Origin: Athalassotoga saccharophila | Lineage (GTDB): Bacteria; Thermotogota; Thermotogae; Mesoaciditogales; Mesoaciditogaceae | DNA: 64,000 nucleotides | Assembly: GCF_009936215.1 (NCBI RefSeq) | Contig: NZ_AP019551.1 | Span: forward strand, 1,822,708-1,886,707 | Direction of reading: 5' to 3' | Shown here: in pieces, positions 1 through 64,000 of the stretch | How the letters are laid out: each line of letters starts with the position of its first letter | Numbering within the stretch: position 1 is the stretch's first letter | The notes under the pieces: generated by a model | Seen by the model: only the letters and a program-made list of their open reading frames with translations | Databases searched by the model: none | Told to the model about the DNA's origin: nothing | Made by a program: the position numbers and the translations under genes

Positions 1-222
1 TACGATTTTGCGCAGTTGCTTGTCATTTCCCTTTACGCAAAGTACAAATCTGGAATGGCAGGTTTCAAAGAAAAATACGCGAATCTGCTCTCGGCGGGCG
101 GATCTGATAGCCCAGAAAAACTTTTAGAGCCCTTTGGAATAAATCTGTCCGATCCATCCTTCTGGCAGGGCGGATTCGATTACATCGAGGAAAATCTGGT
201 AAAGAGGATTGAAAGATCATGA
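1..222 (+). CDS. pepF: Oligoendopeptidase F family (M3) protein, C-terminal fragment
   Basis: Open from the first base of the window, so only the last 73 codons are present. The peptide (YDFAQLLVISLYAKYKSGMAG, then LLSAGGSDSPEKLLEPFGI and DPSFWQGGFDYIEE) matches the C-terminal helical part of M3 zinc oligoendopeptidases, where an LLSAGGS...P segment and a terminal F-W-x-x-G motif are typical. These are cytoplasmic metallopeptidases that trim short peptides. The catalytic HExxH lies upstream, outside the window, so activity cannot be judged. The stop overlaps the next gene's start (ATGA), suggesting translational coupling to the phosphofructokinase. Confidence 0.8.
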   Translation, partial: YDFAQLLVISLYAKYKSGMAGFKEKYANLLSAGGSDSPEKLLEPFGINLSDPSFWQGGFDYIEENLVKRIERS

Positions 223-1340
223 GAGTGCTCGTTGCCCAGTCAGGCGGTCCAACAGCCGTAATAAACGCATCCCTTTCGGGTGTTATAAGAGGTGCAAAGT
301 CTTTAAAATTCGAAATTTACGGTGGCCTTTACGGAATCGAGGGAATTCTCCAGTCAAAGATAATACCGATCGAAATGGATGACAAAATGCTTGAAATACT
401 TGATAAAACTCCGGGCGCCTACCTTGGATCGTGCAGATACAACCTGCCCGATCCTCCTCATGAAGTCTACGATAAACTCTTTGAAATCTTCGAATCCAAC
501 AAGATAGACGCCTTTTTGTACATAGGCGGAAATGATTCGATGCAAACGGTGTGGAAGATATACAAAGAGATAGAAAGAAGAAAATCACACGTAAAGGTTG
601 GTGGAATACCAAAAACGGTCGATAACGATCTTGTCGGCACCGATCACTGCCCGGGCTTTCCAAGCGCCGCCAAATTCTTAAACGTTGTAGCCTCAGAGTT
701 CGTTATAGATTCAAATGTTTATTCAAAGCCTTCAATATGTGTCATAGAAACTATGGGAAGGGATTCGGGATGGCTTGCGTCCTCCTTGAAACTCTCCGAA
801 AAAATCGTCAAGGGTTTAAAAGTCATAACCTATATTCCAGAAAGACCCGTTTCAGAAAGACTTATTTTAGATGAGGTTTACGATCTGAAAGATAATCCTT
901 TGCTTGTATCAGTTTCTGAAGGAATAAAAGACAAAGATGGCCAGTATTTCTATACGACAGGCTCAAAGGATGCCTTCGGAAATGTAAAACTCGGTGGATC
1001 TGGAGAGAGAGTCGCAGGGATAATAGAAAAAATCGGAAAGGTTAAATTCATCAACCCATCCTTTCTTCAAAGATCCGCCTCTCATATCGTATCTTCGATA
1101 GATGTCAAAGAGGCAATAATGGTAGGATTCGACGGCGTAAAGGCACTTCAATTTCACAACGGATTTTTTGTCTCAATCGAGAGAATAGATAACGATAGAT
1201 ACAAATCCCAAACCAAGATCATCCCAATAGAAGAGGTTGCCGGAAAGATAAAGACGATCCCGCTTGATTTCGATGATGAGATGGTAAAATCTTATGTAGA
1301 GCCTTTGATCGATGAATTACCAACGTATGCGTGGAGGTAA
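219..1340 (+). CDS. pfp: Pyrophosphate-dependent 6-phosphofructokinase
   Basis: A 373-residue protein of the phosphofructokinase family that phosphorylates fructose 6-phosphate in glycolysis. The N-terminal AQSGGPTAVINASLSG is the phosphoryl-donor loop and GGNDSMQT corresponds to the GGDGT/GGDDT loop. The catalytic stretch reads GGIPKTVDNDL. A Lys in PKTxDND, where ATP enzymes have Gly (PGTIDND), is the known marker of pyrophosphate-dependent enzymes, so I call PPi as donor. The Asn in GGNDS is a variant of the usual second Asp. PPi use makes the step reversible and saves ATP, as described in Thermotoga. The start overlaps the peptidase stop by four bases. Confidence 0.87.
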   Translation: MRVLVAQSGGPTAVINASLSGVIRGAKSLKFEIYGGLYGIEGILQSKIIPIEMDDKMLEILDKTPGAYLGSCRYNLPDPPHEVYDKLFEIFESNKIDAFLYIGGNDSMQTVWKIYKEIERRKSHVKVGGIPKTVDNDLVGTDHCPGFPSAAKFLNVVASEFVIDSNVYSKPSICVIETMGRDSGWLASSLKLSEKIVKGLKVITYIPERPVSERLILDEVYDLKDNPLLVSVSEGIKDKDGQYFYTTGSKDAFGNVKLGGSGERVAGIIEKIGKVKFINPSFLQRSASHIVSSIDVKEAIMVGFDGVKALQFHNGFFVSIERIDNDRYKSQTKIIPIEEVAGKIKTIPLDFDDEMVKSYVEPLIDELPTYAWR

Positions 1341-1343
1341 ATT

Positions 1344-2864
1344 TTGGGAATAATACACACAATCCTTAACTCTTTGAGCGATTTTTCTGTATGGGCAATA
1401 AATTCTGCCGGATATATAGGGATTTTCTTTACAATGATCCTCGAAGGCTTTTCAATACCTCTTCCAAGCGAGGTCATATTGCCTTTGGGCGGCTACATCG
1501 CATCGAAGGGAAGTCTCAACGTACTTGGCGTGGTATTGGCGGGATCTTTAGGCGGTACAGTCGGATCGGTGGCGCTCTACTACGTTTCGATGTTTTTTGG
1601 TAGAGGCTTTATAAAGAAATGGGGCAAGTACGTCCTCATCTCCGACAAACATCTCGACTCCATGGAGCGGTGGTTTAAAAATTACGGTAACTTCACGGTC
1701 TTCACAACAAGGTTGCTTCCAATCGTGAGAGGCCTTGTCGCAATTCCGGCCGGCATTTCAAAGATGAATATATGGAGTTACACACTCTACACCTTCTTGG
1801 GAAGCCTTATATGGGCATTGATCCTTGTGTATTTCGGATTCCAGTTGGGACTTTCTGGACTTAACATGGATGTGATATGGCTTATCGTTCTAATACTTGT
1901 TGGAGTTACATTTGGAATATACTTCGGATACAGATTTTTGAAAAGGTATGTCTTGCTTTTTACGATCATCGTGAACGTGATTCTGTGGTCCTTTCTTGGG
2001 TTTTTTGTATTTTTTGCGCTTTACGAGGCGTACTTCCCGATAAGTGTGCATGACCTCAACTATTCAAACATAAAAATGGTCGAAGGTATAAAGGGAGATT
2101 TTTCCTTTTACGCCGTTGGAAATACATTTTACAATGTTGAATACTTTGACAGTTTTTCATCGACGGAGACAAATAAATTCATAATAGATGTCGGTAACAT
2201 GGTCTATTCTGGAGACCTTTCAAAGTACAAGATCCTTGTAAATGATCTAAAAAGGCTAAAGATTCCCTTTTTGGCAGTTCCCGGACCTCGCGATCTGACA
2301 GATGGAGGATACGCGAATTTTTACCACGTCTTTGGAAGTTACGAGTACACATTCCATATCAACAACACTTTCTTTGTGGTCTTAAACAACGCAAATGGAA
2401 AGATAACTCAGTCTCAATTTGACTGGATTTCGGACAGATTATCGCGCGCCTCTACCTACACGCAAAAAATCCTTGTGATGCATACGCCCGCTTTTTGGAT
2501 GAAGGGATCGAAAAAAATGGATGAGAGTACATCTAAAAAACTTCAGGATATTCTTTTGAGATCAAGGGTAAATCTTGTGATATCTACAGGACCATTCAAT
2601 TATTCTGAAATTCCTGTGCCCTACGTTCAGGTCGGGGGAAGAAATTACGCGATCGTAAATGTTGGCAACGGAATATCAATAACACACGGCTCTCTTCCTT
2701 CTTTGAGTTCCGACTTCAATCAGGTAATGCAAAACTTTTCAGTTTACATTTATACCTATCTTGTCATGGAATGGCCATTAATTGGAATAATAGCGATAAT
2801 AGTGCTTTTGTTATGGTTCCTGTATAAAAGATACAAAATAACGATAAAGATTGAAAAAAAATGA
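1344..2864 (+). CDS. DedA-family membrane protein fused to a degenerate calcineurin-like phosphoesterase domain
   Basis: A 506-residue protein with a TTG start, chosen because GGAGG lies 5-10 bases upstream, inside the end of the previous gene. Residues 1-200 are a DedA/SNARE-associated domain: LEGFSIPLPSEVILPLGG and TRLLPIVRGLVAIPAG carry the conserved acidic residue and the R-x3-R...AG motif of these lipid-flipping proteins. A transmembrane segment follows near 210-230. Residues 240-470 resemble a metallophosphoesterase fold, but the metal ligands look lost: IIDVGNMVY where GD is expected, VPGPRD where GNHD/E is expected, and VMHTPAF. A last transmembrane helix lies near 475-495. The C-terminal domain is probably extracytoplasmic and catalytically dead; the fusion is the unusual point. 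The stop overlaps the next start. Confidence 0.75.
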   Translation: MGIIHTILNSLSDFSVWAINSAGYIGIFFTMILEGFSIPLPSEVILPLGGYIASKGSLNVLGVVLAGSLGGTVGSVALYYVSMFFGRGFIKKWGKYVLISDKHLDSMERWFKNYGNFTVFTTRLLPIVRGLVAIPAGISKMNIWSYTLYTFLGSLIWALILVYFGFQLGLSGLNMDVIWLIVLILVGVTFGIYFGYRFLKRYVLLFTIIVNVILWSFLGFFVFFALYEAYFPISVHDLNYSNIKMVEGIKGDFSFYAVGNTFYNVEYFDSFSSTETNKFIIDVGNMVYSGDLSKYKILVNDLKRLKIPFLAVPGPRDLTDGGYANFYHVFGSYEYTFHINNTFFVVLNNANGKITQSQFDWISDRLSRASTYTQKILVMHTPAFWMKGSKKMDESTSKKLQDILLRSRVNLVISTGPFNYSEIPVPYVQVGGRNYAIVNVGNGISITHGSLPSLSSDFNQVMQNFSVYIYTYLVMEWPLIGIIAIIVLLLWFLYKRYKITIKIEKK

Positions 2865-4576
2865 AAAAAATATCTATATCTTCAAAAACAAAAAGATTCT
2901 ACGCAATAATAATCATTTTTATCGTCGCGGTACTTGGAATTGAATTGTACACTCTTCTTTACGTCCGGCACATCTACGATCTGAAATCAAGATTCGACAG
3001 TGCCGTCATGACCTTTAATCCCAATTTCTACGATCAAGAAATCAAAAAATTGCGTCCCATAATCGATGAAATTGAAAATGTACCCTTTGCCAGATCTCAA
3101 GATGTCAAAGCGGTAGAAATTGCACTTTCAAATTCAAATCTTAAAGAATCGAATTTAGACGCTTTGAAATTGAGCGTATCAAATCTTTTCAACAACGCTA
3201 TAATCGATCTAATAGAACGATCATTTCTAATTGTTCTCCTTATCCTTGGCACCCTCTTTGTCGTATTCTACATCTTCGTCTCGAAAAGCCAAAAAAGGCT
3301 TTTGGGCGAGATAAAGAATTTATCTGCCGAAATCGAGGGCATCTTTCATTTAGATTCGCAAAATCTTCCCTCAAGCAACGTAAAGGAAATGGAAATCGTC
3401 GAGTCATCAATGAAAAAGGTCTTGGAAAGATACGAAATATACAACATCATGAGAAATATAACTATCGAGGCTGTGACCATCGAGGATCTAACACGTGGAA
3501 TGTACGAGAATCTAAAGAATGTACTCAAATTCAACAGAATAGCCTTTGCATCGGTAGAAGAGGATAGAACCGTCGCATTTGTAGCCTTTAGCGATTCAAA
3601 AATTTTGAAATTGAGGTCTGGTTTTAGCCAGAAAATCGGGCAGAATTCACTTTCAAAGATAAAAAAAGACGAGATAAGGTACATAAAAGATCTCGAAGCC
3701 CACCTTAGAGAAAATCCACATTCGGAGAGCACAAGATTACTTGTCGAAGAGGGAATGAGATCGAGCGTTACAATTCCCATCTTCATAGAGAATTCCGTGC
3801 GTGGCTTCCTTTTTCTGAATTCCTTCGAAAAAGATGGCTTCAATGATGTGGACAAAGAGTCCTTCAATCAAATAAGGGATATATTGAACATCGCGTACCA
3901 AAAAACCATTCTCACGACAAAACTCGTAACGGCCGCAGCGACGAGTTTTACAGAACTTTCAGAAAAGCGCGACGAGGAAACAGGAGCACACATTGTAAGA
4001 ATGGCAACATACTCGCGAATAATAGCCGAAGGCCTTTCTTACCAAAAAGAATATGCCTCACTCATAGATGAAAATTTCTTAAACGAGATATACCGTCAGG
4101 CACCATTGCACGATATAGGAAAGATAGGTATTCCCGATCACATACTTCTAAAGAAAGGGAAGTTAACTCCGGAAGAATTCGAAATAATGAAGACTCATAC
4201 CGTAATCGGGTACGATATACTCCAAGATTTCGATGATGAGGCATCGAAATTTGGAAGGAATTTTTTCACTCTCGGAAAACTCATAGCGAGGTATCATCAC
4301 GAAAGATGGGACGGGAAGGGATACCCGGATGGACTCGTAGGAGGGAAGATACCTCTTTGCGCAAGGATAGTTGCCGTCGGAGACGTCTTAGATGCGCTGA
4401 CCACCCGAAGGCCGTACAAGGCACCATTTGACTTTGAAACATCTTTTTCGATGATCCTTTCCGAGAACGGAACACATTTCGATCCATCGGTGATAAAGGT
4501 ATTTGAAGGTCAAAAGGAGAAAATAAGAAATGTCTACGAAGAATTCAAAAGGGAAAATCCATCCGAATACGTGTGA
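2861..4576 (+). CDS. Membrane-anchored GAF-HD-GYP protein (probable cyclic-di-nucleotide phosphodiesterase)
   Basis: 571 residues. Transmembrane helices near 13-35 and 121-141 enclose an external sensor region of about 85 residues. A GAF-like domain spans about 195-345, then an HD-GYP domain about 365-560. The HD-GYP signature is complete: HDIGKIG (near 417), TH in MKTHT, HHERWDGKGYPDG (near 478) and DVLDALTTRRPYK. HD-GYP proteins hydrolyse c-di-GMP (some act on cGAMP) to linear dinucleotide or two GMP. The nucleotidase encoded next could act on released nucleotides; that link is inference. The start overlaps the DedA stop as ATGA. Confidence 0.88.
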   Translation: MKKISISSKTKRFYAIIIIFIVAVLGIELYTLLYVRHIYDLKSRFDSAVMTFNPNFYDQEIKKLRPIIDEIENVPFARSQDVKAVEIALSNSNLKESNLDALKLSVSNLFNNAIIDLIERSFLIVLLILGTLFVVFYIFVSKSQKRLLGEIKNLSAEIEGIFHLDSQNLPSSNVKEMEIVESSMKKVLERYEIYNIMRNITIEAVTIEDLTRGMYENLKNVLKFNRIAFASVEEDRTVAFVAFSDSKILKLRSGFSQKIGQNSLSKIKKDEIRYIKDLEAHLRENPHSESTRLLVEEGMRSSVTIPIFIENSVRGFLFLNSFEKDGFNDVDKESFNQIRDILNIAYQKTILTTKLVTAAATSFTELSEKRDEETGAHIVRMATYSRIIAEGLSYQKEYASLIDENFLNEIYRQAPLHDIGKIGIPDHILLKKGKLTPEEFEIMKTHTVIGYDILQDFDDEASKFGRNFFTLGKLIARYHHERWDGKGYPDGLVGGKIPLCARIVAVGDVLDALTTRRPYKAPFDFETSFSMILSENGTHFDPSVIKVFEGQKEKIRNVYEEFKRENPSEYV

Positions 4577-6104
4577 TCTTACCATAATCACAACAACGGA
4601 TGTGCATGGATACATCTTTCCAATCGATTACACGACAAAAAGACCGGTCAATTACGGCCTTGCAAGAATAGCACCCTTAATAGAGAAAATAAGAAGGGAA
4701 AGTCAGCACGTTCTCTATTTCGATGATGGGGACACGATTCAGGGATCTCCGCTCGAATATTATTACGGGCTCATCGATAATTCTATAGATCCGACTATAG
4801 ACGCGATGAATTACCTTAGATGTGATGCCATGACTTTAGGAAACCATGATTTTAACTTCGGAAGAAAGGTATTAGATAGGGCTATAAATCAGGCTAACTT
4901 CCCATTTACCTCTGCGAATATAGTAAAGAAGGGTACCTCAGATCCATTCTTTGGTAAGGGATACGCGATCTACGACATTGAAAATGGTCCGCGCGTTGCC
5001 TACCTTGCCCTCACGACAAAACTCATACCTTTTTGGGAAGAGGCCGAATATATATCAGATCTTGACTTTCTCGATCCGGTAGATGTTGCGAAGGCATACA
5101 TTCCCGAATTGAAAAAGATGGCCGATCTCGTAATAATAGGGTATCATGGCGGATTCGAGCGAGATCCGCAAAGCGGGGAAGAGATCTCCGATTTGAACGG
5201 TGAAAATCAGGGTTACGAAATGGTCACAACGTTAGAAGGTGTTTCTGCCTACATATTTGGTCACCAGCACAGAACTTTTGCCACAAAAGTCAAAGAAGTG
5301 CCAGTTGTCATGGCATCCTCTCATGGAAAGGCTTTAGGGAGAATAGATCTAAAACTCTCTTTTGACGGAAGATGGAATGTCGAGTCAAGCGAGGTTCAAC
5401 TCATAGATCCCGATGAAAGATCGGACAGAAAATTACTTCACAGAGAAAGGCCATACCAGATCACAGTTCAAAAATGGCTTGATGAGATCGTGGGAGAATC
5501 TCTCGGAGATTTTTACATCGAAGATGTCATGTATGGCCGCACCCATGAGACGGCCCTCGTAAATTTGATAAATGACGTTCAACTTTATTACTCTCAAGCG
5601 GAGATATCTGCAACCTCTATCTTCTCGCCAGAAGTTCACGGATGGAAAAAGGGAATTATAAGAAGAAGAGACGTTATGGGCGTTTACATCTTTTCGAACA
5701 CTCTCAAAGTCTTCGAAATGACCGGCTTTGAAATCAAAGAGATGATCGAACATTCGGCCTCTTACTTCGCGCTTCGAGATAAAGAAATAGTTCCATCTGG
5801 GGACCTCGCAGGATACAAATATCTGATCTTCAAGGGCATATCTTACACCATAGATCTTAAACAGCCTTCCGGCAGAAGAGTTGTTAGATTAGAAAGGGAC
5901 GGAAAAAGTTTAGAAGATAATGAAAAATACACCATAGCCGTTAACAGTTATCAGGCGGGAGGAAATGGCGGATACACGATGTTCATAGGCAAGAAGCCGG
6001 TAAAAGAGATAAAGACTCAGGTAGTAGAATTGATAATAGATTACATAAAAAGAAATCATTCGATAGAACCAAGAATCGAGAATTACTGGTCTGTGATCTT
6101 TTAA
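4530..6104 (+). CDS. 5'-nucleotidase / metallophosphatase (UshA-like), apparently cytoplasmic
   Basis: 524 residues in the two-domain bifunctional nucleotidase layout. The N-terminal metallophosphatase has the metal ligands TTDVHG, DDGDTIQGSP, GNHDFNFG, GYHGG and GHQH. The C-terminal 5'-nucleotidase domain ends with the substrate-stacking region YTIAVNSYQAGGNGGY. No signal peptide is visible before the first strand, unlike periplasmic UshA. The ATG at 4530 has AAAGGAG upstream and lies 47 bases inside the HD-GYP gene; no later in-frame start precedes the metal motif. The stop TAA directly abuts the convergent tRNA-Ser gene. Confidence 0.85.
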   Translation: MSTKNSKGKIHPNTCDLTIITTTDVHGYIFPIDYTTKRPVNYGLARIAPLIEKIRRESQHVLYFDDGDTIQGSPLEYYYGLIDNSIDPTIDAMNYLRCDAMTLGNHDFNFGRKVLDRAINQANFPFTSANIVKKGTSDPFFGKGYAIYDIENGPRVAYLALTTKLIPFWEEAEYISDLDFLDPVDVAKAYIPELKKMADLVIIGYHGGFERDPQSGEEISDLNGENQGYEMVTTLEGVSAYIFGHQHRTFATKVKEVPVVMASSHGKALGRIDLKLSFDGRWNVESSEVQLIDPDERSDRKLLHRERPYQITVQKWLDEIVGESLGDFYIEDVMYGRTHETALVNLINDVQLYYSQAEISATSIFSPEVHGWKKGIIRRRDVMGVYIFSNTLKVFEMTGFEIKEMIEHSASYFALRDKEIVPSGDLAGYKYLIFKGISYTIDLKQPSGRRVVRLERDGKSLEDNEKYTIAVNSYQAGGNGGYTMFIGKKPVKEIKTQVVELIIDYIKRNHSIEPRIENYWSVIF

Positions 6105-6191
6105 TGGCGGAGGCGCTGGGATTCGAACCCAGAAGGTGCTGAGCACCACCGGTTTTCGAGACCGGCCCCTTAGCCATTCGGGCACGCCTCC
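6105..6191 (-). tRNA. tRNA-Ser(CGA)
   Basis: The reverse complement begins GGAGGCGTGCCCGAATGG and ends with CGCCTCC, discriminator G and an encoded CCA. The anticodon stem CCGGT/ACCGG encloses loop CTCGAAA, giving anticodon CGA. The long variable arm (TGGTGCTCAGCACC) and 87-nt length fit class II tRNA-Ser. The T arm reads CTGGGTTCGAATCCCAG. It lies 9 bases downstream of tRNA-Arg on the same strand. Confidence 0.95.
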
Positions 6192-6200
6192 ATACCCACA

Positions 6201-6276
6201 TGGTGTGCCTGGCGGGAATTGAACCCGCAACCTTTGGATCCGGAGTCCAATGCTCTATCCGTTGAGCCACAGGCAC
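6201..6276 (-). tRNA. tRNA-Arg(CCG)
   Basis: The 76-nt reverse complement starts GTGCCTG and ends CAGGCAC, A, CCA, so the acceptor stem is complete and CCA is encoded. The anticodon stem TTGGA/TCCAA encloses CTCCGGA, anticodon CCG. The T arm is GCGGGTTCAATTCCCGC. Its 5' end is only about 10 bases after the rpsB stop, so it is probably cut from the rpsB transcript. Confidence 0.95.
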
Positions 6277-6286
6277 ACACAAGAAA

Positions 6287-7093
6287 TCAATAATTTATCT
6301 CTTCGGACTTTTCTTCCTCATCGAGGTCTGTATCTTCTAAATCTTCTTTTTCTTTCTCAGTAACTTCAACGTTCTCGGCAGTTTCTTCGACCTCTTCCAT
6401 AGGACTGCGGCCTTCCTTGCCTTCAAGGTAAGCGTCCGCGATTTTAGAGGTTATCAACTTTATAGCGCGAATGGCATCATCATTTCCCGGAATTATGTAA
6501 TCGACGTCGTCTGGATCGCAGTTGGTGTCGGCTATGGCAACTATGGGAATATTCAATATGTGGGCCTCATAGACGGCATTGTACTCTCTTTTCGGATCGA
6601 CGATGTAAAGCGCATCGGGAATTTTCTTCATATCTTTGATGCCACCGAAATATTTTCTAAGCCTTTCGAGTTCCTTTCGAAGATTATTTGCCTCTTTAAC
6701 GGGCAACTTATCGATTTCTCCTGCCTTTTCCATTTCTTCGAGTTCCTGAAGTTTCTTTATCCTTCCGGATATGGTCGAGAAATTGGTCAAAAGGCCACCG
6801 ATCCACCTTTTATTTATATAAAAGGCGCCGCACCTTTTGGCTTCCTCTTCTATTGTCTGGGCACCTTGGTGCTTCGTACAAACGAAGAGGATGCTTTTGT
6901 TCTGCTTTCCAAGATCCACGACAAAATCGTACGCCCTGTCAAGCAGATTAGAAGTCTTTTGCAAATCGATTATGTAGATACCTTTTCTGGCCGCATAAAC
7001 GTAGGGCCTCATCTTCGGGTTCCATCTTTTCGTCTGATGACCGAAGTGGACACCCGCTTCTAACAGTTGCTTCATTTTGATTCTCTCTGCCAC
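6287..7093 (-). CDS. rpsB: 30S ribosomal protein S2
   Basis: 268 residues. The N-terminus [19 protein letters not shown] and the internal GGLLTNF and PDALYIVDP segments are hallmarks of ribosomal protein S2 of the small subunit. The core ends near residue 225; the rest is a strongly acidic Glu/Asp-rich tail, as in several S2 proteins with extended C-termini. A strong promoter lies about 100 bases upstream. The usual downstream partner tsf is absent; two tRNA genes follow instead. Confidence 0.97.
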
Positions 7094-7193
7094 AATACAC
7101 CTCCAAATGGTTTAACCTCCACGATTATCATCTCCCACAAAGACCTTTTTTAAGGCACCCTTTGCAGGATCAAACCGTGTGCGTTGTCGCTAA

Positions 7194-7222
7194 ATTATAT
7201 CATAAGAGTAAGTCTTTGTCTA
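7194..7222 (-). promoter_or_regulatory. Sigma-70-type promoter for rpsB-tRNA operon
   Basis: On the minus strand TAGACA (7222-7217) and TATAAT (7199-7194) are separated by 17 bases. The predicted start near 7187 leaves a leader of about 94 nt before rpsB, long enough for autoregulation, although no specific S2-binding fold was recognised. Confidence 0.75.
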
Positions 7223-7248
7223 CATTCTTATACCAAACAAAGTTCGAA

Positions 7249-7375
7249 TTCAGAATAGCCATTCACTGTGATCGGAGGGCAAAATGCCCCGAAGTGAAGA
7301 TTGGCAAGTAAAGAGTAAACCACGAGCCACGTGCCAATTACCTTTTAGAGTGACTATTCGGTTAATTGAATTCAG
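7249..7375. repeat. Small element with imperfect terminal inverted repeats (MITE-like)
   Basis: About 125 bases between rpsB and the aminotransferase gene. The left end (GAATTCAGAATAGCCATTCACT) and the reverse complement of the right end share blocks GAATTCA, GAATAG and TCACT in the same order, with short indels between. Inside lie a GGGCA/TGCCC hairpin and ATTGGCA/TGCCAAT arms. It may be a decayed small mobile element or an extended 3'-end structure of the aminotransferase mRNA, whose stop codon lies in the right arm. Confidence 0.35.
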
Positions 7376-8223
7376 TATACAAGTGTCGATATTACGAGAT
7401 CTTTAAATGCTTTGTCGAGTGCTTTTGCGATCTCACCTTTTTCGAATTCCATCCCGTCGACTTTTACTATCGAAAGCACTCTCGATAATGTGCTCAAAAG
7501 GATAACTTCTTTCATATTTGGAAGTTCATCGAGCCATATTCTTCTCTCTACAACCACGATGCCGATCTCTCTTGCCACGGAAAGGACCTTTGATCTGGTT
7601 ATACCGGGGAGTATATTTTCTATCTTAGGAGCGATTATCTTTTCTCCATCGAAGAAGATGTAAGAAGAACTTGCACCTTCTGTAATGTACTTTCTTCCAT
7701 TTTCCTCTCTAAACATCAAAGCCTCGTAAGCACCTTTCGATCTTACGTATTTCTTTGCGATCACATTTGGAAGCAAATCGGTAGTCTTATGTTCGCAAAA
7801 TTGATGTCTGAGGTCTGGATACGTTAAAATCTTTCCTCCCTCCGTCCAAATAGACGGATCCATCTTTCTGACGGGTTGCACTATTTCTACAAATGTCGGA
7901 TCGTAATCATCTTCAAATACGTGATCTCTTATCACATCAACGCCACGCGTGAGTTGAAGGTAGAGTTCTCCTTCTTTTAAATTGTTCATCACCGCAAGTT
8001 TATGTCCTATCGAGCAAATTTCATCAAGGGTATATGGAAACTTGATTCCAAAAAAATTGGCACTTTTTTTCATGCGTTCTATATGATCTTCCAAAAAGAC
8101 GAATTTCCCATCCTGAAACTTTATGACATCGTAGAGCCCATCACCGAATACCATCCCTCTATCGAAGACCCTAATAGCAGGTGATTCAGAATCAACGATC
8201 TTCCCATTTACAAAGATGTACAA
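7372..8223 (-). CDS. Class IV PLP aminotransferase (D-amino-acid or branched-chain aminotransferase type)
   Basis: 283 residues, the normal length for fold-type IV aminotransferases. MYIFVNGKIV, FDRGMVFGDGLYDVI, LQLTRGV, the Schiff-base Lys in LLPNVIAKKY and the phosphate-cup segment ITEGASSSYIFF are visible. The YLQLTRGV...DHVF segment is closer to D-alanine aminotransferase than to IlvE, so D-amino acid transamination is my preferred but unproven role. A TTG start at 8223 is supported by AGGAGATG and GAGGCGGG just upstream; ATG is not available. It is transcribed divergently from the sugar transporter. The dipeptide epimerase at 11383 would also fit peptidoglycan amino-acid metabolism. Confidence 0.8.
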   Translation of the reverse strand: MYIFVNGKIVDSESPAIRVFDRGMVFGDGLYDVIKFQDGKFVFLEDHIERMKKSANFFGIKFPYTLDEICSIGHKLAVMNNLKEGELYLQLTRGVDVIRDHVFEDDYDPTFVEIVQPVRKMDPSIWTEGGKILTYPDLRHQFCEHKTTDLLPNVIAKKYVRSKGAYEALMFREENGRKYITEGASSSYIFFDGEKIIAPKIENILPGITRSKVLSVAREIGIVVVERRIWLDELPNMKEVILLSTLSRVLSIVKVDGMEFEKGEIAKALDKAFKDLVISTLVY

Positions 8224-8389
8224 CCCGCCTCATCTCCTTTGATAAATATCAAGATGTATTTTATCATTCAAATGTTTCAGTAAAATGATCATTTCATGCG
8301 CCACGCACCAAATCACCAGAGATGATCCATTTGAAATATATGATATGATCGAATAGGTAGGCATTTCAAAGATAGAGGGGTGATTTCAT

Positions 8390-9652
8390 GTGAAAAAGAT
8401 TTTGGTTTTAACCGCCTTTTTACTCGTTACAGTCATTGCCTTTTCATCTCCAAAGATCGTCCTTAACATGGTTCAAGTTTTTACAAGTCCTTCGAGAACT
8501 GAGGTATTGCAAAACATAATCAACCAGTTTGAAGCACTCCACCCGGATGTCCAGATAAACCTCATATCTCCGCCATACTCCACCGCATACCAGAAAATAT
8601 ATCTCATGCTTAGCACAAATCAGCCTCTCGACATAGTTGAGGTTGGAGACTGGTCTTTGGAAGGTGTCGTTGAACTTGGAAAACTTGTCGATCTCAGGCC
8701 TTACATCGCCACATGGGACGCTTCGAATGACATAGTCCCCGGGTTGATGAAGGCCGTTAGCGTGACGGGTGGGATCCCTTACATAATTCCAAATGGAGTT
8801 TATGCAAAGGCGCTCTTTTACAGACCCGATGTACTTGCAAAGTATGGAATAACAACGCCCCCAAAGACTATGGACGAACTTTACAACGATTGTCTCAAAA
8901 TAACCAATCCCCAAAAGAACCAGTACGGATTCGATTTCAGAGGTACGGGCCTCCCGACGAATTTCATAGACATAATAACGACATCCTACATAAACGATAT
9001 AGATCCTAACAACATGTACAAACTCACAAATGGACAATTATGGTTCAAAGATCCAAGGGCACTTGAAGGATTGAAAAAGTACGTAGATTTTTACAAGTAC
9101 ACGGCTCCAAAAGATTCCATAAATTGGGGTTTTGATGAGCAGGTTAACGCATTTGTGGCTGGCACGACACCATTCTTGTTCCAAGACCCTGACACGACGG
9201 GACTTTTAAATACGATGCTTAAACCGGATCAATGGATGACGGCCCCACTCCCAGTTGGACCTTCGGGAAAGGTCTATCCAAGTTACGGGTTTGGAGGATG
9301 GGGAATAACCACATACTCGAAAAACAAAGATATGGCATGGGAATTCATAAAATTCTTCACAACTCCAAAGATATCTGCCTACTTTTGCAAGGATTATGGA
9401 GCCCTGCCGGTTTTGAAATCGGTCTATGAATCTGATCCTTATTTCAGTCAGGGCGTATTCAAGGCATGGCAGTACATGTTTGAACATCCCGAAACTTACG
9501 TCTTTACCTCTTACCCTCTTAGCAACAAGAAATGGACCGAATGGAATGAATACCAGCAAGACACGATGCAGCAGGTCTTGCTTGGGAATATGACTCCTCA
9601 AGAGGCTCTCAACAAATGGTACGACTTCTGGAAAGACGCGTTCTCCATGTAA
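8390..9652 (+). CDS. Carbohydrate ABC transporter substrate-binding protein (family 1)
   Basis: 420 residues with a cleavable signal peptide (KKILVLTAFLLVTVIAFSS) and a mature family-1 sugar-binding fold: INQFEALHPDVQINL, LPVGPSGKVYPSYGFGGWGIT and DMAWEFIKFFTTP are typical. It captures a sugar outside the cytoplasmic membrane for the two permeases encoded next; the sugar cannot be told from sequence. No ATPase gene is present, so a shared MalK-type ATPase is probably encoded elsewhere. The start is GTG at 8390, preceded by AGAGGGG. A possible -10 (TATGAT) lies near 8340-8350. Confidence 0.92.
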   Translation: MKKILVLTAFLLVTVIAFSSPKIVLNMVQVFTSPSRTEVLQNIINQFEALHPDVQINLISPPYSTAYQKIYLMLSTNQPLDIVEVGDWSLEGVVELGKLVDLRPYIATWDASNDIVPGLMKAVSVTGGIPYIIPNGVYAKALFYRPDVLAKYGITTPPKTMDELYNDCLKITNPQKNQYGFDFRGTGLPTNFIDIITTSYINDIDPNNMYKLTNGQLWFKDPRALEGLKKYVDFYKYTAPKDSINWGFDEQVNAFVAGTTPFLFQDPDTTGLLNTMLKPDQWMTAPLPVGPSGKVYPSYGFGGWGITTYSKNKDMAWEFIKFFTTPKISAYFCKDYGALPVLKSVYESDPYFSQGVFKAWQYMFEHPETYVFTSYPLSNKKWTEWNEYQQDTMQQVLLGNMTPQEALNKWYDFWKDAFSM

Positions 9653-10542
9653 GGAGAGGGGCAAGATCTGCCCCTCTTTTCATTTTCTGGATGATCTTAC
9701 CCGTAATTTTGATCATATCGATCTTCACATTTTATCCCACCGTTAACGGTATAATCCTTGCATTTGAAAATTATTCCGTTTTTAATTTTTCAAATATTCA
9801 CTTTGTCGGCTTAAAAAATTTCAACAAAATACTTGGCGATCCACTTTTTTGGACTGCCTTATGGAATACCTTATGGTGGATAATCTTATCTGTAGCCTTT
9901 CAATTCGTTTTGGGCTTTGGTCTTGCGCTTTTGATGAGGGAACCATTCAAAGGTCGCGGCATCTACGCAGGTCTTGTCTTTTATCCATGGGCATTGTCAG
10001 GATTTGCCATTGGAATATTGTGGTCATGGCTTTTGAATGGACAATTCGGATTTGTAAATGATATTTTGATGAAACTTCACATCATATCTCAAGGGGTAAA
10101 TTTTTTGTCCGACCCTTCATGGGCCTTCTTCTCTGTAATTCTGGTTAACGTCTGGTATGGGATTCCCTTCTTTGCGATAATGCTTCTTGCCGCACTTCAG
10201 TCTATTCCAGAAGAACTTTACGAATCGGCACAAATAGATGGAGCGGGCACTTTTTCGAGATTTTTTCACGTCACAATTCCCTATGTGAGTTCAACCATAT
10301 TCGCAACCTTGTTATTAAGAGTCATATGGGTTATGAATTTTCCAGATGTGATATACGGTATGACACGCGGAGGTCCGGGTGGGACTACCAATATACTCGC
10401 GACGTACATGATAAACATAGTCTACTACAAAAGCGATTACAGTCTCGCATCGGCCGTAGGTGTTTTTATAATCACAATTCTTACGGTGTACGCGATCTTT
10501 TATCTCCAGTTGACATCAAAGCACGGATCGGGTGAATTCTGA
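9616..10542 (+). CDS. Sugar ABC transporter permease (MalF-type)
   Basis: 308 residues with about six transmembrane helices and the ATPase-contact (EAA) loop YESAQIDGAGTFSRFFHVTIPYV. It forms the membrane channel with the next gene product. Start choice is uncertain: ATG 9616 overlaps the binding-protein gene by 37 bases, and ATG 9691 has no ribosome binding site and would begin inside the first helix. The stretch RRGARSAPLFIFW before it looks like a normal positively charged N-terminus, so I keep the upstream start. That means the N-terminal codons run through the hairpin at 9655. Confidence 0.85.
   Translation: MVRLLERRVLHVRRGARSAPLFIFWMILPVILIISIFTFYPTVNGIILAFENYSVFNFSNIHFVGLKNFNKILGDPLFWTALWNTLWWIILSVAFQFVLGFGLALLMREPFKGRGIYAGLVFYPWALSGFAIGILWSWLLNGQFGFVNDILMKLHIISQGVNFLSDPSWAFFSVILVNVWYGIPFFAIMLLAALQSIPEELYESAQIDGAGTFSRFFHVTIPYVSSTIFATLLLRVIWVMNFPDVIYGMTRGGPGGTTNILATYMINIVYYKSDYSLASAVGVFIITILTVYAIFYLQLTSKHGSGEF
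9655..9680 (+). terminator. Hairpin-T tract between binding-protein and permease genes (attenuator-like)
   Basis: A perfect 9-bp stem AGAGGGGCA / TGCCCCTCT with a 5-base loop, followed by TTTT. It starts three bases after the binding-protein stop and lies within the predicted start of the permease frame. It resembles an intrinsic terminator that would let binding protein be made in excess over permease and protect its mRNA 3' end. Confidence 0.7.
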
Positions 10543-11372
10543 TGAAAAAATCCAAAAAGTACAAAACCTTCAGGGCAATAATGCTTTCAATCTACCTTAT
10601 AGCGGCCATCATTCCAATATACTGGATAATTCTGACATCCCTTAAGGTCCCATCCGATCTTTACGCTTATCCCATAATTTATTTTCCAAAGGTCCTGACC
10701 CTTTCGAATTATTCCTACCTTTTCAGTTTCGCGCATTTTTCGATTTATTTCAAAAATAGCCTTTTGCTTTCGGCGATTTCTTCTATCATATCGACATTAC
10801 TGTCGATATTCAGCGGGTATGCACTTGCGAGGTACAATTTCAAACTCAAAGATCTGGTAATAGGACTTTTGTTCTTTTCTCAGATGATACCGGCATATCT
10901 TTTGATGGTCCCGCAGTACTCAATGTTTTCAAATCTTGGACTTATAAATAGTCTTACGGCACTTGGAATTCTTTACGTCAACATAGCGGCCGCCTTCAGC
11001 ACGATAATGGCACGAGGATTCTTCGTAAGAATTCCAAGAAGTCTCGAAGAGGCGGCGATGATTGATGGATGTTCGAAAATCGGTGCTCTTTTTAGAATAA
11101 CTGTCCCTTTGGCGATGCCCGGTATTGCGGCAATCTTCAGTTTTTCATTCATAAATGATTGGAATGAACTTTTCACCGCCGCTTTATTTTTGAATTCAGA
11201 TGACAAATACACGATACCGGTCGCGCTTTATTCGTTCATCTCGAAGGCCGGTATACAGTGGGGAGTTTTAAGCGCGGGACTCGTTGTGGCTTTGATACCT
11301 ACGATAATCGTCTTTGCCTTCATGCAGAGGTTCATAATATCTGGCCTCACACAGGGGGCCTTGAAAGAATAG
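10542..11372 (+). CDS. Sugar ABC transporter permease (MalG-type)
   Basis: 276 residues, six predicted helices, with the EAA loop RSLEEAAMIDGCSKIGALFRITVPLAMPG. The second membrane subunit of the same importer. The start overlaps the previous stop by one base (TGATG), indicating coupled translation. MalG-type proteins end with a short C-terminal tail that contacts the ATPase; here it is FIISGLTQGALKE. Confidence 0.9.
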   Translation: MKKSKKYKTFRAIMLSIYLIAAIIPIYWIILTSLKVPSDLYAYPIIYFPKVLTLSNYSYLFSFAHFSIYFKNSLLLSAISSIISTLLSIFSGYALARYNFKLKDLVIGLLFFSQMIPAYLLMVPQYSMFSNLGLINSLTALGILYVNIAAAFSTIMARGFFVRIPRSLEEAAMIDGCSKIGALFRITVPLAMPGIAAIFSFSFINDWNELFTAALFLNSDDKYTIPVALYSFISKAGIQWGVLSAGLVVALIPTIIVFAFMQRFIISGLTQGALKE

Positions 11373-11382
11373 GAGGAAGATA

Positions 11383-12420
11383 ATGAAAATATCTGATGTG
11401 AAATTTGAACTTAAAAGGTACGAATACCACGAAACCTTCCACATAACTGGAAGTTCAAGAAGTACGGCCAAGAATATAGAGGTGAAACTTTTGATCGACG
11501 ACGGAACGATAGGCATGGGTGAAGCCTCTCCATCTTACAGGGTTAACGGAGAGGTTGCACCATCTCTGCTTTCGATCGAATCAAATGTAAGAGAGATGAT
11601 AAAAGGGATTGATGTCAGAGAATACGCAAAGGTCTTTAGAGTAATGGACGGGCTTTCGAAATCCGCACCGAGCATCAAAGCGGCCATTCAGTACGCAACC
11701 TTAGACGCACTTTCGATCGAAATAGGTCTCCCAGTCTATAAGATACTCGGTGGATCAAAGGATACAATCGAAACTGACAAGACTATATCAATAGACACGT
11801 TAGAAAGAATGGTTCAAAAGTCCGTTGAGACTTTTTCTCAAGGATTTCATGCGTTAAAGATAAAGGTTGGAGAAAATTTAAAAGAGGATATGGAAAAAAT
11901 TTTAGCGATATCCGAAGCAACAAAAGGTGCCGAATACGTTATAGACGCAAATCAGGGATACTCTCCGAAAGAGGCCTTACAATTTGCCAAATTTCTCTAC
12001 GAAAATAGAATAAACGTGAAGATCTTCGAACAGCCAGTTATCTGGAATGATTTTGAAGGGTTAAAATTGGTAAGGCATGAGTCTCCAGTTCCGATCGCGG
12101 CCGATGAAAGCGTTAGAACTAAATACGATGCCTACAGGCTGATAAAGGACGATTGCGTTGATTTCATAAACATAAAGTTGATGAAATCAGGCATATCGGA
12201 CGCGCTTGCGATAATCGAGATGGCCAAAACTACCAATATCGGCCTTATGATAGGATGTATGTCAGAATCAAGCCTTGGAATAAATCAAAGTGTTCATATA
12301 GCCGCAGGAACTGGCGCATTTGCGCATTGCGATCTTGACTCCCACATGCTCATCAAAGAGGACAAATTCAGAGGGAAATTTGTCCAGAACGGATCTAAGA
12401 TGAATTTAACGTCTTTTTAA
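11383..12420 (+). CDS. Dipeptide epimerase (L-Ala-D/L-Glu epimerase-like, enolase superfamily)
   Basis: 345 residues. Catalytic features of the muconate-lactonizing subgroup are present: the KxK motif in HALKIKVGE, metal ligands in VIDANQGY, EQPV and ADES, and the second catalytic Lys in FINIKLMKSG. The C-terminal CDLDSHML gives the D-x-D that often binds the dipeptide amino group. Such enzymes racemise murein dipeptides such as L-Ala-D-Glu during peptidoglycan recycling. It follows the sugar permeases by 10 bases with AGGAGGAAGATA as ribosome binding site, so the transporter may import muropeptide-like sugars; this is inference. Confidence 0.85.
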   Translation: MKISDVKFELKRYEYHETFHITGSSRSTAKNIEVKLLIDDGTIGMGEASPSYRVNGEVAPSLLSIESNVREMIKGIDVREYAKVFRVMDGLSKSAPSIKAAIQYATLDALSIEIGLPVYKILGGSKDTIETDKTISIDTLERMVQKSVETFSQGFHALKIKVGENLKEDMEKILAISEATKGAEYVIDANQGYSPKEALQFAKFLYENRINVKIFEQPVIWNDFEGLKLVRHESPVPIAADESVRTKYDAYRLIKDDCVDFINIKLMKSGISDALAIIEMAKTTNIGLMIGCMSESSLGINQSVHIAAGTGAFAHCDLDSHMLIKEDKFRGKFVQNGSKMNLTSF

Positions 12421-12429
12421 GCAAGAATT

Positions 12430-12454
12430 CTCCCACTTCTATAAGTGGTGGGAG
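12430..12454. repeat. Solo imperfect palindrome between convergent genes, resembling an IS200/IS605-type end
   Basis: CTCCCAC and GTGGGAG arms (7 bp), with an alternative inner CACTT/AAGTG stem, sit between the epimerase stop and the TSUP stop. There is no T tract on either side, so it is not a standard intrinsic terminator. The layout GAATTC-stem-loop-GTCA recalls right ends of IS200/IS605-family elements. No transposase or TnpB remains. Confidence 0.45.
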
Positions 12455-12458
12455 CATG

Positions 12459-13199
12459 TCACATGAAGAAATTTATAACGCTTACGACAACGGCCGCAAA
12501 GAGGACATATCTTATCCATTTGATTTTTTTCAAGAGCGTGAATTTTGTTCCAAAATAGGCTCCCGTCATGCTTCCCAAAGAAAGGGTTATGCCTATTGGC
12601 CAGTTTACCATGCCTTTTGAAACGAAGATGGCAAGAGAAAAGACGGTATAGGCCGCTATGACAAGGACCTTTATGGCATTAGTCTTGACTATGTCGAATC
12701 CGCCAAGAAAAGTAAGTGCCGCTATGAAGAAAAAGCCAACGCCGGCCTGTAAAAATCCTCCATAAAAGCCTATGGCAAAGATCGCGATGTAAGATGCCCA
12801 TTTGAATTTTTTGGGGATATTTGATCCACTTTCCCATACATTTGGCTCGAACACTATGAATAAACCCATTATTATCAGAATAACGCCTATTACCTTTTTC
12901 AATATTTCCTGATTTATGCTTACGACAAAGAAGGTGCCCGCTATTGCTCCTGCTGATGCCACTATCGCAAAGGGAATGGCAGTTCTTATGATATGAACCT
13001 TTCCCTTTCTGAACTGATAGGTCGAGACCAAATTTTGTAAAAGTATCGATACCCTGTTTGTGCCGTTTGCCATGCCTATACTTAAACCAAGGAAGGTAAG
13101 GAGAGGAAGCGTAAGAACAGATCCGCCACCTCCGATGACATTCATAAAGCCAGTTAAAACTCCTACGGCATACGTCAGAAGATATAGAAGTATCTCCAA
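12459..13199 (-). CDS. TSUP (TauE/SafE) family membrane permease
   Basis: 246 residues, hydrophobic throughout, with about seven to eight helices and the two internally related halves of the TSUP family: GVLTGFMNVIGGGGSVLTLPLLTFLG and GFYGGFLQAGVGFFFIAALTFLGG. The family exports sulfite, sulfoacetate or other anions; the substrate here is unknown. It is the last gene of the minus-strand run from the GH13 gene, 12 bases after priA. Confidence 0.87.
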   Translation of the reverse strand: MEILLYLLTYAVGVLTGFMNVIGGGGSVLTLPLLTFLGLSIGMANGTNRVSILLQNLVSTYQFRKGKVHIIRTAIPFAIVASAGAIAGTFFVVSINQEILKKVIGVILIIMGLFIVFEPNVWESGSNIPKKFKWASYIAIFAIGFYGGFLQAGVGFFFIAALTFLGGFDIVKTNAIKVLVIAAYTVFSLAIFVSKGMVNWPIGITLSLGSMTGAYFGTKFTLLKKIKWIRYVLFAAVVVSVINFFM

Positions 13200-13211
13200 A
13201 TCGATTCCCCC

Positions 13212-15311
13212 TTAGAATGAGTATGGTCCAACATCTATTTTTAAATTGGCAGGATCAAATCCTATCGTTTCTGCCCTTATGACCTTCGAAAGGTAATCAA
13301 CAGCGGCAATAATGTCATCACATTTTAAAAGCAGTTGATACCTGTACTTCGACATCAATTTAAAAATGGGAGACTCTGCCGGCCCGAGTACTTCAAATGG
13401 ACCGTTTGCTATTAAAGATTTAAACCTTTCTATGTTCTCGAGGGCCTCCTTTTGGGAAGCGTTTTCAGAGGTTATAAGGATGAGTTCCTTAAAGGGAGGA
13501 TAACCCGAGGCTCTTCTTCTTTCTATTTCTGAAAGATAAAAGGATTCATAATCCTGTTTTTCGACGGCCTTTATCGTTGGATTGGCCGGATCCATTGTCT
13601 GGATTACAACCTCTCCTCTTACCCCCCTTCCGGCCCTTCCGCTAACCTGAGAGAGCAATTGAAATGTGCGTTCATTCGATCTGAAATCCGGCATCCCGAG
13701 TGAATGATCAGCATCTATAACTCCAACAAGACCTATACTCGGAAAATCAAGACCTTTAGTTATCATTTTTGTTCCGACGACTATGTCATATTCCCTTTTT
13801 GAAATCCCATCGAGCGTACTTTCGACAGATTCTATATCTTTTATTTCTTCTCTGTCCATTCTCTTAACTCTTGCGCCGGGAAATAACCTGGCAATTTCAT
13901 GTTCGACTCTTTCTGTTCCTATTCCTCCCTTTCTTACCTTTGAAGATCCACAGATCGGACATGTAACAGGCAGCGGTTCAACGTGACCACAATAATGACA
14001 TTTCAAAGTTCCATCTATTTTATGATACGTCATCGGTACATCGCAATTTGGACATTTGAATATGTATCCACAATCTTCACATTGTACCCTGCTTGCGAAT
14101 CCCTTTTTGGGTACGAATAGAAAGACCTGATTGCCTTTTTTAATTGTCTGATCTATGCGTGAAATGAGCAAATTTGAAAATATGCCACCGCTCGTTTTCA
14201 CAACGGTAATTTCAGGGATTTCTCCGACGGTGCGCTCCTCAACTTTGTGAAGTTCGTAAGAACCCATCATACATCTGTAGTAGGTTTCTATCCTTGGTGT
14301 GGCAGATGAAAGTACGAAGATCGATCCTTCTATTTCGGCCCGCCTTTTGGCGACATCGACGGCGTTGTAATAGGGCCTCATCGCGTATTGTTTGTACGAT
14401 TCGTCCTGTTCTTCATCTACAACTATAAGTCCGATATTTTTCATCGGCACCCACACGGCACTCCTCGTGCCAAGGAGTATGTCCAAATTACCGCTGACAG
14501 CCTCGTCCCATTCTATCTTTCGTGAAGATCCAAGCGCACTGTGGTACATCCCAACCCTCGCATTGGGAAATCTCTTCCTTGTTCTTACCATCAATTGAGG
14601 AGTAAGTATTATTTCAGGGACAAGGATAAGCACTTTTTTTCCGCTTTTGACCACATTATCGGCAACATCAAAGTATATTTCCGTCTTTCCAGATCCGGTT
14701 ATGCCGTGGATAAGGTGAGGTTTTGAGGGATTTGAAAGTATCGACATGACAACATCTCTTTGGACAGGTGTGAGATTTACAATTTGCTGTCCCGAGACAT
14801 TGGTCAAGGTTAAGACACCTTTATCGAGGAGGGATTTGACCGCATTTTTTGAAAAATTTCGGGAGATATAGGCATATTCGCCAACTCCGTTCTCGAGCAA
14901 GAATTCGACTATCTTTGTCTCTTCCACTGTGAATTTAAATTTCAAAAGTTCGGAAAGGGATACCTTCAAAGATACGTATTTGCCGGCTCCTTCGGCTTTT
15001 ATGCTTTTCCCCTTGAATTTAAATGGCGGAAAACACAGATCCATAACTTCACCGACTGGAACCATGTATTTGAAGGCCGATTCCTTTATCAAAAGCATCA
15101 TTTTTTGATCTATGTAAGAGGTTTTGTCCACGACTTCCAATATGCTTTTCACGTCAAATTCAGGTTTCTCGGCTTTCTCAATCACATATCCTAAATGTCT
15201 TCTTCCTCTTATGTCTATAAAAACGCGTGATCCATTTTCTATTTCCCCATCGTAAGAATAAACAAGAGATTGTATTGGATATTTGAATATTCCAACGTAA
15301 AAGTAATTCAT
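13212..15311 (-). CDS. priA: Primosomal replication protein N' (PriA helicase)
   Basis: 699 residues. A 3'-DNA-binding N-terminal domain precedes the helicase core: Walker A GITGSGKTEIYF, motif VLVPEIILTPQ, Walker B VVDEEQDESYKQ and motif III SSATPRIETYY. The Zn region has paired CxxC motifs (CEDCGYIFKCPNC and CHYCGH...CPICG). VSGRAGRG is motif VI. PriA restarts stalled forks by loading the replicative helicase. Motif II reads DEEQ where DEEH is usual. The start overlaps the manA stop by four bases. Confidence 0.95.
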   Translation of the reverse strand: MNYFYVGIFKYPIQSLVYSYDGEIENGSRVFIDIRGRRHLGYVIEKAEKPEFDVKSILEVVDKTSYIDQKMMLLIKESAFKYMVPVGEVMDLCFPPFKFKGKSIKAEGAGKYVSLKVSLSELLKFKFTVEETKIVEFLLENGVGEYAYISRNFSKNAVKSLLDKGVLTLTNVSGQQIVNLTPVQRDVVMSILSNPSKPHLIHGITGSGKTEIYFDVADNVVKSGKKVLILVPEIILTPQLMVRTRKRFPNARVGMYHSALGSSRKIEWDEAVSGNLDILLGTRSAVWVPMKNIGLIVVDEEQDESYKQYAMRPYYNAVDVAKRRAEIEGSIFVLSSATPRIETYYRCMMGSYELHKVEERTVGEIPEITVVKTSGGIFSNLLISRIDQTIKKGNQVFLFVPKKGFASRVQCEDCGYIFKCPNCDVPMTYHKIDGTLKCHYCGHVEPLPVTCPICGSSKVRKGGIGTERVEHEIARLFPGARVKRMDREEIKDIESVESTLDGISKREYDIVVGTKMITKGLDFPSIGLVGVIDADHSLGMPDFRSNERTFQLLSQVSGRAGRGVRGEVVIQTMDPANPTIKAVEKQDYESFYLSEIERRRASGYPPFKELILITSENASQKEALENIERFKSLIANGPFEVLGPAESPIFKLMSKYRYQLLLKCDDIIAAVDYLSKVIRAETIGFDPANLKIDVGPYSF

Positions 15312-16078
15312 GGCAAAGTCATCACAAAGGTAGTATTTTTGAAGAGGAATTCTTCCCCATCTGACAAGATGTAAGAAGATGGAATACCTTTAGACGTGAG
15401 ACAAACTGCCTTTCCCTTTGCCTTTACATCATCGAACAATTCGACTTTAAAATGATCGGTTTCAAGTTTTCTAAAATCGAATGGCTCTGCCTTTACCTCT
15501 TTGGCGACACGCATGGCCTCTTCGAAATGGGTCTTTCTGCCTCTGTCCCAGTCATAAAATCTGTAGGTTATGTCGGACGTCATCTGGAATTCGTAAAGTT
15601 CCATTCCCGGTCCTATGGCATGGACCGTCCCGGGCTTTATGTACATGGCCTGACCCTTTTTCACATGGACAAAACTGAGCAATTCATTCCAGTTACGATC
15701 GCCGGATTTTAACCTCTCCAAAGCCCCTTTTTGAAGGCCATTGACAAGGATACCATCTTTTAAAAAGTACCACATTTCCGGCTTTCCCCAAGGCTCGCCT
15801 ATGCTTTTTGCAACATCATCGTCCGGATGGACCTGGACCGAAAGCCATTGAGATGTTTTTATGTGTTTTACGAGAAATGGAAAACGTTCAAAATGCCATA
15901 ACTTTGTAACGTAATCCCATGACACCTCATTTCCTTCTTCATCGACTAATTTAGTTTTTCTCTCGGGATGGCCTGAGCACAGCCATACCTCTCCGATCTT
16001 TCCTTCAACGCCGTAAAGCCTTCCGAGAGATTCGTCTCCCCATATTTCTTCGACAAATTGAGGAATAGATCTTATCAT
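15308..16078 (-). CDS. manA: Mannose-6-phosphate isomerase, class I
   Basis: 256 residues, the short bacterial form. Zn ligands are seen in SVQVHPDD, GKPEMWYF (usual GKTEMWY) and PGTVHAIGPGMELYEFQ. The segment SDITYRFYDWDR is typical. It interconverts mannose 6-phosphate and fructose 6-phosphate in the cytoplasm. That fits the GH13 gene upstream and the beta-mannosidase gene at the right end of the window. Confidence 0.92.
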   Translation of the reverse strand: MIRSIPQFVEEIWGDESLGRLYGVEGKIGEVWLCSGHPERKTKLVDEEGNEVSWDYVTKLWHFERFPFLVKHIKTSQWLSVQVHPDDDVAKSIGEPWGKPEMWYFLKDGILVNGLQKGALERLKSGDRNWNELLSFVHVKKGQAMYIKPGTVHAIGPGMELYEFQMTSDITYRFYDWDRGRKTHFEEAMRVAKEVKAEPFDFRKLETDHFKVELFDDVKAKGKAVCLTSKGIPSSYILSDGEEFLFKNTTFVMTLP

Positions 16079-16079
16079 C

Positions 16080-17228
16080 TTATATCTCCTCTAATTTTTC
16101 TATTCTGTGAAATGCCAAGGTGGATATTAAAAATGCCAAAGCAGCGTATATCAAAAGCGGCACTATGTCCATCATGATTTGAGAAATCTGGAAGTTAAGT
16201 ATACTTACCCTCTGCATTGCATCGGCCATAAAGGTAAGCGGAAAGAATTTAGAAATTATACGGGCTACTTGTGGCATTTGATCTACCGGAATGAACAATC
16301 CACTCACAAAGATCGTTGGAACAACGTATCCTATTATTATCGCACCAGAGATCTTTTGATTTGGAGAAAAAACGGCGACTATCATTCCAAAGGCCGAAAA
16401 CGCAAAACTGCCAAGCGCAAGTATCAAAATAGATCTCAAAGGCGTGTTAAAGCCACTGCCAAAATATATCTGGGCCGTCAAAAGTGCAATCGATCCCTTC
16501 ACAATACCATCGAAGGTATAAGCAAGCGTTTTTCCAAGTATATAAGATGTTCTGTTGACCGTACTGACTATTATTCCCGAAAGTATCCCGTGTTCTCTCT
16601 CGTAAGAGATCGTCGAAGAAAGACTTATAGCAATACTTGCTATCGCGATGAGGGCCGCTATGCCGGGTATCATGAAATCAACGTAATTCAGATTAGCGCC
16701 TGCTGGCCCTTCAAAGGAAAGTTGTGGTGGCCCTATCGGTATCTTCACATTTGGCTTTTTGTAAAGTTCAAGAATGTTGTAAATCATGACACCGTTACTT
16801 ACCTCTGAAAGAACAGATCTAAGGGCCTGATATATTACGACAGATGTCTGAATGTTGGCCACAGAAGGAACAAAGTTGAGCGAGAAATTGTTTGACTTTT
16901 GGACGTCCTCTGAAAATCCTTGAGGTATGATTATAGCACCGTCGAATTTGCCATCATTAAGACCCTGGGTGAGATCATCGTAATTGCTCACCGATATGAA
17001 ACTGTCTCCTTTTAACATCCCGTAAACTAAGGATAGGATCACTTTCGAATATTCACCGGTATCTTCATTGTAGACCGCTATCTTGTAATTCGCCGGATTC
17101 AACATACTTGGAAAGATATATCCCAAAATCATCATGAGAATTATAGGTACAACGACAGTCAAAAAGATCATGCTCTTTGATCTGTACATTATCTTTATTT
17201 CGTTAAAAAATGTTCTCAATATATCCAT
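16080..17228 (-). CDS. ABC-2 type transporter permease
   Basis: 382 residues. An N-terminal helix (SMIFLTVVVPIILMMILGYIF), a large external domain of about 150 residues and five further helices near the C-terminus give the YhgE/YbhS-type ABC-2 exporter layout. ILSGIIVSTVNRTSYILGKTLAY is the usual cytoplasmic coupling segment. No ATPase gene adjoins it, so the partner is elsewhere. The start is one base after the GH13 stop, with GGAAGG upstream. Confidence 0.87.
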   Translation of the reverse strand: MDILRTFFNEIKIMYRSKSMIFLTVVVPIILMMILGYIFPSMLNPANYKIAVYNEDTGEYSKVILSLVYGMLKGDSFISVSNYDDLTQGLNDGKFDGAIIIPQGFSEDVQKSNNFSLNFVPSVANIQTSVVIYQALRSVLSEVSNGVMIYNILELYKKPNVKIPIGPPQLSFEGPAGANLNYVDFMIPGIAALIAIASIAISLSSTISYEREHGILSGIIVSTVNRTSYILGKTLAYTFDGIVKGSIALLTAQIYFGSGFNTPLRSILILALGSFAFSAFGMIVAVFSPNQKISGAIIIGYVVPTIFVSGLFIPVDQMPQVARIISKFFPLTFMADAMQRVSILNFQISQIMMDIVPLLIYAALAFLISTLAFHRIEKLEEI

Positions 17229-17229
17229 C

Positions 17230-18495
17230 TTATATACCTTCCCTGTAAGATGAAAGTATCAAATAATCCTCAACGTCAAATGTTGCCATGCCATTCTTGT
17301 CTATATAAAAGGTAAGAGGCTCTCCCTTCAGATGATCGAAGGCATGAATGTACAGGTTGTTAAGATTTCCAAAGTTGACCTGAACCCTTCCTCCCGAGAT
17401 CAAATTACCAACGTAAAGCACAAGAGAATTCTCCGTTCTTCTCAAAATCGAGATGACCGATTGTGGATCGCTATTTTTTAGCACGTCCATCTTCCCGTAA
17501 GAAAGAGCCGGTGTGTTCTTTCTCAACTTTACAAGATCTCTTACAAAATTTTCAAAATCCTTATCTCCTTTGGAAAAATCGAGATGAAAATCGTTAAAGA
17601 TATCTGGCCTCTCTCTGATCGCGAACTCCTGACCGTTATACAACAAAATGGCACCCTTTTGAACCATTAAAAACGCTGTCCATGCGCGTAATTTACCGCC
17701 GACATACTTTGCTATACGTTCTTGATCGTGATTTTCGAGAAATCTCAACTTTATATAATCGTCGAATATCTGCTTTTGATATTCGAAATTCGAAGCGTAA
17801 TTAGAAAGTGAATTTTGTCCGGCAAAATACGCCTTTAGAATGTCATAACTATCGTAATCGTAGGTGATATCGAACGCCTGATAAAGGTATGGATCCTTTG
17901 ATTCTGAAAGCCACACGAGATTTTTAACCCCTTCAAGTTCAGATCTTGCCCTGTTCCAGAACCCAATGGGAACAAGGCCTGCCACATCACATCTGAAGCC
18001 ATCTATATCGTAATTCTTTACCCAAAATTTAAGGGTATCTATCAAATAGTCAGAAAGGGCGGGATTTGAAAAATCAAAATCTATTATGTCCGACCAGTCG
18101 GCCACCTTTCTCGTTGGTTTCCCATTTCCATCCCTCATGAACCATTCCGGATGCTTTGCAGCAAGTACGGAATCGGTAGCCATATGGTTAAAAACAACAT
18201 CCATCATCGCCTTCATTCCAAGTTTGTGAATCGAAGAGATAAGACGCTTGAAATCATCCTCATTTCCCAAAGATGGATCTATCGATCTGTAATCCTTTAT
18301 CGCGTATGGAGATCCGAGAGTGCCCTTTCTATTTTCAATTCCCGTCGGATGGACGGGCATAAACCACACATAATCAACGCCTAAATTCTTTATTCTTTCA
18401 AGATCAGCCTCTACCTTTGAAAACCCTCCGTAAGCCCTTGCAAAAACTTCGTATATCACGATCTTTTCAAGATCCTTAGATGTATTTAACGCCAA
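17230..18495 (-). CDS. GH13 family glycoside hydrolase (alpha-amylase-like), cytoplasmic
   Basis: 421 residues with a (beta/alpha)8 barrel. The four GH13 regions are visible: DVVFNHMAT, GFRCDVAGLVP (Asp nucleophile), LVWLSESKDP (Glu acid/base) and FLENHDQERIA. No signal peptide is present, so it probably acts on imported maltodextrin-like oligosaccharides. I place the start at TTG 18495: GGAGG lies 7 bases upstream and the protein then begins ALNTSKDLEKIVIYEVFARAY. The 22-codon extension to 18561 would cross an inverted repeat and the leader. It is first in the operon that runs to the TSUP gene. Confidence 0.87.
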   Translation of the reverse strand: MALNTSKDLEKIVIYEVFARAYGGFSKVEADLERIKNLGVDYVWFMPVHPTGIENRKGTLGSPYAIKDYRSIDPSLGNEDDFKRLISSIHKLGMKAMMDVVFNHMATDSVLAAKHPEWFMRDGNGKPTRKVADWSDIIDFDFSNPALSDYLIDTLKFWVKNYDIDGFRCDVAGLVPIGFWNRARSELEGVKNLVWLSESKDPYLYQAFDITYDYDSYDILKAYFAGQNSLSNYASNFEYQKQIFDDYIKLRFLENHDQERIAKYVGGKLRAWTAFLMVQKGAILLYNGQEFAIRERPDIFNDFHLDFSKGDKDFENFVRDLVKLRKNTPALSYGKMDVLKNSDPQSVISILRRTENSLVLYVGNLISGGRVQVNFGNLNNLYIHAFDHLKGEPLTFYIDKNGMATFDVEDYLILSSYREGI

Positions 18496-18531
18496 GATAA
18501 TGCCTCCATTGTAACTTTTTCTCCATCTGCC

Positions 18532-18546
18532 ATGCACTACGTGCAT
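18532..18546. promoter_or_regulatory. Inverted repeat upstream of GH13 gene (possible operator)
   Basis: ATGCAC-TAC-GTGCAT, arms of 6 bp, lies about 37 bases upstream of the chosen GH13 start and downstream of its AT-rich promoter. The position fits a repressor site or a small 5'-UTR hairpin. No regulator gene is adjacent. Confidence 0.4.
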
Positions 18547-18581
18547 TAACGGATCGACCATTCGTAGTCTGGAAATAACTT

Positions 18582-18612
18582 ATTATATTATATAATCGTA
18601 CAGAGTATATTT
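18582..18612. promoter_or_regulatory. Divergent AT-rich promoter region between GH13 gene and queA
   Basis: On the minus strand TATAAT occurs at 18592-18587 and again at 18587-18582. On the plus strand TATAAT lies at 18591-18596 and TATATT at 18606-18611. The -10 elements of the two directions overlap, and clear -35 boxes are not seen. Confidence 0.5.
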
Positions 18613-18634
18613 TATCACAGGAGGATGTTTTAAA

Positions 18635-19621
18635 TTGAAAATCGAAGATTTCGATTATTATTTGCCCGAATCTCTGATAGCCCAGAGTCCGGTCAATCCA
18701 AGAGATCACTCAAAATTAATGGTGATTCACAAAGAAACGGGAGAAATAGAGCACAGGATCTTTTACAACATAATAGATTATCTGAACAAAGATGATTTAC
18801 TCATTTTAAATGAGACCAAAGTCATAAGGGCCCGCCTAATCGGAAAAAAAGAAACGGGTGCGAATGTCGAGGTTTTTTTACTCAAAAAGGTAGACGATAA
18901 AAGGTGGCAAACACTCGTAAGACCCGGCGGGAAAATAAAGGAAGGCACGAAGATCATCTTTAACGGTGCCGAAGGTATATGCGTCAAACACCTCTCTGAC
19001 GGAACAAGATACTTTGAATTCAACGTTGGAGACGAAGAACTCGAAAGAATAGGCGAGATTCCACTTCCACCTTATATAAAAAAGCCTCTCGAAGATCCGT
19101 CCCGTTATCAGACCGTCTACGCAAAAGATCCCGGGTCCGTTGCGGCTCCAACGGCAGGCCTTCATTTCACAGATCGTCTTCTTGATGAGATAAGCGCGAA
19201 GGGTGTTAAAATATTGAAGGTGACCCTCGATGTGGGTCTTGACACATTTAGACCTATACATGAAAAAGAGATCGAGGATCATAAGATGCATACTGAAAAT
19301 TACAGGATTCCCGAAGAGGTCATAGAGGAGATAAAGCACAAAAAGGGAAGGGTGATAGCGGTAGGGACGACCGTTGTAAGGACTCTCGAATCGTGGGCAA
19401 AGACGGGCCAACTTCACGGAGACACATCTCTTTACATATATCCGCCTTACAAATTCAAAGTTGTGGAAGGACTTATAACAAATTTTCATCTTCCAAAATC
19501 TTCTTTGATAGTCCTTGTGTCTGCATTTGCGGGGAGGGAACTTGTTATGAAGGCGTACAAAATGGCAGTTGAAAATGGCTACAGATTTTTTTCATTCGGA
19601 GACGCTTGTTTATTCATCTGA
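18635..19621 (+). CDS. queA: S-adenosylmethionine:tRNA ribosyltransferase-isomerase
   Basis: 328 residues, close to the family norm of about 340. DFDYYLPESLIAQSPVNPRDHSKLMV is the diagnostic N-terminus, and SVAAPTAGLHFT and VGTTVVRTLES are conserved QueA motifs. It adds the epoxycyclopentane unit to 7-aminomethyl-7-deazaguanine in tRNA anticodons on the way to queuosine. The TTG start at 18635 follows AGGAGGATG. It heads a plus-strand operon running to the acetamidase gene. Confidence 0.96.
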   Translation: MKIEDFDYYLPESLIAQSPVNPRDHSKLMVIHKETGEIEHRIFYNIIDYLNKDDLLILNETKVIRARLIGKKETGANVEVFLLKKVDDKRWQTLVRPGGKIKEGTKIIFNGAEGICVKHLSDGTRYFEFNVGDEELERIGEIPLPPYIKKPLEDPSRYQTVYAKDPGSVAAPTAGLHFTDRLLDEISAKGVKILKVTLDVGLDTFRPIHEKEIEDHKMHTENYRIPEEVIEEIKHKKGRVIAVGTTVVRTLESWAKTGQLHGDTSLYIYPPYKFKVVEGLITNFHLPKSSLIVLVSAFAGRELVMKAYKMAVENGYRFFSFGDACLFI

Positions 19622-19622
19622 C

Positions 19623-20276
19623 ATGGAAAAGCCAAGAGAGCGGGCTCTAAAGCGAGGAATAGAAACTCTTAGCGATGCCGAACTTGTATCTATCCTTTTG
19701 AGAACGGGAACGAAAGGTAAGAATTTTTTGGAAGTTGCCGAAGAACTCTTAAACAAGTTCGATAATTCTTTTGTTAAAATGAAAAATGCCTCTTTTCAAG
19801 AGTTTTTCGATTCCTCTTTAGGAATAGGAGAGGCAAAATCTTTAGCCATAAAGGCGGCGCTCGAGATAGGAAACAGAATGTGGAAGGAATCTCTTAAGGA
19901 AAAGAAATTTCTTAAATCCGCAGAGGATGTTTACGATTTTTGCAAAGATATGACACTTGCGACAGTTGAGTATGTAAGAGTTATAGCGCTCGATTCTCAA
20001 CTGGGAATCATAGCGGTAAAGGATTTAACAGTAGGGACTGCAAATACCTCTTTGATCCATCCACGAGAGATCTTTGGAATGGCCATAAGATATCCCTCAT
20101 CTGGAGTGATAGTCATTCACAACCATCCATCTGGAAATCCCAATCCAAGCAAGGAAGATGAAGATGTAACGTACAAGATCAAAGAGGCCGGAGAGATTCT
20201 CGGAATAAAACTGATCGATCATGTTATCGTAGGATCGAAGGGTTTTTACAGTTTCTCGAAAATGTCGAAGATATGA
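19623..20276 (+). CDS. radC: RadC-family JAB/MPN domain protein
   Basis: Start chosen at ATG 19623, directly after the queA stop, giving 217 residues that begin MEKPRERALKRG, the usual RadC N-terminus with a helix-hairpin-helix region (LSDAELVSILLRTGTKGKN). The C-terminal metalloprotease-like fold has the JAMM ligands in VIHNHPSGNPNPSKEDEDVT. RadC was once linked to DNA repair, but its role is unsettled. An ATG at 19569 would extend it by 18 residues inside queA without a conserved match. Confidence 0.92.
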   Translation: MEKPRERALKRGIETLSDAELVSILLRTGTKGKNFLEVAEELLNKFDNSFVKMKNASFQEFFDSSLGIGEAKSLAIKAALEIGNRMWKESLKEKKFLKSAEDVYDFCKDMTLATVEYVRVIALDSQLGIIAVKDLTVGTANTSLIHPREIFGMAIRYPSSGVIVIHNHPSGNPNPSKEDEDVTYKIKEAGEILGIKLIDHVIVGSKGFYSFSKMSKI

Positions 20277-20289
20277 GAGGAGGGTTCAG

Positions 20290-21699
20290 ATGAGAGTTAT
20301 AAATTTCATGGATACAACGCTTCGGGACGCCCACCAATCTTTACTGGCAACGAGAATGAAAACTTCTGAAATGCTTCCAGTACTTGAAGAGATGGACGAG
20401 ATAGGATACGAAGCGTTCGAAATGTGGGGTGGCGCAACTTTTGATTCCTGTTTGAGGTATCTTAACGAAGATCCATGGGAAAGACTCAAAGAAATAAGAA
20501 AAAGGGTCAAAAAAACAAAATTGCAAATGCTTCTGAGGGGCCAGAATATACTCGGTTATTCGAATTATCCCGATGATATTCTTGAACTTTTCATAAAGAA
20601 GATGGGAGAAGATGGCATAGACGTTGTAAGGATCTTCGACGCTTTGAATGATCCGAGAAATCTCGAAAAACCTGTAGAATACGCGAAAAAATACGGTATG
20701 CACGTTCAGGGAGCGATAAGTTACACCGTTAGTCCGGTCCACACGATAGAAAAATACGTCGAATTTGCAAAATCAATAGTGGAGATGGGTGTAGATTCTC
20801 TGTGCATAAAGGATATGGCTGGCCTTTTAACCGCTCCTCAATCTTACAAACTCGTAAAAGCCCTTAAGAAAAAATTCGATTTGCCCGTTGAGGTTCATTC
20901 TCACTTCACAAGCGGCCTTGCAGATGCTGCTTACTGGGCGGCAATAGAGGCCGGGGCCGATATAATAGACACGGCGACAAGCGCTCTCGCCTACGGTACA
21001 AGCCAGCCTGCCGTCGAGCCCTTTGTCGTGATGATAAAAGACAGTGAAGAGTTCGAGACAAGATTGGATATGGAAAAGATAAATCACGTCAACGATCATT
21101 TCATAAAGGTGAGGGCAAATCACAGATCGGAAGATGTGGCGATGACCTCGATAGATTCGAGAATTTTCTCGGCCCAGGTGCCCGGAGGAATGCTTTCAAA
21201 TCTTGTAAGCCAACTTAAAGCCCAAAATGCCCTTGACAAGTACGACGAGGTTATGAAAGAAATACCCAAAGTGAGAGAGGATCTTGGCTTTCCTCCCCTT
21301 GTAACCCCGACAAGTCAGATCGTAGGCGTTCAGGCTGTTTTGAACGTTTTAAATGGTGAAAGGTACAAGATGGTTACAAAAGAGACAAAAAATTACGTCA
21401 AGGGCATGTACGGAAAATCTCCCGCACCGATAAGCAAGGAGATAATCAAAAAGATCCTTGGAAATGAAAAGCCAATAGACGTAAGGCCCGCAGACCTTCT
21501 CGAGCCAGGTCTTGAAAGGGCAAGAAAGGAAATAGGAGAACTCGCCCAAAGTGATGAAGACCTTCTCAGTTACGCGCTCTTTCCGCAAATAGCAAGGCCT
21601 TTCCTCGAGAAGAAATACATTGCAAAGGTTAAAGTAGACTTCAAAATCGCAGACGACTATTCTTCAAAATTTCCGGAATCATCGATTTATCCGGTGTGA
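20290..21699 (+). CDS. oadA: Oxaloacetate decarboxylase alpha-type carboxyltransferase lacking biotin domain
   Basis: 469 residues of the carboxyltransferase barrel. DTTLRDAHQSLLATR, FEMWGGATFD, LLRGQN, FDALND and the Zn ligands in VEVHSHFTSG are standard for OadA, pyruvate carboxylase B and the transcarboxylase 5S subunit. The protein ends at about residue 469 without the biotinyl domain (no MKM motif), so a separate biotin carrier is needed. It moves CO2 between carboxybiotin and pyruvate/oxaloacetate. A Na+-pumping beta subunit is not in the window, so decarboxylase and transcarboxylase roles cannot be separated. Confidence 0.88.
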   Translation: MRVINFMDTTLRDAHQSLLATRMKTSEMLPVLEEMDEIGYEAFEMWGGATFDSCLRYLNEDPWERLKEIRKRVKKTKLQMLLRGQNILGYSNYPDDILELFIKKMGEDGIDVVRIFDALNDPRNLEKPVEYAKKYGMHVQGAISYTVSPVHTIEKYVEFAKSIVEMGVDSLCIKDMAGLLTAPQSYKLVKALKKKFDLPVEVHSHFTSGLADAAYWAAIEAGADIIDTATSALAYGTSQPAVEPFVVMIKDSEEFETRLDMEKINHVNDHFIKVRANHRSEDVAMTSIDSRIFSAQVPGGMLSNLVSQLKAQNALDKYDEVMKEIPKVREDLGFPPLVTPTSQIVGVQAVLNVLNGERYKMVTKETKNYVKGMYGKSPAPISKEIIKKILGNEKPIDVRPADLLEPGLERARKEIGELAQSDEDLLSYALFPQIARPFLEKKYIAKVKVDFKIADDYSSKFPESSIYPV

Positions 21700-22247
21700 T
21701 CATGAGAAGCGCAAGAATAGGAAATACGCTTATAGAGATAAAACAGTGCGATATAACGAAAGAAAGGGTTGACGCCATAGTCAATGCGGCCAATTCCCAT
21801 CTCGTGCACGGTGGAGGGGTGGCACTTGCAATATCAATGGCAGGTGGCGATATCATAAACAAAGAATCCCGTGAGTACATTCAAAAATATGGTCCGATCA
21901 ATACGGGAGAGGTGGCAGTTACATCTGCCGGACAGTTAAATGCGAAATTCGTAATACACACAGTCGGTCCGGTGTGGGGTGAAGGAAAAGAAGAGGAAAA
22001 ACTTTCAAAAGCCTTTGAAAATGTTCTCAAAAAGGCCGAGGAACTCAATTTAAAGAGTCTTACATTTCCGGCGATAAGTTCGGGCATATATGGCTTCCCG
22101 AAAGACAGATGCGCAAGGATATTCTACGAAGTTGTAAAGAGATATTTTTCCGGCAAATCCTCGATAGAATTAGTTAGGATGTGTTTGTATTCAAGAGAAG
22201 ATCTTGAAATTTTTGAAAAAGTCTTTGATTCAATTGGAGGTCTTTGA
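21696..22247 (+). CDS. Macrodomain protein (archaeal Af1521-like ADP-ribose-binding/hydrolase)
   Basis: 183 residues, one macrodomain. The ADP-ribose-binding signatures are VDAIVNAANSHLVHGGGVALAI, GEVAVTSAGQL, FVIHTVGPVWG and PAISSGIYGFP. The wording around HGGGVALAI is closer to archaeal Af1521-type domains than to MacroD. Such proteins remove ADP-ribose from proteins or deacetylate O-acetyl-ADP-ribose. It overlaps the carboxyltransferase stop and the acetamidase start by four bases each, so the three genes are translated together. Confidence 0.9.
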   Translation: MIMRSARIGNTLIEIKQCDITKERVDAIVNAANSHLVHGGGVALAISMAGGDIINKESREYIQKYGPINTGEVAVTSAGQLNAKFVIHTVGPVWGEGKEEEKLSKAFENVLKKAEELNLKSLTFPAISSGIYGFPKDRCARIFYEVVKRYFSGKSSIELVRMCLYSREDLEIFEKVFDSIGGL

Positions 22248-23152
22248 TGATAGAGATAAAGAGTACAGATCATTTCTTCAATTTTTCTCCCAAAAACAAA
22301 CCAGTTGTAAAGGTTTCATCTGGAACAATCTTGGAAGTTGAGACGATGGATTGTTTTTCGAATCAAATTCAAAATCCCTCAGACACGCTGAACTCGATCG
22401 ATTGGTCCAAGATAAACCCTGCGACAGGGCCCATCTTTGTCGAAGAGGCTGAAGAAGGCGACACTCTAAAAATAGAGATAATGAACATATCGATAGCAAA
22501 TCAGGGCGTTATCGTAAGCGGAAAGGGCGAAGGACTTTTGGGCCATCTTATGGACGATCTTCACGTGAAGATCGTTCAGATAAAAAAAGACATGATAATC
22601 TTTGATTCGAAACTTTCAATTCCCGTAAACAAAATGATAGGAGTAATAGGTGTTGCTCCCAAAAGCGGAGAGATAAGTTGTGGCATCCCAGGTCCACACG
22701 GTGGAAATATGGACAACATGATGATAACAACTGGATCGACGCTTTATCTGCCGGTATACACCAAAGGAGCCCTTTTGGGAATTGGAGATTTGCACGCTGC
22801 CATGGGAGACGGAGAGATAGGCGTAAGCGGAGTCGAAGTCGCAGGAAATGTCAAGATAAGGGTAAAGGTTTTGAAGAATTTGAAGATAAAAGATCCTGTC
22901 CTATCAGACGATCAGTACTTTACAACGATTTCATCTGCAAAGACAATAGATGCGGCTATAAAACAGTCCGCAGAGGAGATGGCAAATATTCTGAAAGAAA
23001 GATTACCATTGAATATGCATGAGATCGTTATGCTCATGAGTATATCCGGTCATGCAGAAATTTGTCAGGTTGTCGATCCTCTTAAGACCGCAAGATTCGT
23101 AATGCCAAACTGGATTCTAAATGCGTACAAATTCGATCTTACCAGTTCTTAA
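22244..23152 (+). CDS. Acetamidase/formamidase family protein
   Basis: 302 residues of the FmdA/AmdA family. GPIFVEEAEEGDTLKIEI, IPGPHGGNMDN and IGDLHAAMGDGEIGVSGVEVAG match the conserved core that holds the active-site metal region. These enzymes release ammonia from short amides; the substrate is unknown. The 3' end overlaps the convergent pilin gene by 14 bases. Confidence 0.9.
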   Translation: MMIEIKSTDHFFNFSPKNKPVVKVSSGTILEVETMDCFSNQIQNPSDTLNSIDWSKINPATGPIFVEEAEEGDTLKIEIMNISIANQGVIVSGKGEGLLGHLMDDLHVKIVQIKKDMIIFDSKLSIPVNKMIGVIGVAPKSGEISCGIPGPHGGNMDNMMITTGSTLYLPVYTKGALLGIGDLHAAMGDGEIGVSGVEVAGNVKIRVKVLKNLKIKDPVLSDDQYFTTISSAKTIDAAIKQSAEEMANILKERLPLNMHEIVMLMSISGHAEICQVVDPLKTARFVMPNWILNAYKFDLTSS

Positions 23153-23561
23153 GCAGGATAACCCTTTCCATGGGCAGATTGTTTCCAGTCGCAATTATCG
23201 AAGGCGAATACTTCGAAACGCTTGAAGCCGTGATATCGGGATTTTTATACCACACATTTACAATCGTCAAAGTTCCACTTTTAGACACGCTCAGATCGTA
23301 GTCTTTTAAGATCTTCGATTGATCGCCAAAGTAAGGAGAAAGTTCATCTATACCAGAAGGAATTTTGCGATCTAAATAAAAAGATTGCATCACGGCTACC
23401 GTTATCTCGGAAAGATTTGTAGCAACGGTAAGGGAGCGTGCCTGATTTATTATCATCACGCCGATAGGAACGAATGCAGATATTATCGCCGCTATTATTG
23501 CCAAAACGATCAAAAGTTCTACAAGAGAAAAGCCTGCAGATCTAAAATTGCTTCGTCGCAT
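23139..23561 (-). CDS. Type IV pilin-like (prepilin) protein
   Basis: 140 residues from ATG 23561. The N-terminus RRSNFRSAG-FSLVELLIVLAIIAAI has the class III cleavage site (G before FSLVE, Glu at mature position 5) followed by a hydrophobic helix, so it is processed by a PilD-type peptidase. The rest is a small non-conserved head domain (NVWYKNPDITAS). It may be a minor pilin or pseudopilin. The start codon and its weak GGAAG site lie in the loop of a 10-bp hairpin, 26 bases after the cold-shock gene. No other pilus genes adjoin. Confidence 0.82.
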   Translation of the reverse strand: MRRSNFRSAGFSLVELLIVLAIIAAIISAFVPIGVMIINQARSLTVATNLSEITVAVMQSFYLDRKIPSGIDELSPYFGDQSKILKDYDLSVSKSGTLTIVNVWYKNPDITASSVSKYSPSIIATGNNLPMERVILLKNW

Positions 23562-23578
23562 CTTCCAGCGAAGCAATT
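23546..23578 (-). promoter_or_regulatory. Hairpin enclosing pilin ribosome binding site, after the cold-shock gene
   Basis: Perfect 10-bp arms AATTGCTTCG (23578-23569) and CGAAGCAATT (23555-23546) on the minus strand enclose a 13-base loop CTGGAAGATGCGA that holds the GGAAG site and the ATG of the pilin gene. A TTTT run partly overlaps the 3' arm. It may end the cold-shock transcript, gate pilin translation, or both. Confidence 0.6.
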
Positions 23579-23586
23579 GTTGGATA

Positions 23587-23784
23587 TTAAGCGGGTTTAA
23601 CGTTAGATGCCTGTTTCCCTTTAGGTCCTTCTGTGACATCGAAGGTCACTTTTTGATTTTCTTTTAATTCTTTGTATCCTCCGCCTTGAATGGCCGAATA
23701 ATGAACAAAAATATCCGTTCCATCCTCGGCAGTTATGAAACCAAAGCCTTTCTTTGCGTCAAACCACTTTACAGTACCCTTCAT
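23587..23784 (-). CDS. Cold shock protein (CspA family)
   Basis: 65 residues, a single cold-shock domain. RNP1 KGFGFI and RNP2 DIFVHYSAI are intact, and the N-terminus [13 protein letters not shown] is canonical. It binds single-stranded RNA/DNA and acts as an RNA chaperone. AAGGAGG precedes the ATG, and a promoter lies immediately upstream, giving a short leader (about 22 nt) rather than the long thermosensing leader of E. coli cspA. Confidence 0.97.
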
Positions 23785-23812
23785 TTCTTGCCTCCTTAAA
23801 ATCTATCGTCTT

Positions 23813-23841
23813 ATTATATTCCAATTTTTGCTAAAATCCAA
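23813..23841 (-). promoter_or_regulatory. Promoter of the cold-shock gene
   Basis: Minus strand TTGGAT (23841-23836), 17-base spacer, TATAAT (23818-23813). The expected start is near 23806. Confidence 0.7.
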
Positions 23842-23900
23842 ATGAACCTATCAAAAAAATGGAAGTCAAATATGTGATTGTGCAAATAAAATTAGACGTA

Positions 23901-23929
23901 TTGAAAGTATTTCAATTTTGGTGTATAAT
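23901..23929 (+). promoter_or_regulatory. Strong sigma-70-type promoter for the acidic protein gene
   Basis: TTGAAA (23901-23906) and TATAAT (23924-23929) with a 17-base spacer, 33 bases before an ATG that has CTGGAGGTAATC as ribosome binding site. Confidence 0.78.
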
Positions 23930-23961
23930 TCATTCTCGACAATTTCAACCTGGAGGTAATC

Positions 23962-24348
23962 ATGTTGGACAGAGAATTAAAGGAAAAGATCGATGAAGTT
24001 TCTTCTCTCATCAACGACAGTGAGATTTACGATTATTCAAATCCGGAAATAGTCTGGGACGATGAGGCCGGATATTCCATTGAAGAAGAAGAATCCGTAC
24101 TCGAGGATCTTGTATGGGGTGGAATGACAGAATCAGAGGCAAAGACCATTCTCAAAGAATACAAAGAGCGCCTTCAAAGGGCTTCAAAGATCGTCAAACA
24201 AATGATAGACGAAGGAACCATCGCTTCAGAAGATGAAATATGGGACTACATCGATGAAGACGAAGATGAGGATTTCTACTCCGATGAAGAGGAAGAAGAA
24301 GAGGATAACGAAGAATACGACGAAGGAGAAGATGAAGAAGACAGATAA
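23962..24348 (+). CDS. Small highly acidic protein of unknown function
   Basis: 128 residues, not recognised. Residues 1-95 look helical (ELKEKIDEVSSLINDSEIY and AKTILKEYKERLQRASKIVK), and the last 35 or so residues are almost only Asp and Glu with a few Tyr/Ser, ending EDEEDR. No membrane segment or signal peptide is present. A strong promoter, good ribosome binding site and own terminator make it a stand-alone, probably well-expressed gene. Acidic tails of this kind occur on nucleic-acid-mimic or ribosome-associated proteins, but no function is claimed. Confidence 0.75.
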   Translation: MLDRELKEKIDEVSSLINDSEIYDYSNPEIVWDDEAGYSIEEEESVLEDLVWGGMTESEAKTILKEYKERLQRASKIVKQMIDEGTIASEDEIWDYIDEDEDEDFYSDEEEEEEDNEEYDEGEDEEDR

Positions 24349-24350
24349 GT

Positions 24351-24373
24351 AAAGCCGGCAAAAGCCGGCTTTA
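24351..24373. terminator. Bidirectional terminator between acidic protein and NifX-like genes
   Basis: AAAGCCGGC / GCCGGCTTT stem of 9 bp with an AAAA loop. It serves the plus-strand gene and, reading the other way, overlaps the stop of the minus-strand NifX-like gene. Confidence 0.8.
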
Positions 24374-24736
24374 GTCTTTTAAAATATCTCCTTTGTACTG
24401 TGAATCGATTTTTCCCGAAATGTAAGCGTCAATTGCATCCTTCAAAGTTCCCGAAGCGTAGGGATAGACTTTTATGCCGTTTTCGGTCAAAATCTCGTAG
24501 GCCCTCTGGCCAAGGCTGCCAGCAACAAGTACGTTGACTTTGTTCTTGATCAAAAATGATGGCACATTGCCCTGGGCATGTTGTCCTTCAAAAGGATTTT
24601 CTCTGAATTCAACAGATTCAATTTTGCCATTTTCCAATTCGACGAAGGCAAAGAATGGAGCATGACCAAAATGTCCGGATATTTCGGCTTCCATTCCCTC
24701 ATTTCCCATAACAGGTACCGCTATCAACATTTTCAT
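24371..24736 (-). CDS. NifX/NifB-type dinitrogenase cofactor-domain protein
   Basis: 121 residues of the family named for nitrogenase FeMo-cofactor biosynthesis (PF02579 type). IAVPVMGNEGMEAEISGHFGHAPFF, GQHAQGNVPSFL and VLVAGSLGQRAYEIL are typical. In organisms without nitrogenase these small proteins accompany iron-sulfur ATPases, as at 56218-58249 here, and are thought to carry metal clusters. Its start overlaps the hydrolase stop by four bases. Confidence 0.85.
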   Translation of the reverse strand: MKMLIAVPVMGNEGMEAEISGHFGHAPFFAFVELENGKIESVEFRENPFEGQHAQGNVPSFLIKNKVNVLVAGSLGQRAYEILTENGIKVYPYASGTLKDAIDAYISGKIDSQYKGDILKD

Positions 24737-25626
24737 TCCTCCTTAAAAAACTCTAAAGTTTTGCCCGCTATATAACGCCTGAAAAAAAGATGTGAAGTAA
24801 GATGGCCCGAGAAAAGTCTGTACTTGTGTGGCCTTCCCATCCTCTCCCAGAGATCTTTCGAAGATTTTTTTGGTATGAAAAGATCGAACAAAGCCTCAAA
24901 GAAAATTACATTTTCCGGTTTTATGAATTTTGCAAAGATCGACGGATCGTATGTAAAACATGGGTGCATCTTTTCAAGGTCTTTCAAATCGTTAAATTCT
25001 TCTATCATCCTCTCAAAAATACGATGCTTTATGTTGCAAATGAGGGGAGTGCAAAGTTTGTTCTCTTCGTAATTTACCCTCAAGACCTTTGTTGCTATGC
25101 TGTGCCATGTGATATACTCGTAATTTCCACCAGTAACAACGAAGGACCCTTTTCTTATTCTTTTGTCTATGGCCATCGAGATAGTCGCGATCATACCTCC
25201 GAAACTAAAACCCATGATGTTTATTTCTTTAAAGCCCATTCTCTCAAGATAGTCTACCCACGTCAATATCTCGGTAACTGCCTGATCAAACCTTTTTGCA
25301 AGTTGTTTGTCTGTACCCTTTATAAAAGATAAACCGCTTTTTTGACCCTCCGGCGTTCTTTCAAAGTGGTACGGAAGTACCGGCATCAAAGTCGTGTATC
25401 CCGATTTCGAAAAGATCAAAGGATAATATTTGAGATGATCGAAATTCCTCTGTCCCGTTCCGTGAATAAAAACAATGCCTTTTTTCGAATTATTTGACTT
25501 AAAAAGCAAGGCTTTTGCCCTGTCTACCCTTTCTATGCCAGAGGGCACGGGGCTTTTGAACTCGATTATCTCGATCTTATCTTCCGTGCGAGTGAAATAT
25601 TCTACATCTCTTTTGGCAAGATACAT
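24733..25626 (-). CDS. Alpha/beta hydrolase family protein
   Basis: 297 residues. KGIVFIHGTGQRN gives the oxyanion HG motif, IMGFSFGGMIATIS the nucleophile elbow (G-x-S-x-G), and a late His is available in FSGHLTSHLFF. No signal peptide is visible. Substrate unknown; the layout suggests an esterase or serine hydrolase. It is encoded between a methyltransferase and a NifX-like protein in one minus-strand operon. Confidence 0.8.
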   Translation of the reverse strand: MYLAKRDVEYFTRTEDKIEIIEFKSPVPSGIERVDRAKALLFKSNNSKKGIVFIHGTGQRNFDHLKYYPLIFSKSGYTTLMPVLPYHFERTPEGQKSGLSFIKGTDKQLAKRFDQAVTEILTWVDYLERMGFKEINIMGFSFGGMIATISMAIDKRIRKGSFVVTGGNYEYITWHSIATKVLRVNYEENKLCTPLICNIKHRIFERMIEEFNDLKDLEKMHPCFTYDPSIFAKFIKPENVIFFEALFDLFIPKKSSKDLWERMGRPHKYRLFSGHLTSHLFFRRYIAGKTLEFFKEE

Positions 25627-25629
25627 AAT

Positions 25630-26172
25630 TCATATTTTTTCAAAGGAAATAAAATAATGGTATTCGAATTCGATGTAATTAACTTCTTTGAATCCGTAAG
25701 GCTCAACTTTGGATTTCAGCATCTCTTTTGAAAATCTGAAATGTTTTGGTGGACCAAAATTCGTCTCTAATTTGAATTCGACCATATCAAGATGTGAGCC
25801 TTTTTTCAAACTTTTCGATAGCACCTTTAAAATTTCATCCTGACAATCTATATCGTGAAAAGAATTGGAAAAGAAAACGTGGGACGCATCATAAAAGTCC
25901 TTGCTTTTTATCCATTCACAGATATCTATGGCTATCTTTTCTATTTTCGGATTCGAGTAATTGGGATTTTGAAAATTATCTCCGTAGGCGTCTATGGAAT
26001 AAACTTTTGCAGACAGATTTGCAAAACTCATCGAATAAAACCCATCTCCAGATCCTATATCAAACACAACGTCAGATGGTCCGAGATTGAGTGCTTTTAT
26101 AACCTCAGAACTCATCGAACTTCTCAGATCACTGTTCATATTTCTGTGACGCATGAAATGTTCATGATCCAT
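25630..26172 (-). CDS. Class I SAM-dependent methyltransferase
   Basis: 180 residues. The SAM-binding motif I is DVVFDIGSGDGFYSMSFA, followed by an acidic ribose-binding residue in VYSIDAYGDN. HVFFSNSFHDIDCQDEILKVLSKSLKKGSHLDMVEFK resembles the motif II to III region. The N-terminus MDHEHFMRHRNMNSD is His/Met rich. GGAGG lies before the ATG at 26172, and a TATAAT (26204-26199) lies upstream. The methyl acceptor is unknown. Confidence 0.85.
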   Translation of the reverse strand: MDHEHFMRHRNMNSDLRSSMSSEVIKALNLGPSDVVFDIGSGDGFYSMSFANLSAKVYSIDAYGDNFQNPNYSNPKIEKIAIDICEWIKSKDFYDASHVFFSNSFHDIDCQDEILKVLSKSLKKGSHLDMVEFKLETNFGPPKHFRFSKEMLKSKVEPYGFKEVNYIEFEYHYFISFEKI

Positions 26173-26244
26173 TTCATAACCTCCTTTTATTTTAAATGAT
26201 TATATCACATATATGATAAAGATATACCGCTTAACAGGTTGAAC

Positions 26245-26274
26245 TTGGTTCATATTTAGACACTCAGGTATAAT
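26245..26274 (+). promoter_or_regulatory. Probable promoter of the HydB-like gene
   Basis: TTGGTT (26245-26250), 18-base spacer, TATAAT (26269-26274). The leader to the start at 26338 is about 55-60 nt. Confidence 0.5.
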
Positions 26275-26337
26275 ATAAATGTTCTTACAATATTATAACT
26301 GAAAGGAAGCGATACCACGAAGTTAAATGAAGAACTT

Positions 26338-28188
26338 TTGAAAAAAATCTCTGAACAGATAAAGGGAAAAAATCCTAAAGCACATACAATTCATATATGC
26401 GCCGGCGGTGGTTGCATATCGGCAGGAGAGATATCCGTAAAAGAAGCGCTCGAAAATGAGATAAAAAAATACGCCCTCGACGGGGTCGTAAAAGTCGTCG
26501 AAACAGGTTGTATGGATGCGTGCAGTTTAGGACCTTTGATGGTCATATATCCAGAGGGTGTGTTTTATCAGAAGTTAAAGCCATCGGATGCGAAAGAGAT
26601 TGTCGAGGAGCATCTTCTAAAGGGACGGGTAGTTCAAAGGTTGCTTTACAAAGGCCCGTCCGGAGAGATAAAGCCACGCGCGACAGAAGAGATTCCGTTC
26701 TTTACACGTCAGGTAAGGATTGCGACCCGAAATTTAGGAGTAATCGATCCTGCGAGTATAGAAGAATACATAGCCCGTGACGGTTACTTTGCCCTCAGAA
26801 AGGCTTTGTCTATGACGCCGGAGATGGTCATCGAGGAGATAAAGAAGAGCGGACTGAGGGGTCGTGGAGGTGCGGGCTTTCCGACAGGTCTTAAATGGGA
26901 GTTGACGAGGAAGTCGAAGTCAGATGAGAAGTATCTGATATGCAACGCAGACGAAGGAGACCCGGGCGCTTTCATGGATAGGTCCATGATGGAGGGAGAC
27001 CCGCATTCATTGCTCGAGGGAATGGCAATAGGTGGATACGCAATCGGGGCGCATCAGGGATACATATACGTAAGGGCAGAATATCCTCTCGCGATAGAGA
27101 GGTTAAAGATAGCGATAAAGCAGGCAAGAGAATACGGGCTTTTGGGTAAAGACATATTCGGAAGTGGATTTGATTTCGACGTTGATTTGAGGATAGGGGC
27201 AGGCGCATTCGTGTGCGGAGAGGAGACGGCCCTCATACAATCAGTGGAAGGCAAAAGAGGTCAACCCGTACAAAAGCCGCCGTATCCTGCACAAAGCGGA
27301 TTATGGAAGAAGCCGACGGTGATAAACAACGTTGAGACGCTTGTGGATGTGCCGTACATAATAAACAAGGGATGGGAAGCATTCGCGTCTATAGGGACGG
27401 AGAAATCGAAGGGTACGAAGGTATTCGCACTGGTTGGTAAGGTAAACAATACTGGACTTGTCGAGGTACCGATGGGGACGACTCTGAGGGAGTTGATCTT
27501 CGATATAGGAGGAGGGATACCGGGCGGAAAGCGATTTAAGGCAGTCCAGACAGGGGGGCCATCTGGAGGGTGCATACCAGAGGAGTACTTGGACACGCCG
27601 ATAGATTACGAGTCGTTGACGAGTTTAGGTACGATAATGGGCTCTGGCGGGATGATAGTGATGGATGAGGACACGTGCATGGTAGATGTGGCGAGATTCT
27701 TTTTGCAGTTCACTGCCGATGAGTCATGTGGCAAATGCACCCCTTGCAGGGAAGGAACCTATGAAATGCTCGAGATCTTAGACATGATCGTCGATGGAAA
27801 GGGCACTATGGAAGACATAGAGGCTCTCGAAAAACTCGCAAGGGTTATTTCGAAAACGGCCCTTTGCGGACTTGGGCAGACTGCGCCGAACCCTGTGCTC
27901 TCGACTCTGAGATATTTCAGGGACGAATACGAAGCGCACGTGAAAGAGAAGAGATGTCCTGCGAAATCTTGCAAGGCCTTGATAGCCTACAGGATAGACC
28001 CTGCCAAATGTACGGGATGCACGGCGTGTGCGAGGGCATGCCCTACCGGGGCGATAACTGGTGAAGTAAGAAAGGTTCACACGATAGATCAAGAAAAGTG
28101 CATAAAGTGTGGAAGTTGCTTTGAAGTGTGCAGATTCGATGCGGTCGAAAAGATAGACGCTGTCGATTTACACGCAAAAATTGTATAA
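26338..28188 (+). CDS. NuoF/HydB-type NADH-binding iron-sulfur flavoprotein (orphan)
   Basis: 616 residues with the domain order of Thermotoga HydB: an N-terminal thioredoxin-like [2Fe-2S] domain (CAGGGC then GCMDAC), the NADH/FMN domain (RGRGGAGFPTGLKWE, CNADEGDPGAFMDR, GAGAFVCGEETALI), an SLBB segment, the [4Fe-4S] binding CGKCTPCREGT...CGLGQTAPNP, and a C-terminal two-cluster ferredoxin (CTGCTACARACP and CIKCGSCFEVCR). It links NAD(P)H to ferredoxin-type electron transfer, in bifurcating hydrogenases or related complexes. No HydA or HydC gene is adjacent. The start is TTG 26338, uncertain: no ribosome binding site is close, and the nearest GAAAGGAAG lies 30 bases away. Codon choice in the middle (about 26850-27700) differs from the ends. 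Confidence 0.87.
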   Translation: MKKISEQIKGKNPKAHTIHICAGGGCISAGEISVKEALENEIKKYALDGVVKVVETGCMDACSLGPLMVIYPEGVFYQKLKPSDAKEIVEEHLLKGRVVQRLLYKGPSGEIKPRATEEIPFFTRQVRIATRNLGVIDPASIEEYIARDGYFALRKALSMTPEMVIEEIKKSGLRGRGGAGFPTGLKWELTRKSKSDEKYLICNADEGDPGAFMDRSMMEGDPHSLLEGMAIGGYAIGAHQGYIYVRAEYPLAIERLKIAIKQAREYGLLGKDIFGSGFDFDVDLRIGAGAFVCGEETALIQSVEGKRGQPVQKPPYPAQSGLWKKPTVINNVETLVDVPYIINKGWEAFASIGTEKSKGTKVFALVGKVNNTGLVEVPMGTTLRELIFDIGGGIPGGKRFKAVQTGGPSGGCIPEEYLDTPIDYESLTSLGTIMGSGGMIVMDEDTCMVDVARFFLQFTADESCGKCTPCREGTYEMLEILDMIVDGKGTMEDIEALEKLARVISKTALCGLGQTAPNPVLSTLRYFRDEYEAHVKEKRCPAKSCKALIAYRIDPAKCTGCTACARACPTGAITGEVRKVHTIDQEKCIKCGSCFEVCRFDAVEKIDAVDLHAKIV

Positions 28189-28204
28189 TCGATACGGTGA
28201 GAAC

Positions 28205-28657
28205 ATGAAAAAAATCATCTTTTTTGCCATTTTAATATTTCCAGTTTTAACTTTTGCAGTTCAAAATACATTTTTTCTCGGAAAAAATGCCGGAGGGTAT
28301 GGTGCAGGAATAAGCGAAAATTTCAACGCTTTTTATCTTGCGCAGGATTTTTCGATCAGTTTGGTTGGCACTCCTTCAATTCCTTTGATATCTCTGGATC
28401 AATCCGAAGGCATAAATTTTTCGATCCCTTTCAACGGTCTTGACTTCAACGCAAAAGGTGGAATTGGAAGTTCTTTGATCTTCTCGAAAAACGCCAACGT
28501 TATGACCTTTTGGACCGAATTGCGCGGATCTTTGTACTTCAACCGTGTGGGCATTTACACGGGAATGGTTTATCAATTCGCAGGCTTTAATCCAATCACC
28601 GGTCTTCAGTGGATGAAAGAATGGATAAACGAGTTCGGGATTGAGTACAAATGGTAA
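28205..28657 (+). CDS. Small exported protein, possible outer-membrane beta-barrel
   Basis: 150 residues, not recognised as a named family. A clear signal peptide (KKIIFFAILIFPVLTFA) is followed by alternating short strands rich in Gly, Phe and Tyr, ending in Trp (EFGIEYKW). A terminal aromatic residue and amphipathic strands suit a small outer-membrane barrel. The ATG at 28205 has GGTGAG before it. It overlaps mnmE by seven bases. Confidence 0.6.
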   Translation: MKKIIFFAILIFPVLTFAVQNTFFLGKNAGGYGAGISENFNAFYLAQDFSISLVGTPSIPLISLDQSEGINFSIPFNGLDFNAKGGIGSSLIFSKNANVMTFWTELRGSLYFNRVGIYTGMVYQFAGFNPITGLQWMKEWINEFGIEYKW

Positions 28658-29952
28658 TGAATGATACGATAGTTGCCATCTCTACACCTTACGGGAAATC
28701 GGCCGTTGGCATGATCAGAATCAGCGGACCTAAGACTCTCGAAATAATTAAAAAACATCTAAAGGCATCGATAAAGCCAAGGATGGCGATACACTCGAAT
28801 TTCGAAGTTGAAGGAAAGGTCCTTGACGATGTCATATTCGTCTTTTACAAAGGTCCACACACGTACACCGGAGAGGACATGGCCGAGATTTTTTTTCATG
28901 GAAACTGGCTTATACTCTCAAATGCAATGAAGGCACTCATAGATTCGGGATCGAGAGTTGCCGAGAAGGGGGAGTTCACAAAGCGCGCTTTTCTCAATGG
29001 AAAGATGGATCTAACGCAGGCCGAAGCAGTCGAAGAACTCATCGATTCCACAAGCATGGTAGGCGTTGAGAATACAAGAAAGGTATTGGAAGGGAACCTA
29101 AATGCCGAAATTCTAAAGGTAAGAGAAAAATTACTCGAAATTTCTTCCGAAATAGAGGTAAGAATAGATTATCCAGAAGAATTCGAAGAAACATCTGAAT
29201 ATAACTTCGATCTCAAAGACGTGATCGGTAAACTTGAAGGAATGCTTTCAACCTACAATCCGGCCAAGGCTGCCATAGACGGGATAAAGGTTGCGCTTTT
29301 TGGATCTACGAATGTCGGAAAATCATCTATTTTAAATGCCCTTGTCGGCTTTGAACGCGCGATAGTGACCCCGGTCCCCGGTACAACAAGAGATACGGTC
29401 GAAGGCGAGATCTTCATAAACGGGCTAAAGGTAAAGATAATAGATACCGCAGGGATACGTGAGACAAATGATGAGATCGAAAAGATCGGTATAAACAGGA
29501 CCATGGAAACCGTTAAAAATGCCGATGTGAAAGTGTACATCGTTGACGCGACTGTCGATTATGAAGAGTTGCCTGTAATAGAGCCGGACATAAAGGTGAT
29601 AAACAAGGTCGATCTCGTTGACAGGAACCGTGAAGGATTCATCAAAGTATCGGCAAGAACCGGATATGGAATCGAAGACCTTAAATCGGAAATAGAAAAA
29701 ATATCGAGGAAATACATCGAAAAACTTGACTCTTCAAGCAGTGTGATCGTTGCTCAAAGACAGTATTCTCTTGTAAAAGAATGTCTCGAAGAGATAAAAG
29801 AGGCATCGCGAAACAAAGAGATGGGGTACACACCGGATATAATCGCCATAAATATCCGAAACGCGATAGAAAAAATCGATCTTTTAACGGGCCGTGTTTA
29901 CGTTGACGATTTGCTTGACAGAATCTTTTCTAATTTTTGTGTCGGAAAATGA
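28651..29952 (+). CDS. mnmE: tRNA uridine-5-carboxymethylaminomethyl modification GTPase MnmE
   Basis: 433 residues. An N-terminal tetrahydrofolate-binding domain (DTIVAISTPYGKSAVGMIRISG) and a helical domain hold a GTPase domain with P-loop FGSTNVGKSSILN (near 217), GTTRDTVEG, DTAGIRETND and NKVD. The C-terminus FCVGK is the conserved C-x-G-K motif. With MnmG it modifies the wobble uridine of tRNAs. ATG 28651 or ATG 28657 may serve as start. Confidence 0.96.
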   Translation: MVMNDTIVAISTPYGKSAVGMIRISGPKTLEIIKKHLKASIKPRMAIHSNFEVEGKVLDDVIFVFYKGPHTYTGEDMAEIFFHGNWLILSNAMKALIDSGSRVAEKGEFTKRAFLNGKMDLTQAEAVEELIDSTSMVGVENTRKVLEGNLNAEILKVREKLLEISSEIEVRIDYPEEFEETSEYNFDLKDVIGKLEGMLSTYNPAKAAIDGIKVALFGSTNVGKSSILNALVGFERAIVTPVPGTTRDTVEGEIFINGLKVKIIDTAGIRETNDEIEKIGINRTMETVKNADVKVYIVDATVDYEELPVIEPDIKVINKVDLVDRNREGFIKVSARTGYGIEDLKSEIEKISRKYIEKLDSSSSVIVAQRQYSLVKECLEEIKEASRNKEMGYTPDIIAINIRNAIEKIDLLTGRVYVDDLLDRIFSNFCVGK

Positions 29953-29966
29953 ATGGAGGAATTCTT

Positions 29967-31412
29967 ATGGAAGTTAGAACAAGATTTGCACCAAGCCCCA
30001 CGGGGTATCTCCACGTCGGTGGAGCAAGAACTGCGCTTTTTTCTTTTCTTTACGCCAAAAAGCACGGTGGAAAATTCATATTAAGGATCGAAGACACAGA
30101 TCTTGAAAGATCGGAAAGGATCTTCGAGGATCAACTCATAGACGATTTAAGATGGCTTGGCATAGAATGGGACGAGGGACCGGATATCGGAGGACCTTAC
30201 GGGCCTTACAGGCAAAGTGACAGACTCGAGATATACCGAAAATTTGCCCAAAGACTCATCGATGAGGGAAAGGCTTACGAGGTTTACGCAGAACCTGAAG
30301 AGATCGAAAAGTTAAGGGAGGAGATACTTTCAAAATCTCAGGCACCGCATTACACAAGAGAGATGCTCGAGAGACTTTCCGCACAAAAGGTGGACGAGTA
30401 CAAAAAGGCAGGAAAGAAACCCGCCATTTATTTTGATATGCCGAGAAAGGAATGGATCCTTCCCGATCTCGTGAAGGGCGAGGTTAAGTTCACCGAAGAT
30501 TCTACAGGAGATTTCGCGATAATGAGATCGAGCGGACTTCCGACTTACAATTTTGCCGTCGTCGTAGACGATGCGCTCATGAAGATCACGCATGTCATCA
30601 GGGGAGACGATCATCTTTCGAACACGGTAAAGCAAATGGCACTCTACGAGGCCTTTAACTTTGACATGCCACAATTCGGACATCTTTCAACGATACTTGG
30701 ACCGGACAGAACAAGGCTAAGCAAAAGACATGGATCTACCTCTGTAGGAGAGTACAGGAAAAGGGGATTTTTGCCAGAGGCGCTCGTTAATTATCTCGCA
30801 CTTCTGGGATGGTCCCACCCACAGCAGAAAGAGATAATGTCCATGGAAGAGATGAAGAATTTATTCGATCTCGACAGAGTATCAAAGAACCCTGCCGTCT
30901 ACGATGAAAAGAAACTCACGTGGATGAATGGAAAATACATAAGGGAATCTTCAGACGAGAAACTTTACGAACTGGCAAAACCTTTTATAGTTCCAAAACT
31001 CTTTTCGGAAGAAGAGTACGTCTCGAGCAAAAAATGGATTGAAAAGGCCATAAATGCTCTAAAAAATGATTTCGATGAACTCTCATTGCTTCCGGAAAAA
31101 ATGCAGATTTTCTTCGTAAAGCCGGTATGGGAAAAAGAATTTTTAGAAAGTGTCAAGAAAAGTGGCCTTGTAATCGCATACAAATTGCTTGTCGATCTTT
31201 ACGAGTCTTTGGATGAATGGAGCGAGGAAAAGATAACCGAGGCGACAAGAAAGGCTGTAAAAGAGTCCAAGGTAAAGGGATCGGAATTTTACCATCCTTT
31301 GAGAAAGATTTTGACGGGCAGTGAATCGGGCCCTGACCTTGTAACCTTTATCTTTTTAGTTGGACGGGAAAATATAATCTCAAGGTTAAGAGAATTTTTG
31401 GAGGCTTTATGA
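29967..31412 (+). CDS. gltX: Glutamyl-tRNA synthetase
   Basis: 481 residues from ATG 29967, chosen because GGAGGAATTCTT precedes it and the product then begins MEVRTRFAPSPTGYLHVGG, the class I signature (HVGG for HIGH). RLSKRHG is the KMSKS equivalent. A discriminating or non-discriminating anticodon domain follows. It charges tRNA-Glu in the cytoplasm and overlaps cysS by four bases. Confidence 0.96.
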   Translation: MEVRTRFAPSPTGYLHVGGARTALFSFLYAKKHGGKFILRIEDTDLERSERIFEDQLIDDLRWLGIEWDEGPDIGGPYGPYRQSDRLEIYRKFAQRLIDEGKAYEVYAEPEEIEKLREEILSKSQAPHYTREMLERLSAQKVDEYKKAGKKPAIYFDMPRKEWILPDLVKGEVKFTEDSTGDFAIMRSSGLPTYNFAVVVDDALMKITHVIRGDDHLSNTVKQMALYEAFNFDMPQFGHLSTILGPDRTRLSKRHGSTSVGEYRKRGFLPEALVNYLALLGWSHPQQKEIMSMEEMKNLFDLDRVSKNPAVYDEKKLTWMNGKYIRESSDEKLYELAKPFIVPKLFSEEEYVSSKKWIEKAINALKNDFDELSLLPEKMQIFFVKPVWEKEFLESVKKSGLVIAYKLLVDLYESLDEWSEEKITEATRKAVKESKVKGSEFYHPLRKILTGSESGPDLVTFIFLVGRENIISRLREFLEAL

Positions 31413-32773
31413 GAATTTACAACACGTTAAGCGGCCAAAAGGAAGAATTCGTTCCACTTAAGCCGGGCACGGTCAAGATGTACGTGTGCGGTCCTACGGT
31501 GTACAGTTTCATTCACATAGGCAATGCCAGACCTGCGGTGATTTTCGATTCATTCAGAAGATACCTCGAGTACAGGGGATTTTCGGTGATCTACGTTCAA
31601 AACTTCACAGACATAGATGACAAAATAATAAAAGCCGCAAATGCTGAAGGAATCTCTCCGAAAACTCTGGCAGACAGATACATAAGTGAATATTTCAAAG
31701 ATTCGTGTGCGCTCGGAATAAAGCCTGCGACCTACCATCCAAGAACAACGGATTTTGTAGATAACATAAAAGAATTCATCGCGGCCCTTGAAAAAAAGAA
31801 ATTTGCCTATCAAAGGGGAAATGATGTCTATTTTGATGTGAGCGCCTTCCCATCCTACGGCGCCCTTTCACACAGGAATCCTGCAGATATGAGGGCCGGA
31901 TCAAGAGTTGAGGTAAACGAAAACAAAGACGATCCGCTTGACTTCGTCTTGTGGAAGGGGTCAAAGCCAGAAGAGCCAAAATGGGAAAGTCCATGGGGAG
32001 AGGGCAGACCGGGCTGGCACATAGAATGTTCTGCGATGTCTACAACGCTCCTTGGAGACGCATTCGACATCCACGCGGGAGGAAATGACCTAATCTTCCC
32101 GCACCATGAAGACGAAAGGGCGCAAAGTGAGGCCTTAACAGGCAAAAAATGGGTAAGTTACTGGATGCACAACGGAATGATCTCCGTAAAAGACGAAAAA
32201 ATGTCAAAATCCGTTGGAAATATCTTTAGCGCAAGGGAAGCGTTGAAAGTTTACGGGAAAAACACGATAAGGATGTATCTGCTTTCCAAACATTACAGAA
32301 GCCCGATAGAATTTTCTCCCGAAAGAATGGAAGAGGCCAGATCGGCTTTTTCGAGAATTTCAAGGGTCATAAATGAGGTGGACAAAAAAATAGGCCATGA
32401 TTTCAAAGTCGTCGAGGACGAATTCGTAAAAACGCAAAGATCGAAAATGATCGAAGTCTTAGATGACGATTTCAACACTCCACAGGCTCTTTCTTTGATA
32501 TTCGATTTAGTGAGCGAGATGATCTCCACAGAGGATACTGAAAAGATCAAAAAAATAAGATTCCTTCTCGACGAATGGAACTACTTCTTGGGCTTCGACT
32601 TTGAGCCAGATAGGAAAAATGCGGATGAACTCGTTGATCTTGCGATAAAATTAAGAAATGATGCGAGAATGCGCAAAGATTACAAACAGTCCGACGAGAT
32701 AAGAAAGAAACTCGAAGATTATGGCATAGAGGTCATGGATTCTCCCGAAGGAACGAAGTGGAGATGGAAATAG
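31409..32773 (+). CDS. cysS: Cysteinyl-tRNA synthetase
   Basis: 454 residues. CGPTVYSFIHIGNARP carries the first Zn cysteine and HIGH, GWHIECSAM the second Zn cysteine, and KMSKSVGN the KMSKS loop. DLIFPHHEDERAQSEA completes the Zn site. Full length for the family. It is coupled to gltX by an ATGA overlap. Confidence 0.97.
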   Translation: MRIYNTLSGQKEEFVPLKPGTVKMYVCGPTVYSFIHIGNARPAVIFDSFRRYLEYRGFSVIYVQNFTDIDDKIIKAANAEGISPKTLADRYISEYFKDSCALGIKPATYHPRTTDFVDNIKEFIAALEKKKFAYQRGNDVYFDVSAFPSYGALSHRNPADMRAGSRVEVNENKDDPLDFVLWKGSKPEEPKWESPWGEGRPGWHIECSAMSTTLLGDAFDIHAGGNDLIFPHHEDERAQSEALTGKKWVSYWMHNGMISVKDEKMSKSVGNIFSAREALKVYGKNTIRMYLLSKHYRSPIEFSPERMEEARSAFSRISRVINEVDKKIGHDFKVVEDEFVKTQRSKMIEVLDDDFNTPQALSLIFDLVSEMISTEDTEKIKKIRFLLDEWNYFLGFDFEPDRKNADELVDLAIKLRNDARMRKDYKQSDEIRKKLEDYGIEVMDSPEGTKWRWK

Positions 32774-32781
32774 AGTTTATA

Positions 32782-32790
32782 TGGTATAAT
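32782..32790 (+). promoter_or_regulatory. Extended -10 promoter directly before DUF721 gene (leaderless)
   Basis: TGG-TATAAT: the hexamer TATAAT at 32785-32790 has an extended TGn motif. It ends only 7 bases before the ATG at 32798, and no ribosome binding site lies between, so transcription should start at or near the A of ATG. Confidence 0.6.
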
Positions 32791-32797
32791 AATCAAG

Positions 32798-33106
32798 ATG
32801 AGTCGAGATTTTGCAAGGATTTTGGATGATCTGGGAAAGGCAAATCCATTTTTTTCGGAATTGAAAAAAAGGGTTATTCTTAACTCTGCATGGAAGATGG
32901 TAATGGGGGAAAAGATCTCGAATGACACGTACGTGTGCGAGGGGAAGGATAACACACTTGAGATTTGGACCGAAAACCCCGTGATGGGAAATGATCTCAG
33001 ATTTATGTCTTCGGAAATTCTGAAAAAAATGGAGGAAAAGGGCTTCAAATTCAAAAAAGTTACAGTCAAAAGATTAAGAGGTGGAACAAGTGGAAGTGCA
33101 GAATGA
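32798..33106 (+). CDS. DUF721 / DciA-like protein
   Basis: 102 residues. LNSAWKMVMGEKISNDTYV followed by NTLEIWTENPVMGNDLRFMSSEILKKM fits the DUF721 fold, which in DciA loads the replicative helicase DnaB. The position just upstream of gyrB is conserved in many bacteria. The end overlaps gyrB. The gene appears to be transcribed as a leaderless message. Confidence 0.75.
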   Translation: MSRDFARILDDLGKANPFFSELKKRVILNSAWKMVMGEKISNDTYVCEGKDNTLEIWTENPVMGNDLRFMSSEILKKMEEKGFKFKKVTVKRLRGGTSGSAE

Positions 33107-35009
33107 AAGCAATTACGACGCGAGTAGCATAAAAGTGCTTCATGGACTTGAGGCCGTAAGAAAAAGGCCGGGAATGTACATAGGATCTACCGGATCGGCC
33201 GGTCTTCATCATTTGGTAAGCGAGATCGTTGACAACAGCATTGACGAGGTAATGGGAGGCTTTTGCGATTGGATAAGGGTAGAGATAGCGCCGGGCAATA
33301 TCGTAACTGTCGAAGATAATGGACGCGGCATTCCCGTTGATGAACATCCCGAAGAGCACAAGAGCGCACTTGAAGTTGTCATGACCGATTTGCATGCCGG
33401 CGCCAAATTTTCAAACACCATTTACAAGACAAGTGGAGGCCTTCATGGAGTCGGGGCAAGCGTTGTTAATGCTTTGAGTGAATGGATGGAAGTTTTCGTC
33501 AAGAGAAATAACCACATTTATCACCAAAGATACGAAAGAGGCGTGCCTGTTACGCCCGTCGAAATAGTCGGTGATGCGGATCAGACTGGTACCAAAACGG
33601 TCTTCAAACCTGACAGTGATATTTTTCACACCACAGAATTTGACTCAAAGATAATAGAAAACAGATTAATGGAACTTGCCTTCCTTAACAAAAATGTGAC
33701 GATAGAGTTCATAGACGCAAGAGAAGAACCCAATTACAGAAAAGTCTTGCACTTTGAAGGCGGAATAAATGAGTATCTCGATTATCTTTCGCGCGGATCG
33801 AAGACTGTGATGGAAAAGCCGATCTATTTAACGGACAGATCGGGAGATTTAACCTTTGAACTATCCTTCAATTACACCGACAACTACGATGAGACGATAG
33901 AAGCATTCGTGAACAACATAAACACAATCGAGGGCGGAACGCATGTGAATGCGTTGCATACTGCGTTCACCAAAGTCTTCAACGATTTAGCAAGAAAGAT
34001 CGGTATTTTGAAGAAAAACGACGATAATTTCAAAAGCAGCGATATAAGAGAAGGGCTTGTCTGCGTTTTGAGTGTGAAGGTGCCAGAGCCGCAATTTGAA
34101 GGCCAGACAAAGGCAAAACTCGGAAATGAAGATGTCGGATCGGCCCTTAACTCAATGATTCAGGAAAGACTTGCAGAGGTGCTCGAGATTGACCAGAAGA
34201 ATTTGAAAAAGATTTTGGATAGAGTCATGCAGGCCGCAGAGGCAAGGATTGCCTCAAGAAAGGCGAGAGAACTTGTAAGACGTAAAAACGCGCTTGATAA
34301 TACCTCTTTGCCGGGAAAACTCGCAGACTGTACGCTTAGCGGTACCGAGAATTCCGAACTCTTCATAGTCGAGGGTGATTCGGCAGGCGGTTCCGCAAAG
34401 CAGGGAAGGGACAGAAATATACAGGCCATTCTGCCGATAAGGGGAAAGATTTTGAATGTTGAAAAGGCCGGAATGGAAAAACTCCTTAAAAATGAACAGG
34501 TAAACGATATAATAGTGGCATTAGGTACAAATATAGGAGAAGACTTTGACATTTCAAAGTTGAGGTACGACAGAATAATAATAATGACAGATGCCGATGT
34601 CGATGGTGCGCACATAAGGACGTTGCTTTTGACTTTGTTTTACAGGTACATGAGACCTCTCATAGAAAATGGAAAGATTTACGCCGCGATGCCACCACTT
34701 TACAGGGTAAGTTATGGAAATAACCATGTCTACGTCTATACAGACGAAGAATTGAAGAGTGTTGTCGAAAAGATAAAGCAAGAACACAAAAACTACGAAA
34801 TACAGAGGTACAAAGGTCTTGGAGAGATGAATCCCGAGCAGTTATGGGAAACGACAATGGATCCACAAAGAAGGAGGATAATGAAGATAGAATTAGAGGA
34901 TGCCGAATACGCAAATGATATTTTTCAGATTCTCATGGGTAACGATGTCGAAAGCAGAAGAGAGTTCATCTCGAGGCATGCTTCTACAGTTACGAACTTA
35001 GACATATGA
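33090..35009 (+). CDS. gyrB: DNA gyrase subunit B
   Basis: About 639 residues. GHKL ATPase motifs EIVDNSIDEVMGGF, VEDNGRGIPV and GGLHGVGASVVNALS, then the transducer domain, then TOPRIM (VEGDSAGGSAKQGRDR and DADVDGAHI) and a C-terminal GyrA-contact region (RYKGLGEMNPEQLWETTMDP). The start is one of three in-frame GTG codons (33081, 33090, 33096). 33090 is preferred because AGAGGTGG ends 5 bases before it. It overlaps DUF721 and the ftsQ-like gene. Confidence 0.96.
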   Translation: MEVQNESNYDASSIKVLHGLEAVRKRPGMYIGSTGSAGLHHLVSEIVDNSIDEVMGGFCDWIRVEIAPGNIVTVEDNGRGIPVDEHPEEHKSALEVVMTDLHAGAKFSNTIYKTSGGLHGVGASVVNALSEWMEVFVKRNNHIYHQRYERGVPVTPVEIVGDADQTGTKTVFKPDSDIFHTTEFDSKIIENRLMELAFLNKNVTIEFIDAREEPNYRKVLHFEGGINEYLDYLSRGSKTVMEKPIYLTDRSGDLTFELSFNYTDNYDETIEAFVNNINTIEGGTHVNALHTAFTKVFNDLARKIGILKKNDDNFKSSDIREGLVCVLSVKVPEPQFEGQTKAKLGNEDVGSALNSMIQERLAEVLEIDQKNLKKILDRVMQAAEARIASRKARELVRRKNALDNTSLPGKLADCTLSGTENSELFIVEGDSAGGSAKQGRDRNIQAILPIRGKILNVEKAGMEKLLKNEQVNDIIVALGTNIGEDFDISKLRYDRIIIMTDADVDGAHIRTLLLTLFYRYMRPLIENGKIYAAMPPLYRVSYGNNHVYVYTDEELKSVVEKIKQEHKNYEIQRYKGLGEMNPEQLWETTMDPQRRRIMKIELEDAEYANDIFQILMGNDVESRREFISRHASTVTNLDI

Positions 35010-35701
35010 GCGATCAGTTTGCCATAAGGGCGAATTTTGTGCTTTTTCTTTTCGGGATAGTCTTACTCGTCTACATAATAAAGATCATTCCATCGATAAA
35101 TTTCGATCCCGTTATTTACGATTTGAAGATCTCCGGAAATGAATATCTAAATTCTACATATCTCAAAAATATGGCGATGCCGGTCGGAGGGGTGAAATTT
35201 TCAAAACTCGTCATCCCTTCCGATCTTTTCATAAAATCGGCACACTTTGAATACCTCGGAAATCACGTGGCCGAATTAATCGTTAACGAAAGAAAACCTG
35301 CCTTTATTTCCTCGACCTCGATGGGATATTTTCTCACATCTTCCGATGGTGTCTTTTTGATGCCAATTTCAAAGGATGAAATTTACAAATTCATAGGCCT
35401 GCCTATATTCTTTGGAATAGAATCCTTTAATTTTGACAGAGACGGAATTATAAATCCAGTGCTTTTGAATGAAGTTAAGACTATATTTTCCTACCCGGAC
35501 TGGTTTAAAAAGTTGATCCTCGAGGTAGATTTAAAGACAAACACCATCTACTTCACAAAGGGCATATCGATAAGATTTAAAGACTTTAACCTCAACGAAG
35601 GAGAGGAAAAGGTCATTCTCTCGATAATTTCTTCGGCCCCCATAGGCACAAGGTATTTACTCGTAGACAACAACTTCATCTCACTTTCATCGGCCTTTTA
35701 A
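35006..35701 (+). CDS. FtsQ/DivIB-like single-pass membrane protein
   Basis: 231 residues. One N-terminal helix (NFVLFLFGIVLLVYIIKII) is followed by a POTRA-like stretch (YDLKISGNEYLNSTYLKN) and a beta domain with NERKPAFISSTSMGYFLTSSDGVFLMP, which resembles the FtsQ pattern ERkP-a...D-G-vf. FtsQ bridges early and late division proteins. The match is by shape and by gene order after gyrB; sequence identity is low. The start overlaps the gyrB stop by four bases. Confidence 0.6.
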   Translation: MSDQFAIRANFVLFLFGIVLLVYIIKIIPSINFDPVIYDLKISGNEYLNSTYLKNMAMPVGGVKFSKLVIPSDLFIKSAHFEYLGNHVAELIVNERKPAFISSTSMGYFLTSSDGVFLMPISKDEIYKFIGLPIFFGIESFNFDRDGIINPVLLNEVKTIFSYPDWFKKLILEVDLKTNTIYFTKGISIRFKDFNLNEGEEKVILSIISSAPIGTRYLLVDNNFISLSSAF

Positions 35702-35830
35702 CGTCATATATTTCTTTATTAGACAAGAGTTTGACCTTTTTTAACCGATCTGATCTTATTTCATGGAATGTTAACTTCCATCTTTTCAAACTCTTCATCT
35801 TATTGTGAGGAGAGTCTAAACTCACAAAGA

Positions 35831-35836
35831 TATAAT
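35831..35836 (+). promoter_or_regulatory. -10 element before ruvC (leaderless candidate)
   Basis: TATAAT ends 8 bases before ATG 35845, with only TCCC-TTG between and no Shine-Dalgarno. A -35 box is not clear. The upstream stretch 35702-35830 shows no gene. Confidence 0.5.
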
Positions 35837-35844
35837 ATCCCTTG

Positions 35845-36327
35845 ATGAGAGATAAGAAAATCCTTGGAATAGATCCGGGCTTTGGAATAATAGGATATGG
35901 CCTTATAGAAGTTCAAAATAAGACTGAGTCATTCGTCGACTGTGGTGTTATAAAGACAGATCCAAAGAGGCCGCTGTCTGAGAGGCTTCTTGAGATATAC
36001 GAAGGGATTTGTCATCTTATAGATTCTTTAAAGCCAGACGAGGTTGCCATAGAGGAACTTTATTTCTTCAGAAATGTAACTACGGCTATCTTCGTTGGAG
36101 AGGCAAGAGGGGTTATAATTTTAGCCTTTGAACAGAAAAAGATTCCCATATACGAGTACACTCCCATGGAGGTAAAGATGGCCGTTACCGGCTATGGGAA
36201 GGCTACCAAAAGACAGGTTCAGGAAATGGTAAGAATAATGATGAAGATGGAGAATATCCCGCGACCGGACGACGCCGCAGACGCTTTGGCGATAGCGTTG
36301 TGCCATGCACATCAAATAAGGTTATAG
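35845..36327 (+). CDS. ruvC: Holliday junction resolvase RuvC
   Basis: 160 residues. The RNase H-like fold carries the four acidic catalytic residues: Asp in ILGIDPGFGIIGYG, Glu in AIEELYF, and the two Asp in DDAADALAIALCHAH. It cuts Holliday junctions symmetrically as a dimer. Start at ATG 35845 rather than the TTG one codon earlier. The 3' end lies next to the polC ribosome binding site. Confidence 0.95.
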   Translation: MRDKKILGIDPGFGIIGYGLIEVQNKTESFVDCGVIKTDPKRPLSERLLEIYEGICHLIDSLKPDEVAIEELYFFRNVTTAIFVGEARGVIILAFEQKKIPIYEYTPMEVKMAVTGYGKATKRQVQEMVRIMMKMENIPRPDDAADALAIALCHAHQIRL

Positions 36328-36338
36328 AAGGTGGTAAT

Positions 36339-39300
36339 GTGAATTACAAATTGTCGGACTTCGATCAGAATCATTTCTTTGAAGAATTTGGCATTCCTCA
36401 CCAGTCTTTCAAAATAGAGGACATAAAGATAACAGATTCCAAAATCGAATTTGTCGTTGATAAAATCCCTCAGGATTTTTCCCAGAACTTTTTGTTAAAA
36501 AACTTCTTCGGCGTACAGGTCGATTTCAAATCTTTCGATCCGTCCGAAAAATTAAAAGTACTTTCCGAAAAACTCAAGTCAGAAATTCCTCTTCTCGACG
36601 GAGTGCTCGATAAAGTTGAATTGAATGGCGAAAAAATAAGGATAGAAGTCTCAAATGACTTTGTCAAGGAAAGGATCAGCGTTAACGGATCAAAGCACAA
36701 AATAGATCAGATAGTTTACGAGTTGTTTCCCGAAAAGTCCATAGAGATCACGGCATCCGTCCCAAAAGTTGAAGAGATCCCCATTCCAGAGGTAGATACA
36801 GAAAAGAAAAGTGAAAAGAAAAGAAAAGAAAGCACAGCCGGTGGCCCGATCTCAAAAATTTCGGAACTCAAACCCGGCCAGTCATGCTGGATAAGCGGGA
36901 AAACCTTTTCATTCGATTACAGAAATGGGAAAAGCCCGGTTATCTCCTTTGGCATCTTCGATGGAACCTCCGCAATATCATGCAAAGCCTTCGGAGAAAT
37001 CGCATCGGAATTCGAAGAAGGGGTACCGGAATTCTGCGTGATCTACGGAAAGGTCCAAGAAGACAAATTCACCAATGAACCCGTAATAATGGTTAAATCG
37101 ATAGAGAAGGCAGATCCAAAGACAAGAATGGATCTCGCTCCCGTCAAAAGGGTTGAATTGCACCTTCACACCACGATGTCCGCAATGGATGGAATAGTCG
37201 ATCCGAAAGAACTCTTCGAATTGTTGAAAAAATGGGGCCATGATGCCGTGGCAGTAACCGATCATGGAGTTGTCCAAGCCTTTCCAGAGTTTGAAAAGAT
37301 GGGAGAAAAGTACGGGATAAAGCCGATATACGGAATGGAGGCATATCTGGTAGATGATTCGAGCAAAATATTCAGAAATGGAAAATCAAAAGAAAAGATA
37401 GAAGATAAAAGGTACGTCGTGATAGACTTTGAAACGACGGGATTGAATGCGGTCGAGGATGAAATAATAGAAATAGGGGCCGTAAAAATAGAAAAGATGC
37501 AGATAGTAGCGCAATTTTCCTCACTTGTAAAGCCGAAAAAGGCAGTCTCACAAAAATCAAAAGAGATAACCGGCATCTCTTCGGAAATGTTAGAGAATGC
37601 TCCATCGGCCGAAGAGATAATGCCTAAATTCTTTGAATTCATAGAAGATTCGATATTAGTTGCACACAACGCCGATTTCGATTACAGATTTTTAAGAGAA
37701 AATGCAAAAAATCTCGGCAGAGACGTAAACATCCCTTACATAGACACGCTTCAGATGTCAAAATCTTTGATATCCCTTTCCTCCTACGGTCTTGAGAAAG
37801 TTGTCAAAGCACTTTCACTTGAGGACTTCAATCATCACAGGGCACTCGATGACGCGTCTATAACGGCAAAGGTATTCATCAAACTTGTCGAGATGGCCGA
37901 GCACAAAGGCGTCCAGACTCTCGACAAATTGAACAGCCTTTCCAAAAATGTGAATGTCGGAAACCTCAGGCCATACCATCTGACTATTCTCGTCAAAAAT
38001 AGAACAGGCCTTGTCAACCTATACAAAATGGTAAGTAAATCCCACATAGATTATTTCAAATCCAAGCCGAGAATACCAAGATCCCTTCTTGAAAAGCACA
38101 GAGAAGGATTATTGATAGGTTCTGCGTGTACATCGGGAGAACTTGCGCAGAATTATTTTGGCGGCGCAAGTGATGACGAACTCATCCAAATGGTATCATT
38201 TTATGACTTTCTCGAAATTATGCCTCTCGATGTTTTAAGTGACGAGGCAAAGGATAGAGAAATAAGCAGGGATTTGCTCAAAAACTTCTATTTGAAGATC
38301 TACACCCTCGGTAAGGCACTCTCTGTGCCCGTTGTGATGACCGGCGATGTCCATTTTTTAAATCCAGAAGACGCAAAGGTCAGATCCATACTTATGGGAG
38401 CCCAAGATTACAAAGATTTTGAAAAACAGCCGGCCCTTTACCTTCGCACAACAGAGGAGATGTTAGAAGCAGGGCGCGAGATATTCGGCGATTTTGAAAA
38501 TGTCTCCGAAATATGCAAAGAGATAGTGATAGACAACACAAGAAAGATAGCAGATCAGATAGAAAAGATCCAGATAGTGGACAAGGTACTTCACACGCCA
38601 AAAATAGAAAATGCCGAAAACATAATAAGAGAAGAGGCATACGCGAACGCAAAGAAAAAGTACGGAGATCCGCTTCCGCCAGAGGTCGATCAGAGATTGG
38701 AAAGGGAATTGAAATCAATAATAGACAATGGATATGCCGTGCTTTATCTTATCGCCAAAAAACTCGTCGAAAAATCGAGAGAGGATGGCTACGTTGTCGG
38801 ATCGAGAGGATCGGTCGGATCATCGCTTGTCGCCACCATGTTAGGCATAACGGAGGTAAATCCACTTCCTCCCCATTATTACTGCCCGGAATGCCACCAT
38901 TTCGAATTCGACGACTCGAAGGAGTCCGGATACGATCTTCCACCGAAAAAATGCCCGGTGTGCGGAAAGCAGATGATCTCCGACGGTCAAAATATACCCT
39001 TTGAAACCTTCATGGGCTTTAAAGGGGACAAGGTGCCGGACATAGATCTTAACTTTTCCGGAGATTACCAGTCTGTGGCACATAAATTCATAGAAGAACT
39101 CTTTGGTCACGATCACGTCTTTAGAGCCGGCACTATTTCTACAATAGCAGAGAGGACGGCGTACGGATTTGTCAAAGGGTATCTCGAAAAAACCGGAGAA
39201 CGTATGAACAAAGTTGAGATGGATTATTATGCCTCCCGTCTTACCGGTGTCAAAAGGACAACTGGCCAGCATCCGGGCGGACTTATGATAGTGCCAAAAG

Positions 39301-40454
39301 AACTCGATATCCACCAGTTTACAGCGGTTCAAAGGCCTGCAAATGACACGACAAGCGATGTCATAACTACCCATTTCGATTACCAGTCCATCCACGACAC
39401 GCTTGTAAAACTCGATATCCTCGGCCACGATGATCCTACAACCATGAAAATGCTCAAAGAACTCACGGGAATTGACCCCATGACGATTCCAATGAATGAT
39501 CCCGAAACAATGATGATCTTCTCCTCTCTAAAGCCTTTAAAACTTTCGCCTGATGAACTTGGAACGCAGGTTGGAACAAATGGAATACCCGAATTCGGAA
39601 CGCAGTTCGTAAAGCAAATGTTAGTCGAGACAAAGCCAAAAAATTTTGGAGATCTTATAAGAATTTCTGGCCTCTCGCACGGAACAGATGTCTGGGCCAA
39701 CAATGCCCAGAGCGTTATAAAATCCAAAAAAGCGACGTTGGAAACCGTTATAGCCTGTCGTGATGACATAATGATCTACTCGATAAAAAAGGGAATAGAG
39801 AATTCCATAGCCTTCAACATAATGGAAAAGGTTAGAAAGGGAAAGGGTCTAAAAGAAGAGGACATAAAGATCATGAAGGCCCATGAGATACCCGACTGGT
39901 ACATAGAGTCATGCCAAAAAATAAGGTATCTTTTCCCGAAGGCACACGCGGCCGCTTATGTAAGCATGGCATTCAGAATAGCATACTTTAAAGTTCACTA
40001 TCCTCTCGCTTTTTACGCAACTTATTTCACGATAAAAGGAGACGAATTCGATGTGAGAATAGCGTACGAGGGCCTCGAGTTCATAAACAGAGAACTTAAA
40101 AAAATTCAAAATGAAGGAATTGACAACGTTAAAGACAAAGCACGAGAAAGCGTACTTGAGGTCGCAAAGGAAATGATTCTGAGGGGATACAAATTCATCG
40201 GAGTTGACATATTCAAATCGTCCGCAAAAAAATTTGAAATAGAAAATGATGCCTTAAGGGTGCCTTTAAACAAAGTGCCCGGCCTTGGAGACAAGGTCGC
40301 ATCATCAATAGAAGAAGAAAGAAAATTAAAACCATTCACATCGATAGAAGATCTGAGGACAAGGACCATCCTAAACAAAAATCACATCCAGATGCTAAAA
40401 GAGATGGGGGCATTAAGAAGCCTTCCGGAAAAAGATCAAATAACGCTGATATGA
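36339..40454 (+). CDS. polC: DNA polymerase III alpha subunit, PolC type
   Basis: 1371 residues from GTG 36339, which has GAAGGTGG upstream. Order: a poorly conserved N-terminal domain, OB fold (about 165-260), PHP (VELHLHTTMSAMDG near 270), an inserted DEDD exonuclease (VVIDFETTGL, LVAHNADFDYRFL, HRALDDASITAKVF, about 358-530), the rest of PHP, then the polymerase with Zn finger CPECHHF...CPVCG (near 848) and catalytic PDIDLNFSGDYQ (near 898), and a helix-hairpin-helix near the C-terminus (VPGLGDKVASSI). It is the replicative polymerase with built-in proofreading. An intrinsic terminator follows. Confidence 0.96.
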   Translation: MNYKLSDFDQNHFFEEFGIPHQSFKIEDIKITDSKIEFVVDKIPQDFSQNFLLKNFFGVQVDFKSFDPSEKLKVLSEKLKSEIPLLDGVLDKVELNGEKIRIEVSNDFVKERISVNGSKHKIDQIVYELFPEKSIEITASVPKVEEIPIPEVDTEKKSEKKRKESTAGGPISKISELKPGQSCWISGKTFSFDYRNGKSPVISFGIFDGTSAISCKAFGEIASEFEEGVPEFCVIYGKVQEDKFTNEPVIMVKSIEKADPKTRMDLAPVKRVELHLHTTMSAMDGIVDPKELFELLKKWGHDAVAVTDHGVVQAFPEFEKMGEKYGIKPIYGMEAYLVDDSSKIFRNGKSKEKIEDKRYVVIDFETTGLNAVEDEIIEIGAVKIEKMQIVAQFSSLVKPKKAVSQKSKEITGISSEMLENAPSAEEIMPKFFEFIEDSILVAHNADFDYRFLRENAKNLGRDVNIPYIDTLQMSKSLISLSSYGLEKVVKALSLEDFNHHRALDDASITAKVFIKLVEMAEHKGVQTLDKLNSLSKNVNVGNLRPYHLTILVKNRTGLVNLYKMVSKSHIDYFKSKPRIPRSLLEKHREGLLIGSACTSGELAQNYFGGASDDELIQMVSFYDFLEIMPLDVLSDEAKDREISRDLLKNFYLKIYTLGKALSVPVVMTGDVHFLNPEDAKVRSILMGAQDYKDFEKQPALYLRTTEEMLEAGREIFGDFENVSEICKEIVIDNTRKIADQIEKIQIVDKVLHTPKIENAENIIREEAYANAKKKYGDPLPPEVDQRLERELKSIIDNGYAVLYLIAKKLVEKSREDGYVVGSRGSVGSSLVATMLGITEVNPLPPHYYCPECHHFEFDDSKESGYDLPPKKCPVCGKQMISDGQNIPFETFMGFKGDKVPDIDLNFSGDYQSVAHKFIEELFGHDHVFRAGTISTIAERTAYGFVKGYLEKTGERMNKVEMDYYASRLTGVKRTTGQHPGGLMIVPKELDIHQFTAVQRPANDTTSDVITTHFDYQSIHDTLVKLDILGHDDPTTMKMLKELTGIDPMTIPMNDPETMMIFSSLKPLKLSPDELGTQVGTNGIPEFGTQFVKQMLVETKPKNFGDLIRISGLSHGTDVWANNAQSVIKSKKATLETVIACRDDIMIYSIKKGIENSIAFNIMEKVRKGKGLKEEDIKIMKAHEIPDWYIESCQKIRYLFPKAHAAAYVSMAFRIAYFKVHYPLAFYATYFTIKGDEFDVRIAYEGLEFINRELKKIQNEGIDNVKDKARESVLEVAKEMILRGYKFIGVDIFKSSAKKFEIENDALRVPLNKVPGLGDKVASSIEEERKLKPFTSIEDLRTRTILNKNHIQMLKEMGALRSLPEKDQITLI

Positions 40455-40455
40455 T

Positions 40456-40483
40456 AAAAAGCCCGATTTTATCGGGCTTTTTT
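40456..40483. terminator. Bidirectional terminator after polC
   Basis: AAAAAGCCCGA / TCGGGCTTTTTT stem of 11 bp with a 5-base loop, between the convergent polC and secreted-protein genes. T tracts are present in both directions. Confidence 0.9.
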
Positions 40484-40488
40484 GTCAT

Positions 40489-40852
40489 TCAATAGCCGCA
40501 ATTTGGTATTATGGTAAATTGAAATGTAATCACGATTTTTCCCGGCGCGACCCACGATTCTATGCTTTTAGAAGCAAATATATCGAGTTCTCCTGAATAT
40601 TGATCTGAATCTTTTGGCTGTAATGTCAGTACATTCTCATCGTAATTATCGCTGTATTTGAGTATCATACCGTTTGGAAGACCTGGCGGATTTATTCCGG
40701 ATGTAAGACTGCCTCCATTAACACCTGTTGAAACGGTAACTGTTATTGTTGACATATTTGATTGGACAGCAAGTTTTGCAAGTAAGACCCTATCAGTATT
40801 ATAAGCATTTGTTAGAACATTCCCTGTTACACCAGAAAAAGAAGCATTGTAA
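40489..40852 (-). pseudogene. C-terminal half of a small secreted protein gene split by an IS element
   Basis: Codes for about 120 residues (from YNASFSGVTGN to FTIIPNCGY). It matches the C-terminal half of the intact paralogue at 49744: LAKLAVQSNMSTITVTV against LAELSVKSNMSTIGVTV, and a shared YSDNY and FTI-P-N ending. Its upstream part lies at 42697-43244 beyond the IS. Removing the IS and one 6-bp duplication rejoins the frame as ATATSYNASFSG, the exact family motif. Without its signal peptide this half should not be exported. Confidence 0.85.
40847..40852. repeat. Left target-site duplication (TTGTAA)
   Basis: TTGTAA directly precedes the IS left end and is repeated directly after the right end at 42697-42702. 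Confidence 0.88.
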
Positions 40853-42696
40853 CCCACTTTCCGCAGATAAAAAACAGTTTTTTGGATTTATTTGAAACTC
40901 ATGTTTTAAAATTGAAAGTGGGAAATGATTAGAGTCAGTAATAGCCAAAGAAGCATTTGCTGTAACCTTGACGCACATCACAAAGATTATACCACTATTT
41001 ACCGTTTCGGATAGAGTCCATTGATTTATGCCTTTCTGCTGCTATGATCTATTTGAAAAAGACAGCGGAGGTAGAAAAATGGAAATCACTACAAAGCAAC
41101 TTGATCACCATGGACTTGTGGCTGGGACATTTGATAAATTTGAAATGGGAGAGGTCATTGAAAAGAGAATACCGAAAGTCCGGAACTTCAATCTTTCAAC
41201 GTCTGCGATAATAAAAGCGATGATCATACTCGGGCTTGGTTTTGTTGACAGGAGATTGTACTTTGCAGGGAGTTATTTTGAGAACTGGGATGTTGAGAAA
41301 CTTTTAGGCGAAGGAACTAAACCGGAAGATCTTAACGATGACGCTCTCGGCAGAGTGCTTGACAAGATTTATGATTACGGTCCAACGGAATTATTTCAAG
41401 AGATAGCGGCGCACGCTTTGAACAAACTTGAAATGGATGTTCACCTCGTTCACACCGATACCACAAGCGTGAGTGTAAGCGGCAATTACGAGATGGAAGA
41501 CGGGACGAATGGTTTTAAGATCACCTTCGGTCATTCGAAAGATCACAGACAGGATTTGAAACAATTCGTGATAGGGATGGTTGTAAATCAGCATGGAATG
41601 CCGATGTTTGCCAAAACATACAACGGGAACGAATCGGATAAAGAGTCGATCAAAGAAATGGTCAAAGCAATCAGGAAGAACATTGACAAAGACAAGAAAG
41701 TCTATCATGTGGCAGACAGTGCTTTCTACACTGCGGAAAACATTAGCGAACTCAGAACAACATACTGGATAAGCCATGTGCCGTCTACGATAAAAGAGGC
41801 TGAAGAAATGCTAAATAAAGAAGTTGAATTTCGTCCGACCAAAATTGAAGGATATGAAGTGTATTCCGAAATAAGCAATTACGGCGGGATAAAACAAAAA
41901 TGGATAATGGTGAATTCGAAATATCTTAAAGAACAGGAACTGAAAACATTTGACAGGCATTTGAAAAAAAGCAAGACAGAAGCGGAAAAGTCATTGAAAA
42001 AGACTGTGACGAAAGAACGGTATTTTTGTTCTGAAGACGGAATAAACAAGTCCAGACAATGGATGGAAGCTCATCCTCTTTTCAAATACGACAAGTTTGA
42101 GATAAAGAGCGTAAGAGTCAGAACTGACGGGAAAAGAGGAAGGCCTAAAGATGGGGATCCGACGATAGAAATGTATGAAATAGATGCTGAGATAGGTCTG
42201 AATGAAGAAGCGGTTGAAAAGGCCAAAGCAAAACTCGGAAGATTCATACTTTCAACGAACGACATTGAACTTGAAGATGAAAAAGTGCTCGAATATTACA
42301 AAAACCAGACAACGGTCGAAAGAGGATTCAGGTTTTTGAAAGACAAAAGTTTCGGAGTAAGCGATGTGTATCTGAAAAAGCCCGGACGGATTCAGGCACT
42401 TGTGATGATAATGGTATTGACGTTATTGGTGTACTCGCTTTCGGAATGGGAAATAAGGCGCACATTGAAAGAGACAGGGCAAACATTTCCGAATCAGTTG
42501 AAAAAGCCGACAAACAGGCCGACATTCAGGTGGATATGTCAGAACTTCATGAACATAACCGTTGTAAATGTGGTTACAGATGGGCAAACAACCACACAGA
42601 TAGCGAATTTAAAAGATTTGCAGATCAAAGTGATAAGACTTTTGGGAGTTGAATATGAAAAATATTATTTCTGATCAAAGATGTGCGAAATGTGGG
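40853..42696 (+). mobile_element. IS1634/IS4-type insertion sequence, 1844 bp
   Basis: The element runs from CCCACTTTCCGCAGAT at the left to the inverted counterpart of CCCACATTTCGCACAT at the right; 13 of these 16 positions agree. It carries one transposase gene and is flanked by a 6-bp direct repeat TTGTAA. About 226 bases of non-coding DNA precede the transposase. The perfect duplication and intact transposase point to a recent insertion. Confidence 0.9.
41079..42674 (+). CDS. IS1634/IS4-type DDE transposase
   Basis: 531 residues from ATG 41079, which has GCGGAGG upstream. Acidic catalytic residues are seen as VHTDTTSVSV (near 127), VADSAFYT and YKNQTTVERGFRFLKD, the Y-x2-R/RxE-x6-K-like signature of IS4-related transposases. 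The RGRPKDGDP region before it is a typical spacer insertion of IS1634-like proteins. Full length with no frameshift, so it may be active. Confidence 0.87.
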   Translation: MEITTKQLDHHGLVAGTFDKFEMGEVIEKRIPKVRNFNLSTSAIIKAMIILGLGFVDRRLYFAGSYFENWDVEKLLGEGTKPEDLNDDALGRVLDKIYDYGPTELFQEIAAHALNKLEMDVHLVHTDTTSVSVSGNYEMEDGTNGFKITFGHSKDHRQDLKQFVIGMVVNQHGMPMFAKTYNGNESDKESIKEMVKAIRKNIDKDKKVYHVADSAFYTAENISELRTTYWISHVPSTIKEAEEMLNKEVEFRPTKIEGYEVYSEISNYGGIKQKWIMVNSKYLKEQELKTFDRHLKKSKTEAEKSLKKTVTKERYFCSEDGINKSRQWMEAHPLFKYDKFEIKSVRVRTDGKRGRPKDGDPTIEMYEIDAEIGLNEEAVEKAKAKLGRFILSTNDIELEDEKVLEYYKNQTTVERGFRFLKDKSFGVSDVYLKKPGRIQALVMIMVLTLLVYSLSEWEIRRTLKETGQTFPNQLKKPTNRPTFRWICQNFMNITVVNVVTDGQTTTQIANLKDLQIKVIRLLGVEYEKYYF

Positions 42697-42702
42697 TTGT
42701 AA
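42697..42702. repeat. Right target-site duplication (TTGTAA)
   Basis: Direct copy of the TTGTAA at 40847-40852, immediately after the GTGGG right end of the IS. Confidence 0.88.
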
Positions 42703-43244
42703 GATGTTGCGGTTGCTATATAGTTTTGATTTTTATATACGATTGTCAGATCTATAAAATATTTCCATACATTGGAGTCTTGTCCTGGATTTCCAGTTGC
42801 TAAAGTTATCACTTCATTGTAAGTTCCTGATGATGTTCCGACAGGTATATATATGGATATAAAAATGTTATTTGAAGTATTCGACGTGACTATTTTACTG
42901 ACAAAATTTTGACTGCTGGCCGTTGTCCACCAATTAAAATTACCGGGCAAAGCGTTATTAGGTAGTGTCAACTGAATCGTGGTCGTTCCAGATTTTGAAA
43001 TATTTACCGTTAAATAATAAGTACCCTTATCATGTATATTATTGTCTAAAACACTCACGCTTGATCCAAGATCCAAGAAATAATTCGTATTCGTAGAACC
43101 GAGTAATTGATTTTGCAAATTTTGACCAGGCGAATTGGAGTTGAAACTCTTTTGAATTTCTTCCTGTGCGTTAAGCCAGTTATCCCCAAAAGATAATATC
43201 GCCATAAGACTTATTAAGACCAAAAGTGCATATATTTTTCTCAA
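42697..43244 (-). pseudogene. N-terminal half of the IS-split secreted protein gene
   Basis: From TTG 43244 (GGGGTGG lies 6 bases upstream) a signal peptide RKIYALLVLISLMAILSFG leads into a beta-rich Ig-like module (GTYYLTVNISKSGTTTIQLTLP and IPVGTSSGTYNEVITLATGN), then YIATATSY, where the IS interrupts it. The remaining frame reads into the IS and stops after PHFAHL. This protein was the only family member with an extra N-terminal module of about 150 residues. The truncated product could still be exported. Confidence 0.82.
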
Positions 43245-43246
43245 AC

Positions 43247-44758
43247 TCAACCACCCCAATTCATTTCAAACTTGAAAGTGTTTGAAATCGGAGAATAAAG
43301 TACTCTCAAAATTTCTCCATAGTAAACTAAACCAATCGAACCGTAAAGATCGAAATTGTTACTTCCCGTCAATTGAATGTGATTGTATGAGAATTCTCCT
43401 CCCAAAACAAGATTGTCCATTTTGTATTCAAGATTTCCGTTGTATTGAAGATGAAAATTCGCCAGTGACGTTAAAGATGCGCTTACAGTTAAAACGCCAG
43501 AAGAGAGAAAATTCGACTTGAAATCAGGATATTGAACGAGTGCAATCTCTCCTTTGTAATTGTTGACGTTGGACAAATTCGAAAAGATAGGTCCTCCTAT
43601 CAAAAGATATCCCTGAAGTCCTATTGCAACCGGGCTCGATATGCCAACGTATATTCCAGATGGAATATTTTGGCCAGCGCTGATCTTAAGTCCAAAATGA
43701 TCGATATTTCCAAGGGCTTTGATTGTGTTATTATTTCCGTTGTAGTCCATAACAAGATTATATGTCCTTACTTTTGGGCCCATATCCATCAAAGTGAAAA
43801 TAGATGTTGAAGGAGCGCTTCTGACTGTAGAAACCGTAACTATGAAATTGGAATTTCCGCTTCTAAAAGAGGCAACGGCCATTTTATTATCCCCCACTGT
43901 GACCGTTGAATTCGTGTTGATCGTATAGGAAGGAGTACCCTGAACGGTACCCGAACTTACATTCTGCACCGATAGATTAAAATTAAGATTTGCCTGAGTC
44001 GCGCCAATTGAATTGACAAGCACATTCATGCTAAGACTGGAAGAGGGAAGATAATTTGCCTTGAATTGTATATTCTTTCCAGCACCTGCAAGCGCAAAAC
44101 CATTTCCCTCAAATTTCATGTAATTTGAGTATTTCTGAAAAAATTCAAAATTCGTGCTCTTAAATTGCCCCGGCATGATATAACTCGAGTAAAAGTCATT
44201 TTGCCACATGGCGTAATTGCTATTGGACATCGTATAAATGTTGTATACGACATAAACATTCGTTCCCGGAACATCGACCGATTTCACGGTTGACAAAACC
44301 TTTTCGTAAACGCTGTTCGGTCCAAAGAAGAAAAGATAAGGATAAGACTGTGCATACGTTATGTAGTTCGAATAAGGCTGCAAAAAGGCCATGACATTTG
44401 ATGACGAAAGATATTTAAGTTCTATTACACGTTCTGAATAACCGGCCGCTTTCATAGACATGGCAGACATGTTTGTTCCCACGAAGTAAACTCCATCGTA
44501 ATTGAAATAAAACAACCCGTATCCTTTACATATAGTTGAAAGTGCCTGATCCAAAGTCACATTGTTGAGATTCATCGTGATGTTGCCGCTTACAGTTGGA
44601 TCGACGACTATCGAAACGTTGAATGCCATCGATACATCTTGAAAAGCACTTTGAAGACTCTCCTGACTGAAAACGAAAGACGATGTCATGCCAGACGCGT
44701 AAGCCAAAACGGCAACGGAAATTAAAAGTGCAAGGGAAATCAGGATGATCTTTTTCAT
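43247..44758 (-). CDS. Divergent secretin-like protein with C-terminal extension
   Basis: 503 residues from ATG 44758 (GGGG 6 bases upstream). A signal peptide is followed by an STN domain (FSQESLQSAFQDVSMAFNVSIVVDP then NNVTLDQALSTICKGYGLF), an N1-like domain and a region parallel to the next protein (VYVVYNIYTMSNSNYAMWQNDF against IVVQVNVLEMDKSVLDSWNMSL). The secretin signature VPLLGDIPLIGxLF is missing, and about 170 extra residues of beta structure end in KFEMNWGG. I read it as a paralogue of the adjacent secretin that lost the channel lip and gained a new domain. It may be a co-assembling or adaptor subunit. Confidence 0.7.
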   Translation of the reverse strand: MKKIILISLALLISVAVLAYASGMTSSFVFSQESLQSAFQDVSMAFNVSIVVDPTVSGNITMNLNNVTLDQALSTICKGYGLFYFNYDGVYFVGTNMSAMSMKAAGYSERVIELKYLSSSNVMAFLQPYSNYITYAQSYPYLFFFGPNSVYEKVLSTVKSVDVPGTNVYVVYNIYTMSNSNYAMWQNDFYSSYIMPGQFKSTNFEFFQKYSNYMKFEGNGFALAGAGKNIQFKANYLPSSSLSMNVLVNSIGATQANLNFNLSVQNVSSGTVQGTPSYTINTNSTVTVGDNKMAVASFRSGNSNFIVTVSTVRSAPSTSIFTLMDMGPKVRTYNLVMDYNGNNNTIKALGNIDHFGLKISAGQNIPSGIYVGISSPVAIGLQGYLLIGGPIFSNLSNVNNYKGEIALVQYPDFKSNFLSSGVLTVSASLTSLANFHLQYNGNLEYKMDNLVLGGEFSYNHIQLTGSNNFDLYGSIGLVYYGEILRVLYSPISNTFKFEMNWGG

Positions 44759-44759
44759 T

Positions 44760-45914
44760 TTAATCCCCTGCCTTTTCAACTGTTATAACCACCACGATCT
44801 CTTTTTCAACTTTTACAACGTTTTGCTGGGTAAAAAGAAAGCCTATCAAAGGTATATCTCCAAGTAATGGTACCTTGGAATTTTGAGTTTGATAAGTCTG
44901 AAAATTGGCCCCTCCAACTGCCACCGTATTACCAGCCTGTGTTGTAAAAGAGGTTGTCAATGTGTTGGTTATCGTGTTTGGTACACCGGAAGAGGTTTGC
45001 TGCTGCGATGCTCCTGTTAAGGTTTCTGTCAAATTCACAAGCACAACGCCTGAGGCAGTTATCGTTGGAGTTACAGAAAGGTTTATCCCTACCGGCACGC
45101 TCAAAGTCTGCTGACCTGTTGATGTTGTATAGAGATAAGTTGTGGTTGTCACTGAATTCACAGTTCCCGTTTGTCCGCTTTGAATTCTGAGTTTGGGATC
45201 TGCAAGCATCTTTATCTCTCCATTTGAGACGAGTGCATTTATATTGGAGAGTATCGAAAGGTTATTTATTATGAATGCTGCGTTTATCGCTCCGTTAAGT
45301 ACGTTGAACGTTGTGCCGTTTGAAGAATTCGACGGCTGCGAATACTGCAAACTCATATTCCAACTGTCGAGGACAGATTTGTCCATTTCGAGCACGTTAA
45401 CCTGTACGACGATGTCTTTGGGAGGAACATCAACTGATTTTATCAAGGATATGATGGATGATTTTATACTGTCAGGCGCACCTATCATGATAAGGTAAGG
45501 AGAGGTGGTCGAAGAAAAGACATAAGGCTGCATGATTGCCGGCAGATAACTGAAAAGCGTCTTCGAATTTATGTATTTCAATTGATACGGTGTCATCTGT
45601 GCGAGGTAAAGAAAACTATTCGTTGCCGGGTTTGGAGTTCCTACGAAATAAACACCAGGCTGGATCTCTTTCCATGCGTATCCTCCCGACATGAGCATAA
45701 GGTTTAGCGCTTGAGAGATGCTCACATTGTTAAGGTTAAGCGTTATAATACCACCTATCGTCGAATCTGTAAGTATCGTTATACCCTCCTGAGTCGCGAG
45801 ATCGTTTAAGGCCTGTGTGAGTGGTTCTTGAAAGAAAGATATAGTTACATTCTGGGCAAAAACGGCAGATATGACTATAAAGATTATAAAAGAAAGCACC
45901 ATGAATTTTTTCAT
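44760..45914 (-). CDS. Compact secretin (type II/IV pilus family outer-membrane channel)
   Basis: 384 residues, much shorter than GspD or PilQ. Signal peptide (KKFMVLSFIIFIVISAVFA), STN domain (VTISFFQEPLTQALNDLATQEGITIL), one N1/KH-like domain (about 85-160), then the secretin core with SGQTGTVNSVTTTTYLY, AGNTVAVGGANFQTY and the hallmark KVPLLGDIPLIGFLFTQ. Secretins form multimeric gated outer-membrane channels. It follows the Ig-like protein by 14 bases and is part of the sigma-54 operon from 48102. No secretion ATPase or platform protein is in the window. Confidence 0.87.
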   Translation of the reverse strand: MKKFMVLSFIIFIVISAVFAQNVTISFFQEPLTQALNDLATQEGITILTDSTIGGIITLNLNNVSISQALNLMLMSGGYAWKEIQPGVYFVGTPNPATNSFLYLAQMTPYQLKYINSKTLFSYLPAIMQPYVFSSTTSPYLIMIGAPDSIKSSIISLIKSVDVPPKDIVVQVNVLEMDKSVLDSWNMSLQYSQPSNSSNGTTFNVLNGAINAAFIINNLSILSNINALVSNGEIKMLADPKLRIQSGQTGTVNSVTTTTYLYTTSTGQQTLSVPVGINLSVTPTITASGVVLVNLTETLTGASQQQTSSGVPNTITNTLTTSFTTQAGNTVAVGGANFQTYQTQNSKVPLLGDIPLIGFLFTQQNVVKVEKEIVVVITVEKAGD

Positions 45915-45928
45915 TCTATCCCCTCTTC

Positions 45929-47488
45929 TCAGTTAATCTTTTGCTGTACAGAAACGGTTGCCGTATTTTTGAAAGTTTGATCATTGAAGTAGTACATGAC
46001 GAGTCTTACAGTATAGCCCTTTGAAACCTTGAACGGTAATGTCATAGTTCTGTAAACCGTTGCACCTGAGTACAAAATACCGATATTCAATATCGCAGGT
46101 GAACTATTAACAGCATGATCTGTGGCGTCCGTTATGAAGATCTCACCAGCGTAATAAGTCATCGAATTTCCGGTATTTTTAACGTCTACTGATATATCAA
46201 CATTCGATCCGTCAGGAGTAACTTTAAAGTTTTCAAGGGCAATAGATTTAGTCAACTTTCCAACGGACAAGATGATTGGGATCTCCACCGTTGTTGCCTC
46301 TCCTCCAGAGACAGATTCATTTAACTTTAAAAGCGCATAATATTCCCCGCTTGCAGGAGCAGTCGAAGGACCTTTTCCGGCAATGACGACATTTCTGATC
46401 GAATAAGGATACAAAATCATAGGATCGGGATAAACCTTTAAATTCCCAAACAAATTCTGATCGAGTGGCGCCTCCACCACAAGACCTTGATAAGATTGTT
46501 TCATTCCGACCAATTCGAATTTAACATTCGAAATCCTGTAGTCAAGACTTTGAATGTTGAAATTCGCATTAAGAAAGGCATTCGGAACCTGAAACGGTAT
46601 GTTTATTATATATTTATCCGTACTCAAAAACGGGAATGGGCTTATCTTCTGATCTGTAACCTTCATGCTGAAACTTTGGCTTGTCATGATGCCATTTCCA
46701 AGATTTGCGGAAAGCAAAATTCTGTAATCCCCATTTGGAACAATTCTGTTGATTGGAATCCATATCGTTCTTGTTATGCCCGGAAAGGCAAGCGTTTCCT
46801 GCCTTGCGAGGCTTGTAGCGTAAACAATCTGATGAAGTGTATCTGATACAAGTCTAAACTGACCATCGAGTCCTATAACGGAATTTCCAGTGTTGGTGTA
46901 ATCCATCTCGAGAACGTAAGGTATACCAGAATTTTTAAGGCCGCTTGGGAAATTGGACGGTAAATTTTCTGAAGTGGTGCTGTAGAGTTTAACTCCTTTG
47001 AACTGCGCCTGATAGGTCATAGGCATGTTATCTATTTTAAGAGTTATAAGGACTGCCGTATTCACCCCGACTATTATGTTGCCAGTTTGATTGGGTGCAG
47101 TGTTATTTATAAGTATCGTTGCAAAGTATTCTCCCGACACGTTAGATGGAATGGTTATCGTGAAAGGCACCTGAATAGTTTGACCGGCACTGATTACAGG
47201 AGCCGTTGATGGAGTCGTTATCCAAGGTGCGCATGAATGGGTGTAAGATGCAAAGGTTGTCATACTGTAATTTCCATTCGAATCAATGTAAAAATCTCTA
47301 AAGGCAATAACGGCTGTCAATTGCACATTAGATTGATTTGTTATCGATGTATTAAAAGTTATTTGACTTCCAGGAGCACCATGCAAATTCTCTACAAGAG
47401 GCGTAACGTAAAGACCTCCTATGGCAAAAGAGATAAAAGGGACAAAAAACAAAACAATGAAAAACCCCAAAATATGCTTTAAATTCAC
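45929..47488 (-). CDS. Large secreted protein with Ig-like (NEW3/chaperone-like) repeats
   Basis: 519 residues from GTG 47488, chosen because AGGAG lies 5 bases upstream. A signal peptide (ILGFFIVLFFVPFISFA) precedes GGLYVTPLVENLHGAPGSQITFNTSITNQSN, which looks like the first strand set of PapD-chaperone or DUF916-type domains. Further Ig-like units follow: IPSNVSGEYFATILINN, LEMDYTNTGNSVIGL and VDISVDVKNTGNSMTYYAG. No C-terminal anchor is present. It may hold or escort the small secreted proteins or line the periplasm for the secretin; function is inference. Confidence 0.65.
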   Translation of the reverse strand: MNLKHILGFFIVLFFVPFISFAIGGLYVTPLVENLHGAPGSQITFNTSITNQSNVQLTAVIAFRDFYIDSNGNYSMTTFASYTHSCAPWITTPSTAPVISAGQTIQVPFTITIPSNVSGEYFATILINNTAPNQTGNIIVGVNTAVLITLKIDNMPMTYQAQFKGVKLYSTTSENLPSNFPSGLKNSGIPYVLEMDYTNTGNSVIGLDGQFRLVSDTLHQIVYATSLARQETLAFPGITRTIWIPINRIVPNGDYRILLSANLGNGIMTSQSFSMKVTDQKISPFPFLSTDKYIINIPFQVPNAFLNANFNIQSLDYRISNVKFELVGMKQSYQGLVVEAPLDQNLFGNLKVYPDPMILYPYSIRNVVIAGKGPSTAPASGEYYALLKLNESVSGGEATTVEIPIILSVGKLTKSIALENFKVTPDGSNVDISVDVKNTGNSMTYYAGEIFITDATDHAVNSSPAILNIGILYSGATVYRTMTLPFKVSKGYTVRLVMYYFNDQTFKNTATVSVQQKIN

Positions 47489-47517
47489 TTTCTCTCTCCT
47501 CTCATTTATGCTCAAAA

Positions 47518-48102
47518 TTATCTGTTAAAAACTATATTTTGAGTATTTCCGTAATTCGTTATGAATTGGCCAATATTCTCGTAAAGCACCGTAAATTCAA
47601 CCGGAACCGTGTATTGAGATCCCTTAGTCCACTGTTCGACCTGAGAATTAAGCGCTTCGACGTTAACGTTCAGCGTGTAATAACCATGATCGCTTTTGGA
47701 TAAAGTCGAAACAACGACAAAATAAATGTTGTTTAAATAGTAAGCCGAATTGTAAATCTGGCCATTACTTTGTATATCCGAATTTGACATAAAACTCATC
47801 ACATTTGATTTATTGACATTTACGTATACAAAGATATTTTGAAAGTTCAATTTTATGTTGAGCGTTGCAAGTGTTACGAGGAAATCTGTGTTTATGTTCA
47901 TCGCAGGTATTATCGGATCAAAAGCAACCGGATGAACAGAGGTGCTAAGCGCTGTTGTCTGAGCCTCCATGCATGGCATTACTTCCACAACAGAGGTAAC
48001 GCTTAAGGACGATTTATAACATTCCTCTGCCGTAATTGTGCTATTTGCAAAGATTACAGATGAAGTAAAAATGATCATAATCAATACTATTATATTTTTC
48101 AT
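47518..48102 (-). CDS. Small secreted protein of the local paralogous family
   Basis: 194 residues from ATG 48102 with AAGGAGCG upstream. A signal peptide (KNIIVLIMIIFTSSVIFA) precedes EECYKSSLSVTSVVEV, which aligns with ATCQQASLSVNSMIGI of the 49039 and 49744 proteins. Residues LVTLATLNIKLNFQNIFVYVNV match their LLAELSVKSNMSTIGVTV strand pair. It is first behind a sigma-54-type promoter whose predicted start lies about 26 bases upstream. Confidence 0.65.
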   Translation of the reverse strand: MKNIIVLIMIIFTSSVIFANSTITAEECYKSSLSVTSVVEVMPCMEAQTTALSTSVHPVAFDPIIPAMNINTDFLVTLATLNIKLNFQNIFVYVNVNKSNVMSFMSNSDIQSNGQIYNSAYYLNNIYFVVVSTLSKSDHGYYTLNVNVEALNSQVEQWTKGSQYTVPVEFTVLYENIGQFITNYGNTQNIVFNR

Positions 48103-48139
48103 GATTCGCTCCTTACACAATTTCTTATCAACAAACATG

Positions 48140-48155
48140 AGCAGTATTCATGCCA
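48140..48155 (-). promoter_or_regulatory. Sigma-54-type promoter (-24/-12) for the secretin operon
   Basis: Minus strand TGGCATGAATACTGCT: the GG at -24 and GC at -12 have the required spacing, with one change from the TTGC consensus. It lies 38-53 bases before ATG 48102, and paired half-sites lie about 80-120 bases further upstream. Confidence 0.75.
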
Positions 48156-48198
48156 AAATCTTAATTTTTTTTGACCACGATTTTTCAACCATACAAGC

Positions 48199-48221
48199 AA
48201 AAAATTCCTGAGATTCAGGAA
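48199..48221 (-). terminator. Terminator of the 48288 gene
   Basis: TTCCTGA / TCAGGAA 7-bp stem with a 3-base loop, followed on the minus strand by TTTTTT. Confidence 0.72.
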
Positions 48222-48234
48222 CGAATAAATCATC

Positions 48235-48275
48235 TTGGGAACTAATGATGCAAAATATGTCTCTATAGTTCCCAA
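48235..48275. promoter_or_regulatory. Paired activator half-sites upstream of the secretin-operon promoter
   Basis: TTGGGAACT (48235-48243) and AGTTCCCAA (48267-48275) form perfect 9-bp inverted arms separated by 23 bases, about 80-120 bases upstream of the -24 element. The same half-site recurs at 50549 and 50601. The position is that of an enhancer site for a sigma-54 activator. Confidence 0.72.
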
Positions 48276-48287
48276 ATGAATTTTTAT

Positions 48288-48851
48288 TCAATAATAATTA
48301 TGTGGAATTATCACAAATGTAAAGGCGAGGTTGTCATTCTGATCAAATTGTAAGGCTTTTGTAGAGGCAACGTAGAGATAACCACTGTGCCCGGTCTTAC
48401 CCGTGCTAAATGGAAGATCGAGAATCGATGGAGGATTGTCCGTCCTTATGTCATATACAGAATTTCCTGAAATGTTGGGGTAATAGTAAGATATATCCCT
48501 GATATTTGATTGATTCGAGATAGAAATAGAAATTCCTATAACAGAGGTCGCATCAGATTCAACGTTAAGACCGGCAAGGACAACAAAATTTTTTATGGAA
48601 TCAAAGCAATTTCCATTGTAAAAAATATCAATCAATATTTTATTGAATATATCAGGTAAGGTTGAATTAAAAACAGTTGCAGTCGCCAGAAATCCCTGAT
48701 CCATATAAAAATTTGGATCGTAAAGATGAGGAACTTCATTTTCAGTCTTAAAAGTAAGTTTTCCTCCTTCAAAAACCGGCCCCATGTTATCTGCCAAAAC
48801 AATCATAGAAAGTGCAATCAAAGATATTATAATCACGAGAATTCTTTTCAT
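48288..48851 (-). CDS. Small secreted protein, divergent family member
   Basis: 187 residues. Signal peptide (KRILVIIISLIALSMIVLA), then MDQGFLATATVFNSTL, which corresponds to IEQGYVATATSYNASF of the paralogues. A central strand pair FVVLAGLNVESDATSVIGISISIS and a C-terminal LAFTFVIIPHNYY complete the pattern. It ends in an aromatic residue, as do most of the family. A weak sigma-54-like site lies just upstream. Confidence 0.62.
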   Translation of the reverse strand: MKRILVIIISLIALSMIVLADNMGPVFEGGKLTFKTENEVPHLYDPNFYMDQGFLATATVFNSTLPDIFNKILIDIFYNGNCFDSIKNFVVLAGLNVESDATSVIGISISISNQSNIRDISYYYPNISGNSVYDIRTDNPPSILDLPFSTGKTGHSGYLYVASTKALQFDQNDNLAFTFVIIPHNYY

Positions 48852-48876
48852 ATCAATCCCCCCAAAGTTTACATCT

Positions 48877-48912
48877 CGCTAAGATTATCCCAAGAATGTG
48901 TTTAAACATTCT
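48877..48912 (-). promoter_or_regulatory. Weak sigma-54-like site and adjacent inverted repeat
   Basis: TGGGATAATCTTAGCG (48892-48877) keeps GG-N10-GC spacing but differs from consensus at several positions. AGAATGT / ACATTCT arms (48893-48912) adjoin it. Either a weak promoter of the 48288 gene or chance. Confidence 0.3.
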
Positions 48913-48995
48913 GAAAAGATCAAGAAATATAAATTAAATTATTTGCACGGTTTATTACAAAAATGAAAATAAGGATGAAAACGATGAGGAAAAAT

Positions 48996-49020
48996 AAAAA
49001 GGACACTTCAGTGTCCTTTT
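48996..49020 (-). terminator. Terminator after the 49039 gene
   Basis: GGACAC / GTGTCC stem with a TTCA loop, flanked by AAAAA and TTTT, 18 bases beyond the stop. Confidence 0.85.
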
Positions 49021-49038
49021 AAATTTTAACTTTAATTC

Positions 49039-49692
49039 TCAGAATGTGTTCTGAGGACTTATCAAAAAAGTTGTTCTTATATAATAATCGCCAGGCTTCA
49101 CGAACTCTCCCCAGTGTGTATCATACGTATCAAGAACTACGTCAACTGCACCTACATAATAAGACGAAGTAGGCAATAGATTAACTAAAAAGGTAAGCGC
49201 CTGTGGAGCAGATGAAAAGTTCCCCGTTCCCAAAAGGTTATTACTGGCATTGTTATTATAGAATATATAGTAAGAGGAATAATTCGATAGTAACGACCCA
49301 GATGCGTTGGAGGGTTGTGTTATAGTTATTGTAACATTTATATTTTGAGCATTTGATTTAACTGTCAACTCAGATATCAGGATCCCCTGATTGATTGACA
49401 AACTATCATATTGTGTATACTTACCATTTATCAATCTTTGTGAGATCTCTGGACCAGTTGTACAATTACATATTGGACATGGAGCGCCGCAGAATGAAGC
49501 ATTATAAGACGTAGCAGTGGCCACATAACCTTGCTCAATACCTATCATAGAATTAACAGATAACGAGGCTTGCTGACATGTTGCCCCTTGAGTTGCTTGT
49601 TTGTAATATCCTGCGGTATTTGCCAACGCCATGACACCTAACGCCAACATCGCAATTACAATGAGAATCAAAATCTTCTTCGTTACGATCAT
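49039..49692 (-). CDS. Small secreted protein, duplicate of its upstream neighbour
   Basis: 217 residues. Signal peptide (KKILILIVIAMLALGVMALA), then a segment nearly identical to the 49744 protein (ATCQQASLSVNSMIGIEQG and YVATATSYNASFCGA), then a diverged C-terminal part with an added Cys-rich PCPICNC stretch and GILISELTVKSNAQNINVTI. It ends TTFLISPQNTF. The unchanged N-terminal third with a changed C-terminal part suggests duplication followed by divergence or partial conversion. Three cysteines close to each other could bind metal or form disulfides. GAGGGGAG precedes ATG 49692. Confidence 0.75.
   Translation of the reverse strand: MIVTKKILILIVIAMLALGVMALANTAGYYKQATQGATCQQASLSVNSMIGIEQGYVATATSYNASFCGAPCPICNCTTGPEISQRLINGKYTQYDSLSINQGILISELTVKSNAQNINVTITITQPSNASGSLLSNYSSYYIFYNNNASNNLLGTGNFSSAPQALTFLVNLLPTSSYYVGAVDVVLDTYDTHWGEFVKPGDYYIRTTFLISPQNTF
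49484..49594. repeat. Duplicated segment, copy 1 (111 bp)
   Basis: Identical over 111 bp to 50078-50188. It encodes the conserved mature N-terminal part of the two tandem secreted proteins. Similarity continues with a few changes to the start codon, then stops abruptly on the 3' side of the genes. Confidence 0.88.
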
Positions 49693-49701
49693 CTCCCCTC
49701 T

Positions 49702-49730
49702 AAAAAGATAAGGCGGAGATCCGCCTTATC
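49702..49730 (-). terminator. Terminator/attenuator between the tandem secreted-protein genes
   Basis: GATAAGGCGGA / TCCGCCTTATC stem of 11 bp with a 2-base centre, followed by TTTTT on the minus strand. It lies between two same-strand genes only 51 bases apart, so it may favour the first gene. Confidence 0.82.
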
Positions 49731-49743
49731 TGAGAAGTTTTTA

Positions 49744-50277
49744 TCAGAAATTATTTTTAGGGGTTATTGTGAAAGTTGTTGTTACTTGATAAGTGCCGGC
49801 AGTAACCCATTGAGGAATTGAAGATGGCGCGTAAACTTCAAGAGTACCTTCATAAGGTGTATTTGGGTATCCACCATTTTGAAGAGTTAGACTTCCATTA
49901 GAGTAATTATCGCTATAATTTATGTAAGAACTTAAAGAATAATTTGAGAAGTTGGGGAAATTACTTGAAAATGCAACCGTAACACCTATAGTAGACATAT
50001 TTGATTTAACGCTGAGTTCGGCCAAGAGCACTTGACTATTCAGGCTCACGTAATGTCCTGTCAATGGATTTCCACTTGCGCCGCAGAATGAAGCATTATA
50101 AGACGTAGCAGTGGCCACATAACCTTGCTCAATACCTATCATAGAATTAACAGATAACGAGGCTTGCTGACATGTTGCCCCTTGAGTTACTTGTTCATAA
50201 TATCCTGCGGTATTTGCCAACGCCATAACGCCTAACGCCAACATCGCAATTACACCAAGAATCAGAACTTTTTTCAT
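49744..50277 (-). CDS. Small secreted protein, first gene of the sigma-54-controlled locus
   Basis: 177 residues. Signal peptide (KKVLILGVIAMLALGVMALA), then the family core: ATCQQASLSVNSMIGIEQG, YVATATSYNASFCGA, LLAELSVKSNMSTIGVTV, a YINYSDNYSNGSLTLQ stretch and the ending TTTFTITPKNNF. All beta-rich and small, so a secreted structural subunit is plausible. Not a prepilin, as no G-FxxxE site is present. It has its own consensus sigma-54 promoter, a leader of about 147 nt, GGGAGG before ATG, and a terminator directly after, which suggests the highest expression of the locus. Confidence 0.75.
   Translation of the reverse strand: MKKVLILGVIAMLALGVMALANTAGYYEQVTQGATCQQASLSVNSMIGIEQGYVATATSYNASFCGASGNPLTGHYVSLNSQVLLAELSVKSNMSTIGVTVAFSSNFPNFSNYSLSSYINYSDNYSNGSLTLQNGGYPNTPYEGTLEVYAPSSIPQWVTAGTYQVTTTFTITPKNNF
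50078..50188. repeat. Duplicated segment, copy 2 (111 bp)
   Basis: Identical to 49484-49594; the two copies are 594 bases apart. Confidence 0.88.
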
Positions 50278-50434
50278 ACTTTCTTACCTCCCTTAAAATT
50301 TAGAATTTTCAATTTTGTGAAACTAAAAACCTTCAAAAACACAAAGCGATGTGAAACCCGACTATGAATTCCCTCTCAAATAATTTTTTCCTTACCGACC
50401 TCCTTCAAAAGATTTTTAACCGTCAATTCACATA

Positions 50435-50450
50435 AGCAAGATGTGTGCCA
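50435..50450 (-). promoter_or_regulatory. Consensus sigma-54 promoter for the 49744 gene
   Basis: Minus strand TGGCACACATCTTGCT fits TGGCAyr-N4-TTGCw throughout. The expected start is near 50424. Half-sites at 50549-50609 lie about 100-160 bases upstream. Confidence 0.82.
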
Positions 50451-50547
50451 AAATTTTGGGATGTCAAAGATTTTATTTTTTTGATGATCAACTTATTAAA
50501 GAGTTATTTATTTAAGCCAGATGTTTAAGGGCTTCATGATATCAGAA

Positions 50548-50609
50548 TTTGGGAACTGACAAGACATCTTAGGATCGATTGTTCCAGTAACGTCGCATCC
50601 GTTCCCAAA
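50548..50609. promoter_or_regulatory. Shared activator sites between divergent sigma-54 promoters
   Basis: TTGGGAAC (50549-50556) and GTTCCCAA (50601-50608) are inverted half-sites, with a third partial GTTCC at 50581. They lie between the minus-strand promoter at 50435 and the plus-strand promoter at 50660, at enhancer-like distances from both. The rest of the 446-bp intergenic region holds no gene I can support. Confidence 0.7.
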
Positions 50610-50659
50610 AGTTAAAGAACGTTCAAGATTGAATGGTGTCTTTCCGATTATTCTCTATA

Positions 50660-50675
50660 TGGCATGAAACCTGCT
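50660..50675 (+). promoter_or_regulatory. Sigma-54-type promoter for the degenerate activator gene
   Basis: Plus strand TGGCATGAAACCTGCT keeps the GG/GC spacing and shares TGGCATGAA and CTGCT with the secretin-operon promoter. It lies 48 bases before ATG 50724, which has AGGAGGAATTC as ribosome binding site. Confidence 0.75.
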
Positions 50676-50723
50676 ATCAAAATTCAGAGAAAAATAAGAA
50701 GGACATGACAATAGGAGGAATTC

Positions 50724-51842
50724 ATGAACGCATTTTTTTTAGGCTTCGATTTTAAAGATTCAACAGAGATAAAAATGAGATCGACCGAGATTCACAAAAT
50801 AAACGGACTGTCCCAATTAAAAAAGTTCGAAGAAGAAAAGGTGCTGTGCATAAACGGATCTTCCTCCAGCCCAATCGATGACACAAGTTTGAGATTCATC
50901 GTAGAAGAGGTAAAAAAGGAAAAAACACATCTCGTCGTAATAAGGGATGATAAAAACCACTTCAAAGAATTCGAAAGAGAAATAGCGTTTATAGATGGGC
51001 CAAGCCTTAAACCTAATGAGATAATTGCAAATTTCGTCAGCATGGTAAGGTCTTCAATGCAAAAATTCGTTGGCGAAAGCAGAAAAATAATGGAGTTAAA
51101 GTCAAAGATATTTAACGCCTGCTTTTCGGATAGAAACTTTTTCATAACAGGCGAGACTGGATCTGGAAAGCATTTACTCGCAGAGGTTGTACACAAAGCC
51201 GGTCTAAGATCAGAAGGGCCTTTTGTCCTTATTGGCAGAGATTTAAAATTAGAAAACAATTTCGATCTTGAAAGAGGTCATCTTTTTATAGAGGAGATCG
51301 ATTCCATTACAAAAGATTTTAAAGATAAGATATGCGATCTCGTCAAAAAAAAGAGGTACAGGATCATCTCAGCGACTAAAATTGCCGAAAAAGACGAAGG
51401 CTTTTCGTGTTTCGACGAGGTTGTGCTTAAAATACCTCCTCTGAGGGAAAGAAAGTGTGATATACCAATCTTGACAGACCATTTCATAAAAGATTTCGGA
51501 TATGACTTTCATTTTGAAGAACTTCCATTTGAAATGCAACAAAGATTACTCGAATATACATATCCTGCAAATGTGAAGGAACTAAAGAATATAATAAACG
51601 ATTACATCTTTGGTCCACATCATGAAAGAGATTTCCAAGAGATATTCATATCTAATTTTATATCAAACACGATTTTTGAATTGATGAACAAAACCCCGGG
51701 CAATTCAAATTTACTCAAATCGGAGATAGAAAATTACTTCAGGAATGACTCTGTCAAAGAGTTGATCAAAAAATTCAAATGGGAGGAGGGGACTTTTTCA
51801 AATATCTTCGATAGTTACACAAAAAAATTCAAGGATAATTAA
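50724..51842 (+). CDS. Degenerate sigma-54 activator lacking the GAFTGA loop
   Basis: 372 residues. An N-terminal domain of about 110 residues resembles that of the next protein. The AAA+ core keeps Walker A GETGSGKHLLAEVVHKAG, a changed Walker B (HLFIEEIDSI), the arginine-finger region IPPLRERKCDIP and sensor II YPANVKELKN. The segment that should hold ESELFGH...GAFTGA is deleted: it jumps from GRDLKLENNFDLE to the Walker B. The C-terminal Fis-like helices are poor. It probably cannot contact sigma-54 itself, and may modulate its paralogue by hetero-oligomer formation. It sits behind a sigma-54-type promoter. Confidence 0.78.
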   Translation: MNAFFLGFDFKDSTEIKMRSTEIHKINGLSQLKKFEEEKVLCINGSSSSPIDDTSLRFIVEEVKKEKTHLVVIRDDKNHFKEFEREIAFIDGPSLKPNEIIANFVSMVRSSMQKFVGESRKIMELKSKIFNACFSDRNFFITGETGSGKHLLAEVVHKAGLRSEGPFVLIGRDLKLENNFDLERGHLFIEEIDSITKDFKDKICDLVKKKRYRIISATKIAEKDEGFSCFDEVVLKIPPLRERKCDIPILTDHFIKDFGYDFHFEELPFEMQQRLLEYTYPANVKELKNIINDYIFGPHHERDFQEIFISNFISNTIFELMNKTPGNSNLLKSEIENYFRNDSVKELIKKFKWEEGTFSNIFDSYTKKFKDN

Positions 51843-51894
51843 AATTTTCCATCTTCTTAAAAGTGTTTAAATTTAATTTAATACAAAAGAAATA

Positions 51895-51903
51895 TGCTAT
51901 AAT
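51895..51903 (+). promoter_or_regulatory. Extended -10 (sigma-70-like) promoter for the active sigma-54 activator
   Basis: TGC-TATAAT with the hexamer at 51898-51903, about 31 bases before ATG 51935. A clear -35 is not seen. This would give housekeeping expression of the activator, unlike its paralogue. Confidence 0.55.
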
Positions 51904-51934
51904 AATATCCTTTGGCTGCAGGGGGTGAGAAAAG

Positions 51935-53281
51935 ATGGAATTTCTTTTTGTTGGTTTTCCTTCGATAGATCAGATAAAAAAGATAAACACTTCGGATCGC
52001 ATCATTTCGTGCACGGATATAAATAAAATTGATAATTACATTAACGAACAGAGAAGAATAATCTTCGTCAACTCCTCGAGTGATTCCACGATAGATAAAA
52101 CAAAATTGAACAATTTTGTAAAAAGCGTTAAAAAGACCTTTTCGACAAAGATAATCATGATAACAGATGAGACTGAAAAGCAAAACTCTTCCTTTGGAAT
52201 TTTGAAATTGTACAAATCACCATCCGAAAGTAATGAGAAAGTATGCATTGATTTTGGCAAAAAGGTAAGATCGGCTCTCGATTCGATTGTTGGAGAAAGT
52301 TCTCACATCAAAGAGGTAAGAAGAAAGATATTTGACACCATTTTTTCGGATCCACATGTTTTGATATTTGGTGAGACCGGAACTGGCAAAAATCTTCTCG
52401 CCAGTTCAATTCACAAAATAAGTTTAAGGAAAGGTCCGATGATCTCTTTGAACCTTACAACATTGCCAGAATCTCTTCTCGAAAGTGAATTATTCGGTCA
52501 TGCAAAGGGAGCATACACGGGAGCAAGTGTTACAAGGGAAGGACTTATAGGTCAGGCACACACGGGCCATTTCTTTCTCGATGAGATAGGAGAACTGCCG
52601 ATAGAAATTCAAGCGAAGTTGCTCAACGTTATAGAAGATGGCAAGTATTACATGGTTGGAAGTTCTAATGCAAAAGAGATAGACGTAAAGTTCATTTCAG
52701 CAACAAACAGAGATAAAAATTTTTTGAGAAAGGACTTGCTATTCAGGCTTTCGGAAGAAACTATAGAATTGCTTCCTTTAAGAAATAGAAAGGAAGACAT
52801 CCCATATCTTGTAGATTTTTTCCTTAAACAACTTGATTACGATATCACATTCAACGATATGCCAGAAGAGGTAAGATCTAAATTGTTATCTTACAATTAT
52901 CCTGGCAACATTAGAGAACTGCAAAATATAATAAAAAGGTATCTTTCAGGTGGTATACTCGATCTCTCGGCCGATATGTCTTTCCATTTTAATACTCCAA
53001 CCATAAATGCCAACGAATATAAATTCATAGACAATTCTATTCTTGAAATCGTTGAATTGTCTATAAAGAACAGAACGATAATGCCTCTTCTGGAGTTTAA
53101 GGACAAGATTTCCTCGAAATTTGAAAAAGAATATGTAAGTCAAGTTTTAAGAAATTTCAAATGGGACAAACAACTTGTCGCGAATCAACTTGGCATATCT
53201 TACAGATACCTCAACAAATTAATAAAAAAGTATAGCCTCGACAGACGCACGGTAAACAACAAAGAGAAAAACGATCAATAA
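51935..53281 (+). CDS. Sigma-54-dependent transcriptional activator (AAA+, Fis-type HTH)
   Basis: 448 residues. The N-terminal 115 residues lack a phospho-Asp receiver pattern I can recognise. The AAA+ domain is complete: GETGTGKNLLASSIH, ESELFGHAKGAYTGA (the sigma-54 contact loop, GAYTGA variant), HFFLDEIGELP, ATNRD, FRLSEETIELLPLRNRKEDIP and YNYPGNIRELQN. The C-terminus has a Fis-type helix-turn-helix (FKWDKQLVANQLGISYRYLNKLIKKY). It should bind half-sites and open sigma-54 promoters. It is the most likely regulator of the adjacent secretion locus. GGGGGTGAG precedes the ATG. Confidence 0.9.
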   Translation: MEFLFVGFPSIDQIKKINTSDRIISCTDINKIDNYINEQRRIIFVNSSSDSTIDKTKLNNFVKSVKKTFSTKIIMITDETEKQNSSFGILKLYKSPSESNEKVCIDFGKKVRSALDSIVGESSHIKEVRRKIFDTIFSDPHVLIFGETGTGKNLLASSIHKISLRKGPMISLNLTTLPESLLESELFGHAKGAYTGASVTREGLIGQAHTGHFFLDEIGELPIEIQAKLLNVIEDGKYYMVGSSNAKEIDVKFISATNRDKNFLRKDLLFRLSEETIELLPLRNRKEDIPYLVDFFLKQLDYDITFNDMPEEVRSKLLSYNYPGNIRELQNIIKRYLSGGILDLSADMSFHFNTPTINANEYKFIDNSILEIVELSIKNRTIMPLLEFKDKISSKFEKEYVSQVLRNFKWDKQLVANQLGISYRYLNKLIKKYSLDRRTVNNKEKNDQ

Positions 53282-53309
53282 TTTTTTAACCTTTCTCTCT
53301 TCGGCTCGC

Positions 53310-53339
53310 TTGACTCGCCCTTCACTGTTGTGTTATTCT
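53310..53339 (+). promoter_or_regulatory. Probable promoter of the metal ABC transporter
   Basis: TTGACT (53310-53315), 18-base spacer, TATTCT (53334-53339). The palindrome at 53342 would cover the transcription start. Confidence 0.5.
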
Positions 53340-53341
53340 AT

Positions 53342-53364
53342 TTATAGAAAATAATTTTCTATAA
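53342..53364. promoter_or_regulatory. Perfect 23-bp palindrome, probable metalloregulator operator
   Basis: Arms TTATAGAAAAT and ATTTTCTATAA flank one central A. It ends 10 bases before the ATG of the metal-binding-protein gene. Its size and AT-rich dyad suit a Fur/Zur/PerR- or DtxR-type repressor site that would shut the operon when metal is plentiful. Confidence 0.75.
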
Positions 53365-53374
53365 GGGGGAATCT

Positions 53375-54217
53375 ATGAGAATCAAACTTTTGGCGACTTT
53401 AATGGCACTTTTTGCCATTGTTGGGATTTTGGTATTTGGAAAGTTGACTGTAGTTACGACGATACCTCCTCTTGGGTATATGGTCTCAACCATTGGAGGC
53501 AGTGCCGTCGATGTGAGTGTGCTCGAAAAGCCAGGGGATAATCCTCACAATTTCAATCTTACGCCACAGCAGGCACTCTTCATTTCCAAATCAGAGGTCT
53601 TTGTCGATCTCGGACTTGAAGAGGATGCGTGGATAGGCGATAGGGTAAGATCGATAAATCCTTCTTTAAAGGTCATCGATGCCACAAAAGATCTTTCACA
53701 ATTTTTAATAGGAGAACCTGGCGCTTACAATCCACATGTATGGTTAGATGTAAAACTTTACGAGATGATGGCGATCAACGTCTACAGTGCGCTTGTCAAA
53801 TTCGATCCCGCCGATCAAGCGATCTTTTCGAACAACTTTTCTAAATTCATACTTTCTTTGGATCAACTCAACGATCGCATAGTCAAAGACCTTGAGCCGA
53901 TAAAGGGAAAACCATTTATCGCCCAGCATCCGGCATGGGACTATTTTGCCCGTGCCTATGGACTTGGAACTGAGTACTCGCTCGAAAATGATGCTGGTCA
54001 GTCCATAGGGCCAAAAGATTACCAGGCGATCATCGAAGCGATGAAAAAGTACAATATAAAATCTATTATAGGCGATCCGGTTACCTCTTCGAAACTTGCA
54101 AATCAACTGGCCAGTCAAACGGGATCAAAGATTGTGGAGATAAATCCTATCTTCAATTTTAACTATTTCGATCTTATGAATGCCATAGTCAAGGGATTTT
54201 TAGAGGCTTTGAAATGA
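53375..54217 (+). CDS. Metal (Zn/Mn) ABC transporter substrate-binding protein, ZnuA/TroA family
   Basis: 280 residues with a signal peptide (IKLLATLMALFAIVGILVFG). Cluster A-9 features: KLTVVTTIPPLGYMVSTIGG, the ligand loop GDNPHNFNLTP (His), NPHVWLDV (His), IAQHPAWDYFARAYGL (His) and a late IIGDPVTSS (Asp). No His-rich loop typical of ZnuA is present, so Mn or Fe is possible. It binds metal outside the membrane. First gene of a three-gene operon, overlapping the ATPase start by four bases. Confidence 0.9.
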   Translation: MRIKLLATLMALFAIVGILVFGKLTVVTTIPPLGYMVSTIGGSAVDVSVLEKPGDNPHNFNLTPQQALFISKSEVFVDLGLEEDAWIGDRVRSINPSLKVIDATKDLSQFLIGEPGAYNPHVWLDVKLYEMMAINVYSALVKFDPADQAIFSNNFSKFILSLDQLNDRIVKDLEPIKGKPFIAQHPAWDYFARAYGLGTEYSLENDAGQSIGPKDYQAIIEAMKKYNIKSIIGDPVTSSKLANQLASQTGSKIVEINPIFNFNYFDLMNAIVKGFLEALK

Positions 54218-54957
54218 TAAAGGTGAATTCTTTAAGTGTACGGTACGACAACTTCGAGGCACTTTCTATCCTATCTCTCACGATCGAGGATGGAAAGTTT
54301 CACGCCATAATGGGGCCAAATGGAGGTGGAAAGACCACCTTTATAAAGGCCTTGGTCGGATTGTTGCCATATGAGGGAAGGATAGAAATAGACGGGATAG
54401 ATCACAAAAGATACCTTAAAAAGAATTCCATAGGGTACCTTGCCCAGAGAGGATCTCAATTTTCCCAATTTCCAATAACCGTGCTTGAGGTTGTAGAGAT
54501 GGGCAGGTACAGATTCAAAGAACCAGATCATACAAGAAAAAATAAGGCCTTTGAATTTCTTAAGGTATTCGAAATGGAGAATTTCGCATCCAAAAATATA
54601 AACGAATTGAGCGGTGGCCAGCAGCAAAGAGTCCTCATGGCGAGAGCCCTTGCAACTGAGTCGAAAATTCTTATTCTGGACGAGCCTCTGACCGGAATGG
54701 ATCCGAAGGCCCAGTCTTTGTTTTACGATATGATAAAGCGGATAAAGGACGATTTCAAATTAACGATCATAATGTCGAGCCACGATGTTGGATTCATTTC
54801 GGAGTATGCCGACAATATAATCTGTATAAACAGAGAACTTATTCCCCACGATAAATCGGCCAAGGTCTTAACATGTACTGAAGTCTCAAAACTCTATGGT
54901 CCAAAAATAGGGATCGTGGAGCATCATCACCTCCATTCGGAAAAAGACGATGTTTGA
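54214..54957 (+). CDS. Metal ABC transporter ATP-binding protein
   Basis: 247 residues. Walker A GPNGGGKTTFIKAL, Q-loop in YLAQRGSQFSQFP, signature LSGGQQQRVLMARAL, Walker B ILILDEPLTGMD and switch His in IIMSSHDVGF are all present. The C-terminus EHHHLHSEKDD is His-rich and may sense metal. It overlaps the permease gene by eight bases. Confidence 0.94.
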   Translation: MIKVNSLSVRYDNFEALSILSLTIEDGKFHAIMGPNGGGKTTFIKALVGLLPYEGRIEIDGIDHKRYLKKNSIGYLAQRGSQFSQFPITVLEVVEMGRYRFKEPDHTRKNKAFEFLKVFEMENFASKNINELSGGQQQRVLMARALATESKILILDEPLTGMDPKAQSLFYDMIKRIKDDFKLTIIMSSHDVGFISEYADNIICINRELIPHDKSAKVLTCTEVSKLYGPKIGIVEHHHLHSEKDDV

Positions 54958-55786
54958 ATTTTTCACGTTGTTCTTCATACAAAGGGCACTTTTAATAGGT
55001 GCCGTAATAGCCATCGTCTCGGGCTTTATAGGGCCATTCATCCTTTACAGGAAGATGTCTTTCATAGGCGTTGGAATATCTCACGGTACCTTTGCCGGGA
55101 TAGCGCTTGGAATATTGCTTGGAGTCTCTCCACTGCCGGTGGCGATAATCTTTGCCATAGGTCTTGGAATCTTCATAGGTTTTACAAGTAGAACCGGCAA
55201 AATATCCGAAGATGTCTCTATAGGAATACTCTTTTCTTTTGCGATGGCGCTTGGAATCTTTCTCATAAGTCTATCGTCTGGCTATCATACAGACATAATG
55301 GGATATCTTTTTGGAGACATACTCGCCATTTCAAATAACGATCTTTACCTTGCAATTGGAGTTCTTGGAAGCGTTGTATTGTGGTACATACTTAGATCGC
55401 GCCAGATGAAGTACATGACCTTTGATGAAGATTTTGCAAAGATCGCCGGAGTCCCCGTCGGCATAGATTACTACATATTCATGGCTCTTATTTCCCTTGC
55501 GATAGTCGTGATAGTCAATTTCGTTGGGGTAATTCTTGCAAGTTCGATAATAATAGCGCCAGCCGCATCGGCAAAATCTCTTGCGAAGAGATTTTCATCC
55601 ATAGTCATTCTATCTATTGTGCTTGCAGAGGTAACGATCTTTTCGGGAATTATCTTTTCATACAGTCTCAACATCTCTTCAGGCCCGTCGATAGTATTTT
55701 TTGTGACTTTCGTCTTTCTTCTAAGCCTTCTTGCCGGAAAGATAAAGTTCATAAAATATACCAAACGAAATTCAAATTCTGAATGA
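54950..55786 (+). CDS. Metal ABC transporter permease (ZnuB/TroC type)
   Basis: 278 residues, about eight hydrophobic helices. The ABC-3 family segments ALLIGAVIAIVSGFIGPFILYRKMSFIGVGISHGTFAG and VNFVGVILASSIIIAPAASAKSLA are clear. It is the membrane channel of the importer. It ends in a short basic tail; no further operon gene follows before the next promoter at 55859. Confidence 0.93.
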   Translation: MFEFFTLFFIQRALLIGAVIAIVSGFIGPFILYRKMSFIGVGISHGTFAGIALGILLGVSPLPVAIIFAIGLGIFIGFTSRTGKISEDVSIGILFSFAMALGIFLISLSSGYHTDIMGYLFGDILAISNNDLYLAIGVLGSVVLWYILRSRQMKYMTFDEDFAKIAGVPVGIDYYIFMALISLAIVVIVNFVGVILASSIIIAPAASAKSLAKRFSSIVILSIVLAEVTIFSGIIFSYSLNISSGPSIVFFVTFVFLLSLLAGKIKFIKYTKRNSNSE

Positions 55787-55858
55787 TTGCTTCCAAAATA
55801 TTGAACGTAACGGACTATATCCTTCGCTTGAGGTAAATGACTGTTACCACAAAGGGTA

Positions 55859-55887
55859 TTGACTTACTTTCATTTAAGTGATATACT
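55859..55887 (+). promoter_or_regulatory. Strong promoter for the Gly/Arg-rich protein and iron-sulfur cluster
   Basis: TTGACT (55859-55864), 17-base spacer, TATACT (55882-55887). The leader is about 34 nt and includes AAAGAGGTGA. Confidence 0.78.
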
Positions 55888-55927
55888 CTTATATGTGAAG
55901 TCAAATGTTGAAAAGAGGTGAATAACG

Positions 55928-56167
55928 ATGTGGAGAGATGATTTCGATTATTATCCCGGATACGGAAGAGGACGCGGAAGAGGTTTGGGCCTTGGATTTG
56001 GCTATGGTAGAGGATTTGGTTACGGCAGAGGATATGGCCTTGGCTGGTATGGAAGAGGATACATGACAAAGGAAGAACTCAAAGATTTCTATACCTACCA
56101 CAAAAAAAGACTCGAACTCGAACTTGAAGAATTGAACAAGGCCATTCAAGACCTCGACAAAGAATGA
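55928..56167 (+). CDS. Gly/Arg/Tyr-rich small protein (DUF5320-like)
   Basis: 79 residues. Residues 10-45 are repeats of GYGRG/GRGLGLG type and the last 30 residues form a charged helix (KEELKDFYTYHKKRLELELEELNKAIQDLD). Proteins of this build are found beside NifX-like and MinD/ferredoxin genes, as here. The low-complexity half could bind nucleic acid or pack into assemblies. The exact role is unknown. Confidence 0.75.
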   Translation: MWRDDFDYYPGYGRGRGRGLGLGFGYGRGFGYGRGYGLGWYGRGYMTKEELKDFYTYHKKRLELELEELNKAIQDLDKE

Positions 56168-56168
56168 T

Positions 56169-56192
56169 CTAAGGCCGCAAATGCGGCCTTAG
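56169..56192. terminator. Hairpin after the Gly/Arg-rich gene (no T tract)
   Basis: CTAAGGCCGC / GCGGCCTTAG 10-bp stem with a 4-base loop. The lack of a T run suggests partial termination or mRNA processing, allowing read-through to the NifX-like gene. Confidence 0.6.
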
Positions 56193-56217
56193 AGTATTGC
56201 GACATGGAGGGGAAAAA

Positions 56218-56544
56218 ATGAAGATAATGCTTGCCACAGATAGTCCATCTTTAGAAAGCAAGATATCAGATAGATTCGCAAGGACTTCCTACTTTTTGAT
56301 ATATAACCTTGAAAATGGGAATTTTGATGTTATCGATAACTCCTCGATCGGATCTCATGGCGCAGGTCCGAAGGCTGTTCAAATTGCTATGGACAACGAT
56401 GTATCTGCCATAATTTCGGCCATTCCCGGAGAGACGGCCATGGAAGCCGTAAGAGAATCCAAGATCAAAGTTTACGATGGAAGAGGATTAAGTGCAAAAG
56501 ATGCCATAGGAAAGTTTAAAAGTGGAGAACTCAAAGAGATATGA
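56218..56544 (+). CDS. NifX-like dinitrogenase cofactor-domain protein
   Basis: 108 residues from ATG 56218 (GGAGGGG upstream). IMLATDSPSLESKISDRFARTSYFLIY and IGSHGAGPKAVQIAMDNDVSAII match the same family as the protein at 24371. Likely a small carrier or scaffold of iron-sulfur or metal clusters for the ATPases encoded next, with which it overlaps by four bases. Confidence 0.85.
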   Translation: MKIMLATDSPSLESKISDRFARTSYFLIYNLENGNFDVIDNSSIGSHGAGPKAVQIAMDNDVSAIISAIPGETAMEAVRESKIKVYDGRGLSAKDAIGKFKSGELKEI

Positions 56545-57386
56545 AGATCACGGTACTTTCTGGAAAGGGTGGAACAGGGAAAACGACCATAGCGACGAAT
56601 CTGGCATATTCTCTCAACGTCGCGAGAAAGAAAGTTCAATTGCTTGACGCCGATGTCGAAGAGCCGAATGCCCATATATTTTTTAACGTGAATTACAATT
56701 ATGAAGAAAGTGTTCAAATACTTTTACCGGTCATAGATAGGAATCTATGCACGCATTGCGGAATATGCGCAAAATCTTGCGAATTTTCGGCGATAACGGT
56801 TTCTCCAAAATACATAATGGTCTTCGATAATCTCTGTCACGGCTGTGGCGTATGCTCGATGGTCTGTCCTGTCAAAGCGATATCCGAAAGACCAAAGGAC
56901 ATAGGTACGATAAAATTAGGCACGACGGAAGAAGGAATAATCTTTGGAGAGGGCATCATGAACATAGGAGAACCATCGCCCGTTAGAATAATAAGGCAGT
57001 TGAAAAGGCATATCGATCCTTCGGCCGATGTTGTAATACTCGATGCACCCCCGGGCACTTCCTGCCCCGTTATCGAAACGATTCACAATACCGACTTTGC
57101 GATCTTTGTGACAGAACCAACCCCATTTGGGCTTCACGATCTCAAATTGGCCATAGAATCAACGCGTGAGTTCAACATTCCAAGGGGAGTTGTCATAAAC
57201 AGATACGACGGAAGTTACAAAGAAGTAGAGAGATATTTGGACAAAGAGGGAATACCTATTCTCATGACGATCCCATACGATCCAGAAATCGCGCGTGATT
57301 ATTCGACAGGCTTTCTCTTTTCCAAAAAAGGAAATTACGTCGACAAATTTTTAGATCTTTTTGAAAGAGTGATGACAAGATGTTAG
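56541..57386 (+). CDS. MinD-superfamily ATPase with inserted ferredoxin domain (copy 1)
   Basis: 281 residues. Deviant Walker A KGGTGKTT, DADVEEPNAHIF, an inserted two-cluster ferredoxin (CTHCGICAKSCEF and CHGCGVCSMVCP), then LDAPPGTSCPVIETI and a C-terminal Walker-like fold. These ATPases pair in tandem and are thought to act in iron-sulfur cluster handling. The pair overlaps the next gene by seven bases. Confidence 0.9.
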   Translation: MKITVLSGKGGTGKTTIATNLAYSLNVARKKVQLLDADVEEPNAHIFFNVNYNYEESVQILLPVIDRNLCTHCGICAKSCEFSAITVSPKYIMVFDNLCHGCGVCSMVCPVKAISERPKDIGTIKLGTTEEGIIFGEGIMNIGEPSPVRIIRQLKRHIDPSADVVILDAPPGTSCPVIETIHNTDFAIFVTEPTPFGLHDLKLAIESTREFNIPRGVVINRYDGSYKEVERYLDKEGIPILMTIPYDPEIARDYSTGFLFSKKGNYVDKFLDLFERVMTRC

Positions 57387-58249
57387 TCTTTCAAATTGCC
57401 ATTGTAAGCGGAAAAGGCGGAACGGGAAAGACCACCCTATCGGCATCTTTTTCATATCTGGCCAAAGAGAGAGTTATGGCAGATTGCGATGTCGATGCTC
57501 CGAATCTTCATATAATTCTAAAGCCACAGATAATCGAAAGGCACGAGTATTTCGGATCGAAAAAGGCAGTCTTAGATCAAGAAAAATGCGTAATGTGCGG
57601 TGTCTGCGAGCAGGTTTGCAGATTCGATGCCATAAAATTCGATAGCGATCGTTACGTGATAAATGAATACGCATGCGAAGGATGTGGGGCATGCACAATA
57701 GCGTGTCCTGCGAAGGCTTTACAACTTGTCCAGTCCTTGAGCGGTGAATATTATCTTTCAAAGACTGACAATGGTCCGATGGTTCATGCGCTTTTGAAAC
57801 CATCTGAAGAAACGAGCGGTGATCTCATAGCCGAGGTAAGAAAACTCGCACTTAAGGTTGCGTACGATTCTCAAATTCCTCTTGTGATAATAGACGGAGC
57901 ACCGGGGATTGGATGTCCGGCAACCTCTTCGATAACATCCACTAATTACGTTATTCTGGTTACAGAGCCAACGATGAGTGGCCTTCACGATCTCAGACGC
58001 ATAGTCGAAACTGTAAGGCATTTCAGAATAAAAATGGGTGTTGTCATAAACAAATACGACATAAATCCCTCAAAAACGCAAGAGATCGAGGAATACTGTA
58101 AAACCGAAGAGATCGAAATGCTTGGAAAAATACCTTACGATGAATGCGTAAAGAGGGCAACTGAAAACGCGCAGCCTGTAATCCTTTACGATTGTTCCGC
58201 CTCAGAGGAGATAAAGCGCGTGTGGGAAAATGTATCGTCCAAAATTTAA
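57380..58249 (+). CDS. MinD-superfamily ATPase with inserted ferredoxin domain (copy 2)
   Basis: 289 residues, paralogue of the preceding protein. GKGGTGKTTLSASF, DCDVDAPNLHI, ferredoxin insert CVMCGVCEQVCRF and CEGCGACTIACP, then IDGAPGIGCPATSSI. The tandem copies likely form a heterodimer. The overlap indicates coupled synthesis. Confidence 0.9.
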   Translation: MLVFQIAIVSGKGGTGKTTLSASFSYLAKERVMADCDVDAPNLHIILKPQIIERHEYFGSKKAVLDQEKCVMCGVCEQVCRFDAIKFDSDRYVINEYACEGCGACTIACPAKALQLVQSLSGEYYLSKTDNGPMVHALLKPSEETSGDLIAEVRKLALKVAYDSQIPLVIIDGAPGIGCPATSSITSTNYVILVTEPTMSGLHDLRRIVETVRHFRIKMGVVINKYDINPSKTQEIEEYCKTEEIEMLGKIPYDECVKRATENAQPVILYDCSASEEIKRVWENVSSKI

Positions 58250-58260
58250 TATCTCAAACA

Positions 58261-58282
58261 GCACGTGGCGGGTAGCACGTAG
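58261..58282. repeat. G-rich degenerate intergenic repeat
   Basis: Contains GCACGT-GGCGGGTA-GCACGT, a direct GCACGT pair. Related stretches occur at 60249-60271 (GGCGGGTAGCGGGTGGC) and, inverted, at 7319-7335 (GGCACGTGGC). Function unknown. Confidence 0.35.
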
Positions 58283-58309
58283 AATAAAAAATTGAAAGAG
58301 GTGAGACTT

Positions 58310-58582
58310 ATGCCATGGGTTAAGGAAGATCTGTGCAAAGGATGTGCAATTTGTGTAAAGGCCTGTCCCGTTGAAGGTGCAATAGAGATGAAAGGTAAAA
58401 AGGCTTACATACATAACGATATATGCACAAGGTGCGGAAAGTGTATGGAAGTGTGTCCAACAGATGCGATAAGGCCTAATTATGAAAATCCAGCGTTAAG
58501 AGGGTTTGGAAGAGGTGGCGGAAGAGGTATGGGAAGAGGATCGGGCCATGGAGAGCACAGACACGATCCGGGTGAGTGGTGA
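58310..58582 (+). CDS. Two-cluster ferredoxin with Gly/Arg-rich tail
   Basis: 90 residues from ATG 58310 (GAAAGAGGTGA upstream). Two [4Fe-4S] motifs, CKGCAICVKACPVEGA and CTRCGKCMEVCPTDA, are followed by a tail rich in Gly, Arg and His (GFGRGGGRGMGRGSGHGEH). The tail echoes the protein at 55928. Probably an electron carrier for the same cluster. Its TGA overlaps the radical SAM ATG by one base. Confidence 0.9.
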   Translation: MPWVKEDLCKGCAICVKACPVEGAIEMKGKKAYIHNDICTRCGKCMEVCPTDAIRPNYENPALRGFGRGGGRGMGRGSGHGEHRHDPGEW

Positions 58583-59514
58583 TGAAATACGTCTACGGTC
58601 CGGTACCATCGAGAAGACTTGGCAGATCACTGGGAGTAAGTCCAATTCCATCAAAGACGTGTAATTACTCGTGTGTTTACTGCCAGTTGGGTAGAACGGA
58701 TCATTTTACAAACTTAAGAAAAGATTTTTTCGATCCTCAGGAGATCCTAAAAGAGATCTTTCAAAGCGTTGAAGAAAACAGATCGATCGATTACATAACC
58801 TTTGTGGGAGAGGGAGAACCAACACTTTGTAAATCGATAGGATATTTGATAGATCAGGCAAAACTTACCCATCTTCCCGTTGCCGTTATAACAAACGGTG
58901 CACTTTTGTACGACGAAGATGTTAGAATGGACCTGAGAAATGCAGATGTCGTTTTGCCATCTTTGGATGCAGGCAGTGAAGAAACCTTTTTAAGGATAAA
59001 TAGACCACACAAAGAGATAAAGTTTGAAAGAATGGTTGAGGGTCTAAAACAATTTTCAAAGATAAGAACGGGACAATTGTGGGTCGAGGTAATGCTTGTC
59101 AAAGGGCTTAATGATTCTGAAGAAGAAATCAAAAAAATCAAGAATATTCTAAAAGATGTCAATCCGGACAGAGTCTACATAAATGTCCCAATTCGCCCTC
59201 CCGCAGAACCATGGGTAGAGATACCAGACGAAGAATCCATCGCGAAAGCACACGAAATACTCGAAAGTTACGTGATATCCGGATATGAAGAGGGGGAATT
59301 CAACGTGAATCCCGAACATCTCTACGATGAGATTTTGAAAATATGCGAGCGCCATCCAATGAGGGAAGATCAGATAAAGGAAATATGCCTGAAATTCAAC
59401 GCCAGGCCGGAGGAGATAATCTCTAAAATGAGAAATGACAAAAGTGTCAAAGAAATTTCGTACCATGAAAAAAGATTTTTTGTCGTCAAGCCTAAAATGG
59501 AGGGAAGGCCGTGA
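58582..59514 (+). CDS. Radical SAM protein
   Basis: 310 residues. CNYSCVYCQLG supplies the CxxxCxxC cluster cysteines; GEGEPTL is the SAM-contact GGE-like motif. GPVPSRRLGRSLGV is the N-terminal signature of a wide uncharacterised family (COG0731-type Fe-S oxidoreductases). The C-terminal 80 residues add a winged-helix-like region. Substrate unknown; linkage with the ferredoxin and ATPases suggests metal-cluster or redox work. A start at GTG 58576 is also possible. Confidence 0.87.
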   Translation: MKYVYGPVPSRRLGRSLGVSPIPSKTCNYSCVYCQLGRTDHFTNLRKDFFDPQEILKEIFQSVEENRSIDYITFVGEGEPTLCKSIGYLIDQAKLTHLPVAVITNGALLYDEDVRMDLRNADVVLPSLDAGSEETFLRINRPHKEIKFERMVEGLKQFSKIRTGQLWVEVMLVKGLNDSEEEIKKIKNILKDVNPDRVYINVPIRPPAEPWVEIPDEESIAKAHEILESYVISGYEEGEFNVNPEHLYDEILKICERHPMREDQIKEICLKFNARPEEIISKMRNDKSVKEISYHEKRFFVVKPKMEGRP

Positions 59515-60257
59515 AAGTAACGATACTTTGTAACGATATCGCAAGGCCAGGTCTTCTTTCCGAGCACGGACTTTCTCTTTTGATAGACGATGATACGATC
59601 TTTGACACGGGAACGAGCGATGTTGCCGTAAAAAATGCCGAAAAACTCGGTGTGGATCTTTCAAAGGTGAAAAGGATCTTCATAAGCCATGGCCATTACG
59701 ATCACATCGGAGGATTACCTTATATGCTCGCAAAAGTCGGAAGAGTAGATCTTTACCTCCACAAAAAGGCACTTGTACCGAAATACTCCGGCGATCGTTT
59801 TGCCGGCTTTTCTTACCAATGGAAGGATATAGAAAAGATGGCCAACGTCCATCTTCTTGAAGGGAATGATATCATAGATGGATTTACGATCTTAAACGAT
59901 GTCCCGACCATTGAAGAAAACATAGATCCCAACTTCAAAGTGAACGGTCATCACGATCTTTTCGAAGACGAGATAAATCTCATCAAAGACGGAGTTCTTA
60001 TCACCGGTTGTGCCCACCGTGGCATAGAAAATATATTCGCAAAAGCGGTCAAAGTTCAGACGGTAATGGGAGGCTTTCATCTTTTAAACTCAAATATTCA
60101 AAGGATAAATGAAATTTCAAAAATTTTTAAGGCTGCCGGCGTGGAGGTTGTGCCATTGCACTGTACGGGAAAGCGGGCAACTGAAATTTTGAAAGAAACT
60201 CTCGGAGACAAATGCCTTATAAAGATGGCGGGAGACACCATATATATCGGCGGGTAG
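59511..60257 (+). CDS. MBL-fold metallo-hydrolase (beta-RFAP-synthase-like family)
   Basis: 248 residues. SHGHYDHIGGLPYML carries the HxHxDH metal motif; GCAHRGIENIF and VVPLHCTGKRATEIL add further ligands. The N-terminus VTILCNDIARPGLLSEHGLSLLI matches a family often annotated as dihydropterin-related hydrolases, though the function is uncertain. The GTG start at 59511 overlaps the radical SAM stop. Confidence 0.87.
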   Translation: MKVTILCNDIARPGLLSEHGLSLLIDDDTIFDTGTSDVAVKNAEKLGVDLSKVKRIFISHGHYDHIGGLPYMLAKVGRVDLYLHKKALVPKYSGDRFAGFSYQWKDIEKMANVHLLEGNDIIDGFTILNDVPTIEENIDPNFKVNGHHDLFEDEINLIKDGVLITGCAHRGIENIFAKAVKVQTVMGGFHLLNSNIQRINEISKIFKAAGVEVVPLHCTGKRATEILKETLGDKCLIKMAGDTIYIGG

Positions 60258-60277
60258 CGGGTGGCAGATAGAAGAGA

Positions 60278-60307
60278 ATTGAAAATTGACAATTGAAAAT
60301 TAAAAAT
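60278..60307. repeat. A/T-rich short direct repeat between MBL and flavoprotein genes
   Basis: Units of ATTGAAAATT repeat about two and a half times. It is simple-sequence intergenic DNA with no hairpin or gene. The 88-base gap as a whole (60258-60345) holds the flavoprotein ribosome binding site AAAGGAGG at its right end. Confidence 0.4.
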
Positions 60308-60345
60308 GCGGATAAAATTTATGATGGCAAAAAGGAGGAAGTTTT

Positions 60346-62244
60346 ATGTACGAATCCCTTTTTACGAAAATAAGGTTTGGAAATCTTACTCTAAAAAATA
60401 GAATAATCTTTCCGCCGGTCTCGACAAATCTCGCTTCTGCAACCGGCGAGGTTACGGATGAGATGATATACCATTATTCAAGGCGTGCAAAGGGCGGTGT
60501 GGCACTTGTAACGATCGAAAATGTCTGCATAGATTACCCATCAACGATGGAAGGCGCAACACAGCCGAGATTTGACGATGAAAGTTTCATTCCCGGTCTG
60601 AGCCGTCTGACAGAAGAGATTCACAAATATGGCGCACTTGTCTTTGCAGAACTTACACATCCCGGTCTTATGGGATCTCATCCTCCGATCATCGCGCCAT
60701 CAGATGTTAAGTTGAGACCAGATGGACTCCATCCCCACGTGATGACATCCGATGAGATAGAAGAGGTTGCGATGAAGTTTGCAAAAGCTGCCCTTATAGC
60801 AAAGCGCGCAGGCTTCGATGGCGTCGAGGTAGAATCTGCCCATGGCCTTTTGGTGGATCAATTTCTGTCTCCTCTCACAAACAAAAGAACAGATGAATAC
60901 GGTGGATCGATAGAAAATAGAACTAAATTCGCAAAATTAATCATTGACAAGATAAGATCTCTTTGTGGAAATTATCCTGTAAGTGCACGTTTAGGGGTTA
61001 TAGACTATGTCGATGGAGGTATAAGGCCCGAAAAAGAGGGCGTCGAAATTGCCAAAAAATTTGAAGAATACGGATATGTCGCAATTCATGCCGATGTAGG
61101 TTTTGGAGACAAGGAAAAAAGGTTAGAGCCTATGGGCTATCCGCAGGCATGGAGATCCAACCTTGCAAAGATAATAAAGGACTCAGGGGTAAAGATTCCA
61201 GTAATAGCGGTTGGCATGATAAGAGAGCCCGAAGTCGCCGAAAAGATATTGAAAGATGGCACGGCAGATGTCGTTGCGCTGGGAAGAACACTCATAGCCG
61301 ATCCGGACTGGCCGATCAAAACGATGTACGGCAAAGAAAAGACCATTCGCAAATGCGTTGGATGCTCCGAATGTATAGTCTCAAGGCATATGATGGGAAC
61401 TGCAATAAGGTGCGGGATGAATCCGAACGTTGGAAAGAGTGAATCGTATGAGATGCTTGTCCCTCCGATAAAGGCCAAAAAGATCGTTATCGTCGGTGCC
61501 GGACCTGCCGGACTTGAGGCCGCAAGGGTGTCGGCCATGAGAGGGCACAAGGTTGTGATCTTCGAAAAAGAAAAGGAGATAGGCGGCGTTATAAGAATAG
61601 GATCGGTGCCTCCGGGAAAGGAAAAGATGAGATGGCTCATCGACTATTACAAACAGGTTCTTAAAGATTTGAAAGTGGACATAAGGCTCTCAACGATTGC
61701 AGACGGAAAAACGGTCATGAACGAAAATCCAGATGAGGTCGTTGTCGCGGTTGGATCTGACCCTCTAATACCACCCGTTAAAGGTATAGACGGACCAAAT
61801 GTGGTGATCTATCCGGACGTTTTGAATGGAAAGTTGCCAAATGGAAAAAACGTTGTGGTCGGTGGTGGCGGACTTGTGGGATGTGAGACTGCCCTTTATC
61901 TTGCAGACAAAGGATATTCAGTTTCAATCGTGGAAATGTTGCCAGACGTGGCGATAGGAATGGAGCCTATAAGCAAATCATACCTTATGAAAGAACTCAA
62001 TGCCCACAACGTCAGAATAATCACAAATGCAAAGATAGAATCTTTGTCTCAAAATTCAGTTCAATTCAAAAAAGACGGAAAACTGGAAGAATTAAACTTT
62101 GACAGTTTCGTTGTGGCTTTTGGAGGAAAGCCAAGAACTTTTGAAAATCTTCCCGTCCCGACGCATTTCGTCGGAGATGCTGTAAGAGTTGCAAAACTTC
62201 CCGAAGCCGTAAGAGACGGATACGCTGTAGGCTTTTCAATATAA
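60346..62244 (+). CDS. NADH:flavin oxidoreductase / 2,4-dienoyl-CoA-reductase-like iron-sulfur flavoprotein
   Basis: 632 residues in two parts. An FMN (beta/alpha)8 barrel of the Old Yellow Enzyme type (KNRIIFPPVSTN, DGVEVESAHGLLVDQFLSPLTNKRTDEYGGS, ALGRTLIADPDWP) is followed by a [4Fe-4S] site (CVGCSECIVSRHMMGT then CGMNP) and an FAD/NAD Rossmann domain (IVIVGAGPAGLEAARV and VVGGGGLVGCETALYL). These enzymes reduce unsaturated acyl-CoA or enone substrates. AAAGGAGG precedes ATG 60346. Confidence 0.9.
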   Translation: MYESLFTKIRFGNLTLKNRIIFPPVSTNLASATGEVTDEMIYHYSRRAKGGVALVTIENVCIDYPSTMEGATQPRFDDESFIPGLSRLTEEIHKYGALVFAELTHPGLMGSHPPIIAPSDVKLRPDGLHPHVMTSDEIEEVAMKFAKAALIAKRAGFDGVEVESAHGLLVDQFLSPLTNKRTDEYGGSIENRTKFAKLIIDKIRSLCGNYPVSARLGVIDYVDGGIRPEKEGVEIAKKFEEYGYVAIHADVGFGDKEKRLEPMGYPQAWRSNLAKIIKDSGVKIPVIAVGMIREPEVAEKILKDGTADVVALGRTLIADPDWPIKTMYGKEKTIRKCVGCSECIVSRHMMGTAIRCGMNPNVGKSESYEMLVPPIKAKKIVIVGAGPAGLEAARVSAMRGHKVVIFEKEKEIGGVIRIGSVPPGKEKMRWLIDYYKQVLKDLKVDIRLSTIADGKTVMNENPDEVVVAVGSDPLIPPVKGIDGPNVVIYPDVLNGKLPNGKNVVVGGGGLVGCETALYLADKGYSVSIVEMLPDVAIGMEPISKSYLMKELNAHNVRIITNAKIESLSQNSVQFKKDGKLEELNFDSFVVAFGGKPRTFENLPVPTHFVGDAVRVAKLPEAVRDGYAVGFSI

Positions 62245-62259
62245 GTGAGGAGGAAAAGG

Positions 62260-62703
62260 ATGGAAAAAGTCAAAATAGGTATAATAATATGCGATCGTTA
62301 CCGTTCATGCGCCGGGGGAAAATGTTTCAGATCCCTTGAAAACCGTGAAGGAGCCTTTAGCATTTACAAAGGTAAGGAAGTTGAGGTAGTTGGATACACA
62401 ACGTGTGGAGGATGTCCCGGCGGCAATATAGAATACGCTCCGGCCGAGATGAAAAAGAATGGAGTGAACGTGATTCATTTAGCCACAGGTATGCTTGTTG
62501 GATATCCTCCGTGTCCTTACGTCGATTACTTCAAAAGATTCATAGAGGAAAAATACGGAATAAAAGTTGTGGTCGGTACACACCCCATACCTCAAAAATA
62601 TTACACTACGCATGTAAATCTTAAAAGTTGGGAATCACCGGAATGGGAAACGCTTCTTACTCCAACTATGACAGATGAAAAAACGCGTCTAAATTACGAT
62701 TGA
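62260..62703 (+). CDS. CGGC-domain protein
   Basis: 147 residues from ATG 62260 (AGGAGGAAAAGG upstream). IIICDRYRSCAGGKCFRSLENREG and GYTTCGGCPGGNIEY match the CGGC family, which is Cys-rich and thought to bind metal or iron-sulfur clusters. PPCPYVDYF is a further Cys motif. It is translated 15 bases after the flavoprotein and may serve the same redox unit. A strong terminator follows. Confidence 0.88.
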   Translation: MEKVKIGIIICDRYRSCAGGKCFRSLENREGAFSIYKGKEVEVVGYTTCGGCPGGNIEYAPAEMKKNGVNVIHLATGMLVGYPPCPYVDYFKRFIEEKYGIKVVVGTHPIPQKYYTTHVNLKSWESPEWETLLTPTMTDEKTRLNYD

Positions 62704-62708
62704 AATTT

Positions 62709-62735
62709 AAAAAGGCCGCACTCTGCGGCCTTTTT
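62709..62735. terminator. Bidirectional terminator after the CGGC gene
   Basis: AAAAAGGCCGCA / TGCGGCCTTTTT perfect 12-bp stem with a CTC loop, between convergent genes. Confidence 0.92.
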
Positions 62736-64000
62736 AATTAAGAAAATCATATATACTCGATATTTTGAAATCAGATTTAGGCGCTTTTATTCGCTTTGGA
62801 CGATCCGGCGAGATCGCAAAAAAATTGTCTTCGAGCACCTCATCTTTTTCCGTACTTATTCTCACTCCAAAGGCCGGCTTTTCCGCCTTTATCGTTAGAG
62901 CATCACCGGACTTCTCAAATGTGATGTGCGGATCCTCGACTCTTACCTTTCTTAAGTTTGCAAATACCTCATGATTCTCAAAGACTTTGTTGCCAGCCTT
63001 TAGCCTTACAAAGCCAATTGTCTCGGCCAAATTGTCCGAAAATCTGAAATTATCAACGTTCAAAACTGAGTCGGACGGAATTCTTAAATCGTAAGATCTT
63101 TCCATCAACTTTTTGCCATTAAAAGTCCACAGATCGAATTCGAGGTTGCAACTTATCGCTTCGGAATCGTTGACCACGATGATTCTCAATTCATCTCCGT
63201 CATTTTTTATTAAAGGCAAAAGTTCTGCGTAAAATCTTTTCGTGTAATAGTAAAGTGCCTTCGGCCTTTTGAAGTAATCGACGGATGACCAACTGAAGAC
63301 TGGCCACGAATCGTTTAACTGCCAGTAGAGGGTTCCGGCCGTTTTGTACTTTCTTTCTCTCCAGTGATCGACTCCTGTCTTTATCGCTTCGGCTTGATTT
63401 ATCTGGGAAAGGTAGATTATCGAGTCAAAGTTCTTGACATTTCCAAAGTGGTTGTGGATGAATTTCATTATCCTTTCAGGCCCTTCCACCTGTTTGTTGT
63501 GGCGGACCATAACATCGCCAAAGATCTCTTTTTCGGACTTTTTGGCAAAGAAATCGATAGTCTTTGGATCTGGCGCTGATTGAAATCCGAATTCGCTTAC
63601 AAACCTTGATTTGTCGGTAAGGTACCCTCTGTAATCGACCCAGTTAGACCATACATTCCAGACATGTCTGTCTCCGGCCTCATCGGAATTCGCCTTGCTT
63701 CCACCGTACGGACTCGATGGCCAGTATGGACGGGATGGATCCTCTTTAGCACATATTTTGGGAAGGTCCTGCAAATACAGTACATTTCCTAAATGCTCGC
63801 CATTATGCTTGTGATTGTAGTTCCATTCCTCAAATCCCCAGTTGTTTTCGTTATTTCCGCACCACAAAACTATGGACGGATGATGTCTCAATTTGACAAC
63901 GTTGTATCTTGCCTCTTGGCCGGCAAGTTTTCTGAACCATTCCAAATTATCCGGATATTCGGCACAGGCAAACATGAAATCCTGCCAGACGGTTATTCCG
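62734..64000 (-). CDS. GH2 beta-mannosidase, C-terminal part (continues beyond window)
   Basis: About 421 residues are visible; the N-terminal part lies to the right of the window, and the frame is open to the last base (ITVWQDFMFACAEYP). The acid/base Glu is in LWCGNNENNWGFEEW and the nucleophile Glu in RFVSEFGFQSAPD, both in the beta-mannosidase form of GH2. GTLYWQLNDSWPVFSWSSVDYF follows. The C-terminal 130 residues are Ig-like domains. It releases mannose from manno-oligosaccharides, feeding manA. Whether it has a signal peptide cannot be seen. Confidence 0.93.
   Translation of the reverse strand, partial: GITVWQDFMFACAEYPDNLEWFRKLAGQEARYNVVKLRHHPSIVLWCGNNENNWGFEEWNYNHKHNGEHLGNVLYLQDLPKICAKEDPSRPYWPSSPYGGSKANSDEAGDRHVWNVWSNWVDYRGYLTDKSRFVSEFGFQSAPDPKTIDFFAKKSEKEIFGDVMVRHNKQVEGPERIMKFIHNHFGNVKNFDSIIYLSQINQAEAIKTGVDHWRERKYKTAGTLYWQLNDSWPVFSWSSVDYFKRPKALYYYTKRFYAELLPLIKNDGDELRIIVVNDSEAISCNLEFDLWTFNGKKLMERSYDLRIPSDSVLNVDNFRFSDNLAETIGFVRLKAGNKVFENHEVFANLRKVRVEDPHITFEKSGDALTIKAEKPAFGVRISTEKDEVLEDNFFAISPDRPKRIKAPKSDFKISSIYDFLN

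Follow-up and report, generated by a model that had tools for sequence, protein, structure and literature searches.

The window, a 64,000-nucleotide stretch of the Athalassotoga saccharophila genome, contains a minus-strand block of secreted-protein genes adjoining, on the plus strand, two genes of sigma-54-activator type, an arrangement described in an earlier sequence-only reading and confirmed here by the list of open reading frames and by profile searches (Table 1). The block encodes one true secretin (SEC), a second protein with a secretin N-terminal domain and a barrel-like end (BAR), a multi-domain Ig-like protein (IG) and several small proteins of Sec type that form a family. The order small-IG-SEC-BAR is kept in two paralogous loci of the Athalassotoga genome. 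The presence of a large Ig-like secreted protein is likewise borne out, as is the absence from the block, judged by gene content and profile searches, of a secretion ATPase, a platform protein and a prepilin. Rfam returned no RNA family within 38-56 kb of the window.

Table 1. Features of the locus, in window coordinates.
Feature	Position	Strand	Basis
Split two-domain small secreted protein, C-terminal Ig-like domain (ORF called 40489-40857)	40489..40852	-	
IS1634-family insertion element, interrupts the cassette, not part of the system	40853..42696	+	
Split secreted protein, N-terminal part (ORF 42675-43259 ends inside the IS)	42697..43259	-	
BAR, STN/N0-N1-like secretin N-terminal region, then C-terminal outer-membrane beta-barrel ending	43247..44779	-	
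SEC, short secretin, 384 aa, STN and secretin domain, phage pIV-like length	44760..45914	-	Pfam
IG, secreted tandem Ig-like protein, WxLIP/DUF916-related	45929..47488	-	PDB and Pfam profiles
s5, small secreted protein, without ATAT motif	47518..48102	-	
Sigma-54 promoter P2 TGGCATGAATACTGCT, reads into s5-IG-SEC-BAR-split gene	48140..48155	-	
Intrinsic terminator-like hairpin, 3' of s4	48204..48222	-	sequence
Enhancer-like inverted pair TTGGGAAC-N25-GTTCCCAA	48235..48275	.	sequence
s4, small secreted protein, TATVFN motif, NYY end	48288..48851	-	
Intrinsic terminator-like hairpin, 3' of s3	48997..49020	-	sequence
s3, small secreted protein, TATSYN motif, NTF end, CPxCxC insert	49039..49692	-	
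s2, small secreted protein, TATSYN motif, NNF end; first gene of the block	49744..50277	-	
Sigma-54 promoter P1 TGGCACACATCTTGCT, upstream of s2	50435..50450	-	
Enhancer-like inverted pair TTGGGAAC-N44-GTTCCCAA, between divergent promoters	50549..50608	.	sequence
Sigma-54 promoter P3 TGGCATGAAACCTGCT, upstream of EBP1	50660..50675	+	
EBP1, degenerate sigma-54 activator-like ATPase, without GAFTGA loop, without HTH	50724..51842	+	
EBP2, sigma-54 activator, GAYTGA loop and C-terminal HTH	51935..53281	+	

Five small proteins had been credited with an ATATxYN core and an aromatic end. The core is found in four genes (49744, 49039, 48288 and the split gene), and the protein at 47518 has neither the core nor the aromatic end; the motif count is four instead of five because two of the called ORFs, taken earlier for separate proteins, are one gene halved by an IS1634-family element. 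The transposase of this element (41028-42674) matches NF033559 with E = 3.2e-117, a 6-bp target-site duplication, TTGTAA, is present at 40847-40852 and 42697-42702, and the inverted ends are imperfect. Reading through the empty insertion site restores a single frame containing NYIATATSYNASFSGVTGNVL, and in a relative (L025:14043-14996) an uninterrupted single gene of 317 aa matches both halves. The earlier reading of the locus made no mention of a transposon. For s5, the start is placed at 48102, because the called start at 48138 falls within the promoter region.

Signal peptides were assessed by eye. The small proteins gave nothing significant in Pfam, NCBIfam and PDB profile searches, and no convincing match to a prepilin family was obtained with profiles; their divergence is so fast that homology across the phylum depends on weak profile matches. 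The predicted structure of s2 is an Ig-like beta-sandwich with an N-terminal extension, in a weak model (pLDDT 60.7). Foldseek and VIA-align matched this model for the most part to generic Ig folds (highest VIA Z 6.0); the weak matches include the pilus or thread subunits CfaB, HdaB, PsaA, SafA and Saci_0406. Since these matches are generically Ig-like only, s2 is assigned to no family.

The description of two secretin-type proteins applies fully to SEC and, in the case of BAR, to the N-terminal region only. SEC carries the Pfam secretin domain (PF00263, E = 4.3e-29) together with STN (E = 9.7e-7), so that the secretin expected of a type II secretion system (T2SS) or type IV pilus is found at the locus. 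Its profile resembles PilQ and GspD, with PilQ scoring best among the families with solved structures (PDB secretins), and shared use by a pilus machinery is therefore possible. Furthermore, the full length of SEC aligns with the M13 protein IV family (PHROG 1012), with E = 4.7e-33. BAR contains STN (E = 2.6e-6) and no Pfam secretin domain; the secretin-cassette profile covers its residues 1-221 only (E = 1e-26), and BAR-type homologues in the cassettes display a C-terminal alternation with, in most, an aromatic last residue, in line with a barrel-like end.

For IG, the GTG start at 47488 is in better agreement with the homologues than is the TTG at 47515. The protein matches EfmWxLIP1 of the PDB with E = 0.0014, and PF06030 is matched by 10 of 12 IG members (best 3.4e-8). 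All 16 matches of PF06030 in Thermotogota are IG genes, in a search whose positive controls, Thermotoga maritima and Lactococcus lactis, were both detected; these matches are above cut-off in 7 cassette genomes and weaker in 7 others, the window's own IG copy lying below cut-off. Judging from these profiles, IG is a distant homologue of WxLIP. No Pfam match to PapD was found among the 12 IG members. The protein ends in soluble, beta-strand-like sequence, the C-terminal transmembrane helix being absent, and its AlphaFold model from two sequences (pLDDT 39.5) is too poor to use. In Gram-positives, WxLIP holds WxL surface proteins and binds small WxL proteins, a strand being predicted to insert into WxL (PMC10599100). 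The WxL domain itself (PF13731) gave nothing in the Athalassotoga genome, the Lactococcus lactis control being detected.

The sigma-54-type promoters and repeated half-sites noted earlier are both real. P1, P2 and P3 lie in intergenic gaps, and P1 is conserved at the equivalent position in the relative L025. Sites of the -24/-12 type scoring at least 19.5 number four in the window versus 0.4 in shuffles, and a strict pattern gives nine matches genome-wide versus one for the reversed-pattern control, five of the nine belonging to this locus or its paralogue. The 64 kb contain only two TTGGGAAC-N-GTTCCCAA pairs, both in intergenic gaps just upstream of sigma-54 promoters, against none in 50 shuffles; single TTGGGAACT half-sites with one mismatch occur at chance frequency, and the exact pairs alone are informative. 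The TTGGGAAC pair is absent from the loci of relatives examined, and the enhancer sequence is therefore fast-evolving or genus-specific. As to the two activators, EBP2 is one by its loop and helix-turn-helix, and EBP1 is a degenerate form lacking both. RpoN, a GAFTGA-type activator, a -24/-12 promoter and enhancer sites, as required for a sigma-54-regulated operon, are all found. In the Mesoaciditoga group the regulator adjoining the cassette is of sigma-54 type, elsewhere in the phylum of BTAD or OmpR type; on the sequence evidence, sigma-54 control of the cassette is limited to the Mesoaciditoga order.

Co-occurrence of these genes in relatives, set beforehand as the test on which the reading could fail, is readily apparent. 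Of 103 Thermotogota genomes, 54 carry IG. Of the 65 places at which IG occurs, 57, spread over 49 genomes, have a short secretin directly downstream, and in nearly all loci read the pair is accompanied by small Sec-type proteins and a gene of barrel type. Among the listed flanking ORFs of the other cassette loci examined, no pilus ATPase, platform gene or prepilin was recognised. Since about half of the Thermotogota are without the Ig gene, the cassette is not the general secretion route of the phylum. A genome scan with the secretin as query returned, besides one close relative, a pilus secretin of Caldithrix, and the cassette is, as far as tested, confined to Thermotogota. FimD-type ushers (PF00577) were above cut-off in 0 of the 103 genomes, with the E. 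coli control detected. Pilus machinery is encoded elsewhere in the Athalassotoga genome, far from the cassette: at 981635 and 991680 lie T2SSE-family ATPases, one of PilB type and the second taken as PilT, and at 1174306 a long secretin of PilQ type. With no motor genes in the loci examined and a separate pilus machinery, the locus does not qualify as a regular T2SS or type IV pilus cluster, as had been stated. An IG-SEC-barrel arrangement lies at about 1.128-1.131 Mb in the genome that we take to be T. maritima MSB8, and TM1117 probably belongs to the cassette.

On a narrow balance, it is probable that the locus is a copy of a cassette that exports and assembles small surface proteins without a motor. 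The small all-beta proteins would be made with Sec-type signal peptides and met by the periplasmic tandem-Ig protein, which may act as a chaperone or holder by supplying their incomplete Ig-like fold with a strand or a face to dock on. A pore in the outer membrane or toga would be formed by the short secretin, which the STN-plus-barrel protein would serve as partner, anchor or gate in the outer membrane. Through this pore the small proteins would exit, then polymerise or coat the surface, export being driven, as in chaperone-usher pili, by folding and assembly and not by ATP. In the Mesoaciditoga order, EBP2 and sigma-54 would activate the cassette from P1, P2 and P3 via the paired TTGGGAAC sites, with EBP1 probably modulating EBP2. 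Co-conservation and sigma-54 control are in keeping with the regulated surface or matrix export system proposed earlier, in which we infer filament or matrix formation. Against this reading, a secretin pore should be wider than simple usher-like handling would allow, and SEC could have a function unrelated to the small proteins. It is proposed, tentatively and with somewhat less than even confidence, that the cassette represents a new class of outer-membrane export in Thermotogota, with a secretin as usher, a WxLIP-like chaperone, an STN-barrel partner, ATPase-free Ig-fold fibres and an ancestry shared with the WxL surface complexes of Gram-positives.

It is unlikely that the locus encodes instead a diderm WxL-like complex, that is, a static peptidoglycan- or toga-bound coat of Ig and small proteins in which secretin and barrel are an anchor or gate and not an export pore. 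The homology of IG to WxLIP is consistent with such a complex, as is the pairing of a single Ig protein with a set of small ones, known from WxL clusters (PMC10599100); however, the genome contains no WxL domain, IG has no C-terminal transmembrane helix, and the gene order is constant over the whole phylum. To our knowledge, secretins in characterised systems are export channels, which also speaks against a static coat.

An accessory type IV pilus or DNA-uptake cassette, with SEC as an alternative PilQ powered by the distant PilB/PilT and the small proteins as pilus-associated adhesins, appears still less probable. The PilQ score of SEC and the two T2SSE-family ATPases point towards it, and the literature lists TM1117 and TM0088 of Thermotoga as competence PilQ proteins (PMC5637354). 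Against it, a long PilQ-type secretin is already encoded elsewhere in the genome, SEC at the 57 places counted above has IG and not pilus genes as its linked partner, the small proteins match no prepilin family convincingly, and SEC is far shorter than PilQ, with no space for AMIN and repeated N-domains. A filamentous-phage remnant or relative, with a pIV-like secretin and small secreted coat proteins, would account for the full-length protein IV match but is rejected as highly improbable, given that the locus has no pI/Zot ATPase, replication or integrase genes, that the small proteins are signal-peptide beta-sandwiches (by the s2 model) and not helical coat proteins, and that the cassette is chromosomally conserved in 49 genomes with stable gene order.

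For the motor-less export cassette, the phylogenetic setting is relevant. A survey of diderm genomes found the Thermotogae to be the only diderm clade without any known protein secretion system, and its authors speculated that the toga might have systems of its own (PMC4793230). The cassette, which roughly half of this heat-loving phylum carries, Thermotoga included, offers a specific candidate for the missing export route that can be put to the test. It also ties WxLIP, a Gram-positive surface family, to an outer-membrane secretin, which bears on the evolution of monoderm and diderm envelopes, and some 'PilQ' annotations in Thermotoga deserve revisiting. No published description of the cassette was found in open-access full texts, subscription literature being outside the scope.

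Among known systems, the Gram-positive WxL/WxLIP (DUF916-DUF3324) clusters resemble the cassette in that a tandem Ig protein related to WxLIP-PGBD is encoded next to several small, secreted, all-beta proteins. In contrast to them, the cassette has no detectable WxL domain, its Ig protein is longer and without a transmembrane anchor, and, in a diderm setting, it includes an outer-membrane secretin and a barrel protein. Archaic and alternative chaperone-usher systems resemble it in their Sec-exported Ig-like subunits, periplasmic Ig-type partner, outer-membrane channel and lack of a cytoplasmic motor, whereas the channel of the cassette is a secretin and not a FimD usher, and its Ig protein has no PapD match; as to polymerisation by donor-strand exchange, the s2 model is Ig-like with an N-terminal extension. 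The resemblance in small-protein fold to archaeal threads (Saci_0406) and other donor-strand filaments is weak and below significance, and thread-bearing archaea, unlike the cassette, have neither a secretin nor an outer membrane. Thermotoga TM1117 figures in earlier discussion as a secretin of the competence pilus and not as a member of an Ig and small-protein cassette. With the PilQ, GspD and phage pIV secretins, finally, SEC shares a secretin domain with STN/N0, its length and layout being closest to pIV, but the genes linked to it encode a barrel partner and a protein resembling WxLIP instead of an ATPase, platform protein, prepilin or pI/Zot.

In the host genome (2.04 Mb in three contigs; Athalassotoga saccharophila NAS-01 is reported with 1.96 Mb plus two plasmids of ~43 kb, PMC7163026), the small secreted-protein genes, the WxLIP-related Ig-like gene (IG), the short secretin (SEC) and the gene for a protein with an STN region and a barrel-type C-terminus (BAR) form a conserved cassette with exchangeable control. 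IG is present in 54 of 103 Thermotogota genomes. Of its 65 places, 57 (in 49 genomes) have a short secretin immediately 3' of IG in the same orientation; the other places are mostly fragments, contig ends or weak, incomplete hits. The gene-neighbourhood search proposed by the sequence-only reading thus finds co-occurrence in related genomes. A paralogous locus of the same genome (L022:6256-12846) represents type B, the window locus being type A; both types recur in the family with unchanged gene order, and the secretin tree splits them with full support. The adjacent regulator is a sigma-54 activator in the host's order, to which 10 of the searched genomes belong, and BTAD or OmpR-type in other orders. 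Thermotoga TM1117 is probably a cassette secretin, as its coordinates suggest.

Two further proteins accompany some cassettes. One, of ~160 aa, is conserved in A cassettes of other genera, where its gene comes first behind the sigma-54 promoter; it is missing from the window's locus, and a Pfam scan of one copy gave no match. The other, lipoprotein-like and of ~460 aa, is kept between the small genes inside B-type cassettes and is missing from the host genome's B locus. One genome from metagenome data, named 'Thermotoga sp.' (DYLQ01000020.1), carries a locus with a secretin ~90% identical to the window's, and therefore belongs to the Mesoaciditoga group, not to Thermotoga.

Features of the window locus (first to last in transcription order, then neighbours) and accessory proteins of related loci
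Feature	Position	Strand	Remark
s2	49744-50277	minus	1st
s3	49039-49692	minus	2nd
s4	48288-48851	minus	3rd
s5	47518-48102	minus	4th
IG	45929-47488	minus	5th
SEC	44760-45914	minus	6th
BAR	43247-44779	minus	7th
Two-domain small protein		minus	last; broken by IS1634-family element
IS1634-family element	40853-42696		imperfect inverted ends, 6-bp TTGTAA target duplication
EBP1	50724-51842	plus	sigma-54 activator-like ATPase
~160-aa protein	L026:2825-3310, L027:11018-11509, L028:8527-9036, L029:491-976
~460-aa protein	L032:6349-7734, L034:5283-6671, L035:6300-7691

SEC carries an STN and a secretin domain, matches the filamentous-phage pIV family over its full length and is shorter than PilQ or GspD. 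The likeness of BAR to SEC is confined to the N-terminal secretin region, so that only one of the two secretin-type proteins originally counted is retained as such. The BAR C-terminus shows alternating residues, and most of its homologues in cassettes have W or F as the final residue, as is usual for outer-membrane barrels; an outer-membrane partner is the best reading of BAR. By profile, IG lies near WxLIP_PGBD (matches in 10 of 12 members, the best at 3.4e-8, the window's own copy scoring under the Pfam cut-off), and among solved structures EfmWxLIP1 is the closest (E=0.0014). Across the phylum, PF06030 matches fall entirely inside IG genes; Lactococcus lactis and Thermotoga maritima gave signal as controls. 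The relationship to WxLIP is distant. In Gram-positives, WxL proteins are proposed to be held by WxLIP via a strand inserting into them (PMC10599100).

For the small proteins, Pfam, NCBIfam and PDB profile searches gave no family match. The predicted s2 model is an Ig-like beta-sandwich of low to middling confidence with generic structural matches, pilus and thread subunits among them; this fold is no more than consistent with the export model. The nearly identical first 68 residues of s2 and s3 suggest a recent duplication. After its TATSYN motif s3 has a CPxCxC insert, absent from other copies, which is possibly a metal or disulfide site. The insertion element interrupts the two-domain protein; read through the empty site, a single frame spans the ATATSYN motif, and a close relative has the uninterrupted 317-aa gene. 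Consequently, the first and last of the five ATATxYN proteins previously listed are halves of one gene, which leaves four genes with the motif.

RpoN was found in 10/10 genomes of the order. Sigma-54 sites lie upstream of s2 (P1), s5 (P2) and EBP1 (P3), and in most related loci the first small genes are preceded by a site that fits the consensus perfectly or nearly so. The strict pattern gives nine matches genome-wide, five in the two cassettes and two inside genes, against one in the reversed control. One exact TTGGGAAC/GTTCCCAA pair lies upstream of P1/P3 and the window's only other upstream of P2; both the promoters and the repeated half-sites claimed earlier are thus upheld. Terminator-like hairpins after s3 and s4 suggest that small proteins and machinery are transcribed separately, although the number of such hairpins in the region does not exceed chance. 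The ~150-nt 5' leader that separates P1 from the s2 start (50278-50434) has no Rfam match. EBP2 is complete, with a GAYTGA loop and HTH; EBP1 lacks the GAFTGA loop and HTH but is retained by the sister genome (L025:6951-8120); it may have a modulating role, possibly on the hexamer or as an anti-activator. Another of the nine strict matches, a perfect promoter (L099:3341; G000:C1:1649840), immediately precedes a fabF-type gene, the first of a fatty-acid synthesis cluster, and the regulon may therefore couple envelope lipids and surface proteins.

By analogy with the chaperone-usher pathway, we infer that the small proteins would be exported by Sec, held by IG and released through SEC, for which BAR would be the partner in the outer membrane, and then assembled outside the cell, powered by folding. 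Chaperone-usher components themselves were not detected (no usher over cut-off among 103 Thermotogota genomes, no PapD match in 12 IG members), and the small proteins fall outside the WxL system, the genome having no WxL domain. Membership in a T2SS or pilus fails because linked motor genes are absent; the genome encodes a long PilQ-type secretin and pilus-type genes at other sites, in agreement with the initial view that this is not a normal type II or type IV pilus cluster. According to a survey, Thermotogae have none of the known diderm secretion systems (PMC4793230). The Thermotoga proteins TM1117 and TM0088 appear in the literature as PilQ (PMC5637354), and the searchable open-access full-text literature yielded no description of the cassette. 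Its parts belong to known families and their combination matches none of the known systems tested; the combination would count as a new system only on confirmation of the export role.

Follow-up and report, generated by a model that had tools for sequence, protein, structure and literature searches.

A putative three-site sigma-54 enhancer at a secretin and pilin-like gene cluster of Athalassotoga saccharophila

Results

In a 64,000-nucleotide stretch of the Athalassotoga saccharophila genome, referred to here as the window, two elements, R1 (in the 48140-48275 region) and R2 (50549-50608), are best explained as three-dimer-site sigma-54 enhancers (UAS) that are bound by the activator P0002 and serve three promoters, P1, P2, and P3; from the sequence evidence below we consider this explanation very probable. 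We hold with equally high confidence that the GGAAC sites within these elements represent a conserved landing pad for a sigma-54 activator, with three sites placed 20 bases apart.

The genome encodes sigma-54 (rpoN, PF04552 match E 9.2e-48), and a TGGCA-N7-TGC promoter element is present at 48155 (minus strand), 50450 (minus strand), and 50660 (plus strand), two of the three being conserved in the sister species (G001). P1, TGGCATGAATACTGCT (48140..48155, minus strand), is an exact -24/-12 match to TGGCAY-N5-YTGCT directed toward the secretin operon. The -24/-12 promoter P2, TGGCACACATCTTGCT (50450-50435, minus strand; TGGCACGGATGTTGCT in G001), which was absent from the preliminary description of this DNA, is directed toward the pilin-like gene at 50277, a long distance of about 170 bp away, and P3, TGGCATGAAACCTGCT (-24/-12, 50660..50675, plus strand; TGGCATGAAACTTGCT in G001), is directed toward a two-regulator operon. 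R2 lies between the divergent P2 and P3, so that two enhancers would serve three promoters. Genome-wide, TGGCAY-N5-YTGCT has 11 strong matches, compared with 3 for a reversed-pattern control, and only P1, P2, and P3 among these 11 have an upstream cluster of GGAAC/GTTCC. No such cluster was found upstream of the eight other strong sigma-54-like sites, one of which has a lone GTTCC; these sites were thus ruled out as sharers of the enhancer, and, at the stringency of these searches, the regulon appears to be confined to this locus.

The preliminary description had placed perfect inverted 9-bp half-sites about 100 bases before the secretin-operon promoter, and had taken their recurrence at a second promoter as support for a real activator-binding site and a small regulon. 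The half-sites are exact: TTGGGAACT (48235-48243) and AGTTCCCAA (48267-48275) form a perfect inverted pair, of 10 bp if the next base is included. The pair lies 80-120 bp upstream of the minus-strand -24/-12 promoter (48155-48140), and the same exact pairing recurs at 50549-50608. Scanning the 2.04-Mb genome for TTGGGAAC-N20-50-GTTCCCAA recovered these two places only (48235-48275 and 50549-50608) and 0 for the reversed-pattern control, so the motif does not recur at random positions with the same frequency; with a gap of 5-35 bp allowed, shuffled versions of the window contained 0 paired motifs. An activator site with a small regulon therefore remains well supported at the sequence level, given that the elements are unique in the genome, lie beside sigma-54 promoters, and are conserved in the sister species in one of the two cases, with rpoN present. 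The geometry of two inverted 9-bp half-sites did not hold up; five relatives show a grid of three dyads instead. The start-to-start spacing of the two 8-mers is 33 bp in the 48140-48275 region and 52 bp at 50549-50608, so they are not the two halves of one fixed palindrome. A single inverted repeat with a variable spacer is ruled out by this spacing together with the relatives. Additional half-sites that had been overlooked, GGAAC at 48218-48222 and GTTCC at 50581-50585, lie in register with the others.

In R1, read on the minus strand with centres measured from the -24 G of P1, the distal site A, GGAACTATAGAGAC (48259..48272, centre -110), has one perfect half (5/5) and a weak partner half; site B, GCATCATTAGTTCC (48238..48251, -89), has halves of 3/5 and 5/5; and site C, TGATTTATTCGTTCC (48218..48232, -69.5), has halves of 2/5 and 5/5. 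R2, read on the plus strand toward P3, comprises site A, GGAACTGACAAGAC (50552..50565, -101), and site B, GGATCGATTGTTCC (50572..50585, -81), a 9/10 dyad, both conserved in G001, together with site C, GTCGCATCCGTTCC (50592..50605, -61), whose good half is GTTCT in G001; read from P2, the site centres of R2 fall at about -148/-128/-108. Both elements fit GGAAC-N15-GGAAC-N24/25-GTTCC, which occurs exactly 2 times in the genome, and a looser pattern (GGAAC-N13-17-GGAAC-N22-30-GTTCC) also gave 2 genome matches, both at this locus, and 0 for the control. The triple-site score upstream of each of P1, P2, and P3 was 22/30, a value reached by 0/400 dinucleotide shuffles (400 shuffles per test throughout); for P2, the best-scoring triple is in a shifted register, tied at 22/30. 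Since the window elements sit on the three-dyad grid of the relatives, the perfect 9-mers would be the good halves of different dimer sites, which explains their unequal spacing at the two places. Most sites in the genome of the window have only one good half, and the strength of the sites is accordingly uncertain.

Read in promoter orientation, R1 and R2 can be aligned site by site, an extra AGACAT block included, which suggests that the P1 enhancer-promoter unit may be a copy of the P3 unit; as possible duplicates, the two elements are not fully independent evidence. AGACAT, which is unlike a GTTCC half, adjoins the perfect site A half in both elements (48254-48272 and 50552-50567) and in G001. 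The good half of R1 site C overlaps the stem of a putative intrinsic terminator of the pilin-like gene at 48288-48851 (48204..48222, minus strand; an 8-pair stem followed by a T run), and its GGAAC could have that origin. Terminator-like sites occur in this 3.4-kb region in a number expected by chance, so the support for the terminator at 48204-48222 is mainly positional.

We compared ten genomes of the family, consisting of this genome (G000), its sister (G001), and relatives that are mostly draft MAGs. In the divergent region between the regulator and pilin-like genes of G001, R2 is 72% identical and both promoters are 75-77% identical, while the spacers flanking the element are 43-49% identical; the triple-site scores in G001 were equalled by 1-3/400 shuffles. 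In five relatives (G004, G005, G006, G007, and G009), the same cluster has a sigma-54 promoter with three near-perfect tandem dyads upstream of it, of the form GGAAC-N4/5-GTTCC, each 14-15 bp long with a period of 19.5-20 bp, centred at -112 to -114.5, -92.5 to -94.5, and -73 to -74.5 (score 26-29/30, 0/400 shuffles each; the G007 array has the same sequence as L066). A scan across the ten genomes found a single copy of the dyad array in each of these five and in no other genome; the other matches were one look-alike sequence common to G000, G003, and G004, which we take to be coding. At P1-P3 and in the five relatives, dyad activator sites thus lie upstream, about 60-150 bp from the promoter, and score above all 400 shuffles, and three phased sites with a period of about 20 bp precede the promoter in eight elements from seven genomes. 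Three tandem dyads, as seen in the five relatives, were probably the ancestral form. The organism is a member of the Thermotogota, and the named records in which the cluster occurs are MAGs under the labels Mesoaciditoga, Mesoaciditogaceae, Thermotogae bacterium, and Thermotoga sp. SulCav.

P0002 (51935..53281, plus strand; 448 aa) is the likely binder of the three-site enhancers. It has the features of a complete sigma-54 activator (EBP): a receiver-like N-terminal domain, an AAA+ domain (Pfam E 2.4e-49) with the Walker A and B motifs GETGTGK and FLDE and a GAYTGA loop, and a Fis-type HTH (HTH_8, 3.4e-6). Its structure model likewise shows a receiver-like N-terminus, with a fold matching NtrX/NtrC1/NtrC4. 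Orthologs of P0002 adjoin the cluster in relatives, and the recognition helix LGI(S/T)xRYL(N/S)K(L/I)I is kept in 7/7 aligned proteins; a search of the named genomes with P0002 alone gave no match. The P0002-type EBP, the cluster, and the operator are all present in G000, G001, G004, G005, G006, G007, and G009 (the EBP of G007 being an N-terminal fragment at a contig end, and the operator and EBP of G009 lying on different contigs), and all three are absent from G002, G003, and G008 in the ten-genome comparison.

The same genomes contain a paralogous cluster that has its own EBP type, with the helix LSxSRxTIDNM(I/V), and whose promoters carry three GGAAA-N4-TTTCC sites (GGAAAG/CTTTCC) at the same spacing. 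That the layout is shared while half-site and helix both differ provides good, if indirect, support for the pairing of EBP and operator. Loci of this paralogous sigma-54 cluster with the three-site array include L092 around 3460 (G000:C1:873459) and G000:C1:220692, and the paralogous EBP is encoded near its cluster in several relatives and distant from it in this genome.

The first gene of the regulator operon encodes P0001 (50724..51842, plus strand; 372 aa), a degenerate EBP paralogue. Pfam Sigma54_activat covers only part of its domain, and it lacks the features of a sigma-54 activator, with a deletion across the GAFTGA loop and no recognition helix in either of the two aligned orthologs; Walker B is likewise altered in both, reading FIEE in the window protein. 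An ortholog of P0001 was found only in G001, and comparison of the two (pN 0.22, pS 0.73) indicates purifying selection. Without a GAFTGA loop and recognition helix, the only roles left to P0001 would be those of non-catalytic partner, modulator, or inhibitor; our guess is that this protein, co-transcribed with P0002, probably tunes the ring as a non-catalytic partner.

The gene content points to a regulon in which P2 would drive the pilin-like genes, P1 the secretin operon, and P3 the regulators. Three small exported pilin-like genes (48288-48851, 49039-49692, and 49744-50277, minus strand) share a signal-peptide-like N-terminus and sequence similarity, the last of them lying directly downstream of P2. 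A near-identical stretch of ~140 bp is found in two of these neighbours (49491-49634 and 50079-50222), the remainder having diverged, which suggests recent duplication or gene conversion. The secretin operon begins with a gene for a small exported protein (47518..48102, minus strand; start probably the ATG at 48102, 194 aa), whose G001 ortholog is 58% identical, and its remainder (42675..47515, minus strand), conserved in gene order in G001, encodes an Ig-like exported protein (45929-47515), a secretin (44760-45914; Pfam Secretin E 4.3e-29), an STN-domain protein (43247-44779; Pfam STN), and, as its last gene, an exported protein cut by an IS element (42675-43259). The 45929-47515 product is large, exported, and found family-wide, with weak matches to Ig-like or WxL-interacting domains and no solved-structure relative detected by sequence search; it may serve the secretin system as a chaperone or a surface component. 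The last gene of the operon appears to have been interrupted by the IS element (40845-42706; DUF4277 and DDE transposase, 41028-42674): the parts on either side, 42675-43259 and 40489-40857, correspond to a single uninterrupted 317-aa ORF in G001 (L043:14043-14996). In G001, a pilin-like gene is followed by the secretin genes with no extra promoter between them; in the window, extra pilin-like genes and the terminator intervene, and the secretin operon has a second enhancer-promoter unit in front of it.

Discussion

Each element would, under the explanation that we favour, hold three dimer sites of consensus GGAAC-N4/5-GTTCC on one face of the DNA with a 20-bp (two-turn) period, and would have its centre some 60-150 bp ahead of a -24/-12 promoter. 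Three P0002 dimers bound side by side would seed one hexameric AAA+ ring, which DNA looping would bring to sigma-54 RNA polymerase, and the GAYTGA loops together with ATP hydrolysis would then open the promoter. Because P3 would drive the regulator operon itself, we infer positive autoregulation in addition to activation of the other two promoters.

Previous work provides a close parallel in Escherichia coli, where three enhancer sites in the norR-norVW intergenic region are reported to be essential and to act as a scaffold for the NorR hexamer (PMC2941729). The three enhancer sites upstream of a sigma-54 promoter are a shared feature, and NorR is the best NCBIfam model for P0002, although the score of 232 is below the cut-off of 476. 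Unlike NorR, P0002 has a receiver-like N-terminus in its model rather than GAF, the recognition sequence here is GGAAC-N4/5-GTTCC, and its targets would be secretin and surface genes in place of NO detoxification. By analogy, P0002 may work like NorR, yet is not NorR, and a NorR-type assembly would be the most economical reading of the mechanism. In its receiver-AAA+-Fis HTH order and fold, P0002 resembles the group 1 activators NtrC1, NtrC4, and NtrX, but the usual phosphate-accepting Asp is not apparent in its receiver-like domain in our reading of the alignment, so that phosphorylation may not be the signal.

Several other readings of these elements merit consideration. The perfect 9-mers are paired at both places, as would suit an inverted repeat of two half-sites (TTGGGAACT ... 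AGTTCCCAA) occupied by a single activator dimer or by two dimers joined through looping; we nevertheless judge this reading very improbable, as the spacing differs by 19 bp between the places, further half-sites lie in register at both, and five relatives have three full dyads with a 20-bp period. A different sigma-54 activator could bind the sites in place of P0002, since the genome encodes at least four other canonical EBPs; this is also improbable, considering that the P0002-type EBP, the cluster, and the operator are jointly present or absent across the ten genomes, and that the nearest paralogue differs in its recognition helix and its cluster in the half-site. EBPs of the P0002 class are, moreover, often autoregulated from an adjacent enhancer. 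We give hardly any credence to the possibility that the 48140-48275 element is incidental, a combination of the terminator or RNA structure of the pilin-like gene with chance half-sites: the terminator-like hairpin at 48204-48222 does overlap one half-site, but the only other occurrence of the three-part pattern is at the P2/P3 pair of sigma-54 promoters, and R1 and R2 align site for site down to the AGACAT block. A terminator or RNA element was rejected as the sole explanation, as the hairpin overlaps site C and leaves sites A and B unexplained.

A final reading, in which a heteromer of P0001 and P0002 reads the enhancer, would refine the P0002-bound three-site enhancer and does not exclude it; we regard it as unlikely. 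A site with one perfect half and one weak, partly conserved half (e.g., AGACA) suits a dimer in which one HTH is intact and the other degenerate. The two genomes that alone encode P0001, G000 and G001, have asymmetric sites, and the five genomes whose sole EBP of this type is complete have full dyads. The purifying selection on P0001 is also consistent with such a role. Weak halves are nonetheless seen in the arrays of the paralogous cluster, which has no degenerate partner, and, G000 and G001 being sister species, the link between P0001 and asymmetric sites amounts to one evolutionary event. A mixed P0002/P0001 ring to which the enhancer has adapted, with formerly symmetric dyads now read by one DNA-binding and one non-binding subunit, is therefore a rather doubtful, minority interpretation. 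Paralogous activators acting jointly, with hetero-hexamers reported or proposed, are described for HrpR/HrpS of Pseudomonas syringae and VnfA1/VnfA3 of Azotobacter vinelandii (PMC9542535); P0001, unlike these, has lost both its GAFTGA loop and its recognition helix. EBP descendants that are independent of sigma-54 and carry small deletions have also been discussed (PMC3162934), and P0001 resembles them in having a deletion, located in the sigma-54 contact region, while differing in being encoded together with a complete partner and in having no usable HTH.

Sigma-54 has been reported from only some Thermotogae (PMC3162934), and our literature search on its use in Mesoaciditoga found no paper. 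The enhancer appears, from its distribution in the genome, to control only one gene cluster, encoding an outer-membrane secretin pore and small exported proteins, and this cluster would amount to a compact regulon whose rules are easily read: a single activator and a single half-site, with three dimers per enhancer. The paralogous cluster, with GGAAAG in place of GGAAC, another helix, and equal geometry, offers a natural specificity swap that is directly testable, and the retained, degenerate P0001 may provide a simple system for examining how inactive subunits tune an AAA+ ring.

Follow-up and report, generated by a model that had tools for sequence, protein, structure and literature searches.

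A putative bidirectional sigma-54 control region with a shared enhancer array at a secretin locus of Athalassotoga saccharophila

Can one activator, bound at one set of sites, drive a surface-protein gene in one direction and its own operon in the other? The question is raised by a 446-bp intergenic region in the genome of the thermoacidophile Athalassotoga saccharophila NAS-01, which belongs to the order Mesoaciditogales in the phylum Thermotogota (PMC7163026). This genome comprises 2,044,999 bp in three contigs, with a chromosome of 1,957,762 bp. The region lies within a 64-kb window, the whole stretch of DNA analyzed here, and separates minus-strand genes for secreted proteins from a plus-strand operon holding genes of the sigma-54 activator (bEBP) family. 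A targeted literature search on sigma-54 in this deepest branch of Thermotogota returned little.

Sigma-54 promoters and the genes they face

A full rpoN gene, whose absence an earlier note on this DNA had named as grounds for abandoning the idea of sigma-54 control, is present once in the genome (RpoN DNA-binding domain, E 9e-48), and rpoN was found in 10 of the 10 genomes of the family. The same note had described two divergent 16-mers with exact -24/-12 spacing, and both were confirmed: TGGCACACATCTTGCT on the minus strand at 50450-50435 (P1) and TGGCATGAAACCTGCT on the plus strand at 50660-50675 (P2). P1 faces the secreted-protein and export genes, with a predicted start at about 50424, and P2 faces the activator operon, with a predicted start at about 50686. 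A third promoter, P3 (TGGCATGAATACTGCT; minus strand, 48140-48155), was absent from that note; it lies directly 5' of the ribosome-binding site of the gene at 47518-48102, 38 bp 5' of the ATG at 48102, and has a predicted start at about 48129. All three carry -24/-12 elements of the TGGCA-N6-TTGC type, in which the GG and the GC are a fixed distance apart.

Exact matches to TGGCAYN5YTGCW number 16 genome-wide, against 4 for a reversed control pattern. When the intergenic region of 446 bp was put through 4000 dinucleotide shuffles, any perfect site of this kind arose in 1 and a divergent pair in 0. Scanned with a matrix, the 64-kb window gave P1 (22.7 bits), P2 (19.8 bits) and P3 (19.1 bits) above the next best match (11.9 bits); this ranking is partly circular, as sites of this family, P1, P2 and P3 among them, went into the matrix, whereas the consensus counts and shuffles are unbiased measures. 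Weak sigma-70-like matches in the region numbered 19, against 12.3 (sd 3.6) in shuffles, which is about the shuffled rate.

The promoters are also conserved. In the congener, the P1 counterpart TGGCACGGATGTTGCT occupies the same location, and P2 is identical at 15 of 16 positions while its flanks are 44-46% identical. Overall, identity between window and congener is 81-94% at the promoters and about 50% (46-53%) in the DNA between the elements. P2 is known from two genomes; the other relatives have no sigma-54 promoter pointing at the activator gene. P3 is missing in the congener, which also lacks two secreted-protein genes, so that P1 can there read directly into the apparatus genes.

On the minus strand, P1 is followed by secreted protein 1 (49744-50277; 177 aa, with a signal peptide and a modeled beta-sandwich), its close paralogue secreted protein 2 (49039-49692) and a distant relative, secreted protein 3 (48288-48851). 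Secreted protein 4 (47518-48102) is the first gene 3' of P3, and beyond it on the same strand lie an exported protein of 528 aa (45929-47515; sub-threshold CARDB, NEW3 and WxL-interacting similarity, with a chaperone-like role as a guess), a short secretin with an STN and a secretin domain (44760-45914) and its partner, a second STN-domain protein (43247-44779). The secreted-protein model has low to moderate confidence (pLDDT 62), with a best Foldseek match to FimA (E 5.6e-3) and a VIA Z of 6.6; pilin identity is a lead only, and a common beta-sandwich also fits. Close orthologues of the secretin (>50% identity) were detected in family-f1 genomes and otherwise in a single more distant genome (G019).

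Several further features of the locus were observed. The N-termini of secreted proteins 1 and 2 (49039-50277) are 93% identical over 67 residues, which suggests recent duplication or gene conversion, and the congener lacks a counterpart of the second copy (49039-49692). A transposase gene (41028-42674) splits the final export-operon gene (40489-43259) into a 5' part at 42675-43259 and a 3' part at about 40489-40857; the counterpart of the split gene in the congener is uninterrupted (L071:14043-14996). The predicted P1 transcript has a leader of about 147 nt (50278-50434), and in four relatives (G004-G007) a gene of about 160 aa takes this first place in the operon. A known RNA element in the leader was considered and rejected, as a search of 40000-56500 gave zero Rfam matches.

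Putative enhancer arrays at this locus and at a paralogous locus

Between P1 and P2, the earlier note had pointed to two inverted half-sites, TTGGGAAC (50549-50556) and GTTCCCAA (50601-50608). Both are present, but a view of two half-sites is incomplete, since they are the outermost halves in an array of three sites. This array 1 (50552-50605) consists of three sites of the GGAAC-N4-GTTCC type in exact 20-bp steps. Site A (50552-50565) contributes one strong half, the left, and site C (50592-50605) one strong half, the right; the middle site B (50572-50585; GGATCGATTGTTCC) scores 9/10, one base off a perfect dyad. The array has left halves at 50552 (GGAAC) and 50572 (GGATC) and right halves (GTTCC) at 50581 and 50601. 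The array scores 22/30, a value reached by 0 of 3000 shuffles. From its middle site it is 128 bp to P1 (-128) and 81 bp to P2 (-81). The congener retains the array and both promoters at nearly unchanged distances, with site B identical at 13 of 14 positions. By its sequence, array 1 is the sole strong candidate enhancer between P1 and P2.

A second array (array 2, 48218-48272) precedes P3. It has GGAAC at 48218 and 48238 and GTTCC at 48268 on the plus strand, phased by 20 bp, with centers at -110, -90 and -70 from P3, and it carries the same TTGGGAAC and GTTCCCAA halves. In a phased-triplet scan of the whole window, arrays 1 and 2 ranked first and second. Furthermore, GGAAC-N15-GGAAC has exactly two matches in the 2.04-Mb genome, one in each array. 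In the relatives, this pattern marks the arrays of two genomes (G005 and G006) and otherwise gives scattered single matches at the control rate, so that the weight of the pattern rests on position and not on number. Each of the four relatives G004-G007 has a sigma-54 promoter with a three-site GGAAC-N4/5-GTTCC array upstream of the orthologous operon, and the array centers are near-identical across all four (-112, -92.5 and -73, counted from where the -24 element begins); most of the relatives compared here, the window genome aside, are metagenome bins. Multiple upstream activator sites are common (PMC6615313), and the repeated dyads found here, about 70-150 bp upstream at a distance kept across orthologues, have the form of an enhancer array that the activator is predicted to bind. 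A chance origin of the promoters and the array was rejected on the shuffles, the genome counts and the conservation.

Among the genome's 16 perfect sigma-54 sites, arrays of this kind accompany P1, P2 and P3 alone and are lacking at the others. Exact GGAACN4/5GTTCC has one match in the genome, inside a gene, with no enrichment over the control. A wider regulon elsewhere in this genome was therefore rejected.

The conservation in relatives also bears on whether array 1 serves both promoters. It might serve one only, with P1 as the true target, the activator operon transcribed mainly from a sigma-70 promoter and P2 silent or of little strength; the roles might also be the other way round. The arrays of the four relatives face the export operon alone, the activator gene there has no sigma-54 promoter pointing at it, and in this genus the distance from array to P1 is shifted, being 36 bp longer in the window than in the relatives. 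P2, however, is a near-perfect consensus site, held at 15 of 16 positions between flanks that have diverged, and its 81-bp distance from the array is about one helical turn off the usual -92. We consider service of a single promoter unlikely, and prefer the reading in which array 1 is shared.

The same genome contains a paralogous secretin-pair locus (L077; C1:870-878 kb) that acts as a natural control. Its sigma-54 promoter at 873459 has three sites of the TGGAAAG-N2-CTTTCCA type, again in exact 20-bp steps. The corresponding GGAAAG array of the congener lies at -112/-92/-72, and in other genera the equivalent locus has sites of the GGAAAG type, in most cases beside an activator of a second family. 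The recognition helices of the two activator families read SYRYLNKL and SRRTIDNM. Half-site and recognition helix changed in concert against a constant geometry of three sites in 20-bp steps, and each array type correlates with its own activator family. At the same locus (L077:5900-12846; C1:872-879 kb), a second promoter copy at C1:872202 has the same 16-mer TGGCACGCATCTTGCT and about 35 bp of the upstream sequence, without an array.

An intact activator and its conserved, degenerate paralogue

The earlier note had named a degenerate activator gene as the target on the plus-strand side. That gene comes first in the plus-strand operon, which also contains the intact activator; a terminator-like site was not found between 50724-51842 and 51935-53281. 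The gene at 51935-53281 (plus strand) encodes a sigma-54 activator with a receiver-like N-domain, an AAA+ domain and a Fis-type HTH (PF00158, 2.4e-49; HTH_8, 3.4e-6). Walker A, GAYTGA (a variant of GAFTGA), Walker B, sensor I, the arginine fingers and the HTH were all recognized in the alignment, as expected of a functional bEBP. The first 116 residues are modeled as a five-strand receiver-like domain. A phosphorylatable response regulator was rejected as a description of this protein: the receiver-like fold is predicted, but the N-domain has no Pfam receiver match, and the conserved acidic pocket was not seen in the alignment. A zinc/manganese-type ABC transporter set, assigned by sequence (binding protein, ATPase and permease; 53375-55786), follows in the same direction, 93 bp past the activator gene.

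The first gene of the operon, 50724-51842 (plus strand), is a tandem paralogue of the intact activator. Its product retains the N-domain and Walker A and lacks the GAFTGA segment, the segment with sensor I and the arginine fingers, and any recognizable HTH. The same losses are found in the congener, so that in neither carrier species does the protein have the GAFTGA loop, arginine fingers and HTH of a bEBP. By these features it is a bEBP paralogue and not a functional bEBP; promoter opening should be beyond it, and it probably does not bind the array. The description of the gene as degenerate thus holds for its catalytic and HTH segments, but not in the sense of decay: the frame is open, and dN/dS against the congener is about 0.09, a rough figure given that synonymous sites are near saturation. 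The intact frame and this purifying selection led us to reject a decaying pseudogene. The most constrained part is the N-domain in 50724-51842 and the AAA+ domain in 51935-53281. The simplest reading is that the paralogue would act as a modulatory subunit.

Binding of array 1 by the intact activator is favored because the array type tracks the neighboring activator family and because the activator gene adjoins the array. Another sigma-54 activator might bind instead, such as the paralogue at C1:220692 or the product of some other locus; the genome holds nine PF00158 matches, and proximity is not proof of binding. Yet from genome to genome the array type follows the family of the adjacent activator, with GGAAAG arrays going with the second family, which makes a different activator very unlikely. 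Least plausible, and hardly to be credited, is the idea that the palindromes are LexA-type repressor operators: lexA is present in the genome and the Bacillus LexA box resembles GAAC-N4-GTTC, but in four genomes of the family no such motif precedes lexA even with one mismatch allowed, leading us to reject a Gram-positive-type operator, and the triple 20-bp phasing and fixed distance from the -24 element suit an activator enhancer. The intact activator therefore remains our preferred ligand of the arrays.

A proposed self-activating circuit and its precedents

Collectively, the promoters, the arrays and their phasing, the conservation, rpoN, the domain losses and the purifying selection, all read from sequence, make it likely that sigma-54 control of this region is bidirectional: the intact activator, on a shared array, would fire P1 and P2 and hence its own operon, with P3 served by array 2. 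Up to three dimers of the 51935-53281 protein would bind array 1 and assemble an AAA+ hexamer, as described for Escherichia coli norR-norVW, where three enhancer sites scaffold a NorR hexamer that drives a sigma-54 promoter (PMC2941729). Through DNA looping to either side, the hexamer would remodel RpoN-RNA polymerase at both P1 and P2. P1 would drive the signal-peptide-bearing, perhaps pilin-like, secreted proteins, and P2 the operon of the activator itself. The earlier note had suggested that a single activator could drive the secreted-protein gene and the degenerate activator gene together; as the intact activator is also in the P2 operon, we infer that such joint activation would amount to positive autoregulation, a self-reinforcing circuit whose layout is so far drawn from two genomes. 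Array 2 would do likewise for P3, ahead of the secretin-apparatus genes, with P3 and read-through driving secreted protein 4, the 528-aa protein, the short secretin and the STN partner. The locus would then form one self-activating regulon with three promoters. The degenerate paralogue most likely modulates the intact activator, via mixed oligomers or through its N-domain.

Parts of this arrangement have precedents. As in the norR-norVW region, three sites were found by sequence in a divergent intergenic region next to the activator gene, although hexamer scaffolding is here predicted. Unlike in the NorR system, both divergent promoters look sigma-54 dependent, so that the activator would activate itself; the half-site differs, the N-domain is receiver-like where NorR has a GAF domain, and an inactive paralogue comes first in the operon. 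In Azotobacter vinelandii, divergent sigma-54 promoters share one VnfA1 peak and paralogous activators hetero-oligomerize (PMC9542535). The present region likewise has, by its sequence, divergent sigma-54 promoters, which are predicted to answer to one activator. The A. vinelandii activator, however, is not on one arm of the region and its paralogues are described as functional activators, whereas the paralogue here has lost catalysis and sigma-54 contact. HrpR and HrpS of Pseudomonas syringae, as discussed in the same paper (PMC9542535), are tandem paralogous bEBPs that act together and are both needed; two tandem paralogues are found here too and are predicted to act jointly, but one of them is without GAFTGA, arginine fingers and HTH. 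In its receiver-like N-domain, AAA+ domain and Fis-type HTH, the intact activator resembles activators of the FleQ/NtrC1 type, and the AAA+ model matches both NtrC1 and FleQ; unlike for FleQ, there is no sign of c-di-GMP binding or of a FleN partner. Divergent sigma-54 promoters under one activator (VnfA1) and three-site enhancers (NorR) are thus already known, and what is new is the combination: an array common to target and activator operon, sigma-54 promoters on both sides, and a conserved inactive activator in front.

A bolder and rather doubtful reading is that the pilin-like secreted proteins, short secretin, STN partner and chaperone-like protein form an unrecognized surface-fiber export system of Mesoaciditogales, run as a switch by a self-activating bEBP with a conserved dead ring subunit that carries a sensing N-domain. 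If true, the dead ring subunit would be a new way of tuning a bEBP. In any case, the conserved inactive activator raises the question of what role a subunit can have when it lacks both sigma-54 contact and the catalytic arginines, and the two paralogous loci provide a natural pair for testing the rules that lead from enhancer to hexamer. For the deepest branch of Thermotogota, the findings yield a sigma-54 regulon that is precise and can be tested. They also connect sigma-54 with a secretin and surface-protein locus specific to this lineage, in agreement with the proposal that the cell exterior is under sigma-54 control (PMC3162934).
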